DNA from: Crossaster papposus
Lineage: Eukaryota; Echinodermata; Asteroidea; Velatida; Solasteridae
Assembly (NCBI GenBank): GCA_037893245.1
Contig: JBAIAA010000697.1
Span: 1,157,484-1,221,483, forward strand
Direction: 5' to 3'
DNA: 64,000 nt
The translations under genes and the position numbers were made by a program. This document shows positions 1 through 64,000 of this stretch, one piece after another. The notes below the pieces were generated by a model, which searched no databases, was not told the DNA's origin, and saw only the letters and a list, made by a program, of their open reading frames with translations. The number at the start of each line of letters is the position of its first letter. The first letter of the stretch is position 1.

Positions 1-61
1 TTATAGTAGGCCCTATCAAAAACGAAATTAGGGGCATTAATTAGCATAATATCAAATAGTG

Positions 62-705
62 CTAGGATGTAAAGGTAGGATACACCATTAGTAATTGCTT
101 GAATTATCAGGAATGGGTGGATGTAAAGGTAGGACACACCATTGGTAATTGCTTGAATTATCAGGAATGGGTGGATGTAAAGGTAGGATACACCATTGGT
201 AATTGCTTGAATTATCAGGAATGGGTGGATGTAAAGGTAGGATACACTATTGGAAATTGCTTGAATTATCAGGAATGGGTGGATGTAAAGGTAGGATACA
301 CGATTGGTAATTGCTTGAATTATCAGGAATGGGTGGATGTAAAGGTAGGATACACCATTGGTAATTGCTTGAATTATCAGGAATGGGTGGATGTAAAGGT
401 AGGATACACCATTGGTAATTGCTTGAATTATCAGGAATGGGTGGATGTAAAGGTAGGATACACCATTGGTAATTGCTTGAACTATCAGGAATGGGTGGAT
501 GTAAAGGTAGGATACACCATTGGTAATTGCTTGAATTATCAGGAATGGGTGGATGTAAAGGTAGGATACACTATTGGAAATTGCTTGAATTATCAGGAAT
601 GGGTGGATGTAAAGGTAGGATACACGATTGGTAATTGCTTGAATTATCAGGAATGGGTGGAAGTAAAGGTAGGATACACCATTGGTAATTGCTTGAATTA
701 TCGAG
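62..705. repeat. 54-bp minisatellite, about 12 copies
   Basis: A 54-bp unit containing GGTAGGATACACCATTGG is repeated head to tail. Because 54 is a multiple of three, one frame stays open across the array and gives an 18-residue peptide repeat, which I read as an artefact. Two variant units (CACTATTGGAAA, then CACGATTGG) occur at 241-307 and again exactly 324 bp (six units) later, so a six-unit block was duplicated as a whole. Confidence 0.95.
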
Positions 706-1478
706 AAGGGGGTTGTATTTCATAGTAATAATCGTTTAACTGACCTGTCCGAAGTTTGACAATCATGGATGCCGAGAAAAGCAATAAAAACAGCGTTTGT
801 TTTCAAACGGCGTCGAGCAGTTCTTCTTTTCTTTATAAAATTATATTTTTCAGGACAATTACAGGATATCTAGCGCCATAATTTTGCTAGATAGATGCCT
901 AGAATCATTATTTACTTTCAAATGAGTAAGATATTTCTTAATAATTCGGTAGTAAATATTTTCAATATCTGCAAATGGTGTATACTACCTTTAAGACATT
1001 TGGCCTGATGCACCTTGTACTTCCTCGGACTCTATCGCCAGATCATGTCCAAATTTTAAAAAACCGATGACTAGAGTCTAGTAACTCGGAATAGGTACCA
1101 TGCAACATGGCCCCTGAACATGAACACAAAATGCTGGAAATATCGCCAAAAGAAAAGTCACGAAATTTGCAGCATTTTCACCATTTTTTTCGTTAAAAAG
1201 GTATGTATTAAAGGTAATATTTAATAGCAATAACAACCCGGTTATTACTGCATGATAATGGCCCGAGGGCGAGGTCCAATACCAGCGGTCATCCCTCAAG
1301 ACAAGTCCAACAATATCACGCAGTAATGACCAGGCCCTCACAGTTAGCTAAATAATAATAGTATACTTTCTATAGAAAGCAGTTTGTTAACTGAAAAGGA
1401 CTACCCTCTTTAAAGATTACAATAAATAAATAAATAAATAAATGATGACCGTCTTCGAATTTGCGGCCCCAGGTTACG
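706..1478. other. Non-genic stretch with an inverted repeat fragment
   Basis: No gene is seen. Bases 890-1000 match segments at about 10676-10775 and 33727-33825 (fragment of a dispersed repeat). Its outer end, read on the minus strand, resembles the core of the minisatellite at 62-705. Confidence 0.5.
1421..1442. repeat. (AATA)n microsatellite
   Basis: Five tandem AATA units and part of a sixth, just outside the element that starts near 1479. Confidence 0.9.
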
Positions 1479-3491
1479 CGGGTCTAACCGCCGCCCGGCG
1501 GGTGTCAGGTCAACTCGCCCCCTGACCGACTCGCCCCTTACCTACTCGCCCCTTACCGACTCGCCCCCTGACCGACTCGCCCCCCGACCAACTCGCCCCT
1601 TACTAACTCGCCCCCTGACCGACTCGCCCCCTGGCCGACTCGCCTCCTGACCGACTCGCCCCCTGGCCAACTCGCCCCCTGGATAATTGTTCAATTCAAG
1701 TCGTTAGTGCTCATCCCGTTTGTGTGTAGTTTGAGTTACATGTGTTTTTAATTCTATAATTTGTATCATTTGTATCAGATTCAGAACAACTGAAAAGACA
1801 ATGTTGGTAAACTTTTCCCTTGATTAGTTTTCATGCATTATCTCGATTATTTTTATCTGAGTTTTAGAAAATACCTTTTGATGCTCGTTTCAATCCACTT
1901 AATCGATTTCGGTGGTGGAAATTAATGACAAAGCAGTAGGCCTAAATCCTCGAAGCCAAAAAAGTTAAACTCATAACTATTTTATTTATATAAAGAATTA
2001 TTTTTTTGGGGGGGAGGGGAATAATCATGTTTGATTCTTGTTTTTATGAGGGTTTTTTCGGAGCGCGGGGGGACAAGTTGATCGCATAATTTGATGCGAT
2101 TTCGTTTACTGCTTTCCAACCCAATAGGGCTTTTCAAGGAAGCTATAGCATAGGGAATCTGTCAATCACTTCAGCATTCTTTGTTACGAAAACCAACGCT
2201 AATGAGGTATTGAACTGGGTGTTACGCATACGACGCGCAGCTCCACAAAACTGTCGGCTCCCGGGCCCTTTGATCAGTCCGCCAAACTGGGTGAAAGATG
2301 GTGAATCGCTCAATCATTCTTAGTTACGCTATTAAAAATGAGGGATTGAACTGCAGGTGTTTTACCACGCCGCAGCTCCACAAAACTCCCTCTGATCAGT
2401 CCGCCAAACGGGGTGAAAGACATGGTGAACAACCTAGATCAAAGAGTGACAGTGAATACAATAAAGTCGCTAATTTGACCAATAAGGTTGCTACTTTTGG
2501 AGAAGGGGGGAGGGGAGAGGGCTGCATGTTCGTTTTTTGGTATCTTGTATGTCCGAATGTGTTAAGTTTTTAAGTTTGATTTTCACATTTTATACATACA
2601 TTTTATACATTTTTTACATCATATCTATGACGTTTGGTATGTCAGGTTAGACCTGAGAATAATCAGAACATAAAAAGCACCAACTTTTTAAAGACACATC
2701 CATAGACCGTTTTATGCATGCCGGTTTTCGCGGGGCACGCGAAGGATGCGAATGCCGAAAAAAGGCAAAGCCCAACATTCGTATTTTAGGTTCCAAACGT
2801 TCGCCAAACATGCGGGGGGGTTCGGAATCGTCGTCAATAATTCGCGGGAGTCCAGTCCAGTCCATCACAGTTTACTAGTTTTGTAGATTTTAATATTTGA
2901 ATCATTTCTTTGTATGCCTGATGTAAATAAATTGTAGATAACTTTACTTGAGAAAGAATATTACTAGAAAATTGTTTGTTTCCGTTGATTTCTTGGAAGT
3001 CGCATTCTTGCAGCCTATTTTTGGTTGTTATTAAAATATGTAAAACTAAATATTCTTGTTGGTGCATGGAATACTTCAAGAAAAAAACATAGAACTATTT
3101 AATAAACGTATTTGCATATGTACGTAGCCTGTAAAATGTAAACACAAACAACACCTACATGTAGGGCCTAAACACAAACACAAATTCAGTTTTCTGAGTT
3201 AGCTTGAGAAGTTAGCTTGAGAAGGACGAATTTTATGGTAACGAACATCGTAGTCGTACAAGATCCATAAATCAAACGAGGGGGCGAGTCGGCCAGGGGG
3301 CGAGTCGGTCAGGGGGCGAGTCGGTCAGGAGGCGAGTCGGCCAGGGGGCGAGTCGGCCAGGGGGCGAGTTAGTAAGGGGCGAGTTGGTCAGCGGGCGAGT
3401 CGGTAAGGGGCGAGTAGGTAAGGGGCGAGTAGGTAAGGGGCGAGTCGGTCAGGGGGCGAGTTGACCTACAATCGCCCGGCGTTATTGCGGG
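1479..3491. mobile_element. 2-kb element with inverted subterminal ACTCGCCCC arrays
   Basis: Eleven tandem units of the 15-16 bp motif ACTCGCCCCCTGACCG at 1513-1680 are mirrored in inverted orientation by about twelve units at 3280-3466. The outer flanks also match as inverted repeats (GGTCAACTCG preceded by a CGCCGGGCG-like stretch, near 1485-1517 and 3457-3485). This is the layout of a non-autonomous DNA transposon whose subterminal repeats were expanded. The interior (1681-3279) has no convincing ORF. I could not place a target-site duplication with confidence. Confidence 0.7.
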
Positions 3492-3812
3492 AATGCGGCT
3501 GTATTCATTCTTAATCTTAGTTCTTAGTCTTACCTGCTGTAAATGCAAAACGCTAGTTTATATCAGTTCCTCTAACCATACTTCTAGATTACCACATTCC
3601 CACTCCAAGCACTAAGGTTGTTTCACCTTGACCACAACAAAAGAAAGACACTTTTTGCAATTTTGGTAACAAAAATATTTCGACTTTATAATTTACATGT
3701 TTACATGTACTGAAATAGGCGTGTTGACAGAGTAATGCTTTGGAAGACGTCTGGGAACTCATCCTGACCTGATTACCGAAATAATAGAGGGCGCTACTCC
3801 TCAATAGTGGTA
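3492..3812. other. Non-genic spacer
   Basis: Ordinary AT-rich sequence between two mobile elements; short ORFs only, none supported. Confidence 0.4.
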
Positions 3813-4010
3813 ATGCTGCGTTCCAATCGCGTCGTTTTTATCGTGTTCACGGTGAATTTCTCCACGTTCACGAGTGGGTTGCATTCCAAACGTTACCCAC
3901 CAAGGCGCACGCGCACAGTCGAGTTAGTCGTTCGGTAAGGACATTTTTTATCGCACAAGAACTCGTACGTGAACCAACACGCATGCGCGAGTATTTCAAT
4001 TGTTATAGGT
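3813..4010 (+). mobile_element. MITE family A, copy 1 (one half)
   Basis: Starts with the family terminus ATGCTGCGTTCCAATCGC and runs through the internal block with AACTCGTACGTGAACC, then stops without a second terminus. It has no coding capacity. Confidence 0.8.
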
Positions 4011-4245
4011 CCAGTACACTAATGCTGCGTTCCAATCGCATCGTGTTTATCGTGTTCACGAGTTCACGAGTCGTATAATGGCGTTCTAATCGCCTGGTAA
4101 CTCGTGTTCACCAGTGGTGAACTCGAGATGGATTATTTTCTCCATGTTCACGACTTCATAAACGAATGAATACTCGCGCATGCGTGTTGGTTCACGAACG
4201 AGTTCTTGCGCGATAAAGAATGTCCTTACCGCACGACTAACTCGA

Positions 4246-5424
4246 TAGTCTTGGTTCCAAGACCTTCGTGTTGTTTATTTCGCGATCACTGACACAAACC
4301 ACCGATGTTATAGAGGGCGCTATTTCACGACGAACCCCCACCCGTGAATTGGACCCTGTCGAAGGTCTTGGACAAGTTGGCACACGCGTGGGCGTGGTCA
4401 GACTATTGTAATATATGCAGTATTCATATCACGTGATAATGATGGACGGTTAAGCAAATACGTGCAGACCTGAGGGTTATTGTGTCGCGCAAAACATGTC
4501 CAGACTCGCCGCGATTGACCTGTGTACACATGTCCAGACTTGCCGCGATTGACCTGTGTACACATGTCCAGACTCGCCGCGATTGACCTGTGTACACATG
4601 TACATGTACATTGTACATCGACACAGCAAATCATGGCTGCCCCGGCGTTTATTTGTGACTGCGGGTGCAGAGGTATTTGTCTTTGGTGTTTAAATTTGTG
4701 ATGAGTGAAACCACGAAACGAATGATAATGTTTCCTTTGATTTCAGGGAAAGGTAGCCAAAATGACGTACGTTCGACTTCGATCTGTTCCTTTCTCTATG
4801 GTTCGATACACTGGAATAAAGAAAAACCCTTCCGTTCTCCGCGGCACCACATTACTAACGAGATGCTGCAGCGGGACTCGACAAGATCGGTACGGGTACA
4901 ATGCGTCCAGGCCGCGCCGGTTGGCGGCTGCAGCTAGCTTGCACTAGTAGCACTGCCCCGGAAGATCGGCCACACAATGCTATTAAGTCTGCATATTTCG
5001 CGCAATGCATACTATACGTGCATACAGTCGCCATCACATACACTGTACATGTACACAGACATTACATGTACACTGTGTACACACACCCAGTCATATCCTG
5101 TATTTGTGTATAATGAATAATTCATGATGAGGCTCAAACTCGGTCGCTGATTGGATCCCTCGGAAAAGCGAGGGAGAATCGTCGAAAACTAAGGTTAAAG
5201 TTAACAATTGCTAGCCAACTAGTGCTAGACCCTTAGGGGAATCCAAAATCATGTACGTTTGTCAAACGTCGGCTCCAGTGCGAACATGGATCCAGCCGCA
5301 TTTTGTAAACTACGCATGCGTGAGACCAGAACGCACACGAAGCCGGGATTTGAAAAAGAGTCAGAGTTAACGAATCTGCGCGCGTGGTGGGCGCCGAAAT
5401 AACACAAGGGTCTAGGGCTAGACT
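4246..5424. mobile_element. 1.18-kb nested foldback-like element, 10-bp target duplication
   Basis: Flanked by ACTAACTCGA at 4236-4245 and 5425-5434. The ends are imperfect inverted repeats (left AGTCTTGGTTCCAAGACC, right read on minus AGTCTAGCCCTAGACCC), both followed by a GTGTTRTTTATTTCG-like stretch. Each end is itself a hairpin: CCAAGACCTTCG at 4257 pairs with CGAAGGTCTTGG near 4360, and CTAGACCC near 5226 pairs with GGGTCTAG near 5408. A 9-10 bp duplication is usual for Mutator-like elements, but no transposase is present, so the superfamily is a guess. Confidence 0.75.
4496..4597. repeat. 34-bp tandem repeat, three copies
   Basis: Three near-perfect units containing GCCGCGATTGACCTGTGTAC, inside the nested foldback element. 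The period is not a multiple of three, so the same peptide appears in shifted frames. Confidence 0.9.
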
Positions 5425-5541
5425 ACTAACTCGACTGTGCGCGTGCGTCTTGGTGAGTAGCGTTTGGAATGCAACCCACTCGTGAAAAGGGAGAAATTCA
5501 CGGTGAACACGATAAAAACGACGCGATTGGAACGCAGCATA

Positions 5542-5871
5542 ATGCTGCGTTCCAATCGCATCGTGTTTATCGTGTTCACGAGTTCACGAGTCGTATAATA
5601 ATTGCCTGGTAACTCGTGTTCACCAGTGGTGAACTCGAGGTGGATTTTTTTTCTCCATGTTCACGTACGTACGACTTCATAACGATTGAAATACTCGCGC
5701 ATGCGAGTTGGTTCACGTACGAGTTCTTGTGCGATAAAGAATGTCCTTACCGCACGACTAACTCGACTGTGCGCGTGCGTCTTGGTGAGTAGCGTTTGGA
5801 ATGCAACCCACTCGTGAACGTGGAGAAATTCACGTTAACACGATAAAAACGACGCGATTGGAACGCAGCAT
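5542..5871 (+). mobile_element. MITE family A, copy 3 (complete)
   Basis: A 330-bp element running from ATGCTGCGTTCC to GGAACGCAGCAT, with terminal inverted repeats of roughly 35 bp. It abuts copy 2 directly at 5540/5542. It serves as the reference for the family in this window. Confidence 0.9.
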
Positions 5872-6319
5872 GAATACGGCGCTCATTGTAACCAACACAA
5901 AAATTGAAAGAAAGAGCGCCGCCTGGTGACGCTCATGAGTAGAGTGGCCATATAATCAAAGATTAAGACTCCTAGAACAATTTTCTTTTCAAATTTATGG
6001 GGGTTGACCGAATAATTTTTTTTTTTACTCCCCCTCCACACAAACCACCCCATAAACTGGTGGCCCAGCTCTGGGCCCAGGTATCAATGTAGCCCCCCCC
6101 CCGCCTCTATGCCAAATAGACCCACGTATTGGTCTTTTTTGTGAACGGAATCCCCTGAGTTGGAAGCCACGGGTCACCAATTCTTGATTTCCACAAATAT
6201 TTATACAATCAGTCCAATGCATAGGCCCCAGGAACCTCTTATTCAAAATCACCGGAGGGATCACAAAATATTAATGAGCTCGCGCGCACTGATTTTCACT
6301 GATTTAGTCACATGCACCC
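5872..6319. other. Non-genic spacer
   Basis: Nothing recognised apart from short homopolymer runs (poly-T near 6016, poly-C near 6094). Confidence 0.4.
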
Positions 6320-6462
6320 TTATGAAGTCGTGAACATGGAGAAAAAATTTCACCTCGAGTTCACCACTGGTGAACACGAGTTACCAGGAGATTAGAACGC
6401 CATTATACGACTCGTAAACTTGTGAACACGATAAACACGACGCGATTGGAACGCAGCATAAG
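6320..6462 (-). mobile_element. MITE family A, copy 4 (partial, inverted)
   Basis: Carries the family block with TTCACCACTGGTGAACACG and ends at GGAACGCAGCAT. The other half is missing. Confidence 0.8.
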
Positions 6463-6501
6463 TTGATAGTGCGCGCAGATATAAATAACCTTTGGGTTAT
6501 T

Positions 6502-6801
6502 ATGCTGCGTTCCAATCGCATCGTTTTTGTCGTGTTCACCGTGAATTTCTCCATGTTCACGAGTAGGTTGCATTCCAAACTCTACACACCACGACGCACG
6601 CGCACAGTCGAGTTAGTCGTGCGGTAAGGACATTATTATCGCGCAAGAACTCGTACGTGAACCAACACGCATGCGCGAGAAAAAAAATCCACCTCGAGTT
6701 CACCACTGGTGAACACGAGTTACCAGGCGATTAGAACGCTATTATACGACTCGTGAATTCGTGAACACGATAAACACGACGCGATCATGGGAACGCAGCA
6801 T
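6502..6801 (-). mobile_element. MITE family A, copy 5 (complete, inverted)
   Basis: A 300-bp element bounded by ATGCTGCGTTCC and GGAACGCAGCAT. Its internal order is reversed relative to copy 3. The right terminus has a small insertion (GCGATCATGGGAACG in place of GCGATTGGAACG). Confidence 0.85.
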
Positions 6802-7502
6802 ATATGTCTGTGGTTTATAGCGCAGATATAAACGCATAGACCGCCAGTCGTGGATCGCGCGTGTGCACAAAACCGTGATTTGGAAAGTATGGGCAAAACG
6901 ACGCCGGCTGCACGCATTGATCTCCATTATATAATGGAGATCAATGGCTGCACGGCATGCGCGTAGGCCTATAGCTATAACAAACAACGCGCATATAATT
7001 ACGCGTTTTCATGCAACGCACTTTGCACGCGTGTTCATATAATAATTGTGTACAGTATCTTTCGTTCGACGGGCAACGCACCGCGCGCTTTTTACGTTCT
7101 GTGCGCATTGCGGGCAACGCGCTTAACACAAAAATGGGCCCAAAAGTCTTCTTTTGAAAGTATCAACATTGACACTAGATATACTTAATCTACATGGCCT
7201 ATCATATAACATTACGTAATTTTCTGTTAAATTGATAAATGTTTTTTATATAATTAATTGACTGGAACTCGATCTTCGGGCGTGTCAAAATTTCCTATCG
7301 CGTACCGAGGGCTAAATTTGCACATAGTTGATATTTAGTCGGGCGCCGCGCATATCACGAAATCATCATGTAGTTTTGAATAGGACCCGGTGGTCTATGT
7401 GTTTATATGTCTGTGGTTATAAAGGCACATACGGGTCGAAGAACCATAGACATCTAAATAAAACTTTGAATTACACGTAGTTGTCTACATGATGACATAA
7501 AT
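6802..7502. other. Non-genic; shares an 85-bp block with 8262-8350
   Basis: The block ATAAACGCATAGACCGCC ... CACAAAACCGTGATT at about 6827-6910 recurs at 8262-8350, so both are fragments of one dispersed repeat. No gene is seen. Confidence 0.6.
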
Positions 7503-8256
7503 ATGGCGTGTCAAACGTTGCATTATTCGATAATGTACAATATATGTGCGATGTTTCTCATATATATGCGATAATTATCACATATGTGCGATATTCGTTT
7601 TATGTATGCAATAAATGTAATATAGGTGCGATAACTTGTAATATATGTGCGATAATTTGCAATATATATTCGATAATTTTTAATATATATGTTTTATGCG
7701 ATCATTTGTATGCGATGTTTTGCGACGATATACATATGCGATAATTTAATATACATGTGCGATGTTCGTTCTTATATATGTGCGAAAACGGAATTGTGGG
7801 ATATAGTATGGCTTCCTGTCCACTTGATCCCCGTATCCTTAATGTTTTAGATCGGGCCAGACTATGGATGGTATAGAATGGTTCACTGAGGTGGGCGTAC
7901 GGGTTCTAGACTGAAATATGGTCAGGGAATGAGACTTGATTTGCGTACAAGGGAATAAAATGGCTGCGGAAGCAGTAGGAGACCCTGAACGAACATCGCA
8001 CATGTATATTAAATTATCGCATATGTATATCGTCGCAAAACATCGCATACAAATGATCGCATAAAACTATATATTAAAAATTATCGAATATATATTGCAA
8101 ATTATCGCACATATATTACAAGTTATCGCACATATATTACATTTATTGCATACATAAAACGAATATCGCACATATGTGATAATTATCGCATATAAATATG
8201 AGAAACATCGCACATATATTGTACATCATCGAATATTGCAACGTTTGACACGCCAT
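7503..8256. mobile_element. Palindromic element with 269-bp arms of TATGTGCGATAA units
   Basis: Left arm 7503-7771 and right arm 7987-8256 are close inverted copies. Each arm is a chain of degenerate short units around ATATGTGCGATAA. The loop of about 215 bp is unique. The termini are ATGGCGTGTCAAACGTTGCA and its complement. ACATAAA flanks both sides (7495-7501 and 8257-8263), a plausible 7-8 bp target duplication as in hAT-like elements. No transposase ORF is present. Confidence 0.85.
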
Positions 8257-8631
8257 ACATAAACGCATAGACCGCCATTCGAGTCGTCCCACGTGTTCAC
8301 AAAACCGTGATTGAAAAAAATGGGCAAAACCTGCCAACGCCGGCCCGCTGGCGCTGCTGCAATATAGGGCTGTTTTCCGAACCCTAGCTTTGTATTCGTC
8401 TTAAGCCGTGTGCGCACTGGATAAACATTTTGGATAATTTGACCATGACGCCGGGTAACATTCCGATGGGTTGATCTTCCCACCGTCCGCACTTGGATTT
8501 AATTGACGCGGGTAGAATTGCCGAGACGATGGGTAAACTAACCGAGCTGGCTCCAAAACAATAAAGAGGTCGCCCTGTGTGACCTATGGCCGCGACTTGA
8601 CGACCGGATCGTCTGTTCCCGATCCCTAATA
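8257..8631. other. Non-genic spacer
   Basis: After the repeated block at 8262-8350 (partner at 6827-6910), nothing is recognised. Confidence 0.4.
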
Positions 8632-9817
8632 GTCCAGTCAATCTAACCAAATTAGTGGCTCAACCCACCACTAATTGCAACAGAATTTGTTTCACTGCTA
8701 TGCATTTGAGAAAATGTCCCCTTAAAACCATACTAAAAGTATACCGAAATATATTTGGTGGAAAAATGTTAAATTTGCATAAATCGTTAATCCCTGCTGT
8801 GTAATATGTTTATTCCCATATTTGGGTATATATTTTATTTTTATTTTTTGAAAATTTTATTTTGGTGATTCTACTTAAATATCCTTACTTCAATAACATT
8901 TGCTATAAATGTGCGCACATTACACTGTCTCCAGATATCATCAAGTAGTCAGTATTGGTGAGCTTCAAATTCACCAAGTTGCTTACTGGCACAGTTATCA
9001 TATTAAAACCTTATGAAAAATCATATGAACAATAATAACATTGTAATATTTAGCCCAGAAAACAAAAACTTGGGAAAATGGTGTGTCTATAAATTGGGCT
9101 AAAAAGTAGTTAAAGGGTTTCCTAACATGGAAGACTTGAACAAGTTCAAGGAAATCCCCAAAATACATTTTAACGTAGATATGATTATTGTAAGCAACAC
9201 AAATCTTAAATTTGGGGGGGGGGGGGGGGGGGGGGTTTCCTTGAACTTGTTCAAGTCTTTCACCTTAGGCAACCCTTCACCTACTTGTTAGCCCAATTTA
9301 GGGACACATCAGTTTTTCCAAGTTTTTGTTTGCTGGGCTAAATATCACAATGTTATTATTGTTCATATGATTTTTCATAAGGTTTTAATGGGATAACTGT
9401 GCCAGTAAGCAACTTGGTGAATTTGAAGCACTTCAATACTTACTACTTGATGATATCTGGAGACACGATAAATGCGTGCAAATGATAGGGTATAATTGTA
9501 GTCATTTTGGACCATTACTATATTTTCATAATTATTTAGTCACTTACATGCTTTAAAAAATGTTATTGAAGTAAGGATGTTTAAGTATAATCGCCAAAAT
9601 AAACTTTAAAAAAAATTAAAATAAAATATATACCCAAATATGGGAATAAACATATTACACAGCAGGGATTAACGATTTATGCAAATTTAACATTTTTCCA
9701 CCAAATATATTTCGGTATACTTTTAGTATGGTCTTAAGGGGACATTTCTCAAATGCATAGCAGTGAAAAAAATTCTGTTGCAATTAGTGGTGGGTTGAGC
9801 CACTAGATTGACTGGAC
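8632..9817. mobile_element. Foldback FB-A (GTCCAG termini, TA flanks)
   Basis: A 1.19-kb near-perfect palindrome. The ends are GTCCAGTCAATCTA and its complement, flanked by TA on both sides. The two arms are joined near 9190-9240 by a run of 22 G (9214-9235). The internal framework (TTTGCATAAATCGTTAATCC, then CCCATATTTGGGTATAT) is shared with FB-B at 27563-28805. It has no coding capacity. TA flanks fit Tc1/mariner-like mobilisation, an inference only. Confidence 0.9.
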
Positions 9818-9839
9818 TATAATGGCTGAATCATTGGTC

Positions 9840-9960
9840 AAGTTTCTGTTACGTCATGTAATTATGCACGCAACGTCACACGCGCATGCAAATGCGACAC
9901 AACATTATGCTAGGAATTTTCCGAGCGATTAAATGCGAGTTAGCCAAGACGTCCTTTTGG
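9840..9960. repeat. Dispersed repeat fragment, inverted partner at 17575-17660
   Basis: Contains ACGTCATGTAATTATGCACG followed by CACACGCGCATGCAAATGC. The same sequence occurs on the opposite strand at about 17575-17660, so related relics sit on both sides of the NACHT-LRR exon of gene 1. Confidence 0.7.
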
Positions 9961-12478
9961 AAGGTCATGGCGTGGTCTGCGGTGTACGTCAGAGAGCTAA
10001 ATTGTCCCAGGTATTTATGAATATAGTCCTAATTATTTCACGAGTATATTTTGATGAGCAAAGAAAACAATTGTTGACTTTTAAACTGAACGGTGAGATC
10101 AAATAAACGAAACGAAACGAACTGACAGAGAAAATAACGATGGAAAGATTTACAAATCTTTACAAGAATATTTATTGTTGTTTCTTTGAAATAACTACGA
10201 AAGTTTTTATGCTTTAAACTCTCGGCGATCACACATAGAACTGTAGTTGCGAGTCACCGTTTGAAAAGCATTTCAACCAACAACTATAAACGTCATTTGT
10301 GGCGTTAATATTACTCAACAGAAAGTGATCGACAAATTGTAAATACATGTATACACTGTGTCTGCTAAAAACTGTGAAACTTCATGAAAACGATATAAAA
10401 CTGTTGTATATAAAACCGACATTTAAACGCTCTAGATATTTCTGTTTGTACCTTTTGGTGTGATAACACTATTACAAAAGCTAGGCTTAATTAAGAGAAT
10501 TTAAGCCAGCCAGTTTTTCCATTGTTGAGTAACTAATTTTACATGGCAAACTATATTTAAAAAAACTGTAGTCGTGAATATTTGAAAAGCATTTTAACCA
10601 GCAAATAACGTCATTGGTGATGTTATTATTACATGTACTTAGAGAGTAGCAATCAACAAAAATGAAAATATATGTTAATCATTATTTACTTTCAAATAAG
10701 TAAGATATTTCTTAATAATTCGGTATAATAAACAATTTCGATATCTGCAAATGGTGTATCCTCCCTTTAAGATAATTTAAACTATAGCCACTTTTCCCAT
10801 TGTTTTGTAATCAATGTTTCACAATAAACTGATCACCAAAATGGGATGCATCATTTTTAACTGTAGTCGTGGTAATTTTAAAGATATTATGCTTTCATCA
10901 ACAACAGAACCCATTGTCATTTAATTAAGTACGTAATAAGTTCACCCAAGTTGTTCTTCATTGCAAAATTAATTCCTTTGCCTACTTTGCGTGCCATACC
11001 CAGGATGTCAAAGGTTAACATTGGTCCAGAAATGTAGAACTCTCGATACTGTGTATGAGAATCCCAAAACCTACGGTACTGAAAACATGCAACACAAGAA
11101 AATAGACTGGCATACGAAACAACCAGTCCAACACGCCTTTAGTACTGAGTCAACTGTGTCAAAATCTCTCCCTAGTCTGTCATCAAACTACTGAAGAGAC
11201 CAGTCTAGTTCCAAACAGATGGACATGCACCAGTCTATAAAGCCTCGAGATGAAATCACTTGGCTTCACTCTCAGGTGAACATTAAATGTTGAAGTAAAC
11301 CTCACTTTAAAACTTTCTTGACAGTGAAACATCTGATGTTCAATTCATCACAAATAAAATCCCATTAATGTACAATGTCTTATTTTATACATAACTTATA
11401 CATTACACACATTTTGCATCATGCATGACACTGTTACTGGTTCGATGCACGCAGCGATCGACACAAAACACATGCAGCTTATATTATACAGAATATAAAT
11501 CGACAACAGCACAGTATTTATTTACAATTTTACAAGAGGGTCATCCAATTCTTGGCGGGAATTCCAGCAGGATTGTTATCTCGGGTAATATCAGAAGTAT
11601 AACAAGGGTTCGTAGGTTTTTCAATCGACTCTGTATATGCCAAGCTTACGTCGGCTGTGGTTTATTAGCTTGTGTGATGTTCATCTTCCAAAAGCCGAAT
11701 TCAGCTAGGGTACACTTGGGGACTGTTTTTGCAAGTCAAAATTTACAAGAATATTTCGAGTGTGTAAACCAACCATGACGTCATCTTGTCTCGGTTTATT
11801 TCTCAATAATCTTGTCAGATCTGTGCCAGACATACTTTCTTTTTCAACAACGCAGCTCTCGTTCCCTGCCCCTCCAGACTCACACAACTCACTTCTCTGG
11901 TCAGAAATCACAATGAAGATCGAACCTTTCGGCCGTAATAAGCTCAGGTTTTAAATCTGTACTTTTGATTGTGCTGCAGGGATCTACTTACTTGACATTG
12001 TATGTAAATCACTCCATTTTTGGCGGATAAAGTGAGACAAAATATGCATGTTTAAAATTACCAGAGAATTGCTCCGCAAAAAGCGATACGCATGACGTAA
12101 TGAAGAACTGGTCGTTTAACGAGGGGTCAAAAGTTGACGAAGAAAAAGTTAGTGGTGGTGAAAAAACTGGAACCGTGTTTTTATTGTTTTTGAAAAGTTG
12201 GCAATCGTTGGGTTTTAACGGTTGTTTCATCACAAACTATCACAAAGTTGTTCTAGTCCTTTGTTCTCTAAGACCGCGTCTGTGTACTTAATAGAAATAT
12301 GAAAACAGACTTTCATGATCAATTATCTTAGGGAAGTCATTTCTGACATTAGCTGCCGATATGCCAAGTCAGTAGAATATTGTATAACGCCATCCCGCAG
12401 TGAAGTTGTGTACACGCAAACGCGCACGATCCAAGCACTTTCAAAATGCTGCATGTACGGAGCCCATTATGGATGAGA

Positions 12479-13300
12479 CTAATATTCCACTTCCAGGCTG
12501 GTAATTTGACTCACTGCTTCGGTGATTTCTGCCCTATCGTCAGCGGTCAAATCACACTCCCACAAAAAAAGCTTTCCGAGGTGCTCCATTTTTGTCAGGA
12601 CAGACCAACCCAAGTCTAGTTTGTTGAGTGTTTTGATTTCCTTCAAGTGAGACCATGACTTACCTGATCCAGCAAGGGTGTCATTGCGAAACAGATCCAA
12701 TTCAACAAGCTTGGGCAGATTACCCAGCGCCACGGCAATGTGTTTAAAGTCATCACTTCTCAATCCGCAAAAACACAAGTCTAGTTTGTTGAGTGTTTTG
12801 ATTTCCTTCAAGTGAGACCATGACCGACCTGATCCAGCAAGGGTATCATTCCAAGTGGGATCCAATCAACAAGGTTGGGCAGATTACCCATCGCCTCAGC
12901 AATGTGCTCCAAGTCATCACTTCCTAATTCACAGGAACCCACGTCTAGTTTGTTGAGGCTTTTGATTTCCTTCAAGTGAGACCATGACCAACCTGATCCA
13001 CCAAGGGTCTCATTGCTAGACAGATCCAATTCAACGAGGTTGAGCAGATTACACAGCGCCGCCGCAATGTGCTCCAAGTCATCACTTTCCAATTCACAGG
13101 AACTCAAGTCTAGTTTGTTGAGTGTTTTGATTTCCTTCAAGTGAGACCATGACCGACCTGATCGGGCAAGGGTATCATTCCAAGTGGGATCCAATCAACA
13201 AGGTTGGGCAGATTACCCATCGCCACGGCAATGTGTTTAAAGTCATCACTTCTCAATCCGCAAAAACACAAGTCTAGTTTGTTGAGTGTTTTGATTTCCT
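12479..13300 (-). pseudogene. 3' LRR units of NLR gene 1, out of frame
   Basis: LRR-coding sequence continues after the stop at 13301, but reading is broken. Three units, at about 13355, 13191 and 12862, carry the same 1-bp deletion (CCAATCAAC where intact units read CCAATTCAAC) plus shared nearby substitutions (ATCCCACTTGGAATG). The three -1 shifts add up to one codon, so the last segment (12479-12865) is back in the frame of the main ORF and ends with a C-terminal cap similar to gene 2 (AEITEAVSQITSLEVEY). Shared flanking changes show that a damaged repeat unit was amplified, rather than independent sequencing errors. Confidence 0.8.
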
Positions 13301-15894
13301 TCAAGTGAGACCATGACCGACCTGATCCAGCAAGGGTATCATTCCAAGTGGGATCCAATCAACAAGGTTGGGCAGATTACCCATCGCCTCAGCAATGTGC
13401 TCCAAGTCATCACTTTCTAATTCACAGGAACCCACGTCTAGTTTGTTGAGGCTTTTGATTTCCTTCAAGTGAGACCATGACCAACCTGATCCACCAAGGG
13501 TCTCATTGCCAGACAGATCCAATTCAACAAGGTTGGGCAGATTACTCAGCGCCGCCGCAATGTGCTCCAAGTCATCACTTTCCAATTCACAGGAACTCAA
13601 GTCTAGTTTGTTGAGGCTTTTGATTTCCTTCAAGTGAGACCATGACCAACCTGATCCACCAAGGGTCCTATTGCGAGAAAGATCCAATTCAACGAGGTTG
13701 AGCAGATTACACAGCGCCGCCGCAATGTGCTCCAAGTCATCACTTTCCAAATCACAGGAACTCAAGTCTAGTTTGTTGAGGCTTTTGATTTCCTTCAAGT
13801 GAGACCATGACCAACCTGATCCACCAAGGGTCTCATTGCTAGACAGATCCAATTCAACGAGGTTGAGCAGATTACACAGCGCCGCCGCAATGTGCTCCAA
13901 GTCATCACTTTCCAATTCACAGGAACTCAAGTCTAGTTTGTTGAGGCTTTTGATTTCCTTCAAGTGAGACCATGACCGACCTGATCCACCAAGGATCTCA
14001 TTATCAGACAGATCCAATTTAACGAGGTTCGGCAGATTACTCAGTTGACCAACAATGTGCTCCATGTTACTGCTTGTTAGGTTGCAGTCATTGAAGGTCA
14101 CGTCCTGAAGCTGCGTCATTTTCTTCAGACGTAGAGACAAAAGGAAACGTGTACAGTCTTCAAGATATATATTTGTGTCTGGAAATCCAACTATTTGGTT
14201 ACGTACTTCAATTCTTTGAAGATTTGTCATTCTGTTCACATAATTAACGTATTCTGTACCCAACTGTGTAAAGCTTCTAGGATCCATTGTTAATGTATGT
14301 ATCCTTTCGAGGCAAGTATTTTTGCCACCCTTTTTCTGGTCACCAGTAACGTTGTTTAGGAAGTACATCAACGATGTCGAATTATCACTTCCTAATAGAA
14401 TTTCAATTTTTAGATTTGAATCAATAACGGAATTAATTAACTCCAACGATGGCAATGTCTGGCTCTGACTTTCAAAGTAACAATTCAAGGCTGCTCGTAT
14501 GGCTTTATCATCTAGATCGCCTGCATATTTGACTTTATGCGATAAAATCTGAAGAATTGAATTTGTTCGTGGCCCATCACTGTCACCGCAGCAAAAACGC
14601 AGAAGATATTCAAACCCAGCTAAATCAGACACTTGACTTGACTTGAACGTTTCAAATTCACGCGTTTCTTCTTCCGATGTTAAACTCTGGTAGTATATCG
14701 CAGCAGAAAATTCTTGAAACGTCTTGTGAATGAAATAAACAGTTTTGGAAATGTCGATCCCCTTCAAGACTCGCTCGCTGGTAAGGATGCCAGCTCGTAA
14801 GGCCTTTTCAAGCACATCCGGCTTAAAATCCCCATCTTGGAATGATAACTTTTGATCAGAAGAAAGTAGACCGGCCAAAGCAACCTTTTCAATAGCAGTA
14901 GCCAGCCTTGAAATCTCTTCTTCTGACATGTTTGTTTTACGCTGAAATATGTAACGCAGTGCCTTATTATAAAGGCGAAACATGGTGTCGGGGAGTGTAG
15001 CACTGTCTTTCCATAACAAGCACATCAATAACAACAGCATGGGACTTTTTGCCAAATCTAATAAAACTTTCGAGGATACAATTTTCTTAAAAAGTCCATC
15101 AGCTTTGGATGATTCTTCTGAATAAAATTTGTGCACATATTCCTTAACATCGTCCTTGCTAAACCCTACAACATTCACACGAGCAAACGGCCTCTGAATC
15201 AAAGTGTTCTTTACCAGCTTGTCATAGTGTGAGGGGCGGGTTGTCACAAGTACACTGCATTTTGCGAACTTTCCCTTTCGATTAAGCATTTCAAGAATCG
15301 AATCGAACTTCGACTCATCAAGCTCAGTCGACTGGAATTCATCAAAACCGTCTAACAGAAACAACACGTCGTCAGGGTTGGCTGCAATGAAGGATTCCAA
15401 GTCTTTCCTATTTATGGTCTTTTCATCTAACAACTGATCAAACAGTGCATCTATCACATCCGACGTTTGTTTCAGGGAACGCATTTTCAACACAAAAACA
15501 TGCTTGTACTTTGTTAGTGCAGCAACTTCACCACAGGCCCAATCATAAGCCATTTTGGCAACAAGAGTCGTTTTCCCTAGACCAGCCCCTCCGCTTAAAA
15601 CTGCCCGTATAATTGGATGACCCCCACTTGTTTCGAGTTTGAAAATATCCCAATACGATTTCACCTCTCCCTTCAAATCCCTATCACCTTTTACCAATTG
15701 TAGCTTTGTGTAGATGTCCATGATGTGTTTTTGGTCATCATCCACCCATGGAAGCATCTGCACATAGCTACCTGTGCTTTTGTAGATGTATTTTGCCTCC
15801 TCGCACTTATCAGCAGCAAGTTGAGTTGGATCATCGAGTCGAGTCTCCCGTGTCGTACTGCATCCTGGTCCCCTCCCACTCGACCGACTCGTTT
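13301..15894 (-). CDS. NLR gene 1: NACHT-LRR exon
   Basis: This exon encodes a STAND ATPase of the NACHT family followed by leucine-rich repeats. Counting from the internal Met at 15763, Walker A is GGAGLGKT at residues 58-65 and Walker B lies in DDVLFLLDGFDEF at about 133-145. An RPSHYDKL sensor-type segment follows, then winged-helix-like sequence, and from about residue 555 paired LRR units of 55 residues (LDLSSCELESDDLEHIA ... LGGSGWSWSHLKEIKSLNK). The exon begins at 15894, after a TTTTTGTTACATTAG acceptor, in phase 1. The upstream Met is therefore probably not the start, and 43 further residues belong to the protein. The exon is truncated by the frameshifts downstream. A cytosolic sensor role is inferred from the family; the ligand is unknown. 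Confidence 0.9.
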
Positions 15895-16439
15895 CTAATG
15901 TAACAAAAAGACAAATCGAAATTAAATCATGTTAATCGGGTTTTTTAATTTTAGCTCACACTTATCAGCAGCAAGTTGAGTTGGAACGTCAAGTTCGAGT
16001 CGCCGGCAATTAAGGTGACAATACTTCTATTAGAAACGATGGTTTTATTTTTACACAATGCTATCAATGCTCTACTATAACCCAAACCGGAATCCTTCAA
16101 ATTAAATATTATAAACAGTTTCATTCTATTGAGACAACCTCAATGAATAAAAAAAAAACACGATTCAATTGTGTTATCAGAATTTATTAAAGCATTAATT
16201 ATAAAGATGCAGAAATATTTAAGTGAATACTTTTGATATACAAAATTACTTGATTCACGAAATTATATATTGTTCAAGTGCGTAGTTATATATTTGTAAC
16301 GACTATGTGGAAATTTTGTATACGAGTAAAGGGTTCGTTAGTTTACCAAATTCCTCAAATTGTAACATAGAAAGAAGCTATAAAATAGCAATCCAAAGGT
16401 AAAACATGGAATCAGATTTGTACATTAAACAAATGTTTG

Positions 16440-16640
16440 ATATGTACGTGTATTTATCTTAGCAATGTGTGGTATATCTTGTTCATTTATGTCACATGAA
16501 GATAAATCAAGTGATTTCAGGTGAGTCATCGTCTGCAAACTAGCCGCCCACGTTCCTGCTTTACCACCCAAGCCCACATTGCCTGAAAGTTTAAGATTGG
16601 CCATGTTTGGTATCGCTCCAACTGATGATGCAATAATGAG
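16440..16640 (-). pseudogene. Isolated LRR relic in the gene 1 intron
   Basis: Encodes about 60 residues with the same LRR pair pattern as the neighbouring genes (LKLSGNVGLGG ... MTHLKSLDLSSCDIN ... IPHIAKI), but from a clearly diverged subfamily. It sits in the 2.1-kb intron between the hydrophilic-linker exon and the NACHT exon. Part of it is tandemly repeated at 16640-16700 (the GCTCCAACT / GATGCAAT motif appears twice). Best read as the remnant of an older NLR copy. Confidence 0.65.
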
Positions 16641-17105
16641 GTATATCTGGTGCATTTATGTTACAATCGTTTGGCATTGCTCCAACTTATGATGCAATGC
16701 ACGGTCGCGCACTGTCTGACCAATCAGATGGCGAGGATTTATTCAGGCGTTGTATAAAACAAATAGTGAATGTTTCACGTTCGTGCGATGGTAAGAATCA
16801 TTTCATGAGTTGACAGATTATGTTCCATTCCACTCTGCTTCGCCTCGTGGAATAAAACGTTCTATCTGTCACCTCATGAAACTATATATATCGCACTAAT
16901 CATACGAGGCAGCGACTCAGCTAAGTTTTATTTGCAGTCTGGGCCGTTCGATAATCTGAGCATGGCATCTGTTATCGGCTCCCGCTCGAAAAGGAAGCGG
17001 ATGAACTGTTTCACAGTACCGTGGGACGCTTGGCAATCTTGGCTCCCGATACACATTTCAATTTAAATGAATCCTGCAGTTTTATAGCCAACCAAACTAG
17101 CCACT

Positions 17106-17358
17106 GGTATAGTCGATGTGCCTCTGTTTACATCTGTATTCAAATCTGCTCGTCAATATGTGCACGCATATTTACATAAATGTTTACATAAATTTGGTTA
17201 AGAGATGACATCAGAGGTCACATAATTCAAAGGCGATCTGACCTGCGACGTCACTCTTTAAGCAAATTGTATGTAAAACATGATGGGTGCGCGATACTGA
17301 CGGGCACATTTGAATACAGATGTTAACACGTGACGTCAGAGGGCACATCGTCTATACC
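17106..17358. mobile_element. MITE with GGTATAG termini
   Basis: The left end GGTATAGTCGATGTGCC and the right end, read on minus as GGTATAGACGATGTGCC, form terminal inverted repeats. Both are followed within 35 bp by CATCTGTATTCAAAT. The element is about 253 bp, non-coding, and lies in the intron of NLR gene 1. Confidence 0.8.
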
Positions 17359-18025
17359 GGAGTGAACTGCTGGGCAATAAACATTCAACAAAGGATGACT
17401 CATCCTCTTTTGTCTGGCCGTAGACGTGGATACCCCGCAGTACACAGCGTGTACAGTGTACATTCATGCGTGTAATCGCGCGCGGTATGCAGCGCGCGTA
17501 GGCTGCCGATGCGGGCGCCCTCTAACGTACGCGACATGACCTTTGATAAGATCGTCTTGTATATCTCTTCTAATCGCTTGGAAAATTCCGAGCGGAATTG
17601 TGATGCATTTGCATGCGCGTGTGACTTTGCGTGCATAATTACATGACGCAACATGCATAATCGCCCATGAGGGAATAAAAACACCATGGCTCGCATAACC
17701 TGTTGTCACATTTTCTAATATTTATAGGATGGATAAATAAGAAAAAATATAGTTGGTTTCAAATTTATCCGCATTTCCTGCACTTATCCGAGAAAAGTGT
17801 CATGTTTTATCCGGAAAGGGTAGAGCAGGTATAGATTCAGATTCAGTGTCAATCTGATGCAGCAGTTTTTGGTGTGCGTGATGCAATGTGTGTAATAATA
17901 CTTTGGTAGTTTTGTTTTTTATATTTGCAAATTTTGTATAGCACCTTTACAGGCGAAAACTAAAAGATTTAAAAAAAATTAAGACCAAATTATAGAAAGT
18001 CAAAAAGTTATGGAACATGTCTTAC
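17359..18025. other. Intronic sequence of NLR gene 1
   Basis: Apart from the repeat fragment at 17575-17660 (inverted partner of 9840-9960), nothing is recognised. Confidence 0.4.
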
Positions 18026-19253
18026 CTGAACTATTTTCTGTCACTTTCAAACTTTGAAAGTTTATGTTGAAAGTCGGTTGGTTAACTGGCCCGAAAAAGG
18101 AAGGACAGTTCTCGCCACGTATATTCAAGGAATCCACTGAAACGTGTTGCACAGGTCTACGTGCGAATACAGCGGCTGATGACAGGGGTGATATTTTCAG
18201 TTGGTGTCTACCAGCAGGTACAATGTCTTGAACTGAGCTTGGACCCGGCATTAGATGTTGGTCTTGTGATTCCACATCTCTTACCACTGTCTCTTGTATC
18301 TCTGAAGGATTGCTTGGTGTATCATCACCCACTTGCCCGTGGCCTGGTTTCTGGTGCGTGGACCCCTTCAATCCAGTACCTTCTGATGATTGCATCGTCT
18401 CCTTCGTTTGAATGTTTGGATCCGTTCCCTCTGCTCCTTGCTGCGTTTGTCTCTGCTCCTCAGAAGATGCAGTCCCTTTCTTTCTTTCTTGTATCTCTGA
18501 AGGATTGCTTGGTGTATCACCCACTTGCCCGTGACCTGGTTTCTGGTGTGTGGACCCCTTCGATCCAGGATCCTCTGATGATTGCATCGTCTCCTTCGTC
18601 TCCTTGGATGACGTAGCCCCTTTTTGATTGATCTGTGCTTGAGTAACTCCCACTTGTACCGATGCAGGTTTGTCTCGATCACCAACCAACTGTCTCGATC
18701 TCTGGTCATCAGATAGTGTAGTTCCTTTCTGCTTGCTTCGTTTTTTAGCCCCTCCCAATTGTACCTTAGTCTTACGTTTTTCTCGAGAACTAACTTCTCT
18801 CTCTTCTAATCCCTGGTTCTCAGTTGATGTAGTCCCTTTCTGCTGTCTCTGTTCTTGAGAAGCTTCCACATGTACACTTGGATGTGATTTTTCTCTATCA
18901 CCATCCACCCGTCTCGGTTTTTGTTCATTAGATGGCGTATCCCCTTTCTGCCTTCTCTGTTCTTTATGTCCTGCAACTTGTACTGACGGTTTAGGTTGGT
19001 GTCGATGATCATGTTCCTTCTGTTCTTTCCACTGTTGCTCATATGACGACACCGTTAAGGCCAGCTCAGCGTGCCCGACTGCATTTAATGCATCTCGCAA
19101 TCTCTGAAATCCTTCCTCTTGATTTGTTTGCTTACTCCACCAACAACTTAGCATCTGCATGCTCCTTTCTTTGTTGCCCTGGGAGGTGGTTTGGATCTGT
19201 TTGATTTCTGCTTCTTCATTTCCCAAAGATGTGGCCAGGTTTTGTGTGCCCAA
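18026..19253 (-). CDS. NLR gene 1: Death domain 3 plus hydrophilic linker exon
   Basis: The first ~65 residues match the two Death domains upstream from the third helix on (LATSLGNEEAEIKQIQTTSQG ... MLSCWWSKQ), but the first helix (the LDEKYLKDLSSNIESS part) is absent. About 320 residues of Lys/Gln/Glu/Ser-rich sequence follow, containing a ~60-residue unit repeated twice (GSTHQKPGHGQVGD ... NPSEIQE). The exon ends at a good donor (AGTTCAG/GTAAGA) in phase 1, which matches the NACHT exon at 15894. On the 5' side only 37 bp separate it from the preceding UBL exon. The best acceptor (ATTTCAAG) gives a phase that does not match, so this junction is unresolved and may reflect a deletion. Confidence 0.75.
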
Positions 19254-19290
19254 CTTGAAATAGTATATAATGTTTCTTGTTAGCATTCAC

Positions 19291-19390
19291 CTTTTGGTCC
19301 ACCGCCCAGTAGGCCATCAGTAGACAGACGGAGTGAGATGTTTTCATCCTGATGAATTCCACAGTCGTTAAGTGTCAGCAAGTTACATAG
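19291..19390 (-). CDS. NLR gene 1: UBL 2, second half
   Basis: A 100-bp exon between ATTTTGCCAG and CCAAAAG/GTGAATG. It encodes LCNLLTLNDCGIHQDENISL and RLS, which lines up with the C-terminal half of ubiquitin (QLEDGRTLSDYNIQ...LHLVLRL). It has no terminal Gly-Gly, so this is an integral UBL module and not a conjugated modifier. It enters in phase 0 and leaves in phase 1, exactly as the paralogous exon at 21159-21261. Confidence 0.75.
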
Positions 19391-19649
19391 CTGGCAAAAT
19401 TAAAAGGATAAGGTAACTTTTTTGGTTGTATTTATTTGTATAGTGAGATTGACTTTAACCGTTGATCGTTTCCTAAACTGAAGTGTTTAAAACACCATTG
19501 TACTGTCATGCCATCAGAAGCAGCACTATTTGAGCACACTCATGTAGGTTTTAAACAGAATATGTTGTCACTAAAACGCACAATTGGGATTGCTTTTAAT
19601 TCGACATGTCAATTGGTACCTATAGTTATACATGAAATATGATCTTTAC

Positions 19650-19839
19650 CTCAAAGTTACGAAAGTTCCTCCGGATGTACAGTCGCTGTTGTTGAGGCTG
19701 GACTTCAAGTTTCTCATGTATTATCTCCTTTAAGGTCGAGACAGATGTCTCTGGATCCAGTTGGAAACAAAGAGTGTGTGGTTTGTGTGAGAGGTGACAT
19801 CGGATAAAGACTTGCAGCTTCTGGGTCACGTATCTGAAA
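19650..19839 (-). CDS. NLR gene 1: UBL 2, first half
   Basis: The exon follows the acceptor ACTCTGACAG and ends at TTTGAG/GTAAAG. The product (KLQVFIRCHLSHKPHTLCF, then LDPETSVSTLKEIIHEKLEV and QQQRLYIRRNF) matches the first strands and helix of a ubiquitin fold, including the Pro-x-x-QQRL turn. It enters in phase 2 and leaves in phase 0. The alternative acceptor six bases downstream (TTTCAG) would create a TGA with the previous exon, which is why I chose the upstream one. Confidence 0.75.
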
Positions 19840-20057
19840 CTGTCAGAGTGGGTTGTTTATGTTAGAGCTCTTGTAATATAAAGGAATGAAGACCACCATT
19901 GTAAACATTTTGTATACACCGTTTTACTAGATTTTTTTAAGGCAGTCTATGCATGATCTACAAAACCAAATCTGATTTAGCTTTTCGGCTAATGCATGTA
20001 GTTAAATTATTCAAACACAATGTGCATTATAAATTGCAGCGTTTAATCATGTTTTAC

Positions 20058-20196
20058 CAGATAACAGGTTTTTCTTGATCACAGACGTCCTTTTTCAGTG
20101 GATTATTTTCGTTTTGTTTGCTCTCCTCTTTTTCTCCTGCATCTTGACGCCTTTTTGGCTCGGGTCCAGCTGCTTCGTCTCTTGATTCGCTCGTTA
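20058..20196 (-). CDS. NLR gene 1: charged linker exon
   Basis: Lies between the acceptor TTATTGCCTCAG and the donor TTATCTG/GTAAAAC. It encodes about 45 residues of Glu/Lys-rich sequence (SRDEAAGPEPKRRQDAG, EKEESKQNENN) with no fold. Its entry phase 1 fits the Death exon upstream (GTACCAG joined to TA gives Val) and its exit phase 2 fits the UBL exon downstream. It has the same place before a UBL as the exon at 21922-22200. Confidence 0.65.
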
Positions 20197-20352
20197 CTGA
20201 GGCAATAACAACACATTTCATTTTACATTTTAAATTAGTTTTTAAAACTAATTACATTCCTGTTGTTTAAAATAGAAGTAAACTATGTTTTGTAAAGTTT
20301 TGGTTGTGGTTAAATGAGTCTGTTTTAAATTTAGTCTCTACTGCTAGCTCAC

Positions 20353-20613
20353 CTGGTACATCTTGAGCCAAGTCAGTCAACTCAATGGCTTCTAATGCTC
20401 GTCTCAGCTTTTGAGCTGCTTCGTCGCGATCTGTCGTCTTTTCCCACCAAGTGAGTAGCATGTGACGGCTCGCTTCAGTGCTGCCTTCGTTGGTGGTTTG
20501 GATGTCCGCAATTTCTGCTTCTTTGTATCCTAGGTGTTTGGCCAATTCCTTCCACGATGATTCAATATTCGAGGACAAGTCCTTAAGGTACTTTTCATCA
20601 AGCTTGGCTTTGT
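20353..20613 (-). CDS. NLR gene 1: Death domain 2
   Basis: A complete Death-fold domain of about 87 residues (LDEKYLKDLSSNIESSWKEL, AKHLGYKEAEIADI, HMLLTWWEKTTDRDEAAQKL). It has the LLxxWxxK motif typical of Death domains. The family mediates homotypic assembly with adaptors or kinases. The exon is bounded by TTTTGGCAG and GTACCAG/GTGAGC, phase 1 on both sides. It is a near copy of the exon at 20749-21009 (about 6 residue differences). Confidence 0.85.
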
Positions 20614-20748
20614 CTGCCAAAAGAATGTGTGACTTCTTGAAACATTCTCAAAGATGTCCAGTGTTGCATAGGTTAGTAACGTAGCAATTCAGATATCTCT
20701 CACACCTACACTAAAAATATACTCTCTAATTTGTCTACTTCTACTCAC

Positions 20749-21009
20749 CTGGTACATCTTGAGCCAATTCAGTCAACCCGATGGCCTCCAATGCTCGTCT
20801 CAGCTTCTGAGCTGCTTCGTCGCGATCTGTCGTCTTTTCCCACCAAGTGAGTAGCATGTGACGGCTCGCTTCAGTGCTGCCTTCGTTGGTGGTTTGGATG
20901 TCTGCAATTTCAGCTTCTTTGTATCCTAGGTGTTTGGCCAATTCCTTCCACGATGATTCAATTTTCAAGGACAAGCCCTTAAGGTACTTTTCATCAAGCT
21001 TGACTTTGT
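20749..21009 (-). CDS. NLR gene 1: Death domain 1
   Basis: Same length, phase and splice signals as the exon at 20353-20613, and about 93% identical in protein. The repeat period is 396 bp and includes flanking intron (both copies are preceded by a TGTCCAGTGTTG motif), so exon and intron were duplicated in tandem, recently. The Met codon at 21016 lies in the acceptor side of the intron (TTTTGGCAG/AC), so I do not treat it as a start. Confidence 0.85.
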
Positions 21010-21158
21010 CTGCCAAAATAATGTGTGACTTCAGTGAAACATTTTTAAAAGTGTCCAGTGTTGTTTAGGTTACCAACGTAAGAAAATATCAGTCAGAAAA
21101 TATTACATGCAGGTAGTTTATTCACTTGAATATTCTATTCCCAAAGTTTGTCATTTAC

Positions 21159-21261
21159 CTGTTGGTAAATTATCTTTATTCTGGTCATCTGATGATAGAC
21201 GGAGTGAGATGACTTCATCCTTGCTGACACCATTCTCCTCGAGCGTGAGTAAGTCACAGAG
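21159..21261 (-). CDS. NLR gene 1: UBL 1, second half
   Basis: A 103-bp exon between CTTTGTCAG and CCAACAG/GTAAATG. It encodes LCDLLTLEENGVSKDEVISL and RLSSDDQ, aligning with the second half of ubiquitin. It enters in phase 0 and leaves in phase 1 into Death domain 1. No Gly-Gly end. Confidence 0.75.
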
Positions 21262-21548
21262 CTGACAAAGTGAATAATGTTAGAGACTAAATGAAGAAAC
21301 GTGTTGGGTTTTAGTTGTGCATTAATTGAAACATCTAGAGAAGTCAATTCGTTTAACCCTTTAGGTGGGGGATTAATTGAGCGTTATTGTGTGTGTGGGA
21401 GTTTCATGAACACCGACAGATTATTAATCAAACATGAACATTTGAGCTTTTGCATTTTAGATCAACATTTGTAACTCCCACGATGAACAAATCTAAGTTT
21501 TGATATTTTAAATACAACGAAGTGTCCGGTTTATAAATATATACCTAC

Positions 21549-21732
21549 CTGGAAGTCTCCCCTGGTGTACAATTGCTGATATCGTGCCTCGACACCAATC
21601 TTCTTGACTATTTCTTCTTTTAGGAATGAGACTGTCGTCTCGGGATGAAGTTGGAAACAAAGTGTCTTTGGTGTATGTGATAGAGGAGTCTTGACAAATA
21701 CCTGCAGTATCTGCTTTACGTCTTTGGTATCA
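21549..21732 (-). CDS. NLR gene 1: UBL 1, first half
   Basis: Lies between ATTTTCACAG and GACTTCCAG/GTAGGT. The product (QILQVFVKTPLSHTPKTLCF, LHPETTVSFLKEEIVKKIGV, RYQQLYTRGDF) matches the first half of a ubiquitin fold and is clearly paralogous to the exon at 19650-19839. It enters in phase 2 and leaves in phase 0. UBL modules in other proteins bind proteasome subunits, E3 ligases or kinases; which applies here cannot be read from sequence. Confidence 0.75.
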
Positions 21733-21921
21733 CTGTGAAAATGAGGGACAATCATGTGTAGTTTTAGAAACGCATTATTCTACAATTATAGAAGAGTTAA
21801 TTTTGATTAGGTTCTCAAAGTAACGTCCACTATAGCTGCCACATTAATATGGGTGTCATGAAAGTGTCAAAGATTGAAAACATTCTTCGAAATTGAGTTA
21901 CAATAACTGATTTTGTTTTAC

Positions 21922-22200
21922 CTTCGACTTTCAGGCTTGCAACTCGATTGTCTTCGAATCCATCGTTTCGATGGTTGTCTCTCTGCACAGCTATCATCAT
22001 AAGTCAATTTCCTGTAATGCAGTACAGACAGGAAAGCCTGTTTCTTGCTTGGTTTGACTTTAGTCTTCCTGTTGATGAGTTTGGTGTTGGAGTGGTCGTA
22101 CACGACGGCTGTTGCCTTAATGTAGGCATCTAACTGCTGGACGGTCTTTTGCGGCATCTTGGTAGTAATCAGGTCCAAGTACTGCAGTACACCGAGGAGC
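21922..22200 (-). CDS. NLR gene 1: first recognised exon (basic linker)
   Basis: Encodes about 93 residues (LLGVLQYLDLITTKMPQ ... YIKATAVVYD ... CAERQPSKRWIRRQSSC) that I do not recognise. The second half is basic. A TTCGTTCAG acceptor at 22201 suggests an earlier exon, but ATG at 22157 in good context (CCAAGATGC) could also be the start. The donor is CGAAG/GTAAAAC in phase 2, which fits UBL 1. Confidence 0.55.
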
Positions 22201-22904
22201 CTGAACGAATTAATTAAGATAATGTGCCATTTCTTTGCGAAGCATAAGACAGTACCATCTATAAAGTGTGTGGTAAAAATGACCAAGCATCAACATTCTC
22301 TGCTAGTGGCCTAATGGTGAAATGTGTGTTTATATTCGCTTTGAGTAACCGTAACATTTTAGGTTATACTTTACGGACAGATCATAAACTCATAGGTCGC
22401 TCGCAGTGTATTATCATGACAGAGTTGCACGTGCATTTCAACAATTAATCCCAATACCATCTGGTTTTCTCTAGACATTATATTCTTAATGAGACCAATG
22501 AAAAAGCTATTTCGATGCATGATTTATTTGTTGATTTAATTGTCGGTTTTTATTGTAATTTGTGATCTAGCTATTTCATGATAAATATTGACAGCCCAAC
22601 GCTATAGGTATATACTGTATACATGTAAATTCATCACAAAAAGTATCGAGACACTAAAATATGAGCCAATAATTAACGGCCCGAAAGGGTACAGATGAAT
22701 CGAAGTAAATAACCCAGTGCATAATTTTGTTTGACACCTCGATTGTTGAGATACGATGGAGCGGAGTTATTGTTATTTCAATGGTCGTAGATCCAGTTTC
22801 AAAACTGACAATCATCCCTATAGAAGCAGGTTTGCATTGATCATGTTGATTTTAAATGATCAACCAATAAGATAATCTCTACATTTAAATTCAAAAGAAA
22901 CGGC
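22201..22904. other. Upstream flank of NLR gene 1
   Basis: No promoter or further exon could be identified. Confidence 0.35.
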
Positions 22905-23450
22905 GGGCATATGGCACCTTCTGTAAAGAATCGTCGGCAATACTTTTTTTGTTTCAACCCCAGGTTTTCAATACATTTTTGTTGAAGGGTTGTACGCATT
23001 GCAAATCACGACTAAATGTAACTGATGACAGATGTTCTACCTAAAATATGAGAAAAACAACAACACGTAATTAGCAACACGTACTGTGTGTTTTAAGTGC
23101 AATGGTGGGTCACGATAAATCAAGTATCGAAATAGAGTACGGGAAATTGGCTTAGTCGCGGTGGTAACGTGTGTACGACTAAAATGATTTCAACATAATA
23201 TCGACCCTCGATACTAATTAGCCGAAATCTAAGCTAGAATCGATTCTCCGCAAAGCGCAACTATAATGAGTTCAAGCCTTTCGATTCCAGTACATTGTTC
23301 GATGAAAATATTGTTGCCTCTATCAACCCCTGTTTGTACGGATCGCCGTCACAAAATAGACAAACGTATACTACACCAAACCAGACGTGTTTGTGTGCAC
23401 TCGGCCATCTCTACCACGGTACACGCGTGTAAAATACGCACCCTATAGTT
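22905..23450. repeat. Dispersed repeat, paralogue of 43495-44110
   Basis: Shares long stretches with 43495-44110 (for example GTAACTGATGACAGATGTTC and GCTAGAATCGATTCTCC). This copy is the empty site for the MITE at 43673-43914. Its second half is related to the R family listed below. Confidence 0.8.
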
Positions 23451-23656
23451 CGTGAATTGCCATTACGACCGAGGATCCCCTATTGTGTTTTCCTTTATTC
23501 CTTTACTGAAACCTAACCCCATTGCTTAGCGCTTATCCTGGCGATCAAGGACAAAGAAACCGTCCTTCGAGGATCTTTTGTTCCATTTGTTTTCTTTTGT
23601 GTTTCGATCCTCGATCGCAAAAGGAAACAAGCACAACTATACACGCGCGTATATGA

Positions 23657-23714
23657 TTTTTTTTTTTTATTATTTTAATTTTTTTTTTTTTTTTTGGGGG
23701 GGGGGGGGGGGGGG
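23657..23714. repeat. Poly-T tract joined to 19 G
   Basis: A T-rich run is followed without a break by 19 G (23696-23714). Similar T-to-G junctions occur at 60978-61018 and 62896-62930. Confidence 0.9.
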
Positions 23715-24224
23715 TGGTGATTCTCAGGGTCTCACCCAAATCCAGGGTACAGTTAAACTCAACAAAATTGTGAGATAACTACAGAGTACAATTCAGCTGA
23801 AGAGTGCTTTATTGAGACATTAAATAATTTATGACAAAATAGCTCTGCAGGGTCTTGTGAATTTTTGAACTTCAATACATCAAAATGCAGCACGTATGAT
23901 GAGAATAACACTTGTACACACCATAAAGGGCACCATAAAATACATAAAATACTCATTACTTAACAGTTGGGTTGAGTCGTGGATTATAGGTATTCGGCGA
24001 TATTTTGGAATCCGTCATCTTTTAAGAAGTTTCAGCATAAAAAATGATTACAAAATTGTTCAAAAGTGTCCCAAAAAACGAAATTTAGAAATATCTTTTA
24101 CAATTTACAAATGAGTAAAAGTGTCAATTAAACGCTCAGATTGCACCACAGAGCATCTATAAACTCAAAGATCCAGGGGCCCTTAAGCGGGCCCCCGACC
24201 CCACGCCGTAATGGCTTCGATAAA

Positions 24225-27110
24225 GACATGTACACGTGTGCAGTGTCATATGAACTTTGGACTCCTATAAAATACAGAGTGCCTTATCGTTTTATTGGTT
24301 GAACGTTTACAACGCATGCGCAATACCTTTTACCGAGTCGGTACTTATGGTAACACATTCACAACGCATTCGCCACAGCTGCATCATAACGTATTTTCGA
24401 AACCTTTGCTTCGTCTTCGGCTTCGCCTCCGAATTCCGAAATCACTGAAAGCAAATACATACAATTAAATAAAGGTTTAACTTGTGGGTTCATATCAATC
24501 GATTGAATGTTTCTGGAACACAACAGGCATCAGGCTGTCCGAAATGCCGTCTAGAGCTACAGCTACAGCTACAACGTCACAAAAATGTAGCCGTAAAAAA
24601 AGTTGTCTAGCTCCGGCAAAACAAAGTGGCGGCAGCACTAACGTACATTTTGTAGCAAATTTTGAATAATTTGTAATGATGGTGCATCAAATTGCAACTA
24701 ACAAACCGATAAAGACGTCAATATCATCAGGTATTTTGACCGGCAGTAAACAAACATTGCGTAGCATCGAGCAGACAATAGTTGTTGCAAATTTGCAAAG
24801 CTATTTTTTTTAAAGTGCAATGTGGTCTGGACTTTACCCTAATAAATCAAGTATTGAAATAGAGTACAGGAAATTGGCTAATAGTCGCGGTGGTAACGTG
24901 TGTACGACCAAAATGATTTAACCAAAAATACCCTCGATACTTGCTCAGCCTAAATCTACGCTAGAATCGATTCTCCACGTACAGAGCGCAACTATAATGA
25001 GCTCCAGCTTTTTCGATTCCAGTATATTGTTCGATGGATTAGTGTTGCCTCTATCAACCCCGTGATCGCCGTCACAAAATAAACAAACGTACATTACACC
25101 AAACCAGACGTGTTTGTGTGCACGTATGACGCAGCACTTAATTCCAATGGGAACAACAGTTCCAATGGCTATAGGCGTGGCAAGTAACATTTAGTATCAC
25201 CAAAACCTACAAGAATGCGTTTGTCTTACAATAATTATGAACCCAATCTCACCTTTATCTCAACCTCCGTATCGGCAATAGATATCGAGTCTTGTATGTC
25301 ACGAGTGTGCATTAAAACAATGCAAAGATTAATTGGTAGAAATAGCCTATGCCGCCGCTTTCGAACCAAAATTTAAGCTATCGGCTGCGCTGAGACCACG
25401 TTATCAGATCAAAATGTTGTACCTTAGCACTTGGATAGACATGATCAAGTCGCCTTTGCGTTCAGCAAGCTTGCCTTGTTTTGGCGGGAAGCTATAGGAA
25501 AATGTTGGCAGATCTGTGCGGCCGTATGAGCCTGTATCAAATTATGCCAATAATTATCACTCTCGGGCTTTAGTTAGAAATCTGAAACTATTTGGTCGCT
25601 TGTAATCTGATACTAGATGACGTCATCGTGACGTCAATAACATAATATGTTTAAAATCGCAATCTTTGAATATCATATTTTTTCTCAAAGTTTAAAGCAT
25701 TCACAGAGCTAAAACTTTGACTGGTTAGTTGTTAAGTACAATTCCTTAGAATTTGAGAACTTCTGCTGTCACGGTTTTATACGATAAAAATGCACAACTG
25801 ACCAATGGTAGACTATAACCAACATATGGAATATACAACATTTGCAAACATCATACAAATAAACTACTAAATGACCACAAAACACTTTACTCTGAACTGT
25901 TAGGTAATGGCAGTCTGAAGCATCCTGTAAAATCATGGCTCCTGGTGAGCTGACATTTTCAAGTAGAGTTGTATTTTTGTAATAATTTCCAACGCTGGTC
26001 GGCAAATGATTTTCTGAGCATCTACGAACCCAAACTGTGCACAGAAGTCAGTGTATATTAATGCTACAACATGGCCGGTATAAAGACATGTACACTTTTC
26101 CAGTGTCATATGAACTTTGGACTCCTATAAAATACAGTGCCTTATCGTTTTATTGGTTGAACGTTCACAATGCATGCGCTATACGTTTTACCGAATCGGT
26201 ATTTATGGTCAAAAATTCACAATGCATTCGCCCCAGCTGCATCATAACGTATTTTCGAAACCTTTGCTTCGTCTTCGGCTTCGCCTCCGAATTCCGAATC
26301 ACTGAGAAGCAAATAAAATAAAATGAAATAAAAGTCGAACTTGTGGGTTCATATCAATCTATTGAATGTGTCTTAAGCACAGTAGGCATCAGGCTGTCCG
26401 AAATGCGATACCCTGCACGATTTGGGGGGAAGAATTTGCCCATATGTGTTGAGTAGTACAACAAGCCCTACACCTACTATTTCAATTACTCGAACCGTAT
26501 TACCGACATCTTACAAGGGAATAAAATCGCTACTCCATAGACCAGTGTACAAAACAATGATACCCAACTCTTACAAGAGAATAAAATCAAATCACTATTC
26601 TGTAGAACCGTATACAAACTTTAAAGTTCCGTTTAGATGGAAAATGAATTTCCTACTCACTACTCCATAGACCCGTGTACAAAAAATCACTATACAAATC
26701 CTACACGATAATAAAATCACTACTCCATAGAACCGTGTACAAACTAAAAAGTTATTTTTCGAGGGAAAATGAAATTCCTACTCACTACTCCATAGACCCG
26801 TGCACAACAATTCACTACACAAATCCTACACGGGAATGAAATCACTACTCCATAGAACCGTGTTCAAATTAAACAGTAATTTTTCGAGGGAAAATGAAAT
26901 TTCTACTCACTACTCCATAGACCCGTGCACAAAAAATCACTACAGAACTCCTATACGGGAATACAATCACTACTCCATAAAACCGTGTACAAACTAAAGA
27001 GTTACTTTTTTGAGGAAAAATAAAATGGATACAGTCCCCAGTTAATTGTATACAGTCCCTAGTTTTTCGTATACACGACTTTTATACCTTTTTCTATAAG
27101 ATCCTATTAG
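24225..27110. repeat. R-family repeat, copy 1 (longest)
   Basis: Non-coding repeat with these landmarks in order: GATGGTGCATC (24680), GCTAGAATCGATTCTCCACG (24960), AATGCGTTTGTCTTACAATA (25212), paired CRE-like sites TGACGTCATCGTGACGTCA (25618), GGTAATGGCAGTCTGAAGC (25903), and CTTCGGCTTCGCCTCCGAAT (26272). The same order recurs at 54290-59830. A second copy of the last block at 24250-24460 shows that the unit is partly tandem. The widespread, ordered copies suggest an amplified non-autonomous element or satellite-like unit; I see no clear termini. Confidence 0.8.
26480..27005. repeat. ~125-bp tandem repeat inside R copy 1
   Basis: Three to four units containing CTACTCACTACTCCATAGAC and AAATCACTACTCCATAGAAC. 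The matching place in R copy 4 (56665-56935) has about two units, so unit number differs between copies. Confidence 0.85.
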
Positions 27111-27434
27111 GCCGCAGGGTGGTCTCACAAATTCGTTGATTTTGTGACCCCCCCCCCCCCCCCCCCCAAGAAGCTATTACATTTTTGGCTTAAAATTCGT
27201 GTAAATTCCGTCTTTCATCACCCTAAAACTCGCCAAGCCTAAAATATTCGCATTATCAAGTAATAGTTAATTTGAGTTGGAAAAATACTCAAGAAATAAA
27301 GCCATGATTTTCCCGAACCATGTAAAGATAAATCGATGACTTTTACTGCTAACCAATCACAACGAGTTTCTCATGCAACGTTGACCAATGTCACGACTTG
27401 TTTCAGCGGAGTCGGTGCGATCACGTTGTGCAAG
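27111..27434. other. Spacer with a 20-C run
   Basis: Twenty C residues at 27148-27167. Otherwise nothing before the candidate exon at 27435. Confidence 0.5.
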
Positions 27435-27527
27435 ATGGCGTCTTTATCGGACGCTAATTTAGCTGAAGATGAAGGCGACGAAAGTCCTTTGTATTGCTGT
27501 ATGCACACAACTTATGCCAAATCTAAA
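27435..27527 (+). CDS. Candidate first coding exon, unknown protein
   Basis: ATG in strong context (CAAGATGGCG) opens 31 codons beginning MASLSDANLAEDEGDESPLY, with an acidic start, and ends at a weak donor (CTAAA/GTACATG). The frame stops 33 bp later if not spliced. Not recognised. Foldback FB-B lies immediately downstream and would be intronic if the exon at 28891 belongs to the same gene. The phases do not clearly match, so this remains speculative. Confidence 0.22.
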
Positions 27528-27562
27528 GTACATGTACTACAATTCAGCGTGAAGAGCTAGTA

Positions 27563-28805
27563 GTCCAGGAAAAATAGGTTTTGACCTCAAACAAATTGCA
27601 ACAAATTGTTTTTCACCACAGTGCACTTCTATAAGGTCCCTAGAATTACATACTAAAAGTCGACAAAAATCCAAGTGGTGGAAATATGACTAATTTGCAT
27701 AAATCGTTAATCCCTGCCGCGTAATATATTTATTCCCATATTTGGGTATATATATATATTTTTAATTTTTTGAAAAGTTTATTTTGGTGATTCTACTTAC
27801 ATATCCTTACATCAATAACATTTGCTAAATCATATAAGTGACTGAATAATTATGGGAACATAGTAAATATCAAAAATGACAACTTCGTGACCCTATAAAT
27901 GTGCGCACATTACACTGTCTCCAGATATCATCATGTAGTCAGTATTGGTGAGCTTCAAATTCACCAAGTTGCTTACTGGCACAGTTATCATATTAAAACC
28001 TTATGAAAAATCATAGGAACAATGATAACATTGTGATATTTAGCCCAGCAAACAAAAACTGGAGGAAAATGGTGTGTCCATAAATTGGGCGAAAAAGTAG
28101 TTAAGGGGTTGCCTAACATGGGAGACGTGAACAAGTTCAAAGAAATCTCCAAAATACATTTTAACGTAGATAGGATTATTGTAAGCAACAACAATCTTTA
28201 ATTTGGGAGGTTTCCTTGAACTTGTTCAAGTCTCTCACCTTAGGCAACCCTTCACCTACTTGTTAGCCCAATTTAGGGACACACCATTTTCTCCCAGTTT
28301 TTGTTTGCTGGGCTATATATCACAATGTTAACATTGTTTATGTGATTTTCCATAAGGTTTTAATAGGATAACTGTGCCAGTAAGCAACTTGGTGAATTTG
28401 AAGCACGTCAATACTGACTACTTAATGATATCTGGAGACAGTGTAATGTGCGCACATTTATAGGGTCACGAAGTTGTCATTTTTGATATTTACTATGTTC
28501 CCATAATTATTCAGTCACTTATATGATTTAGAAAATGTTATTGATGTAAGGATATGTAAGTAGAATCACCAAAATAAACTTTTCAAAAAATAAAATATAT
28601 ATATATATACCCAAATATGGGAATAAATATATTACGCGGCAGGGATTAACGATTTATGCAAATTAGTCATATTTCCACCACTTGGATTGTTGTCGACTTT
28701 TAGTATGTAATTCTAGGGACCTTATAGAAGTGCACTGTGGTCAAAAACAATTTGTTGCAATTTGTTTGAGGTCAACAAAACAAAATTATGTATTTTGCCT
28801 GGACT
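27563..28805. mobile_element. Foldback FB-B (GTCCAGG termini, TA flanks)
   Basis: A 1.24-kb palindrome with ends GTCCAGG / CCTGGAC, flanked by TA. The arms meet near 28195-28205. Its interior matches FB-A over most of its length (CCCATATTTGGGTATAT; CCAGATATCATCA). It is non-coding. Confidence 0.9.
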
Positions 28806-28890
28806 ATAGGCTAAATTCTGAGAGTGTTGTACGCGATGGCAAAGCTTTAAATTGCCCCAAACAGCCACTACGTTGTCGTTCTTGATATAG

Positions 28891-29016
28891 ACCACGTATG
28901 AGGGTATTCGGCATCGGCAAGCCGGGTAGTATTAGAGGCCAAATCGTGCCTCTTGGAAGTGAAAACCCCATTGCTCTTTCAAGTGCTTTCCAGGACCGTG
29001 GACGTACCCAAAGAAG
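28891..29016 (+). CDS. Candidate internal exon, unknown protein
   Basis: After GATATAG, an open stretch from ATG at 28898 (MRVFGIGKPGSIRGQIVPLG, then SENPIALSSAFQDRGRTQR) ends at a consensus donor AAAGAAG/GTAAGATT. A possible next exon starts at 29505 after ATTATTCTGTAG and reads 15 further codons to a stop at 29548-29550, in matching phase. I know no homologue. It may be a small gene or chance. Confidence 0.25.
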
Positions 29017-29504
29017 GTAAGATTTTGTATATTGTGGCTAGGACAGCCATGGAGGAATAGGAGAACATTGCAAATATTCGGTTAATTTATTGTTAATAAT
29101 AATGTTATGTTACAGGCCTATTGTTGTAAGGTTCAATTTCAAGTCAGTGGCCATTTTTTTTAATTTGTATTTATTCTATGCAAAGCGGGGACTGATGCTG
29201 GGTTCTTAACCCCTGTGTACAACACAAGTGTCCCTTACTAAATAGTGTCTTTTTTCTATGGGGAAAGAACTCCGTATTTGGCCACCGCATTTTATTTCAT
29301 AAATTAAAACTCCCAAAAAGTTGTTTAAAAGGCTAAAAAAATAAATGTCACCACTTTTTCAAGCCTTTTTAGGAATTTATTATTTATTGTTCATAAAATG
29401 TGGTGGTGGCCGAGTATGAAACTAATTCCAGTTCTTGGTGTTTTACTGTTACGTTGAGCATTGGGCTAAGTTTGTACTAACAGTTTTAAATTATTATTCT
29501 GTAG
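29017..29504. other. Possible intron, otherwise nothing seen
   Basis: AT-rich. A pair of inverted segments around 29270-29410 (CGTATTTGGCCACC versus GGTGGCCGAGTATG) could form a ~150-bp hairpin. Confidence 0.4.
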
Positions 29505-29550
29505 GAGACACAGCGACAATCCGAGGGATCATCTCTACCACTTCTGGTAG

Positions 29551-31260
29551 AGATGATCACGAGTCACGAGTGGGCATCGAAACGATGCAAAGACCACATA
29601 TGGCGCTGGTTTCCAACCTAAGTGCCAGCTATCGGCTGAGATCACGCCATCTACTAAAAATGGTATTCCTTTGTATAACATGTTGTACCTTTGTACTTCC
29701 CGATTAACATGTTCAAGTGGCCCGTACGTTTGGTAAGCTTGCCTTGTTTTGGCGGGAAGCTGATAAGAAAATGTTGACATTCGAGAATGGCAGATCTGTG
29801 TGGCCGTATGCGCCTGTATCAATAATTAATGCCAATCAATAATCATCACTCTCGGGCTAGGCTTAGGCTAGAAATCTTAACAATATTTGGTTGCTTGTGA
29901 TCGGATGCTTGATGACGTCATCGTGACGTCGTAAACTTATTAACAGGTTCAAAATCGTAATCTTTGAACATTATTTTCTCAGAGTTTAAAGCATTCACAG
30001 AAATAAAACTTTGTCCGGTTAGTTGTCAAGAACAAATCTTTAGACTTCTGCTGTTTTATACGATAAAAATGCACCACTGACAAATGGTAGACTATAACCT
30101 GAAAGGAAATATGCAACATTTGCAAACATCTAACAAAATAAATTACTAAATTGTCACAAAACACGTTTCTCGAAAAAAATACCCTCGATACTGATCAGCC
30201 TAAATCTACGCTAGAATCGATTCTCCACGTACAGAGCGCAACTATAATGAGCTCCAGCTTTTCGATTCCAGTACATTGTTCGAAGAATTAGTGTTGACTC
30301 TATCAACCCCCGTGATCGCCGTCACAAAATAAACAAACGTACACGACACCAAACCAGACGTGTTTGTGTGCACGTATGGCGCAGCACTTAATTCCAATAG
30401 GAACAACAGTTCCAATGACAAGGCGTGGCAAGTAACATTTAGTATCACCAAAACCTACAAGAATGCGTTTGTCTTACAATAATTATGAACCCAATCTCAC
30501 CTTTATCTCAACCTCCGTATCGGCAATAGATATCGAGTCTTGTATGTCACGTGTTTGCATTAAAACAATGCAAAGACCAACTGGTAGAAATATGGCGCTG
30601 ATTTCCAACCTAAGTGAAAGCTATCGGCTGAGATCACGCCATCAGATCAAAATGGTATACCTTTGTATAACATTTTGTACCTTTGTACTTCCTGATAAAC
30701 ATGTTCAAGTCGCCCTTGCGTTTAGCAAGCTTGCCTTGTTTTGGCGGGAAGCTGATAAGAAAATGTTGACATTCGAGAATGGCAGATCTGTGTGGCCGTA
30801 TGCGCCTGTATCAATTAATGCCAATCAATAATCATCACTTTCCGACTTTGGTTGGAAATCTGAAACTATTTGGTCGCTGGTAATCTTATACTAGATGACG
30901 TCATCGTGACCTCAATAACATAATATGTTTAAAATCGAAATCTTTGAATATCATATTTCCTCAAAGTTTAAAGCATTCACAGAGCTAAAACGTTGACTGG
31001 TTAGTTGTTAAGTACAATTTTGTATGATTTAAAGAACTCCTGTTGACACGGTTTTATACGGTTGAATAAAAATTCACAACTGACAAATGGTAGACTATAA
31101 CCTTAAAGGGAATATGCAACATTTGCAAGCATCAAACAAAGTAAATTACTAAATGATTACAAAACACTTTACTCTGGACTGTTAGGTAATGGCAGTCTGA
31201 AGCATCCTGTAAAATCATGGCTCCTGGTAGAGTGGTATTTGTGTATCGATTTCCAACGCT
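29551..31260. repeat. R-family repeats, copies 2 and 3 (partial)
   Basis: Two consecutive partial units: 29560-30170 (CRE-like pair at 29912) and 30175-31260 (GCTAGAATCGATTCTCC at 30214, degenerate CRE pair at 30896, GGTAATGGCAGTCTGAAGC at 31184). The ORF-like stretch at 30463-30831 is part of the repeat and is altered in other copies. Confidence 0.8.
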
Positions 31261-31498
31261 GGTCGGCCGACCAGCGTTGAAGGAAAAAAACAACTTTTTC
31301 AAATACTGCTTCTACTTGTTCATTTCTAGTTATTCCACATTTTCTTTGCAATTGATTACACACCTGTGAAGATGTACAACTGATTCTCAGACCTTACAAT
31401 TCCCCCAACGTCTACAAATTGATCCGTTTCATCGTGGGGTCAGGGTACCTGACTACAAGAACATGATTAGTTTTTGTTGATTTTTGTCCAGCATCTAA

Positions 31499-32733
31499 CA
31501 TGGGCGGATCCAGGATTGTTTTAAAGGGGGGGTCCACCCAAGGTCTTAGGCAGGATTTTGTGAATTGGGTGTGTAAAAAAAAATGTGGGTGTGTAACAAT
31601 TTGAGTACATGTAACTGAGAAGCATGTATGCGAAGCGCACATCACGAGCGCGTAGCTCGAAGTCCCTGCGGCCGGGGTTCAGGGCCCGCTTAAGGGCCCT
31701 GAAATTTGTTGGTTTATTAGGTGCTCTCTGGCGCAATCTGAGGCCAATTTCTACCTATTTTTTGTTAATGTTGTGGCAATATGAAGCCTGATTTTTATAC
31801 CATTTTTTTTTTAAATCTAATATTTACCATTTTTATCTGGAATGATAAGTTGAAATAAATTTTGACCAGAGGAGTATATTATGGATACCGGTATTGGAAG
31901 TTTGGATTTAAAAATAGCGCACACTGACTCACACTACGTGTAAAATGAGGTAACGGTTAATTGGTCATAAACCTTAGGCATACTTAACATAGGCAGGATT
32001 TGGCTGGGAGCGACCGGCAGTGACTCCATTTAAAATAATAAACAAATTACAAGCCCTAATAGTTATTAAGTAAGTTTAATTTAAAGTTGTATGTTAAAAT
32101 AAAATGTTACAAGTTGTGTTTAATCTTTAAAAAACTACACGCCAAACGCCCGCTTGTGCTAGCGGGGTTTATTCCGACCGTCTCTACAAACGGTGGAAAA
32201 AGCGGCGTGTTTGTTCCAATTTAGTGTTTAGTAATTTACATAAATTTAGCTTAAATTTAGGTCACGTGACAAATATATAAACACTGTGGTTAGCGCCTAT
32301 TGCACTCGTTCTGCTGGGGCTACTCAACCGTCACTTCAAACGGTGAAATTCCAGTGTTTTTATTGGCAAGTCTGCCAAGTAAATGGGCCCAGTGGTGAGC
32401 CAAGCATGGCATTTGGGGCAAGCCTGCCCCGTTCAAGCTTATGAAAGCGTTAAAAAATTAAAATATGTAATTGCCTAAAATGCAATAAGAAGGAATAAAC
32501 AAACTAGCGGCTCGAAAAACTAAGCCAAAAAAGTCAAATCATAGTCTATATGGTTGTTATTTTGTGTGTGTGGTTTGAGAATAATACACGTATGTACGTG
32601 TGTACATGTATGTACGTTGCTTGTTAGGTGAAATAATTTTTTTTTTTTCTCGTTTTTTTCGTTTTTTTTTTTTTTTCACTCAAGAAAAAAGGGGGGTCCG
32701 GACCCCTTGGACCCCCCCCTGTATCCGCCCATG
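31499..32733. mobile_element. ~1.2-kb TIR element with ATGGGCGGAT termini
   Basis: The left end ATGGGCGGATCCAGG near 31500 is mirrored by CCTGTATCCGCCCAT ending at 32732, both followed inward by G- or C-rich runs. ATCTA flanks both sides at a distance of one or two bases (31493-31497; 32734-32738), a tentative target duplication. No transposase ORF. The termini resemble a TIR type common in metazoan DNA transposons, but I do not assign a superfamily. Confidence 0.7.
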
Positions 32734-32739
32734 ATCTAC

Positions 32740-33039
32740 GAACTCAAATCTTCCAAAGAAAGTCAGTGTAACAATATTTGCTATAACATACTCCCCGCCC
32801 CAATCCATCGATTTCTGAAAATTACACCAAGCAAAATGATGTATACATTCCATTTAAACTTTAGAAAATGCACATAGCACTAGGTTATATGGTCTGTTGA
32901 GTCTCTGTTTGGTTTTGTACGAAAACGGGAAGGTCAAGTTTGTTGTGGGGGCACCTAGGGGAACCGGGATTCTGTTGGGGCGGGGGGGGGGGGGGGGGAT
33001 ACCCCAGGCCATGCACCCCTGTCTACGCCACTGCGTTAG
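32740..33039. other. Spacer with a 17-G run
   Basis: G run at 32982-32998; nothing else recognised. Confidence 0.5.
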
Positions 33040-34041
33040 AAGGCTAAATTGTCACAGGTATTGATGAATAGTCCATATTTCACGTATGTATTCTATTTTG
33101 ATGAGCAAAGAAGATTTTTAACTTTTAAACTGAACGGTGAGATTAAATAAAGGAAAGGAAATGACAGAGAAACCGATGGAATAAACAGAACTTTAAAGAG
33201 ATACACATTTTGACAAGACATATTTATTTTGGTTTCTTTGAAATATCTTCGATAGGTTTTATGCTATCAACTCCAAGCGATCACATAGATAACTATAGTT
33301 TCACTTACGTCACCGTTTAAAAAAAGCATTTTAAATACCAGAAAATAAACGTCATTTGTGGTGTTAATATTACTCAACAGAGAGTGACCGACAAAGTTGT
33401 TAATATGCACTAGTCTCTGTGTTAAAACTGTAAAACTTCATACAAAAAGATATATAACTGTTGTATGCAAAACCGGCATTTAAACGCTCTAGATATTTAT
33501 GTTTGTACCTTTAGTGCGATAACACTATTACAAAAGGCTTAATTGAGAAAATTTAAGCCAGCCAATTTCTCCATTGTTGAGTGACTAATTGTACATGACA
33601 AACTACATTTTAAAAACTGTAGTCGTGAATATTTGAAAAGCATTTTAACCAGCAAATAACGTCATTGGTGATGTTATTATTACATGTACTTAGAGAGCAG
33701 CGATTAACACAAATGGAAATATCTGTTAATCATTATTTACTTTCAAATAAGTAGGATATTTCTTAATAATTCGGTAGAGTAAACAAATTCGATATCTGCA
33801 AATGGTGTACCCTCCCTTTAAGATAATTTAAACTACCATTTTCCCCATTGTTTTGTAATCAATGTTTCACAATAAACTGATCACCAAAATGGGATGGACC
33901 ATTTAAAACTGTATTCGTGATAATTTCTAAGATATTATGGTTTCATCGACAACAAAACCCATTGTTTTAAACGTCATTCAATTAAGTACGTACTATATCT
34001 TGTTCACCCATGTTGTTCTTCATTGGAAAAGTCATTCCTTT

Positions 34042-35202
34042 CACCGCCGTTTCTTAAGCGACATACAGTTGTGCGCATGTGTCATTTTCAAATCTAGATT
34101 AAATAAAATGTATTATTCATGAGCGGTGACCCGCGACAGAGGGACGATCAAAAAACGAAAATTACCGATGAATACTGACATTAGGGGCTTTTTTTTATTT
34201 TGATGAGTTCATTCATAAGAATATCCGTGATTTAATAAACCCCCAAAACCAAACAAAATTGGAATGACAAGCGCAAAATTTAAACTTAAATACAGACGCT
34301 CCGTTTCGTTAGTCATTAAGGAAAGAATGGTTTTCGGGACAAATTTGACAGTGAAGGTGAGTTTTTCCAAACTCAAAAAATGGTTTGTATAAAAAAGCAG
34401 ATTGTGATCTCTTTAATTCATGTGTTTTCGAAAGAGCAAACCCAGCAAGTGATAAACAAAACTAGGTTTGAATATTTAGTTTTTTCCATCTTTAACGGAG
34501 TTTTCTGCAACGCGACATTGCGGCCTAGTATGATACCCGTGTAAATAAGTCTCGCATATTGTTTAAGGACACGTTTGGGAATACGCGGTTCTAGATTTCG
34601 AACCAGAGTGGGCAAATATCAGGCTGAATACTGTTTACAATTTTTAATTTGCCGAGTATTCGGCCCGTGATTTGCCAACTTGGATTCGAAATCTAGAACC
34701 GCGTATTCCCAAACGATATGCGTATTCCCATTTGGACAGGTTCAAGATGGAAAAAACTAAATATTCAAACCTAGTTTTGTTTATCACTTGCTGGGTTTGC
34801 TCTTTCGAAAACACATGATTCAAAGAGATCACAATCTGCTTTTTTATACAAACCATTTTTTGAGTTTGGAAAAACTAACCTTCACTGTCAAATTTGTGCC
34901 GAAAACCATTCTTTTCTTAATGACTAACGAAACGGAACGTCTGTATTTAAGTTTAAATTTTGCGCTTGTCATTCCAATTTTGTTTGGTTTTGGGGGTTTA
35001 TTAAATCACGGATATTCTTATGAATGAACTCATCAAAATAAAAAAGCCCCTAATGTCAGTATTCATCGGTAATTTCCGTTTTTTGATCGTCCCTCTGTCG
35101 CGAGTCACCGCTCATGAATAATGCATTTTATTTAATCTAGATTTGAAAATGGCACATGCGCACAACTGTATGTCGCTATACACAATGTCAGAAACAGCGG
35201 TG
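34042..35202. mobile_element. 1.16-kb foldback, CTTT target duplication
   Basis: Starts CACCGCCGTTTCT and ends AGAAACAGCGGTG, flanked by CTTT at 34038-34041 and 35203-35206. The duplicate segment near 10975 reads ATTCCTTTGCCTAC without interruption, which is the empty site. The arms are nearly identical for about 500 bp with a small central loop near 34640-34680. Non-coding. Confidence 0.92.
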
Positions 35203-36414
35203 CTTTGCCTACTTTGCGTGCCATACCCAGGGTGTCAAAGGTTAACATTGGTCCAGAAATTTGCGACTCTCGATACTGTGTATGAGAGTCTCAAAACTTA
35301 CGGTACTGAAAACATGCAACAACACAAGAAAATAGACTGGCATATGAAACAACCAGTCCAACACGCCTTTAGTACTGAGTCAGCTGTGTCAAAATCTCTC
35401 CCTAGTCTGTCATCAGACTACTGAAGAGACCAGTCTAGTTCCCAACAGTTGGACATGCACCAGTCTATAAAGCCTTGAGATGAAACCACATGGCTTCACT
35501 CTCAGGTGAACATTAAATGTTGCAGTAAACATCACTTTAAAACTTTCTTGACAGTGGAACATCTGATGTTCGATTAATCACAAATAAAATCCCATTAATG
35601 TACAATGTCTTATTTTATACATAACTTTTACATTACACACATTTTGCATCACATGACACTGTTACTGGTTCGATGCACGCAGCGATGAACACAAAACACA
35701 TGCAGCTTATATTATACAGAATATAAATCGACAACAGCACAGTATTTATTAACAATTTTACAAGAGGGTCATCCAATTCTTGGCGGGAATTCCAGCAGGA
35801 TTGTTATCTCGGGTGATATCAGAAGTATAACAAGGGTTCTTAGGTTTGGCAATTTTTAATCGACTCTGTGTATTTATGCCAAGCTTACGTCGGCTGTGGT
35901 TTATTAGCTTGTGTGATGTTCATCTTCCAAAAGCCGAATTCAGCTAGGGTACGCTTGGGGACTGTTTTTGCAAGTCAAAATTTACCAGAATATTTCGACA
36001 GTGTAAACCAACCATGACGTCATCTTGTCTCGGTTTATATCTCAATAATCTTGTCAGATCTGTGCCAGACATACTTTTTTCCAACAACGCAGCTCTCGTT
36101 CCTTGCCCCTCCAGACTCACACAACTCACTTCTCTGGTCAGAAATCACAATGAAGATCGAACCTTTTGGCCGTAAGCTCAGGTTTGAAATCTGTACTTTT
36201 GATTGTGTTGCAGGAATCCGAATTCTAGGTTTCTCCTAACTTTTTAAAAATATTTGATTTCTTGAAACGCATGTTATTCCGATTTATTGAAGGGTCTACT
36301 TACTTGACATTGTATGTTAATCACTAAGTTTGTTTGCGAATAAAGGGAGACAAAATATGCATGTTTAAATTACCAGAGAATTGCTCCGTGAAAAGCGATA
36401 CGCATGACGTAATA

Positions 36415-37097
36415 GACCAAAAATGCCCTAAAAAAGCGTTTCTACGGTCATCGATCGACTGTCAACACCAAGAAACTGGATACCCCTGTACGACATCACT
36501 TTAACCAGCCTAACCATTGCATTTCTGATATGATTCTTCAGGGCATAGAATCACTTGGCCATCGGAAAGACTCAGTCCGCCTCAGCCGGGAGAAAGTCTG
36601 GATGAATCGTCTTCGGACTATTCAACCACATGGGCTTAACATCCAACTAGGAAATGATTAACTTCTATTTTTTTCTCCATTTGTCATCTGTTTCAGATTC
36701 ATTCCTTGCCAGAATTTTGTTTTTGTTTGTTCTCACTTCTCTGGTTTTCCTCAACCCCCCCTCCCCCACACCCCCCCCCCCCCCCTCCTCATTACTCCTA
36801 TTCATACTTATTTGTTATAGTTCTTCCCTTTGATCTCCACCCTGAACCCCTTTCCTTGTGGCTTTACCCCTTCTGTTTTTTTTCCTACCCCGCCTTTGAT
36901 CCTACCCACACTGACCTCACCCTTTAATCCCTCAGCCTAATCCTCCTTTTGTTGTTTGTTCCATTGAACTCTGTGCTTTTTTCTTTTGTGTTTTTTCAGT
37001 GTATATTGCCCTATATATGTTTGTTTCTTGTACACAGTCATTTAGTCTCTGAAGAAGATCTTGTTAAGATCGAAATATTAGGCCCTCTTAACTTATT
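36415..37097 (+). mobile_element. 5'-truncated Penelope-like element
   Basis: Inserted between two copies of TGACGTAATA (36405-36414 and 37098-37107). Copy 1 of the duplication near 12090-12100 is uninterrupted. It holds the last part of a GIY-YIG endonuclease frame, then about 430 bp of 3' UTR with a C-rich tract, ending AGATCTTGTTAAGATC ... CTTATTT. Truncation from the 5' end inside the ORF is typical for this retroelement class. Confidence 0.8.
36422..36661 (+). pseudogene. GIY-YIG endonuclease C-terminus of a Penelope-like element
   Basis: Eighty codons (NALKKRFYGHRST, PVRHHFNQPNHCISDM, LSREKVWMNRLRTIQPHGLN) ending in TAA. The order of the RFYGHRS basic segment, the HFN..NH segment and the REKVWMNRL helix is that of the C-terminal endonuclease domain in Penelope-like elements. 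The GIY and YIG motifs themselves are lost with the 5' truncation, so it cannot act. Confidence 0.8.
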
Positions 37098-37394
37098 TGA
37101 CGTAATAAAGAACTGGTCGTTTAACGAGGGGCCAAAAGTTGACCGAGAAAAAGTTAGTGGTGGGTTTTAACGGTTGTTTTATCACAAACTATCACAAAGT
37201 TGTTCTAGTCCTTTGCTCTCCGAGACCGCGTCTGTGTACTGAATAGAATTATGAAAACAAACTTTCATGATCAATTATTTCGGCTCAGGGAAGTCATTTC
37301 TGACAGCTGCCAATATACCAAGTCAGTAGAATATTGTATAACGCCATCCCGCAGTGAAGTTATGTACACGCAAACGCGCACGATCCTAGCACTT

Positions 37395-40309
37395 TCAAAA
37401 TGCTGCATGTACGGAGCCCATTATGGATGGGACTATATATACCACTTCCAGGCTGGTCATTTGACTCACTGCTTTCGTGATTTCCGCCCTATCGTCAGCG
37501 GTCAAACGACAGTCACACAAAGAAAGCTTTACGAGGTGGTTCATTTTTTTCAGGACAGACCATGACCGACCTGAAAAACCATCAAGTGCCCTATTGCCAG
37601 ACAGATTCAATTCAACAAGGTTGGGCAGATTACTCAGCGCCACACAAATGTGATCCAAGTCATCACTTCTCAAGTCGCAGAAACACAAGACTAGTTTGTT
37701 GAGGGTTTTGATTTCCTTCAAGTGAGACCATGAAAGACCTGATCTACCCAGGGCCCTATTGCCAGACAGATTCAATTCAACAAGGTTGGGCAGATTACTC
37801 AGCGCCACGGTAATGTGATTCAAGTCATCACTTCTCAATCCGCACCGACCCAAGTCTAGTTTGTTGAGGGTTTTGATTTCCTTCAAGGGAGACCATGAAA
37901 TACCTGATCTACCAAGGGCCCTATTGCCAGACAGATTCAATTCAACAAGGTTGGGCAGATTACTCAGCGCCACGGCAATGTGATTCAAGTCATCACTTCT
38001 CAATCCGCACCGACCCAAGTCTAGTTTGTTGAGGCTTTTGATTTCCTTTAAGTCAGACCATGACCGACCTGACCCAGCAAGGGCCCTATTGCCAGACATA
38101 TTCAATTCAACAAGGTTGGGCAGATTACTCAGCGCCCCGGCAATGTGCTTCAAGTCATCACTTCTCAATCCGCACGAACCCAAGTCTAGTTTGTTGAGCG
38201 TTTTGATTTCTTTCAAGTGAGACCACGACTGACCTGATCCAGCAAGGGTCTCATTGTAAGACAGATCCAATTCAACAAGGTTGGGCAGATTACCCAGCGC
38301 CACAGTAAAGTGCTTCAAGTCATCACTTCTCAATCCGCAGCCACCCAAGTCTAGTTTGTTGAGGGTTTTGATTTCCTTCAAGTGACACAATGACTGACCT
38401 GACCCATCAAGGGTCTCATTGCCAGACAGATTCAATTCAACAAGGTTGGGCAGATTATTCAGTTGCCCACCAATGTGCTCCATGCAACTGCTTGTTAGGC
38501 AATTATTGAAGGTCACGGCCTGAAGCTGCGTCATTTTCTTCAGATGTAGAGACAAAAGCAAACATGTATAGTCTTCAAGAAATATATTTGTGCCTCGAAA
38601 TCCAGCCATTGGGTTTTTTACTTCAATTCTTTGAAGATTTGTCATTCTGTTCACATACTTAACGTATTCTGTACCCAACTGTCTAAAGCTGTCAATATCC
38701 ATTGTTAATGTATGTATCTTTTCGATGAAAGTATTTCCGCCACCCTTTTTCTGGTCATCAGTAACGTTGTTTAGGAAGTACATAAACGATGTCAAATCAT
38801 CACTCCCTCGTAGACCAATATTTAGATTTAAATCAATAACGGAATTAATTAACTCCAACGGTGGCAATGTCTGGCTCTGACTTTCAAAGTAACAATTCAA
38901 GGCTACTTGTATGGCATCGTCATCTAGATTGCCTGCATTTTTGACTTTATGCGATAAAATCTGCAAAATTGAATTTGTCCGTGGCCCATCACTGTCACCG
39001 CAACAAAAACGCAGAAGATATTCAAACCCATCTAAATCAGACACTTGGAGAAAGTACGTTTCAAATTCATGCGTTTCTTCTTTTGATGTTAAACTCTGGT
39101 AGTATATGGCAGCGGAAAATTCTTGAAACGTTTTGTGGATGAAATTAACAGTTTTGAAAGTGTCGATCCCCTTCAAGACTCGCTCGCTGGTAAGGATGCC
39201 AGCTCGTATGGTCATTTCAAGCACATCTGGCTCAAAATCCCCTTCTTGGAATGATAACTTTTGATCAGATGAAAGTAGATCACGCAAAGCAATCTTTCCA
39301 ATAGCAGTAACCAGCCTTGAAATCTCTTCTATTGACATGTTTGTTTTGCGTTTAAATATGTAACGCAGTGCCTTATTATAAAGGCGAAACATGGTGTCAG
39401 GGAGTGTAGAACTGTCTTTCCATAACAAGCACATCAATAACAACAGCATGGGACTTTTGGCCAAATCTAATAAAACATTCGAGGATACAATTTTCTTAAA
39501 AAGTCCATCAGCTTTGGAGGATTCTTCTGAATAAAACTTGTGCACATATTCCTTAACATTGTCCTTGCTAAACCCTAAAACATTCACATGAGCAAACGGC
39601 CTCTGAATCAAAGTGTTCTTTACCAGCTTGTCATAGTGTGAGGGGCGGGTTGTCACTAGTACATTGCATTTTGCGTACTTTCCCTTTCGATTAAGCATTT
39701 TGAGGATCGAACCGAACTCCGACTCTTCAAGCTTAGTCGACCTGAATTCATCAAAACCGTCTAACAAAAACAACACGTCGTCAGGGTTGGCTGCAATGAA
39801 GGATTTCAAGTCTTTCTTATTAATGGTATCTTCATCTAACAACTGATCAAACAGTGCATCTATCACATCCGACGTTTGTTTCAGGGAACGCATTTTCAAC
39901 ACAAAAACAAGCTTGTACTTGTTCAGTGCAGCAACATTACCACAGGCCCAATCGTAAGCTATTTTGTCAAGGAGAGTCGTTTTCCCTAGACCAGCCCCTC
40001 CGCTTAAAATTGCCTGTATAATTCGATGGCCCTCTCTTGTTTTGAGTTTGAAAATATCCCAATACGATTTCACCTCTCCCTTCAAATCCCTATCACCTTT
40101 TTCTAATTGTAGCTTTGTGTAGATGTCCATGATGTGTTTTTGGTCATCATCCACCCATGGAAGCATCTGCACATAGCTACCTGTGCTGGTGTAGATGTCT
40201 TTTAGCGTCTTCTTACACTTATCAGCAGCAAGTTTAGGATCCCCTAGTCGTCTCTTCCGCGTCGTACTGCATCCTGGTTTTTGTCGCCTCTCACTCGACG
40301 AACTCGTTT
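37395..40309 (-). CDS. NLR gene 2: NACHT-LRR exon, intact
   Basis: A single exon of about 970 codons, open to a stop at 37395. It starts after the acceptor TTTTGTTACATTAG in phase 1; the first in-frame Met at 40340 is intronic. Counting from that Met, Walker A is GGAGLGKT at 114-121 and Walker B lies in DDVLFLLDGFDEF at 187-199. An ARC-like and winged-helix region runs to about 580, followed by about seven paired LRR units of 55 residues (LDLGRCGLRSDDLNHIAVAL ... LSGNRALGRSG) and a distinct C-terminal cap (LTADDRAEITKAVSQMTSLE). The LRR array is in frame throughout, unlike gene 1. It is a STAND ATPase with sensor repeats, probably cytosolic and immune by family. Confidence 0.93.
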
Positions 40310-40694
40310 CTAATGTAACAAAAAGACAAATCGAAATCAAACCATGTTAATCGGGTATTTTAATTTTAGCTCACACTTAGTGAGCAAGTTGAGTTGGAAT
40401 ATCGAGTCTATAGTATCCCTTTTCGTACTGTATCCTGGCTGACTCGTTTAAGATGTGAAGAGTAAAACAACAACATCTTGTCAAAACATAATGAAAATGG
40501 GTTTCGTCTGTAATTCATTTATTGAAAAAGTCCAAGATCAATAGAAGTAGAGTGTTCGAGAAACTATCGGTAAAGTATTTAGTCATGATTTGTCCAAAGT
40601 GTTGTTTTTTTAACGAGGATCATTTTAACCTAGGCCGTCAACGGATACTTCTTAAATCATAATTATGTGTCCATTTTTCTGCGTGTGGATTTAC

Positions 40695-40775
40695 CTCCTG
40701 AATCAGTAGGCATAGTTGTCAATGGTGTCCCTTGTTCGATGTCATCTCCCGGGTTCGCTGAGTGACGTCTCCGTT
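40695..40775 (-). CDS. NLR gene 2: short linker exon
   Basis: An 81-bp exon between ACGTTTTATTCAG and TCAGGAG/GTAAATC, phase 1 on both sides, so it joins the NACHT exon in frame. It encodes RRRHSANPGDDIEQGTPLT and a few more residues with no fold. It lies in sequence absent from copy 1 of the duplication. Confidence 0.55.
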
Positions 40776-41677
40776 CTGAATAAAACGTGACATCCAAGAG
40801 TTAGGTCGCATTCAAATTACTTGACTGGGGCTTTTCTGAACAAATAGCACACGGGAGTGGCCAAGCCGCGTCCCTATACAGTCTTTTGTGTTGATGATTC
40901 GTCCCTCAGTCCAGTCACACAATTGGAATGTCCCTCCTATTTTAGGCCTTCCGGAATCCCAAGCCGCATAACTACACAGTACATGCATCAATTCTTTCAA
41001 ATGTACTTCACTTCTTTCATACCGATTTTTTTCTTCGAAATACTGATTGGTTTGTAAAACACAAATTATAGAAATGGGCGTAACATATGTACCTACAAAT
41101 GAGAACAGCGCCATCTAGAGTCAAACGACCCCCTCTCCACTCTTCCAAATATTCCAAGTTGCTAGTTTTCCCGTCCCAGGAATGTTGACAAGAAATCACC
41201 ACTGACGTACAGATTCGCCATTCAGTTAACAACAAATTCAGACTCCAAGAAATGCGGGTTCATTGGTAACTAAAGTGAAGATAATTAGGAGCGTGACCGG
41301 TCACGTGATGTCAGGGCGAGCGTTCGCGCTGCAAATTCTATACCCAGCACGATATGTGGCAGAGGGGTACCCCCTCTTATCCCTATACTTTATACGCACT
41401 CAACACTATTGTAACCTAACCCACCCCCCTTGAAACCCAAAAGGAATTCCTGAGATTCCGGGAACACAATGGTCAACACAAAAGAGGGGGGGTTTCTCTG
41501 CCACATATCGTGCTTCATATGGCAAATTCGGAAAAGTTTAACCCATGTCAACTGCGGCAAATTTTGCAGCGAATGCTTTACGTCGCATTCAGATTCACAT
41601 TGGCATTAAGCATGAGCCCGTCTTCAAACAGGTTACCAGGCAGTGGTTGGGCGTAGTCGTAATTAACTAATGCATAC

Positions 41678-41700
41678 CTTCTCTCCATCGGTCCCGGCAC
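41678..41700 (-). CDS. Candidate micro-exon upstream of NLR gene 2
   Basis: Twenty-three bases between an excellent acceptor (CTAACTGCTTTTGTAG) and donor (GAGAAG/GTATGC). Joined to the exon at 43306-43447 it continues the frame as AGTDGEK and leaves in phase 0, which does not fit the exon at 40775. Either another exon is missing or this is a chance match. Confidence 0.3.
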
Positions 41701-42108
41701 CTACAAAAGCAGTTAGTACCAAAGCAAATAGTCACTGAAATAGAAAGAAAATGTCATTATTCAGTAACTATACTAATTGACAGGTTGTATATCAAATTTA
41801 CCATTTGTGTATTTCGCCAGCAATTAAGGTCACAATACATGTACTTTTATTAGAAACGATGGTTTTATGTTTACATAATGCTTTCAATGCTCTACTATAA
41901 CCCGAACCGGAATCCTTCAAATTAAATATTATAAACAGTTTTATTCTATTGAGACAACCTCAATTAATACAATTAATTGAGGTTTGTTAGTTTACAAAAT
42001 TCATCAAATTGTAACATAGAAAGAAGCTATAAAATAGCAATCAAAAGGTAAAACATGGATTCAGATGTATACATTAAACGACTAATTGATATGTACATGT
42101 ATTTATCT

Positions 42109-43305
42109 TTGTTTACATGTATATTTATCCCGATTCGGGATTGTAGTCCTTTTTGTCTCTTGGATTATCTATCCGGATATAAATCTGCCTAGAAAAATTC
42201 TTACTAAAAGACAAAATTGCAAAAATAGAGTTTATTGCCAACAGCAAAAAGGCCAATATATTTAGTCGCCATTCCACTAAACCCACCTTGGGATATTAGC
42301 TCAAAACGCTCTTCGGATTATCTGTCCGGAAGTGACCGGAACCGCGTAAATTATAAAGAAACAAATCTATCAATCATCAATTTCAGAAATGTCCATATAC
42401 AAATATTTGTTTGTATATTTTCTATTAATTGTTTTTAATATACTCGACCAAAGCTTTGCAAATCTCATCTTGGGATATTAAACCATCCATCATTGACCTT
42501 CGAATTGTTTGTCCGGGGGGGGGGGGAGCATAGTTGTTACAAAAACAAAATTGCAAGACGGTGTTTTACTATCAGAGTTAGCCACAATTATTTCACAAAA
42601 ATTCAAACTAATTCCTTTCTGGGATATTAGGTCAGAACTTTTGTTTTCGGAAGAAAATACCAAGAACCACAATGTATAGCAAAAACGAAACATTGCGCAT
42701 GTCTAAAGTGAAGATATAGGAGCGTGACCGGTCACGTAATAGGGTTCAACCATTTTATAGGTAATAGGAGTCCGATTATCACACGAGTTCAAAACGCAAA
42801 TCTATGACGTCAGGGCTGAGCGTTCGTGCTGCAAATTCAATCAGTCGTCAATCTCAACAAATCCCCTCTTGGGATTTACTGCATCAGGGCTCCTACAGAA
42901 AAGTCAGGGCCACATTTTAGCGAGAGCAACCAAAAACTGTTTTGGTCGTCGGTCACTGGTTGAGCGTTTTGGCGATCTCTGTTGTGCTGTGATCACATGA
43001 CTGTCTGACCAAATTTGAACAGAGGATCGGGGTTGGTTGGCACATTAGAAATTAAAGATGGTGAACAAGTATGTTGTCTGCTCACAAACTAGATTTGACA
43101 TGGGCGATCCACAAGACGCATTCTTAGTGAAAAACAGACCACGCATACGTAATTTAAATCGTAAATTGACAAATAGGACTAGGTCAGCGGCACTCGAACT
43201 TGCTCCAAGCAAGATGGCGTCGATAGTGACTCCCTAACTCACTTTCTTGACGTGGAGGGGGTAAATAATGAACGCAGCTTATCAGGCATATCCAATCATA
43301 CTCAC
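42109..43305. other. Non-genic / intronic
   Basis: AT-rich. A 12-G run at 42515-42526, and a GGAGCGTGACCGGTCACGT block that occurs at 41289 and again near 42719. No exon recognised. Confidence 0.4.
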
Positions 43306-43447
43306 ACAATCCCAGAACCAGGGAGGCACCACTGATGGCAACGCCAATGAGTGCCCACTGTCCAGCAGTCAATTCTGATCCTGCAGGTGTAGGCGTGAGG
43401 GCGGTGATGGATGCAGTCAGAACGGTTGTCACGTTGAAGGTCGTCAT
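43306..43447 (-). CDS. Exon with a transmembrane segment, possible start of NLR gene 2
   Basis: ATG at 43447 opens 47 codons: a Thr/Ala-rich N-terminus (MTTFNVTTVLTASITALTPT) and then a hydrophobic helix of about 20 residues (WALIGVAISGASLVLGL), ending at the donor GATTGT/GTGAGTATG in phase 1. It has no basic n-region, so it looks more like a type III membrane anchor than a signal peptide. It is on the same strand and 3 kb upstream of NLR gene 2 and could give that gene a membrane-tethered N-terminus. The exon chain between them is not resolved, so it may belong to a separate gene. Confidence 0.4.
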
Positions 43448-43494
43448 GTCTATAGTAATGAACTGGGGGAAATGTTTTCAAATAGGTTGACATT

Positions 43495-44110
43495 TTATTG
43501 TGACCTTCTGTAAGGAATTGTCGGCAATACTGTTTCTTGTTTAAACCCCAGGTTTGAAAATATTTGTATTAAAGGGTTGTACGAATTGCAAATCATGACT
43601 AAATGTAACTGATGACAGATGTTCTGCCTAAAATATGAGAAAAACAAGATAATGCCGGGAAATTAGCAACACCCCAGTCGACAAAACTATGTTTCAAACA
43701 CGGTTTAACAAGTAAGAAAAAAACGCGTGTCTTGGCGAGGTAAAATGAAATATCCAAACACGCGTTTCAAATGTGTTCTAGACGTATTACAATGTCATAC
43801 TATGCGTGTCTGAAACTACTGTTAAACACGTGACCATTTGAAGTGCGTGTTTGGGTGTTTCATTTTACCTCGCAAAGACACGAGTTATTTTAAAACATAG
43901 TTTTGCCGACTGGGACTGTGTGCCGAAATCTAAGCTAGAATCGATTCTCCGCAGAGCGCAACTACAATGAGTTCAAGCCTTTCGATTCCAGTTCAATGTT
44001 CGATGAGAATATTGTTGCCTCTATCAACCCCTGTCTGTACGGATCGCCGTCACAAAATAGGCAAACGTATACTACATCAAACCAGACGTGTTTATGTGCA
44101 CTCAGTCAGT
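43495..44110. repeat. Dispersed repeat, paralogue of 22905-23450
   Basis: Same order as 22905-23450, but with a MITE inserted and about 150 bp lost between ACTGTGTG and CCGAAATCTAAGC. Confidence 0.8.
43673..43914. mobile_element. MITE with CCCAGTCG termini
   Basis: Left end CAGTCGACAAAACTATG; right end read on minus CAGTCGGCAAAACTATG. About 240 bp. The paralogue at 23074-23084 lacks it and shows the empty site (GCAACACGTACTGTG). No coding capacity. Confidence 0.85.
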
Positions 44111-45660
44111 CCGCAGCGCACGCGTTAATGAGGTCATATCTCGAACTTTATTTGCACGGCCAGCGTCGCAACTTGGCCACGAGATTTACGCGAGCAATTG
44201 CGAGAGTTCGGCAGCTTTGTGTTTAACAAGCTACACGTTGCAAACGGAGCAGTTATTCTCAAAGATGGCGTGGTAAGTGGAAAGCGAACGTTTTTTCTGA
44301 ATCGAATGATATATAATATAACGAGATTCAGTATGTTTTTGGCAGAATTCTGTTCATTCGAACTTAGGGTATGATTTTAAGGATTTTTTGTCGTGTGTTT
44401 AGTTTCTGCGCCCTGACTGAACTAACAAATATTGCCAAAAATGATCACTACACATTGATAAAGGAAGCAATGATCTTTCGTTTGATATACAATTTAGTCT
44501 GTGGCGACATGTTTCTCATGTATTCTGCGGCGATTATCGTACGCGCGATTTTTATTTTTTTCGGCCATGCCTTTCGACGTGTACTTAATTACGCAGAGCG
44601 TGTATTAGTATTATGCACGCAAGCACAATCATGTACATTATTTTTACTAAAAAAATAATCGATGCATGAGTTTTATACAACTGTAGTAGGGTGTTCATGT
44701 AAAATATTATTCTTTCTCCAAAATGCTCAAACTATACACCAAATGAAAGGTTTTGATCAAAGAAATACAATGCTTTTTAAATCGAGAAAATCGGATAATT
44801 AGTTTTTGAGAAATCCTGTTTTATTTGATTAAATTCGCCCCATTCGATGAAGCGCGACCCTACATACACATTGTACATTGTGTATAACTTCTTATTCCTC
44901 CATAGTATACCTAGACTTGATGACAAGTCGTTAGATAGTCGGGTTTCATCCGTGTATTTCAGTCGAAATTCATCGGCACGGCTGGTTTAAGACTAGTAAC
45001 GTGCCGAGTTGCGACAGATCTAACGACTTGATCAATACGTTCTCGCACCGTTATTCATATATGCGTGCAGCGCAATACATATGCAATGTATTTCTGCGGT
45101 GAGATCCAATGGCGCACTGCTATGCAAATGAAGACTCATCCATTCCGTTATATGGGGAGTTCTTCTCAATACTTTAGGAACATGTTTCTAGATCTGGTGA
45201 TGTTTAACGACCAACACACTCAGCTAGGTCAATTGCGTGTTGCAATAAAATATATCATTGTGATACACTGGATTTATTTGAGTTGTGTATGCTCTATTAT
45301 TACTTTTGTAATGTTACACAATACAAAGTACGAACCCTTGAAGTAATGAGAATGATCTACGTAGAAAAAGAATAGTAGCTAAACACCTCTTTTAACCGCA
45401 TGTGTTGTACGAGATCTGTAAAGGTGGTTTAAAAACACTGCAGGCGTACACATGTTCGTATAGCGCACGACCGAGAAAACGAATTTAATATCACAGGAAA
45501 CGAAGTTAATATCACAAAAACAATCAGGAAAATTAAGTTAAACATAAAAACACCCAAGAATGACATGTATACGCCAAGTTTGAATGTTAGGTAGACCTAT
45601 TTTCGGGAAAAGATAGGAGACATTCGTGTGAGACGATGCAATGCAGTGCACGTATTTGGA
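44111..45660. other. Non-genic stretch
   Basis: A CAAAGATGGCGTG/GTAAGT sequence at 44262-44280 resembles a first exon with a donor, but I found no partner exon. Nothing else is recognised. Confidence 0.35.
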
Positions 45661-45689
45661 AGACTAGTCAAAAGTACCCGTGGGTGTAA

Positions 45690-46670
45690 TATATGACCGG
45701 AAGAAGGGAAGTTGGGGATGGGGTGACGTACCCGTACCCGTAAGTTTGTGCGAGATCGGACCAAGGACTTGGGAGGAGTAGCGAAAAACGAACATTTGAC
45801 CTTTGACCCCAGTGACCTTGACATATGACCGGAAGAAGGGAAGTTGGGGATGGGGTGACGTACCCGTACCCGTAAGTTTGGGCGAGATCGGACCAAGGAC
45901 TTGGGAGGAGTAGCGAAAAACGAACATTTGACCTTTGACCTTTGACCCCAGTGACCTTGACATATGACCGGAAGAAGGGAAGTTGGGGATGGGGTGACGT
46001 ACCCGTACCCGTAAGTTTGGGCGAGATCGGACCAAGGACTTGGGAGGATTAGCGAAAAACGAACATTTGACCTTTGACCTTTGACCCCAGTGACCTTGAC
46101 ATATGACCGGAAGAAGGGAAGTTGGGGATGGGGTGACGTACCCGTACCCGTAAGTTTGGGCGAGATCGGACCAAGGACTTGGGAGGAGTAGCGAAAAACT
46201 AACATTTGACCTTTGACCTTTGACCCCAGTGACCTTGACATATGACCGGAAGAAGGGAAGTTGGGGATGGGGTGACGTACCCGTACCCGTAAGTTTGGGC
46301 GAGATCGGACCAAGGACTTGGGAGGAGTAGCGAAACAAACAGACAAACAGACGAACATTTGACCTTTGACCCCAGTGACCTTGACCTTTCCAAAAATGAA
46401 CCCCTCAAGGGCAATTCTGGGGTGAACTTACATCCACCCACCAAGTTTGGGCGAGATCGGACCAAGGACTTGGGAGGAGTAGCGAAACAAACAGACAAAC
46501 AGACGAACATTTGACCTTTGACCCCAGTGACCTTGACCTTTCCAAAAATGAACCCCTCAAGGGCAATTCTGGGGTGAACTTACATCCACCCACCAAGTTT
46601 GGGCGAGATCGGACCAAGGACTTGGGAGGAGTAGCGAAACAAACAGACAGACAAACAGACAGACAAACGT
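45690..46670. repeat. 132-139 bp minisatellite with GACCTTTGACC motifs
   Basis: Five units at 45693, 45825, 45964, 46103 and 46242 (spacing 132, 139, 139, 139) share ATGACCGGAAGAAGGGAAG and GGGCGAGATCGGACCAAGGA. Unit length varies by one 7-bp TTTGACC step. Two related units follow with a different middle part (TCAAGGGCAATTCTGGGGTG), and the array ends in an ACAGAC repeat (46636-46666). The long minus-strand reading frames are artefacts of the repeat. Confidence 0.95.
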
Positions 46671-46739
46671 TGCTCGAATTATAGTATGATGATGATGTTC
46701 TAAAAAACAAATTCCACATCATAATCTTATGCACAAACC

Positions 46740-48646
46740 ATAGAAAAACGAGATTTATTTGATTAAGAACATTTTTGAAAATGTTGATTTAATTTTATAT
46801 CCAGACAATAAAAAGTGCAAGTTTTATGATAAAATTAAAAAGGAAAAATTGGTTTGTTCGTGGGGACAGTGTCCAGATTTGGAATCAACCTAATGTTTAA
46901 CCAGGGTCCCAACAATTCTTGCTGGACAAGTGGACAGAAAAAATAAATTATGTGGTTTGAGCTTAAACCATAGAGCTGTATAATAAAGATACAGCTCTAT
47001 GGCTTAAACTATGAACTTGAGAAACTTGAAATAAATCAAAATTAAAAATACCAATCACACATGTAACTAATGACATACAAGTCACACAATGGATTAAATT
47101 TTGCTTGCTTTTATTTGGCATTGATACACTGCAGATAACATGTAATAACTACTGCCATAGTATTAATATTCTTATTATGTATTGTTTACTGATGTTATAA
47201 AACCAAAATACTAAAACGAAAACAAAATTAGCCCCCGACTTTCTATGAATTTAAAACCAAAATAAAAACTTGCGATGTCATTTTAGAATAATAATTGTTC
47301 ATACCATGCAAAGATACATTTGGCAGCGTTCTTCACAGGCCAAATTTTGATAGGACACCCTGTACGGCTTTAACTTTGAATTGTGAGTGTTTCTAGATAT
47401 TTGTGCAATATGAACACGATATTAAAGATTTGTACAACACAATTTCTGTTTTGTATAAAACCGTGATTGAAAAGCAAAATTTGACAGGCCGGCATAACAT
47501 TTGACAGGACGGCATAACATTTCAACAGGGCGGCATAAAAATATGGCAGAACAGCGTAACATTTACACAGGGCAGGGACACTGACTGGGTAAGTCTATGT
47601 CATTTTAACATCTGTATAATTTGCTTTGAATATTAACAATACAATTTTAACCAGACTTGTCGGTTTTCATGAAACACATATTCACTATACGAAAGCTGAA
47701 AAGAATATTATGTATACTTCCATGTTTCCAAGATAATTTTGTGACTGTTGCGACTGTTTTATTATCTGTACTTATATTGTTGAAACATGAAATGCCAAGA
47801 TGCAGAGTTCGGCGATATTTTTACAGCACATCTAAAAAATGTGGAACACCGAGATAGCTTATCTTGGAAAATTTAGTTGGTCAATTAAGCTTCCGTAGTT
47901 TACTGATGGGTTAAACAAAATAAGTTTTGACATTCGCTGTCATCTGTTATCCCTCTGTCATATTAATGGGAGCAGTTCGTCCTGTGACTTGTGCAGCCGT
48001 ATTAATAAGCTGTACAGCCTGACATCTCAGTATCAAGAAGTGGACTTGGGTAAACCAATTAGCTGTAGTGTACAAAGAAAGAAAATATACAGGTATAAAT
48101 TAAATGCCAAGGGAATAATGTTGCAACATTAGGTGGCTCTACACTTCCAGAATTGTGAGAGAAAAAACTGACCATTGCGATTTTAGAAAAATTCTACAGT
48201 ACATTACATTTATGCACGTCAAATACTTGAAATAGTTCATGACACAATAATGTTGTGTACACAAATTACCACCATGAACCAAAGTCAACGGGACAGTCTT
48301 CGTGGAATGTGTACAACATTGATCTGAAAATACCTGTATTGTGGAATTCAATCCTTTGTAAAGGGTACCCTAGACCAACTGATTCTACTGTTCTTTCGAA
48401 ATATTCAAGTTTTTCTCTCAGAAAGGACCACAATAATAATGAACAAATTCCGCTGAAAACAAAAATAACATTTTCGCCTAGAGCAATGTTCTCCTAAATC
48501 TCACTTAAAACCGTAGTTCTGACATTTTCTACACTGATAGTTCACTGATCGTACAGTCTGCGAGTTTATATAATAAATTTAATTATTTACAAAATATTTT
48601 AATGCAATTTCACCCACCATCTCGACGGTCTACTACGATACGGTAC
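46740..48646. other. Non-genic stretch
   Basis: Contains a short hairpin (CATAGAGCTGTAT at 46970 pairing with ATACAGCTCTATG at 46990) and AACATTT / GGCGGCATAA tandem traces at 47490-47540. No gene is seen. Confidence 0.4.
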
Positions 48647-48789
48647 CACTGACCTCTACACCTGGACGGATCATTGTCCATATTCTGCTGTGCTAACACT
48701 TGAAGTCGGCGCGAACTGGAAGTGCAACATGGCGGACCCGAGACGTCACTGCTGTGAGCCAATGAAATGTCCAGGTGTAGAGGTCAGTG
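48647..48789. mobile_element. 143-bp MITE with 21-bp perfect termini
   Basis: Bounded by CACTGACCTCTACACCTGGA and its exact complement. A second, partial copy lies inverted at 48852-48961 (shared GACATTTCATTGGCTCACAG; ends GAGGTCAGTG). Confidence 0.85.
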
Positions 48790-48961
48790 GATTTACTCTG
48801 TACATTTTGTATTTATAAACATTACGTAATACGTATCGTACCAACACCGGGACATTTCATTGGCTCACAGAGTGACGTCGTGGGTTCGCCATGTTGCACT
48901 TCTCCGCATGCCGACTTCAAAATGAAACAATGATGATCTGTCCATGTATAGAGGTCAGTGT

Positions 48962-51070
48962 ACGGTACGCATGCACGAACGTGCGAAGTCAACACTTCAC
49001 GGCTCGCTAGCTAGCTATCCTACATGTACATGTATGTACGCTCGAATTATCCAGTTTGTAGAGATCAGTGGTACCGGGTACCAGTACATTACGCGAAGCA
49101 AAGCGTAGAATACATGCTGTATAAAACTGCTCATAAATTTGTATCCCTCTGGAATCTGAACCAATCAGAGTGCTCGCATAGAATTCGCTAGCGATTGTCA
49201 TAGGTTGTGTACAAAACTGAAAACGAATTGTCCAAGTCGGTAAATTAACTTCGAAATTGGGAACGAGGCAACCGCAACCTCCCCCCTGTATATACTGAGT
49301 GGACCGCTATTACCGACTTGGCACCAAGTCTATAGTATACCGTACATTGTACCCGTACCCCTGAACGGCCCTAAAACCTGCCTCACACACACGGCACGCG
49401 AAACGCAGAGCGCACACACACATTCGCGTAATCTTCCAATAGCTGTCATGAATCTAGCTTTACAAAGTACACTTTCCAGCCGAATCAACGCACATTAGAG
49501 ACTTAAAAATAACAGGTATAGTAGACAAGACAAGTAAACTTTATGTAAATGATAACACCTACCTTGATTTTTGAGGATTGCACCTCAAAAAATCGAGTTT
49601 ATTTTTACTTTTTTCGTAACTTTCGTTCTAAATCGTTTATCGGGATGTAGTAAACACTAACGTGTTCAGTACCCTTCGGGATCAAAATGAAACCCGTTCA
49701 ACTGTCACTCACTTTATACTAGGGGTTCGGAAAACGCGCCGAGTTAAAACTCCGCGAAGTTTTCGGGAAAAATCTGGGGCCGAACGCGTGGACGCGTGGA
49801 TCGGTTTTTCTCGGGAAAAGTTGGGCGGAGCAAAAGGGCTCCATTCACAAAAAGTATAAGCTGTCGTACATCCACCCAACTGCTATTTTATGTGCATTAT
49901 TTGATAACTGAAAGTCAGGGGTTTCAAATGAAGGTTTTACTTGCAGTTTCTGACATATAAAAGTCGTACAATTTTGGGGATAAACATTGGTTAGATTTTC
50001 GGCGCACGGACAGTCTGTGTGTGGATGTCTTCAGTCGAGTCGCGGTGAGTGAAACTGAACACACTAACTGTACTTAGACAACAAAAAGGCATAAATTAAA
50101 TCAAACGTTTTGAGTGACATGTCGCAGAATATTTGTTCGTGGTTTTGCGGCTCCCGTGATTTCTACAAACCGTCCAAACATGTCAAAGTACGAGTCGAAA
50201 ATCTAGCCAAAATTCCTTTTCTGGATATTTTATTGAAAAGATATTTATGTTTTCAAAATACACTTCATCTAAAAAAATAGTATTGGAGACCAAGCCATAA
50301 GAGGTAGGTTTTTATTTGAAGCGATTCGGAACTAGGAAAAATCCGGAACTAGGAAAGAAACTGTACTGCTAAACTTCACAGTTCCTTTTTCTGTCTTAAT
50401 ATGTTTCTTATTAGTAGGTCATGCCGTCCACCACCATGGTCACTGCCCACCGCAACCACGCTGGCATGTCGGCCGCCTCTCTACGGGTACGGGTATCACT
50501 ATCACCCACTGACCTCTAAACCACCTATCATCACGAAGCCCTTTCAATGACGTCATTTTCGACCAATGAGGGCACAGGAAGACGACGGACTATCATGGCG
50601 GGATATTCCGTTCGTTACTTTCTTGTGGACGTTAGCATTTTCTGCGCCCTGACTGGACTAAGTTAAAATCAACCTCAAATCGACAGTTTTTTGATAGAAT
50701 ATGAAATTATCTTTAACATCAGTGTGAAATTGGGTTGTGGCCACAGCCAGAAAATGGGAAAATCTCGTCGTTTTTTGAAGGTCAATTTGTTGGTTTGGAA
50801 GCTTTTTTTACGTTATAAATTTCACCCTCTAAATGTCATATAATTTCTAATATAATTGTATAATATACAAGAATGTTTTCTTATCCAAAGGAAAATATAC
50901 AAAATATTGACAGTCGGTAAATAAAACGGATGTTTCGGACCAAATTCAAAAACGTATTCAAAAACGAGGTCACGCACAAAGTGCCATGCATAAAGCGCAC
51001 ATAAAATGAACGGCTTTTCAGTGCGCTGCAGACTGACTGCACTCATCCATCTGTACTATGTACACGTTTA
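48962..51070. other. Non-genic stretch
   Basis: No gene is recognised. CACTGACCTCTA near 50505 is the terminus of the MITE above, and GCGCCCTGACTGGACTAA near 50645 recurs with one change near 44409. Confidence 0.4.
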
Positions 51071-51496
51071 GTCCAGGCAAACTAACTTTTGAAATGGAAA
51101 AAAATGCAACAGAATTTATTTGGGCACAGAGGTCATCTATAAGGTGTCCTGAATAACATATTAAAAGTCCTAAGAAATTACTGTTGCGGAAATGTGTTAA
51201 ATGTGCAAAAATCCAAGATGGCCGCCATAAATATGTAATGTATCATATATTCGCTGTCAGAAGAGATATTTGAATTATTTGAAATTCTATTATATGTTTT
51301 TTACGCAAAATAAGTCATTTGGAATAGGTTACGACTTGATTGGAGGTAATGGTCATGGATAAAATCTAATATGGCCGCCACAAATCAAAATGTTATTATA
51401 CATTTGCACGTGAATCTTCACCAATCACCAATGTTATTACTTTAGGTAGGCCTATTTAATATACTAAAAATGTGAATCACCCCAACATCTGGTGCT

Positions 51497-52465
51497 ATGT
51501 ATTTGCTGAAATATATATTGAATGTCTTATTTCGGTTCAAGGCTGACAGAAGAAACGTGATGGCAATAGTTAAACGAGACAGACGTGTTGCATATGTGAA
51601 GACCAAAAATTGGCGTGGCCATGGGCACAGCGAATGCAGTCCGGAGATTTGTGACATAACCCTATTTAAATACAAACAAGAAAACATTATCCCTCACAAT
51701 CCCTCAATTGTGAGCTACATGAGATATAGAGACGATGTTCTTATAATCTTTAACGGAAATGAAAAGCAGGCTGCTGACCTAGTGCAATCACTTAATAAAA
51801 TTCATCCAACGCTGAAGTTCACGTCTGAGATCTCACACCGCCAAGTCACTTTTCTCGACCTTTTTATCTACAAAGGCGAACGATTCATACATGAAGGGAT
51901 ATTGAACACTCGAGTAGCTACCCAAAAAACTTATACATTTCAGTACCTAGCTCGAGATTCAGCACACCCTAAGTCGGTATTTAGCGGATTAATCAAGGGC
52001 GAAGTGACCAGATACAAACGTATATGTACCCATTTAAAAGACTTTGAGGAGAGGGTTGAATTCTTCAAAGACAAACTTCAAAAGCGCGGATACACAAACG
52101 AAGACCTAGCCCTCCTTTCTCAACGAGGCAAGACTCCCGCGGACCCTAAGCGTGAAAAAAACAAAAACAATACCCCACTGGTGTTCGTCCTACCACACTC
52201 CCCACATGTCGCGCACCCAGCCCTCAAACGGGCTTTCCTCAAACACTGGCCCTTGATTAGTGAAAACGAATACCTAAATAGGCTATTTGATACCCAACCC
52301 ATCCTGGCATACAAACGGCACAAAAACATAAAAGATGAACTTGTTCAATCTAGGACTAAAGCATCTCCACAATCCAACCAAGAGGAACAAAATCTTGATG
52401 AGGAGAATCTGCAAATCTTATTGGAAGAACAAAACAATGATCAAAGAAATGGATCTCAAGACTAA
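51497..52465 (+). pseudogene. Penelope-like reverse transcriptase, C-terminal part
   Basis: An open frame of up to 322 codons. The catalytic palm motif is MRYRDDVLIIF, with Arg where most elements of this class have Ile (YIDD), at about residues 78-88. It is followed by the typical HPTLKFTSEISHRQVTFLDL segment, the thumb (SGLIKGEVTRYKRICTHLKD) and an AYKRHKNIKDELVQSR connector. The fingers and first palm motifs are missing at the 5' side, and the GIY-YIG endonuclease is missing after the stop. It is a broken retroelement, or part of an endonuclease-lacking lineage. Confidence 0.8.
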
Positions 52466-52860
52466 AACAAAATAAATAAGTCAAGACACCCCCCCCCCCC
52501 CCCCCCACCCCACCCACCCCCAAAAAGCCGGTATTTGTCCTTGCCACTTGTCATATAAACTGATACACAAATCAAAACAAGGAAAGGAAAGTGAACTAAA
52601 AGAATGGTGACTGATGAAGTACATATCACAGACAATATGCCCTGCTCCCCTTCCAAAAAGAAAAGAAAAGGGAACGGCATATTATATCACCGGTAATAAT
52701 CAATCACTGAGTGAACTAAAAAGTCATCGCGTCGCCAAAACCAGAGACAGGGTTTGAAACTCCTGCTTTTAGGGAATGTCTAACCCAATTGGCCTGCAGA
52801 CGTTTGATGTATTTGCCCGTTCATGAACTCCAACCCTGGACTGTCATCTAGCAGAGATAA

Positions 52861-53350
52861 TGTGGCTAGAACTGACCCCCCAGATGCGTGTCTTACACAA
52901 AAAAGTTTAAAAAAAGTTAAGAATTACGCTCTGAAGAGGCCAGTCAAACGACCACTTTCTGGCATACCCACTAGATAACGTACAATTAAATATTTATCTC
53001 TGCAGACCAGTCACAAATACAATCCATATGATACTTGTTAGCAGAACCTTAAAAAATTACGAAAAGCACGGAGGGGTTCTTTTGAAACTTGTACACGAAA
53101 CACCCCCCCCCCCCCCCCCCCCCCCCCCCCATTCATACAGATCGCAATCTCGCAGAAAAAAATGTGGCCTGAACTGACCTCCCATGAAGCGTATATCACT
53201 AAGGAAAAACAAATAATAATTAAGAATTACGCTCTGGGCAGTATAGTTACGCAACCAAACTGCTGGCATACCAGCAAATCATAATTATACAGATTTATCT
53301 CTGCAGGCCAGCCACACACCTACAATCCAATGATACTTCACGCAGCAGAA
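52861..53350. repeat. Diverged ~300-bp tandem repeat, two units
   Basis: The units at 52861-53050 and 53162-53350 share GAACTGACC, TTAAGAATTACGCTCTG, TCTGGCATACC and TTTATCTCTGCAG in order. C runs of 18 (52489-52506) and 28 (53103-53130) lie before each unit. They are downstream of the reverse-transcriptase frame and may be its repeated 3' region. Confidence 0.75.
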
Positions 53351-53359
53351 CTGCTTCAG

Positions 53360-53930
53360 CATCTCCAAAAAGAAATAACGAAAACGATGAGAAAAAGTTC
53401 TGACTTGTGACAACTCCCATAAACACCCTCCCCATCCAATATAGAATGAGTTCTATTTCACGGCAGCTAACTCTAGGATTGATCCAAAAAAATAAAATAT
53501 TAACTGATCATTCCTTGAAGTATGCCTGCATAAACCGGTTTCTCTGTGCTACCTTCTTGCAAAAGCACTCCATTTGAATTAAAGAACCTAATAGTCTCAC
53601 AGAAAAAGAAAGAAAATTCCACATAACCCAGTATTACACGTCCTTCACTTTAATGTCCTTCCCATGTGACCGAGAATCGTTCTAATAATAAAAAAAACCG
53701 TAAGCAACATGTATGATTACCTACTTCCCAATAAACACAATCAGTGTAGTTACACTAGTATCATGTGGTGTCACCTGCCCTTATCGTTATACTGTTGATA
53801 GGTAGAATGAATATTGATGTGTATGTTATTAAAGTTTGCTATAGTGAATACGTTTGTGTCTGTAATACTTGAAACATACGTACATGCATTGGCATCAATT
53901 AAATATGTTGTATATCAATGCAAATATGTG
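53360..53930. other. Interior of FB-C, nothing recognised
   Basis: No ORF or repeat of note. Confidence 0.4.
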
Positions 53931-54289
53931 ATAACTATGTATTTTAGGCGCCCATATTGGCTTTTATCCATGAGCATTGCATTCAATCAAGTTTTAACCT
54001 ATTCCAAACGATTTCTTGTGTCCAAAGACTATATAATAGAATTTTAAATCATTTAAATATCTCTTCTGATAGCAGAGATATGATACATTACAAATTTATG
54101 GCGGCCATCTTGGATTTTTGCAAATTTAACACATTTCCGCAACAGTAATTTCTTAGGACTTTTGATATTTTATTCAGAACACTTCATAGCTGACATCTGT
54201 GTCCAAATAAATTCTGTTGCAATTTTTTCCGTTTTGAATGGCCAAACTGGGTAGATTGCCTGGACTTTGGCCATGCACGTACGACGCAG

Positions 54290-57110
54290 CATTGGCAGTG
54301 ACTGCGCACTTCCAATGGAACAAAAGACTAGGCGTGGCAAGTAAAACTTAGTATCACCAAAACCTACAATAATGCGTTTGTCTTACAATAAATATGAACC
54401 CAATCTCACCTTTATCTCAACCTCCGTCTCGGCAATAGATATCGAGTCTTGTATGTCACGTGTGTTCATTAAAACAATGCAAAGACAACTGGTAGAAATA
54501 TGGCGCTGATTTCCAACCAAAGTGAAAGCTATCGGCTGAGATCACGTCATCGGATCAAAATGGTATTCCTTTGTATAACATTTTGTACCTTTGTACTTCC
54601 CGATAAACATGTTCAAGTCGCCCTTGCGTTTATCAAGCTTGCCTGTTTTGGCGGGAAGCTGATAAGAAAATGTTTACATTCGAGAATGGCAGATCTGTGT
54701 GGCCGTATGCGCCTGTACCAATTAATGCCAATTAATAATCATCACTCTCGGGCTAGGCTTAGGCTAGAAATCCTAACAATATTTGGTTGCTTGTAATCTG
54801 ATGCTTGATGACGTCATCGTGACGTCGTAAACTTATTAACAGGTTCAAAATCGCAATCTTTGAATATTATTTTCTCAGAGTTTAAAGCATTCACAGAAAT
54901 AAAACTTTGTCCAGTTAGTTGTCAAGTACAACTCTTTAGACTTCTGCTGTTTTATACGATAAAAATGCACCACTGACAAATGGTAGACTATAAACCTGAA
55001 AGGAAATATACAACATTTGCAAACATCAAACAAAATAAATTACTAAATTGTCACAAAACACTTTTCTCAAAAAAAATACCCTCGATACTGATCAGCCTAA
55101 ATCTACGCTAGAATCGATTCTCCACGTATATAGCACAACTATAGTGAGCTCCAGCTTTTCGATTCCAGTACATTGTTATACATCTATATATCAACCCCGC
55201 GATCGCCGTCACAAATAAACAAACGTACACGACACCAAACCAGACGTGTTTGTGTGCACGTATGGCGCAGCACTTAATTCCAATGGGAACAACAGTTCCA
55301 ATGACTATAGGCGTGGCAAGTAACATTTAGTATCACCAAAACCTACAAGAATGCGTTTGTCTTACAATAATTATGAACCCAATCTCACCTTTATCTCAAC
55401 TTCCGTACCCGGCAATAGATATCGAGTCTTGTATGTCACGAGTGTGCATTAAAACAATGCAAAGATTAATTGGTAGAAATAGCCTATGCCGCCGCTTTCG
55501 AACCAAAATTTAAGCTATCAGCTGCGCTGAGAACACGTTATCAGATCAAAATGTTGTACCTTAGCACTTGGATAGACATGATCAAGTCGCCTTTGCGTTC
55601 AGCAAGCTTGCCTTGTTTTGGCGGGAAGCTATAGGAAAATGTTGGCAGATCTATGCGGCCGTATGAGCCTGTATCAAATTATGCCAATAATCATCACTCT
55701 CGGGCTTTGGTTGGAAATCTGAAACTATATGGTCGCTTGTAATCTGATACTAGATGACGTCATCGTGACGTCAATAACATATTATGTTTAAAGTCGCAAT
55801 CTTTGAATATCATATTTTAAGTTTAACGCATTCACAGAGCTAAAACTTTGACTGGTTAGTTGTTAAGTACAATTCCTTAGAATTTGAGAATTCTGCTGTC
55901 ACGGTTTTATACGATAAAAATGCATAACTGACCAATGGTAGACTATAACCAACATATGGAATATGCAACATTTGCAAACATCATACAAATAAACTACTAA
56001 ATGATCACAAAACACTTTACTCTGGACTGTTAGATAATGGCAGTCTGAAGCATCCTGTAAAATCATGGTTCCTGGTGTGCTGACATTTTCAAGTAGAGTT
56101 GTATTTTTGTAATAATTTCTAACGCTGGTCGGCAATTGATTTTTTGGAGCATCTACGAACCCAAACTGTGCACAGAAGTCAGTGTATATTAATGCTACAA
56201 CATGGCCGGTATCAAACGGATGATAAAGACATGGCTGGCTGGTCTTAAACACTTTTCCAGTGTCATATGAACTTTCGACTCCTATAAAATACAATGCCTT
56301 ATCGTTTTATTGGTTGAACGCTCACAACGCATGCGCAATACTTTTTACCGAGTCGGTATTTATGGTAACAAATTCACAACGCATTCGCCACAGCTGCATC
56401 ATAACGTATTTTCGAAATCTTGCTTCATCTTCGGCTTCGCCTCCGAATTCCAAATTACTGAGAAGCAAATAAAATAAAATTAAGAAAAGCCTAAATTTTG
56501 GGTTCATATCAATCTATTGAATGTGTCTTAAGCACAGTAGGCATCAGGCTGTCCGAAATGCGATACCCTGTACGATTGGGGGAAAGAATTTGCTCATATG
56601 TGTTGAGTAGTACAACAAGCCCTACACCTACTATTTCAATTACTCGAACCGTATTTCCGACATCTTACAAGGGAATGAAATCGCTACTCCATAGACCAGT
56701 GTACAAACAAATGATACCTAACTCTTACAAGAGAATAAAATCAAATCACTATTCTGTAGAACCGTATACAAACTTTAAAGTTCCGTTTAGATGGAAAATG
56801 AAATTCCTACTCACTACTCCATAGACCCGTGCACAAAAAACCACTACACAAATCCTACACGGGAATGAAATCACTACTCCATAGAACCGTGTACAAACTA
56901 AAAAGTTACTTTTTTGAGGAAAAATAAAATGGATACAGTCCCCAGTTAATTGTATACAGTCCCTAGTTTTTCGTATACACAACTTTTATACCTTTTTCTA
57001 TAAGACCCTATCTAAATGAAATTATTTAGGTGCATAATAAACCAATAATTTTGGTTAATAGAAAAAGGTATAACAGTCGTGTGTACGCCACTAGGGACTG
57101 TATACAATTA
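54290..57110. repeat. R-family repeats, copies 4a and 4b
   Basis: A partial unit at 54290-55075 (CRE pair at 54808) is followed by a fuller one at 55080-57110 (GCTAGAATCGATTCTCC at 55110, CRE pair at 55756, GGTAATGGCAGTC-like block at 56034, CTTCGGCTTCGCCTCC at 56430, short VNTR at 56665-56935). The junction repeats the ATTTAGTATCACCAAAACC motif. Confidence 0.85.
56950..57109. repeat. Hairpin with 50-bp arms at the R copy end
   Basis: TTGTATACAGTCCCTAG ... ACCTTTTTCTA at 56950-57000 pairs with TAGAAAAAGGT ... CTAGGGACTGTATACAA at 57060-57109. Only the left arm is present at the end of R copy 1 (27040-27100). Confidence 0.8.
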
Positions 57111-57359
57111 AAATGGGTCACAGACTATTCGATGGTAAGCGTTGAACGCCCAGCATTAATACATAACAGTCAGGTTACCAACCATGTAGTACGTGTAGTG
57201 ACCAGTATTACTACTCAGCACCACCGTCCAAATTATTCCCCCCAAATAATGCACCATATGCAAAATGCCGTCTACAGCTACAGCTACGGCTACAACGTCA
57301 CAAACATGTAGCCGTAAAAGAAGTTGTCCAGCTCAGGCAAAACAAAACGCGGCAGCACT

Positions 57360-59830
57360 AACGTACATTTTGTAGCAAATTTTCAATAATTTGTAATTAT
57401 GGTGCATCGAATTGCAACTAACAAACCGTTAAAGACGTCAATATCATCAGGTATTTTGACCGGCAGTAAACAAACATTGCGTAGCATCGAGCAGACAATA
57501 GTTGTTGCAAATTCGCAAAGCTATTTTTTTAAAAGTGCAATGTGGGTCTGAACTTTACCCTTATAAATCAAGTATTGAAATAGAGTACAGGAAATTGGCT
57601 AATAGTCGCGGTGGTAACGTGTGCACGACTAAAATGATTTAACCAAAAATACCCTCGATACTTGCTCAGCCTAAATCTACGCTAGAATCGATTCTCCACG
57701 TACAGAGCGCAACTATAATGAGTTCCAGCTTTTCGATTCCAGTGCATTGTTCGATGAATTAGTGTTGCCTCTATCAATCCCGTGATCGCCGTCACAAAAT
57801 AAACAAACGTACATGTACATTACACCAAACCAGACGTGTTTGTGTGCACGTATGACGCAGCACTTAATTCCATTGGGAACAACAGTTCCAATGACTATAG
57901 GCGTGGCAAGTAACATTTAGTATCACCAAAACCTACAAGAATGCGTTTGTCTTACAATAATTATGAACCCAATCTCACCTTTATCTCAACCTCCGTACGT
58001 ATCGGCAATAGAAATCGAGTCTTGTATGTCACGAGTGTGCATTAAAACAATGCAAATATTAATTGGTAGAAATAGCCTATGCCGCCGCTTTCGAACCAAA
58101 ATTTAAGCTATCGGCTGCGCTCAGACCACGTTGTCAGATCAAAATGTTGTACCTTAGCATTTGGATAGACATAATCAAGTCGCCTTTGCGTTCAGCAAGC
58201 TTGCCTTGTTTTGGCGGGAAGCTATAGGAAAATGTTGGCAGATCTGTGCGGCCGTATGCGCCTGTATCAAATTATGCCAATAATTATCACGCTCGGGCTT
58301 TGGTTGGAAATCTGAAACTATTTGGTCGCTTGTAATCTGATACTAGATGACGTCATCGTGACGTCAATAAAATAATATGTTTAAAAGCGAAATCTTTGAA
58401 AATCATATTTTCTCAAAGTTTAAAGCATTCACAGAGCTAAAACTTTGACTGGTTAGTTGTTAAGTACATTTCCTTAGAATTTGAGAATTCTGCTGTCACG
58501 GTTTTATACGATAAACATGCACAACTGACCAATGGTAGACTATAACCAACATATGGAATATACAACATTTGCAAACATCATATAAATAAACTACTAAATG
58601 ATCACAAAACACTTTACTCTGAACTGTTAGGTAATGGCAGTCTGAAGCATCCTGTACAATTAATCATGGCTCCTGGTGTGCTGACATGTTTAGGTAGAGT
58701 TGTATTTTTGTAATAATTTCTAACGCTGGTCGGCAATTGATTTTCTGAGCATCTACGAACCCAAACTGTGCACAGAAGTCAGTGTGTATTAATGCTACAA
58801 CATGGCCGGTATTAAACGGATGATAAAGACATGGCTGGCTGGTCTGAAACACTTTTCCAGAGTGTCACATGAAATTTGGCCTCCTATAAAATGCAGTGCT
58901 GTTATCGTTTTATTGGTTGAACGTTCACAACGCATGCGCAATACTTTTTACCGAGTCGGTATTTATGGTAACAAATTCACAACGCATTCGCCACAGCTGC
59001 ATCATAACGTATTTTCGAAATCTTGCTTCGTCTTCGGCTTCGCCTCCGAATTCCGAAATCACTGAGAAGCAAATACATAAAATTAAATAAAAGTCGAATT
59101 TGTAGGTTCATATCAATCTATTGAATGTTTCTGAAACACAATAGGCATCAGGCTGTCCGAAATGCCGTCTAGAGCTACAGCTACGGCTACAACGACACAA
59201 AATTGTAACCGTAAAAGAAGTTGTCTAGCTCATGCAAAACAAAATGGCGGCAGCACTAACGTACATTTTGTAGCAAATTTACAATAATTTGTAATGATGG
59301 TGCATCGAATTGCAACTAACAAACCGATAAAGACGTCAATATCATCAGGTATTTTGACCGGCAGTAAACACACATTGCGTAACATCGAGCAGACGATAAT
59401 TGTTGCAAATGTGCAAAGCTATTGTTATAAGGTGCAATGTGGGTCAGGATTTCACCCTAATAAATCAAGTATTGAAATAGAGTACGGGAAATTGGCTATA
59501 ATAGTCGCGTTGGTAACGTGTGTACGACTCAGAATGGTTTAACATGAAAATACCCTCGATACTTGCTCAGCCTAAATCTACGCTAGAATCTATTCTCCAC
59601 GTACAGAGCGCAACTATAATGAGTTCCAGCTTTTCGATTCCAGTACATTGTTCGATGAAATAGTGTTGACTCTATCAACCCCGTGATCGCCGTCACAAAA
59701 TAAACAAACGTACATTACACCAAACCAGACGTGTTTGTGTGCACGTACGTCTGACGCAGCACTTAATTTCAATGGGAACAACAGTTCCAATGACTAGGCG
59801 TTGCAAGTAACACTTAGTATCATTAGTGTT
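57360..59830. repeat. R-family repeats, copies 5 and 6
   Basis: Copy 5 runs from 57360 to about 59090 (GCTAGAATCGATTCTCC at 57683, CRE pair at 58348, GGTAATGGCAGTCTGAAGC at 58629, CTTCGGCTTCGCCTCCGAAT at 59033). Copy 6 starts at 59160 with GCTACAGCTACGGCTACAAC and fades at about 59830. Together with 54290-57110 they form a near-tandem array. Confidence 0.85.
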
Positions 59831-60205
59831 CTTTCGTTTTAGACCGTTCAAAATACGTGTCGAGACGACAACGTATAATATCCAATCAAAAGCCAAGGTG
59901 GACAATAGACCCGGTATACCGAGGCTGCTCCAATCATGTGTCGGTACCAAGCTAGAAACACGCCCAGTGTTTGCATGTTTTTTACTAATGAATATCGCCT
60001 ATTGCATTATTCACTTTAACGCCACATTTCAAATTCCTGAGACCATCCACGTGGGTCTTAAGTGAGAATGCGCTGGTACACAATGAAAAGACTGGTCATG
60101 AGGCGTTTTATTGTTGGTTGCTTTAAATACAAGATTTTCATTACAATGAACGTGGACTGTCGTTTTATATTGCCATGTGGATCGTGATTTCGTTTAGTGC
60201 TTTTG
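59831..60205. other. Non-genic spacer
   Basis: Nothing recognised. Confidence 0.4.
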
Positions 60206-60435
60206 GTCCAGGGAAAATAAGTTTTGACCTCACCACAAATTGCAATAGAATTTTTTTTCACCACAGTGCACTTCTATAAATCTCTAAAAAACCAAGTGAT
60301 GAAAATATGACTAAATTGCATAATTAGTATGTCATTCTAGGGACCTTATAGAAGTGCACTGTGGTGCCAAATATTTTATTGCAATTTGTGTGAGATCAAC
60401 CAAACAAAATTAGGTATTTTATTAAAATTAGGACT
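60206..60435. mobile_element. Foldback FB-D, ~230-bp deletion derivative
   Basis: Keeps both ends of the FB-B type (GTCCAG start, then ACCACAGTGCACTTCTATAA and its complement TTATAGAAGTGCACTGTGGT) with nearly all of the interior removed. Confidence 0.85.
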
Positions 60436-60816
60436 ATTATTGTTTCGGCAAACAAGAAGCTGCTGACGCCGTACAATAAAGTATCTATCTTCCTTCCATT
60501 ACAGGTATATAATGGGGTACCATGCATGGGTGTTTACCTTGGTTTTTAATAAAAATTCATGTAAAAGTTCCGTTTCTAGTTATAATTTTAAGCTAAGGTT
60601 CTATAGAACAATATTGGTTCGAGTGTCAAGCCCTTGGATATTTTTGGGTCCATTTTCTTAATGACCGATTAAAGTGGCACATGGGTACGGACTGTAGGCG
60701 TTATTAGCTAACTTCACAAACATAAATTTATTCTGACGTACAAACCGTGTTAGTATTCTAGTATTCTTATATAAGCGCCTTATTCTTATTATCGGCAGAC
60801 CCAAACGGCAGAGGGT

Positions 60817-60849
<33 letters not shown>

Positions 60850-60987
60850 CGGGTAGAAAAGCAATGCACAAAACGTATGAAGCAATATATGGGACAAGAG
60901 AACCCCCCCCCCCCTTCTTTGTGGTGGTCATTGTGCTGGCGGAATGTTGCAGTTTCTATGTTTGGTGTTTTTGTTTGGGTTTTTTTT

Positions 60988-61018
<31 letters not shown>

Positions 61019-61581
61019 CGGGGGGTGAGGTATGCGTTAGGTAACAATAGTCTAGGTAGTGTAGGCTATAGGTATAGGGGACTAAGGCGAAGTCCCTCGG
61101 TCTCATATCGTGCTGGGTACAGCGCACGGGAAAAAGCAAATGTTTCATTATGTTGTGCTCCCAAAAAACAGCTCAGGCCAGAAAGTAATTTCTCCGGCGA
61201 TTGAAGGGGCTTATCTCTGTTAATGTTAAGAATAATACATGAGGGGCAAGCCCTCGGACTACTCTCAAACAAAAACGGCGCGCTACCGAGTGTATACCCC
61301 CTTAACACCCTCCAATATTTCTTTATTTTATTACAATTATTGCTTGAACGAAGGCCTTCTAATACATTTTCACTGTTGAATTTGTTTAAAATGGGAAAAT
61401 GTTTATTCACGAGACACGAACAAAATTGCTTACAATTAAGCATTGACAGTTGTCGAGCTGCCATAGTAGCCTCGAGATGAACTAGGGATTAAAAAGCCTG
61501 TTTTTTCCCGAAGAGTATTTTTCAGTTCTAACTTTATCGCAATTTTTGTATTGAAGGTGAAAAAGGAGAACGAACACTTGA
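60436..61581. other. Homopolymer-rich spacer
   Basis: Holds 33 G at 60817-60849, 12 C at 60903-60914 and a T run joined to 21 G at 60978-61018. No gene is seen. ORFs across these tracts are proline or glycine runs. Confidence 0.7.
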
Positions 61582-61603
61582 AGAAAGAAAGAAAGAAAGA
61601 AAG
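61582..61603. repeat. (GAAA)n microsatellite
   Basis: Five AAGA/GAAA units at the left edge of the next minisatellite. Confidence 0.9.
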
Positions 61604-61608
61604 CAAAA

Positions 61609-62365
61609 TAGGAAGAAAGCTTGAACGAGGCGAACTGACGGATTTAATTTACAAAAGACCGCGACGGTCACAAGACTGGATAAGAAACAAAGCTTGAACG
61701 AGGCGAGCTGACGGATTAAAAAACAAACAAGAGACCACGACGGTCAGAAGACTGGATAGGAAGAAAGCTAGAACGAGGCGAACTGAAGGATTTACATTTA
61801 CAAAAGACCGCGACGGTCACAAGACTGGATAGGAAGAAAGCTTGAACGAGGCGAACTGAAGGATTTACATTTACAAAAGACAACGACGGTCAGAAGACTG
61901 GATAAGAAACAAAGCTTGAACGAGGCGAACTGACAGATTAAAAAAGAACAAGAGACTACGACGGTATGAAGACTGGATAGGAACAAAGCTTGAACCAGGC
62001 GAACTGACGGATTAAAAAAGAACAAGAGACCACGACGGTATGAAGACTGGATAGGAACAAAGCTTGAACCAGGCGAACTGACGGATTAAAAAAGAACAAG
62101 AGACTACGACGGTATGAAGACTGGATAGGAACAAAGCTTGAACGAGGCGAACTGACGGATTAAAAAAGAACAAGAGACCACGACGGTATGAAGACTGGAT
62201 AGGAACAAAGCTTAAACGAGGCGAACTGACAGATTAAAAAAGAACAAGAGACTACGATGGTATGAAGACTGGATAGGAACAAAGCGCTTGAACGAGGCGA
62301 ACTGACGAATTAAAAAAGTACAAGAGACCGCAACGTTCAGAAGACTGGATAGGAAGAAAGGCTCT
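61609..62365. repeat. 72-77 bp minisatellite, ten to eleven units
   Basis: Units contain AAGCTTGAACGAGGCGAACT and AGACTGGATAGGAA, with starts near 61618, 61690, 61767, 61838, 61912, 61987, 62060, 62135, 62210 and 62283. Two middle-part variants (ATTTACATTTACAAAAGAC and ATTAAAAAAGAACAAGAGAC) occur in blocks. Confidence 0.93.
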
Positions 62366-62599
62366 AGAACAGATGAACTAACGGAATAAAAATAACAAGA
62401 GACCGCGAAGGTCACAATACTGGATATAGACCCTGGGACGAAGTCACAAAATCCTTTCAGAAAGACATTTTCGTGATCCCCAACTTGGTACATGATAAAA
62501 CTTTCACAAATTGATCTTTAGGGCATACCTAACAACGTTTGGGGTGTTCATTTTTGCAAAAGTGGCACTTTGGAGAGTTATTTCACGTAAAAAAATTGA

Positions 62600-62730
62600 T
62601 GGGGCGAAAATAACATGGGGCGAGTTGGTTTTTCTCGCCTAGTTTTCATAACAAATTCGCCCCAAAGCCAGTTCGCCCCATACTTTTGTTAACCTAATAT
62701 TGTATTGACTCAAGCCAACTCGCCTCATAG
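62600..62730. repeat. Hairpin of GGGGCGAGTT / AACTCGCC motifs
   Basis: GGGGCGAGTTGG near 62619 faces CCAGTTCGCCCC near 62658 and CCAACTCGCC near 62715. The motif is that of the element arrays at 1513-1680 and 3280-3466, suggesting a relic of the same family. Confidence 0.55.
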
Positions 62731-62739
62731 AGCATGTAC

Positions 62740-63738
62740 ATGACAGGAAAAAGTTGCCAGTGACAAACATGAACTATTACCATCGTTTAAATGTAAATTA
62801 CTCTTGATGGGTTCCCAGATGGATCCATTTAAGTGTGTTATTATATAATTGATTGATAAATAAAATGGCTTATATTCAATTTCAATCTGCAATGTTTTTT
62901 TTCTATTTTTTTTTTTTTTGGGGGGGGGGGAGGTGGGTCAATCAGCTCAGTGTTTTGTTTAAAGGGGAATTTTAATGGGTTTCATGCAAGGCGAGCTTGT
63001 AATGAAATACATAATAATGAAATACATCAAAAGATAAGATTCACACAATATGTATTGTTTATCATTTTATTCTTGTCAGCACTAGTACATAAACTTCAGT
63101 ACTCACTCATTTTTTTTTTTTATGGAACATAACTTGCAAAGTGACATTAAAATAAATAGAATCACATGAAAATTGAGAATTAACAAATGAATGTTCAAAA
63201 TGTGTGGCCCTGTACCCACGTTTTGGTTGCTGTGGTCCAGGAGTGATAGTGCCTGCCCCAACCCTACAGTTTATTTTACAATGGACCTGTAACATTACTG
63301 GGAAGCTGAATTGTTTGTGATTAAAGTCATGATTGTAATAACATTTAAAATTACAGAAATGGTGAATTGTATGCACCATTTGCAAATAATAATTACATTT
63401 AAATTTGTGTAAATGCCTATTTGAGTACCATATTTTCTCAGTAAGAGGGATATTCATACTCCATCATGGATGTTTCAGTATGTAGCTCTAATAAGTTTTA
63501 ACTAGGTTACACTTTTCAATTAGAAAAAGCCTTGAAAATAGTTGCCCTCATCGGAACAGGGATAGTGGAAGTTAACTGAATGAAAAATGTCAGAAAAATG
63601 CTCCTGACTTGTCTTAAATATTTAGTCATTTAGTAGTACACAAAAACCAGTTCCAGCATAATTCTCTCAGCTTTTCCCTCTAAAATTAAGAATTATAACA
63701 ATCACAAAATCACTGAAGTGAGCACATTATTGTTAAAA
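62740..63738. other. Likely 3' flank / UTR of the minus-strand exon, otherwise quiet
   Basis: A T run joined to 11 G at 62896-62930. On the minus strand AATAAA occurs near 63270, in a position that could serve as a polyadenylation signal for the exon at 63739. Confidence 0.35.
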
Positions 63739-63914
63739 TTATTCACAACCCATGCGATTTGGGGCAGATAATGCACATAGCCGGTACGACATGCTTCTAA
63801 TGTTGGGGCTTAGATAGTAGGCTGGCACTGGATCTGAGTAAACACAAGTCTTCTGTGGAGGTCTGTCATTAGCACTGCTCGTCTCCTGATTAGCAACTGC
63901 ATATAAGGTTAAAT
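63739..63914 (-). CDS. 3'-terminal exon of an unidentified gene
   Basis: A strong polypyrimidine tract and acceptor (CCTTCTTTTTTCTCTCTAG) at 63915 lead, in phase 1, into 58 codons (LTLYAVANQETSSANDRPPQ, KTCVYSDPVPAYYLSPNIRS, and an end in NRMGCE) and a TAA. I do not recognise the protein. It has no signal, membrane segment or repeat. The upstream exons lie beyond the right edge of the window. Confidence 0.5.
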
Positions 63915-64000
63915 CTAGAGAGAAAAAAGAAGGGAAAAATACAATCAATGAGGGAATTTGGAAATGACTTGTTACAAGAATTTTTTTTTAGCTCGTCACT

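Follow-up and report, generated by a model that had tools for sequence, protein, structure and literature searches.

A Crossaster papposus locus as a likely damaged copy of a sea-star family of NLR-type genes with ubiquitin-like domains and variable Death arrays

The locus read on the minus strand of the window (the whole stretch of Crossaster papposus DNA that was analysed, 64,000 nucleotides) is likely to represent one damaged copy of a large sea-star family of NLR-type sensors, with a proposed tunable Death-fold valency and proposed docking through ubiquitin-like (UBL) domains. The family architecture consists of an N-terminal motif (N-motif), UBL1, a tandem array of near-identical Death exons, a linker, UBL2 with a GLLGGG tail, a third Death domain (Death3), a linker, NACHT and LRR; the same genome contains many further instances, in which the head precedes NACHT on a shared strand, and the architecture is also present in other sea stars. 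The initial annotation's proposal of an NLR in which two UBLs alternate with Death domains is borne out by Pfam matches above cut-offs and by splice sites and phases that chain, giving the following features:

21922..22157, minus strand: exon 1, start codon and conserved N-terminal motif MPQKTVQQLD...KATAVVYDHSNTKL... (homologues, own-genome matches)
21549..21732, minus strand: exon 2, UBL1 first half, phase 2 to 0 (Pfam, splice sites)
21159..21261, minus strand: exon 3, UBL1 second half, phase 0 to 1, without a GG tail
20749..21009, minus strand: exon 4, Death domain, symmetric phase 1-1 unit (Pfam 3.4e-12)
20353..20613, minus strand: exon 5, Death domain, array unit 2 (Pfam 3.6e-13)
20058..20196, minus strand: exon 6, charged linker, phase 1 to 2 (present in 6/6 paralogues)
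19650..19839, minus strand: exon 7, UBL2 first half, phase 2 to 0
19291..19390, minus strand: exon 8, UBL2 second half, C-terminal GLLGGGPK, phase 0 to 1
19243..19249, minus strand: deletion junction, ~400 bp, with the intron-8 acceptor and Death3 exon start gone
18026..19207, minus strand: exon 9, readable from a cryptic acceptor, truncated Death3 and linker, end ...FFGPVNQPTFNINFQSLKVTENSS (the sister copy is the intact counterpart)
16461..16665, minus strand: LRR relic in intron 9, resembling the LRRs of P0008/P0011
13301..15894, minus strand: exon 10, NACHT-LRR, Walker A and B motifs, TGA at 13301, NACHT about 15601-15113
12479..13300, minus strand: more LRR units past the stop, in shifted frames

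Splice and phase analysis of this predicted model places AG/GT sites at its exons, and the phases (2-0 and 0-1 for the UBL pairs, phase 1 for the Death and NACHT exons) are those originally described. The ten exons stand, but they do not form one open frame to 12479 because of the deletion in Death3 and the frameshifted LRR; the gene end placed at 12479 is not upheld, as a TGA at 13301 closes the LRR reading frame, and positions 13300-12479 fall beyond it because a one-base-shorter variant is present in three of the nine LRR units. Exon 1 is likewise real, but its ATG, backed by homologues, lies at 22157, 43 bases downstream of the start first assigned at 22200. The linker ORF extends for 428 codons, and an equally long frame occurred in 0 of 1000 mononucleotide shuffles. 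Domain E-values, shuffles and homologues confirm a real gene architecture rather than chance.

The UBL1 and UBL2 matches (6.2e-7 and 2.2e-8; 29.5 and 34.2 bits) exceed the curated Pfam ubiquitin cut-off of 25.4, as the two full Death domains (3.4e-12 and 3.6e-13; 46.8 and 49.9 bits) exceed that of 22.6; the partial Death3 (8.8e-7) is also above its curated cut-off. NACHT was detected at 1.3e-29 (103.6 bits; cut-off 26.7) in an ORF containing the nucleotide-binding motifs GGAGLGKTT and LLDGFDE, and LRR_6 and LRR_8 scored above cut-off in an LRR that is shortened by the frameshift in the window copy. The closest solved structures by sequence to the NACHT-LRR exon are NLRP3 and NLRC4. No PYD was found in the Pfam scan of the window protein segments, CARD_2 scored weakly on the Death segments (0.0092 at best, under cut-off) and the nine segments scanned gave no Pfam match to an OAS-like nucleotidyltransferase domain. 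A beta-grasp fold of the window UBLs, a check suggested at the outset, is supported through the predicted structure of a single homologue, P0005 (mean pLDDT 60.1, usable for the UBL and Death segments only), in which the UBL strands and helix occur in order (blocks pLDDT 56-90) and match ubiquitin chains with a TM of about 0.8-0.9 of the target (1.1-1.8 A for many), and in which the Death segments are modelled as helical bundles in agreement with the six-helix Death fold (block pLDDT mostly 78-94). The model of P0019, a one-UBL protein, was poor (mean pLDDT 41.7) and was given no weight.

The N-motif of exon 1 has 74 matches below 1e-20 in the window's own genome, where counts may include both haplotypes. 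A same-strand NACHT lies 6-22 kb downstream of 34 of the 35 strong matches on contigs with a scored NACHT, compared with a mean of 3.3 and a maximum of 11 such pairings in 2000 random placements, for which the size of one contig was assumed; the other 39 of the 74 are on contigs without a scored NACHT, 100 of the 422 NACHT candidates having been scored. An opposite-strand NACHT was found near one of the 35 heads and an upstream NACHT near 16, the latter expected for tandem clusters. Head exons are ordered in 28 of the 30 best-scoring N-motif loci (the window's own included), and exon order is kept in all six paralogues read (a non-random choice), all of which have a TTAG acceptor in phase 1 in front of the NACHT exon; L039 and L040 have a standard donor at exon 8, and the NACHT-exon acceptors are standard. 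The sister copy yields an open model of 2016 aa that requires skipping of its 260-nt Death unit, while the model with all seven Death units stops at residue 636; UBL1 of the sister, taken alone, is not significant at 0.001. An open path from UBL2 to the linker end was found in the sister only, five of the six paralogues being without it: Death3 and the linker end lie in different frames in L041 and L042, separated by 22 and 10 stops respectively. No Death3 was detected in L039, L040 or the gene with 25 Death units, where the linker end is preceded by an open frame of 158-220 codons. The linker-to-NACHT junction sequence is common to the window and the Acanthaster predicted protein P0001.

These predicted gene models support the view that head and NACHT body belong together as one NLR-type gene. 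It is very unlikely that a UBL-Death adaptor and a separate, adjacent NACHT-LRR gene have been joined on paper only, although four homologous predicted proteins (P0005, P0012, P0013 and P0023) have a head without a NACHT match, more than half of the N-motif loci are on contigs without a scored NACHT, and a neighbouring body of the same NACHT type bears a transmembrane head. Same-strand pairing far above the random mean, the near absence of opposite-strand NACHTs, the P0001 linker of the same type that ends directly before NACHT and the phase-1 junction preserved in all six paralogues argue against two genes. A one-off chimera between the window head and the body of a transmembrane NLR was rejected because 6/6 paralogues carry the same NACHT type behind the same head. 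An older body swap may have occurred, as hinted at by the LRR relic in window intron 9, by an additional partial NACHT match that precedes the main match in L041 and by intron DNA common to the window gene and the transmembrane gene.

The single phase mismatch in the window chain, already recorded in the initial annotation, is real and is a ~400-bp deletion near 19249-19243 that cut Death3. Extra DNA is present at this junction in 27 other places (393-410 bp in 26 of them, 238 in one), whereas an uninterrupted match to the query was obtained in the window copy alone. The window copy is probably defective, its normal function having probably been lost through the deletion in Death3 and the frameshift in the LRR. 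A working copy that splices to 19207, ends at 13301 and encodes a protein of 1749 aa in which Death3 is curtailed and the LRR is short is the less probable reading, if one of some weight: the in-frame path through the window copy requires the cryptic acceptor at 19207, and the resulting model is in frame from end to end, and Death3 and LRR length vary in other copies too. In the sister copy, however, the site of that acceptor falls inside a normal exon; in the window copy three LRR units carry a frameshift, and dN/dS of the NACHT region is 0.74 between the window and a second copy, which indicates weak constraint.

The Death exon is a symmetric phase-1 unit that is present in 2-25 copies per gene (two in the window array), with a unit spacing of 396-397 bp, a symmetry that would permit the array to expand or contract with the frame kept. 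In the largest array, that of the gene read from C164:580954 downwards on the minus strand, 25/25 units have an intact frame and splice sites, and the head of this gene runs for 2492 codons without a stop. It appears unlikely that such arrays arose recently as selfish tandem duplications, have no function and are kept out of the mRNA by removal or skipping. The units of the largest array are 96.6% alike, with 21 of the 25 distinct, and broken units do exist (the 260-nt unit of the sister and units with stops at C362:379751-380407), as this explanation would have it, but all 25 units remain intact despite an average difference of 5.9 bases from the consensus, and pN/pS is 0.26 across 20 Death exons of six genes (0.47 within the 25-unit array). 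Comparable values were obtained for the N-motif (0.23) and UBL2 (0.27).

The UBLs differ in their tails. The NACHT-proximal UBL ends in GL[LMPR]GG in 25/25 proteins, including four from Asterias and one from a brittle star, compared with 0/11 first UBLs of two-UBL proteins; the tail is also found in window UBL2 (GLLGGG) and in six paralogues. It could be a processing or conjugation site like the GG end of ubiquitin, for which this distribution would speak, but the stretch between the last strand and the GG is a few residues longer than that of ubiquitin, and a glycine hinge would have an identical appearance. Such a role is decidedly unlikely. Only slightly more credit can be given to polyubiquitin mimicry, in which the UBLs would recruit signalling partners that bind ubiquitin, a role reported for the tandem UBLs of OASL towards RIG-I. 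In the available excerpts of PMC6019448, OASL, an innate-immunity protein with two UBLs, is said to mimic K63-linked polyubiquitin via these tandem domains, and the conserved core positions of the sea-star UBLs and their fold match to ubiquitin would be compatible with a similar role. The Leu8-Ile44-Val70 patch of ubiquitin is nevertheless largely replaced in an alignment of 36 UBLs, in which one first UBL (P0012) was grouped with the NACHT-proximal set: Ile or Val occupies the Ile44 position in 4/36 rows and Val70 is found in 0/36, these positions being mostly Tyr/Phe and Arg. In addition, UBL1a is without constraint among six genes (pN/pS 1.22).

The head of an NLR determines what the sensor does. 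In the proposed mechanism the LRR would sense a microbial or danger signal and NACHT, with its nucleotide-binding motifs intact, would oligomerise the protein, and the Death array would gather many Death domains for assembly with adaptors, kinases or caspases; because many such domains would be brought together, the number of Death exons may set the nucleation strength of the Death-fold assembly. The UBLs would serve as docking modules for ubiquitin-pathway partners and not as straight ubiquitin mimics. A bolder version, to be regarded as improbable, is a valency dial in which 2-25 Death units form a filament seed in one polypeptide and the head is cut or conjugated at the UBL GG upon activation. 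For a family that combines UBLs, a conserved GG tail and 2-25 Death exons in one genome, signalling valency itself would be an evolving trait, and natural variants would allow a test of how many Death domains nucleate a signalling complex.

A search of other proteomes, as originally recommended, detected UBL, Death and NACHT together in 15 predicted sea-star proteins among the 131 NACHT-bearing ones of 135 proteins retrieved. The supposed novelty of the architecture holds in that no published description of it was found in the literature searched, but RefSeq models exist in Patiria and Acanthaster. The predicted proteins P0001-P0014, P0019-P0023 and P0093 of Patiria miniata and Acanthaster planci, automatic predictions with RefSeq names such as 'protein NLRC5-like', 'titin-like', 'trichohyalin-like' or 'uncharacterized', share the order of N-motif, UBL, Death and mostly NACHT, with 1-2 Death units between the UBLs (HMM map) compared with up to 25 in the window's genome. 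The Asterias proteins P0039, P0045, P0073 and P0101 and the brittle-star protein P0120 resemble the window in carrying a UBL with GL[LM]GG upstream of NACHT (UBL scores of P0101 and P0120 under the Pfam cut-off), and three of the four Asterias proteins share the N-motif; unlike the window, no Death domain was detected in these five. Vertebrate NLR heads are PYD, CARD or BIR, and NLRP3 and NLRC4 share NACHT and LRR with the window, whose head is instead composed of UBL and Death. NLRs of sea urchins and sea cucumbers have Death/DED heads, for which the available excerpts mention no UBL, unlike the window. In OASL the two UBLs are adjacent and C-terminal to an OAS-like domain, without Death, NACHT or LRR, whereas those of the window are interleaved with Death domains.

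Ten exons can be read on the minus strand of the window, from 22157 to 13301: an N-terminal motif (exon 1), a split ubiquitin-like domain (UBL1, exons 2-3), two Death exons (4-5), a linker (6), a second split UBL (UBL2, exons 7-8), a partial third Death domain with linker (Death3, exon 9) and a NACHT-LRR exon (10). Exons 1-8 are bounded by standard splice sites, acceptors as well as donors, and their phases agree. In a Pfam scan, bit scores are 29.5 and 34.2 for the two UBLs (cut-off 25.4), 46.8 and 49.9 for the Death exons and 29.4 for Death3 (cut-off 22.6), and 103.6 for the NACHT (cut-off 26.7).

The NACHT-LRR frame stops at 13301 and does not extend to 12479, where the initial annotation had placed the LRR end; a shifted variant occurs in three of the nine LRR units compared (unit length 164 versus 165 bases). 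The phase mismatch previously seen before Death3 is present and corresponds to a deletion. When window:18030-19840 was used as a query against the Crossaster papposus genome (113 matches; 40 scored of 138 candidates), the window copy alone among these matches crossed query positions 592-598 unbroken. All 27 other places starting at position 598 have an upstream partner block, and the gap between the blocks measures 393-410 bp at 26 of them, 238 bp at the remaining one and 5 in the window. An open path exists only via a cryptic acceptor at 19207, giving a product of 1749 residues. On these grounds the window copy is probably either defective or heavily altered.

In the genome (assembly of 1841 contigs, 1.02 Gb), 83 places match exon 1, 74 with a value below 1e-20. 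Since several of the contigs seem to form haplotype pairs, such counts may be nearly doubled. Thirty-five of the 74 strong loci lie on contigs bearing one of 100 scored NACHT matches (422 candidates), and at 34 of these 35 a same-strand NACHT follows 5.8-22.4 kb downstream, with random placement yielding 3.3 on average and 11 at most (2000 trials; one contig's size assumed). A NACHT lies upstream at 16 of the 35; at one, the opposite strand carries a NACHT no more than 25 kb away. At 28 of the best 30 exon-1 loci (the window's own included, as well as L028, which is divergent yet counted), exon 1 is followed in order by the two halves of UBL1 and one or more Death exons; at locus L014 exon 1 alone was detected, and L023 is without the second UBL1 half. 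Contigs C632 and C518 carry many more exon-1 matches, 81-96% identical and with no scored NACHT there, which may represent a divergent branch.

Six paralogues were read from head to NACHT: exon-1 loci L039-L042, chosen for a head-NACHT distance within 10 kb, the copy closest to the window's linker exon (the sister) and the gene whose Death array is largest (the 25-Death gene). All six have the same exon order on one strand, and in each the NACHT exon begins after a phase-1 TTAG acceptor; Death3 was detected in three. For the sister, a model of 2016 residues that includes NACHT and LRR is open only if its one frameshifted Death unit is skipped, the frame otherwise stopping at residue 636. In the other five no open path from UBL2 to the linker end was found: Death3 is out of frame with the linker in L041 and L042, and in L039, L040 and the 25-Death gene the linker end is preceded by an open frame of 158-220 codons. 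L041 also has, just upstream of its full NACHT exon, a partial match to a different type of NACHT (45%; 8148-8366, oriented to the gene's strand).

Exon 4 has at least 150 matches in the genome (150 scored of 379 candidates), in 42 clusters with a unit spacing of 396-397 bp, the largest containing at least 23, 10, 9, 8, 7, 7 and 7 scored units, all cluster sizes being lower bounds. In the largest array (C164:569951-579950), as read from the sequence, all 25 units are 261 nt, AG/GT-flanked and stop-free; mean likeness between units is 96.6%, 21 are distinct, pN/pS is 0.47 and intron divergence 0.040. The head of this gene is stop-free over 2492 codons, from exon 1 through the 25 Death units to UBL2, and its NACHT frame extends for at least 847. 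Arrays in six genes compared comprise 2 (window and L042), 3, 4, 4 and 7 units, and their 20 full-length Death exons give a pN/pS of 0.26. Some units are broken: the sister has a 260-nt unit, L040 has one of 246 nt that is in frame, and two scored units at C362 contain stops.

Other features of the window are as follows.

43447-37397, minus strand: second NLR, 1064 aa in total, in which a NACHT-LRR exon is joined to three small phase-1 exons that include a transmembrane segment
16665-16461: LRR relic of another type, inside intron 9
16149-16000 and 16460-16332: intron DNA about 91% like the transmembrane NLR's intron
51476-52462, plus strand: 329-codon open frame
24220-26775 and 54329-59822: dispersed repeats with likeness of up to 93%
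65-702: tandem repeat, 54-bp units
45691-46653: tandem repeat, 139-152-bp units
61608-62426: tandem repeat, 74-bp units

The transmembrane segment of the second NLR has a Kyte-Doolittle value of 2.29, and at the DNA level the body of this gene shares 89% identity with the window's first NACHT-LRR. The same head is found in predicted proteins of Patiria (P0025, P0026 and P0029) and Acanthaster (P0038). Acanthaster P0024 has a transmembrane segment, then a stretch that is Death-like by eye, then NACHT-LRR, and would be a further head type on a body of this kind. The relic in intron 9 and the shared intron DNA may go back to an earlier exchange between sensor bodies. The open frame at 51476-52462 may be a reverse-transcriptase fragment.

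With the 1749-residue model as query, 18 proteins were found (8000 candidates scored), among them P0001-P0014 of Patiria miniata and Acanthaster planci; the head of P0014 retrieved 13, all from these two species. The second NLR as query (best 120 of 164 matches) added Asterias and brittle-star relatives; among the matches listed, its identity to a Patiria protein is 65% across 94% of the length, and its identity to the best Acanthaster match is 47%, which would fit a sea star near Patiria. Home-made profiles mapped onto all 135 retrieved proteins detected a UBL in 25, NACHT in 131 and both in 21. UBL, Death and NACHT occur together in 15, all Patiria or Acanthaster, a species range that holds among the matches listed, as the searches depend on shared five-residue words and sea urchins or other animals may also have the combination. 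An N-terminal motif common to the Patiria and Acanthaster proteins supports the window's ATG, and in P0001 the window's linker ending sits just ahead of the NACHT.

The last UBL before the NACHT (or the last UBL in proteins without NACHT) ends in GL[LMPR]GG in 25 of 25 proteins, and GG is found in the first of two UBLs in none of 11; UBL2 ends GLLGGG in the window and the six paralogues. Ubiquitin core positions are retained in the aligned UBLs (36 rows); I or V occupies position 44 in only four rows, and V occurs at position 70 in none. AlphaFold2 on P0005 (15 sequences) gave a strand-strand-helix-strand order in both UBLs, and ubiquitin chains match this model closely in Foldseek, the match applying to one or other of the two. 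Only one ubiquitin stretch of the sister is significant by itself at the 0.001 level. Constraint is unequal among the parts, with pN/pS of 0.23 for exon 1, 1.22 for UBL1a, 0.51 for UBL1b and 0.27 for UBL2a and UBL2b (few substitutions).

Being an NLR, the protein is expected to use its LRRs for sensing and its NACHT for oligomerisation; its special feature is the head. Carrying many Death domains in a single chain should make the threshold for Death-fold assembly lower, and varying the count of symmetric Death exons would be a simple means of tuning it. The UBLs could serve as docking modules for proteins of the ubiquitin pathway, using a surface other than the Ile44 patch, and the GG tail of UBL2 could be a hinge or processing site.

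No description of a UBL with Death and NACHT was found in the literature searched for this architecture and for OASL, among the matches listed (including PMC13133943, PMC8195603, PMC11508797, PMC8913654 and PMC6019448), which is no proof of absence. These sources describe a sea-cucumber membrane NLR with Ig and NACHT (PMC13133943) and expansions of Death-like and TRADD-N domains, echinoderms among them (PMC8195603). The nearest solved structures to the window's NACHT-LRR exon are NLRP3 and NLRC4.
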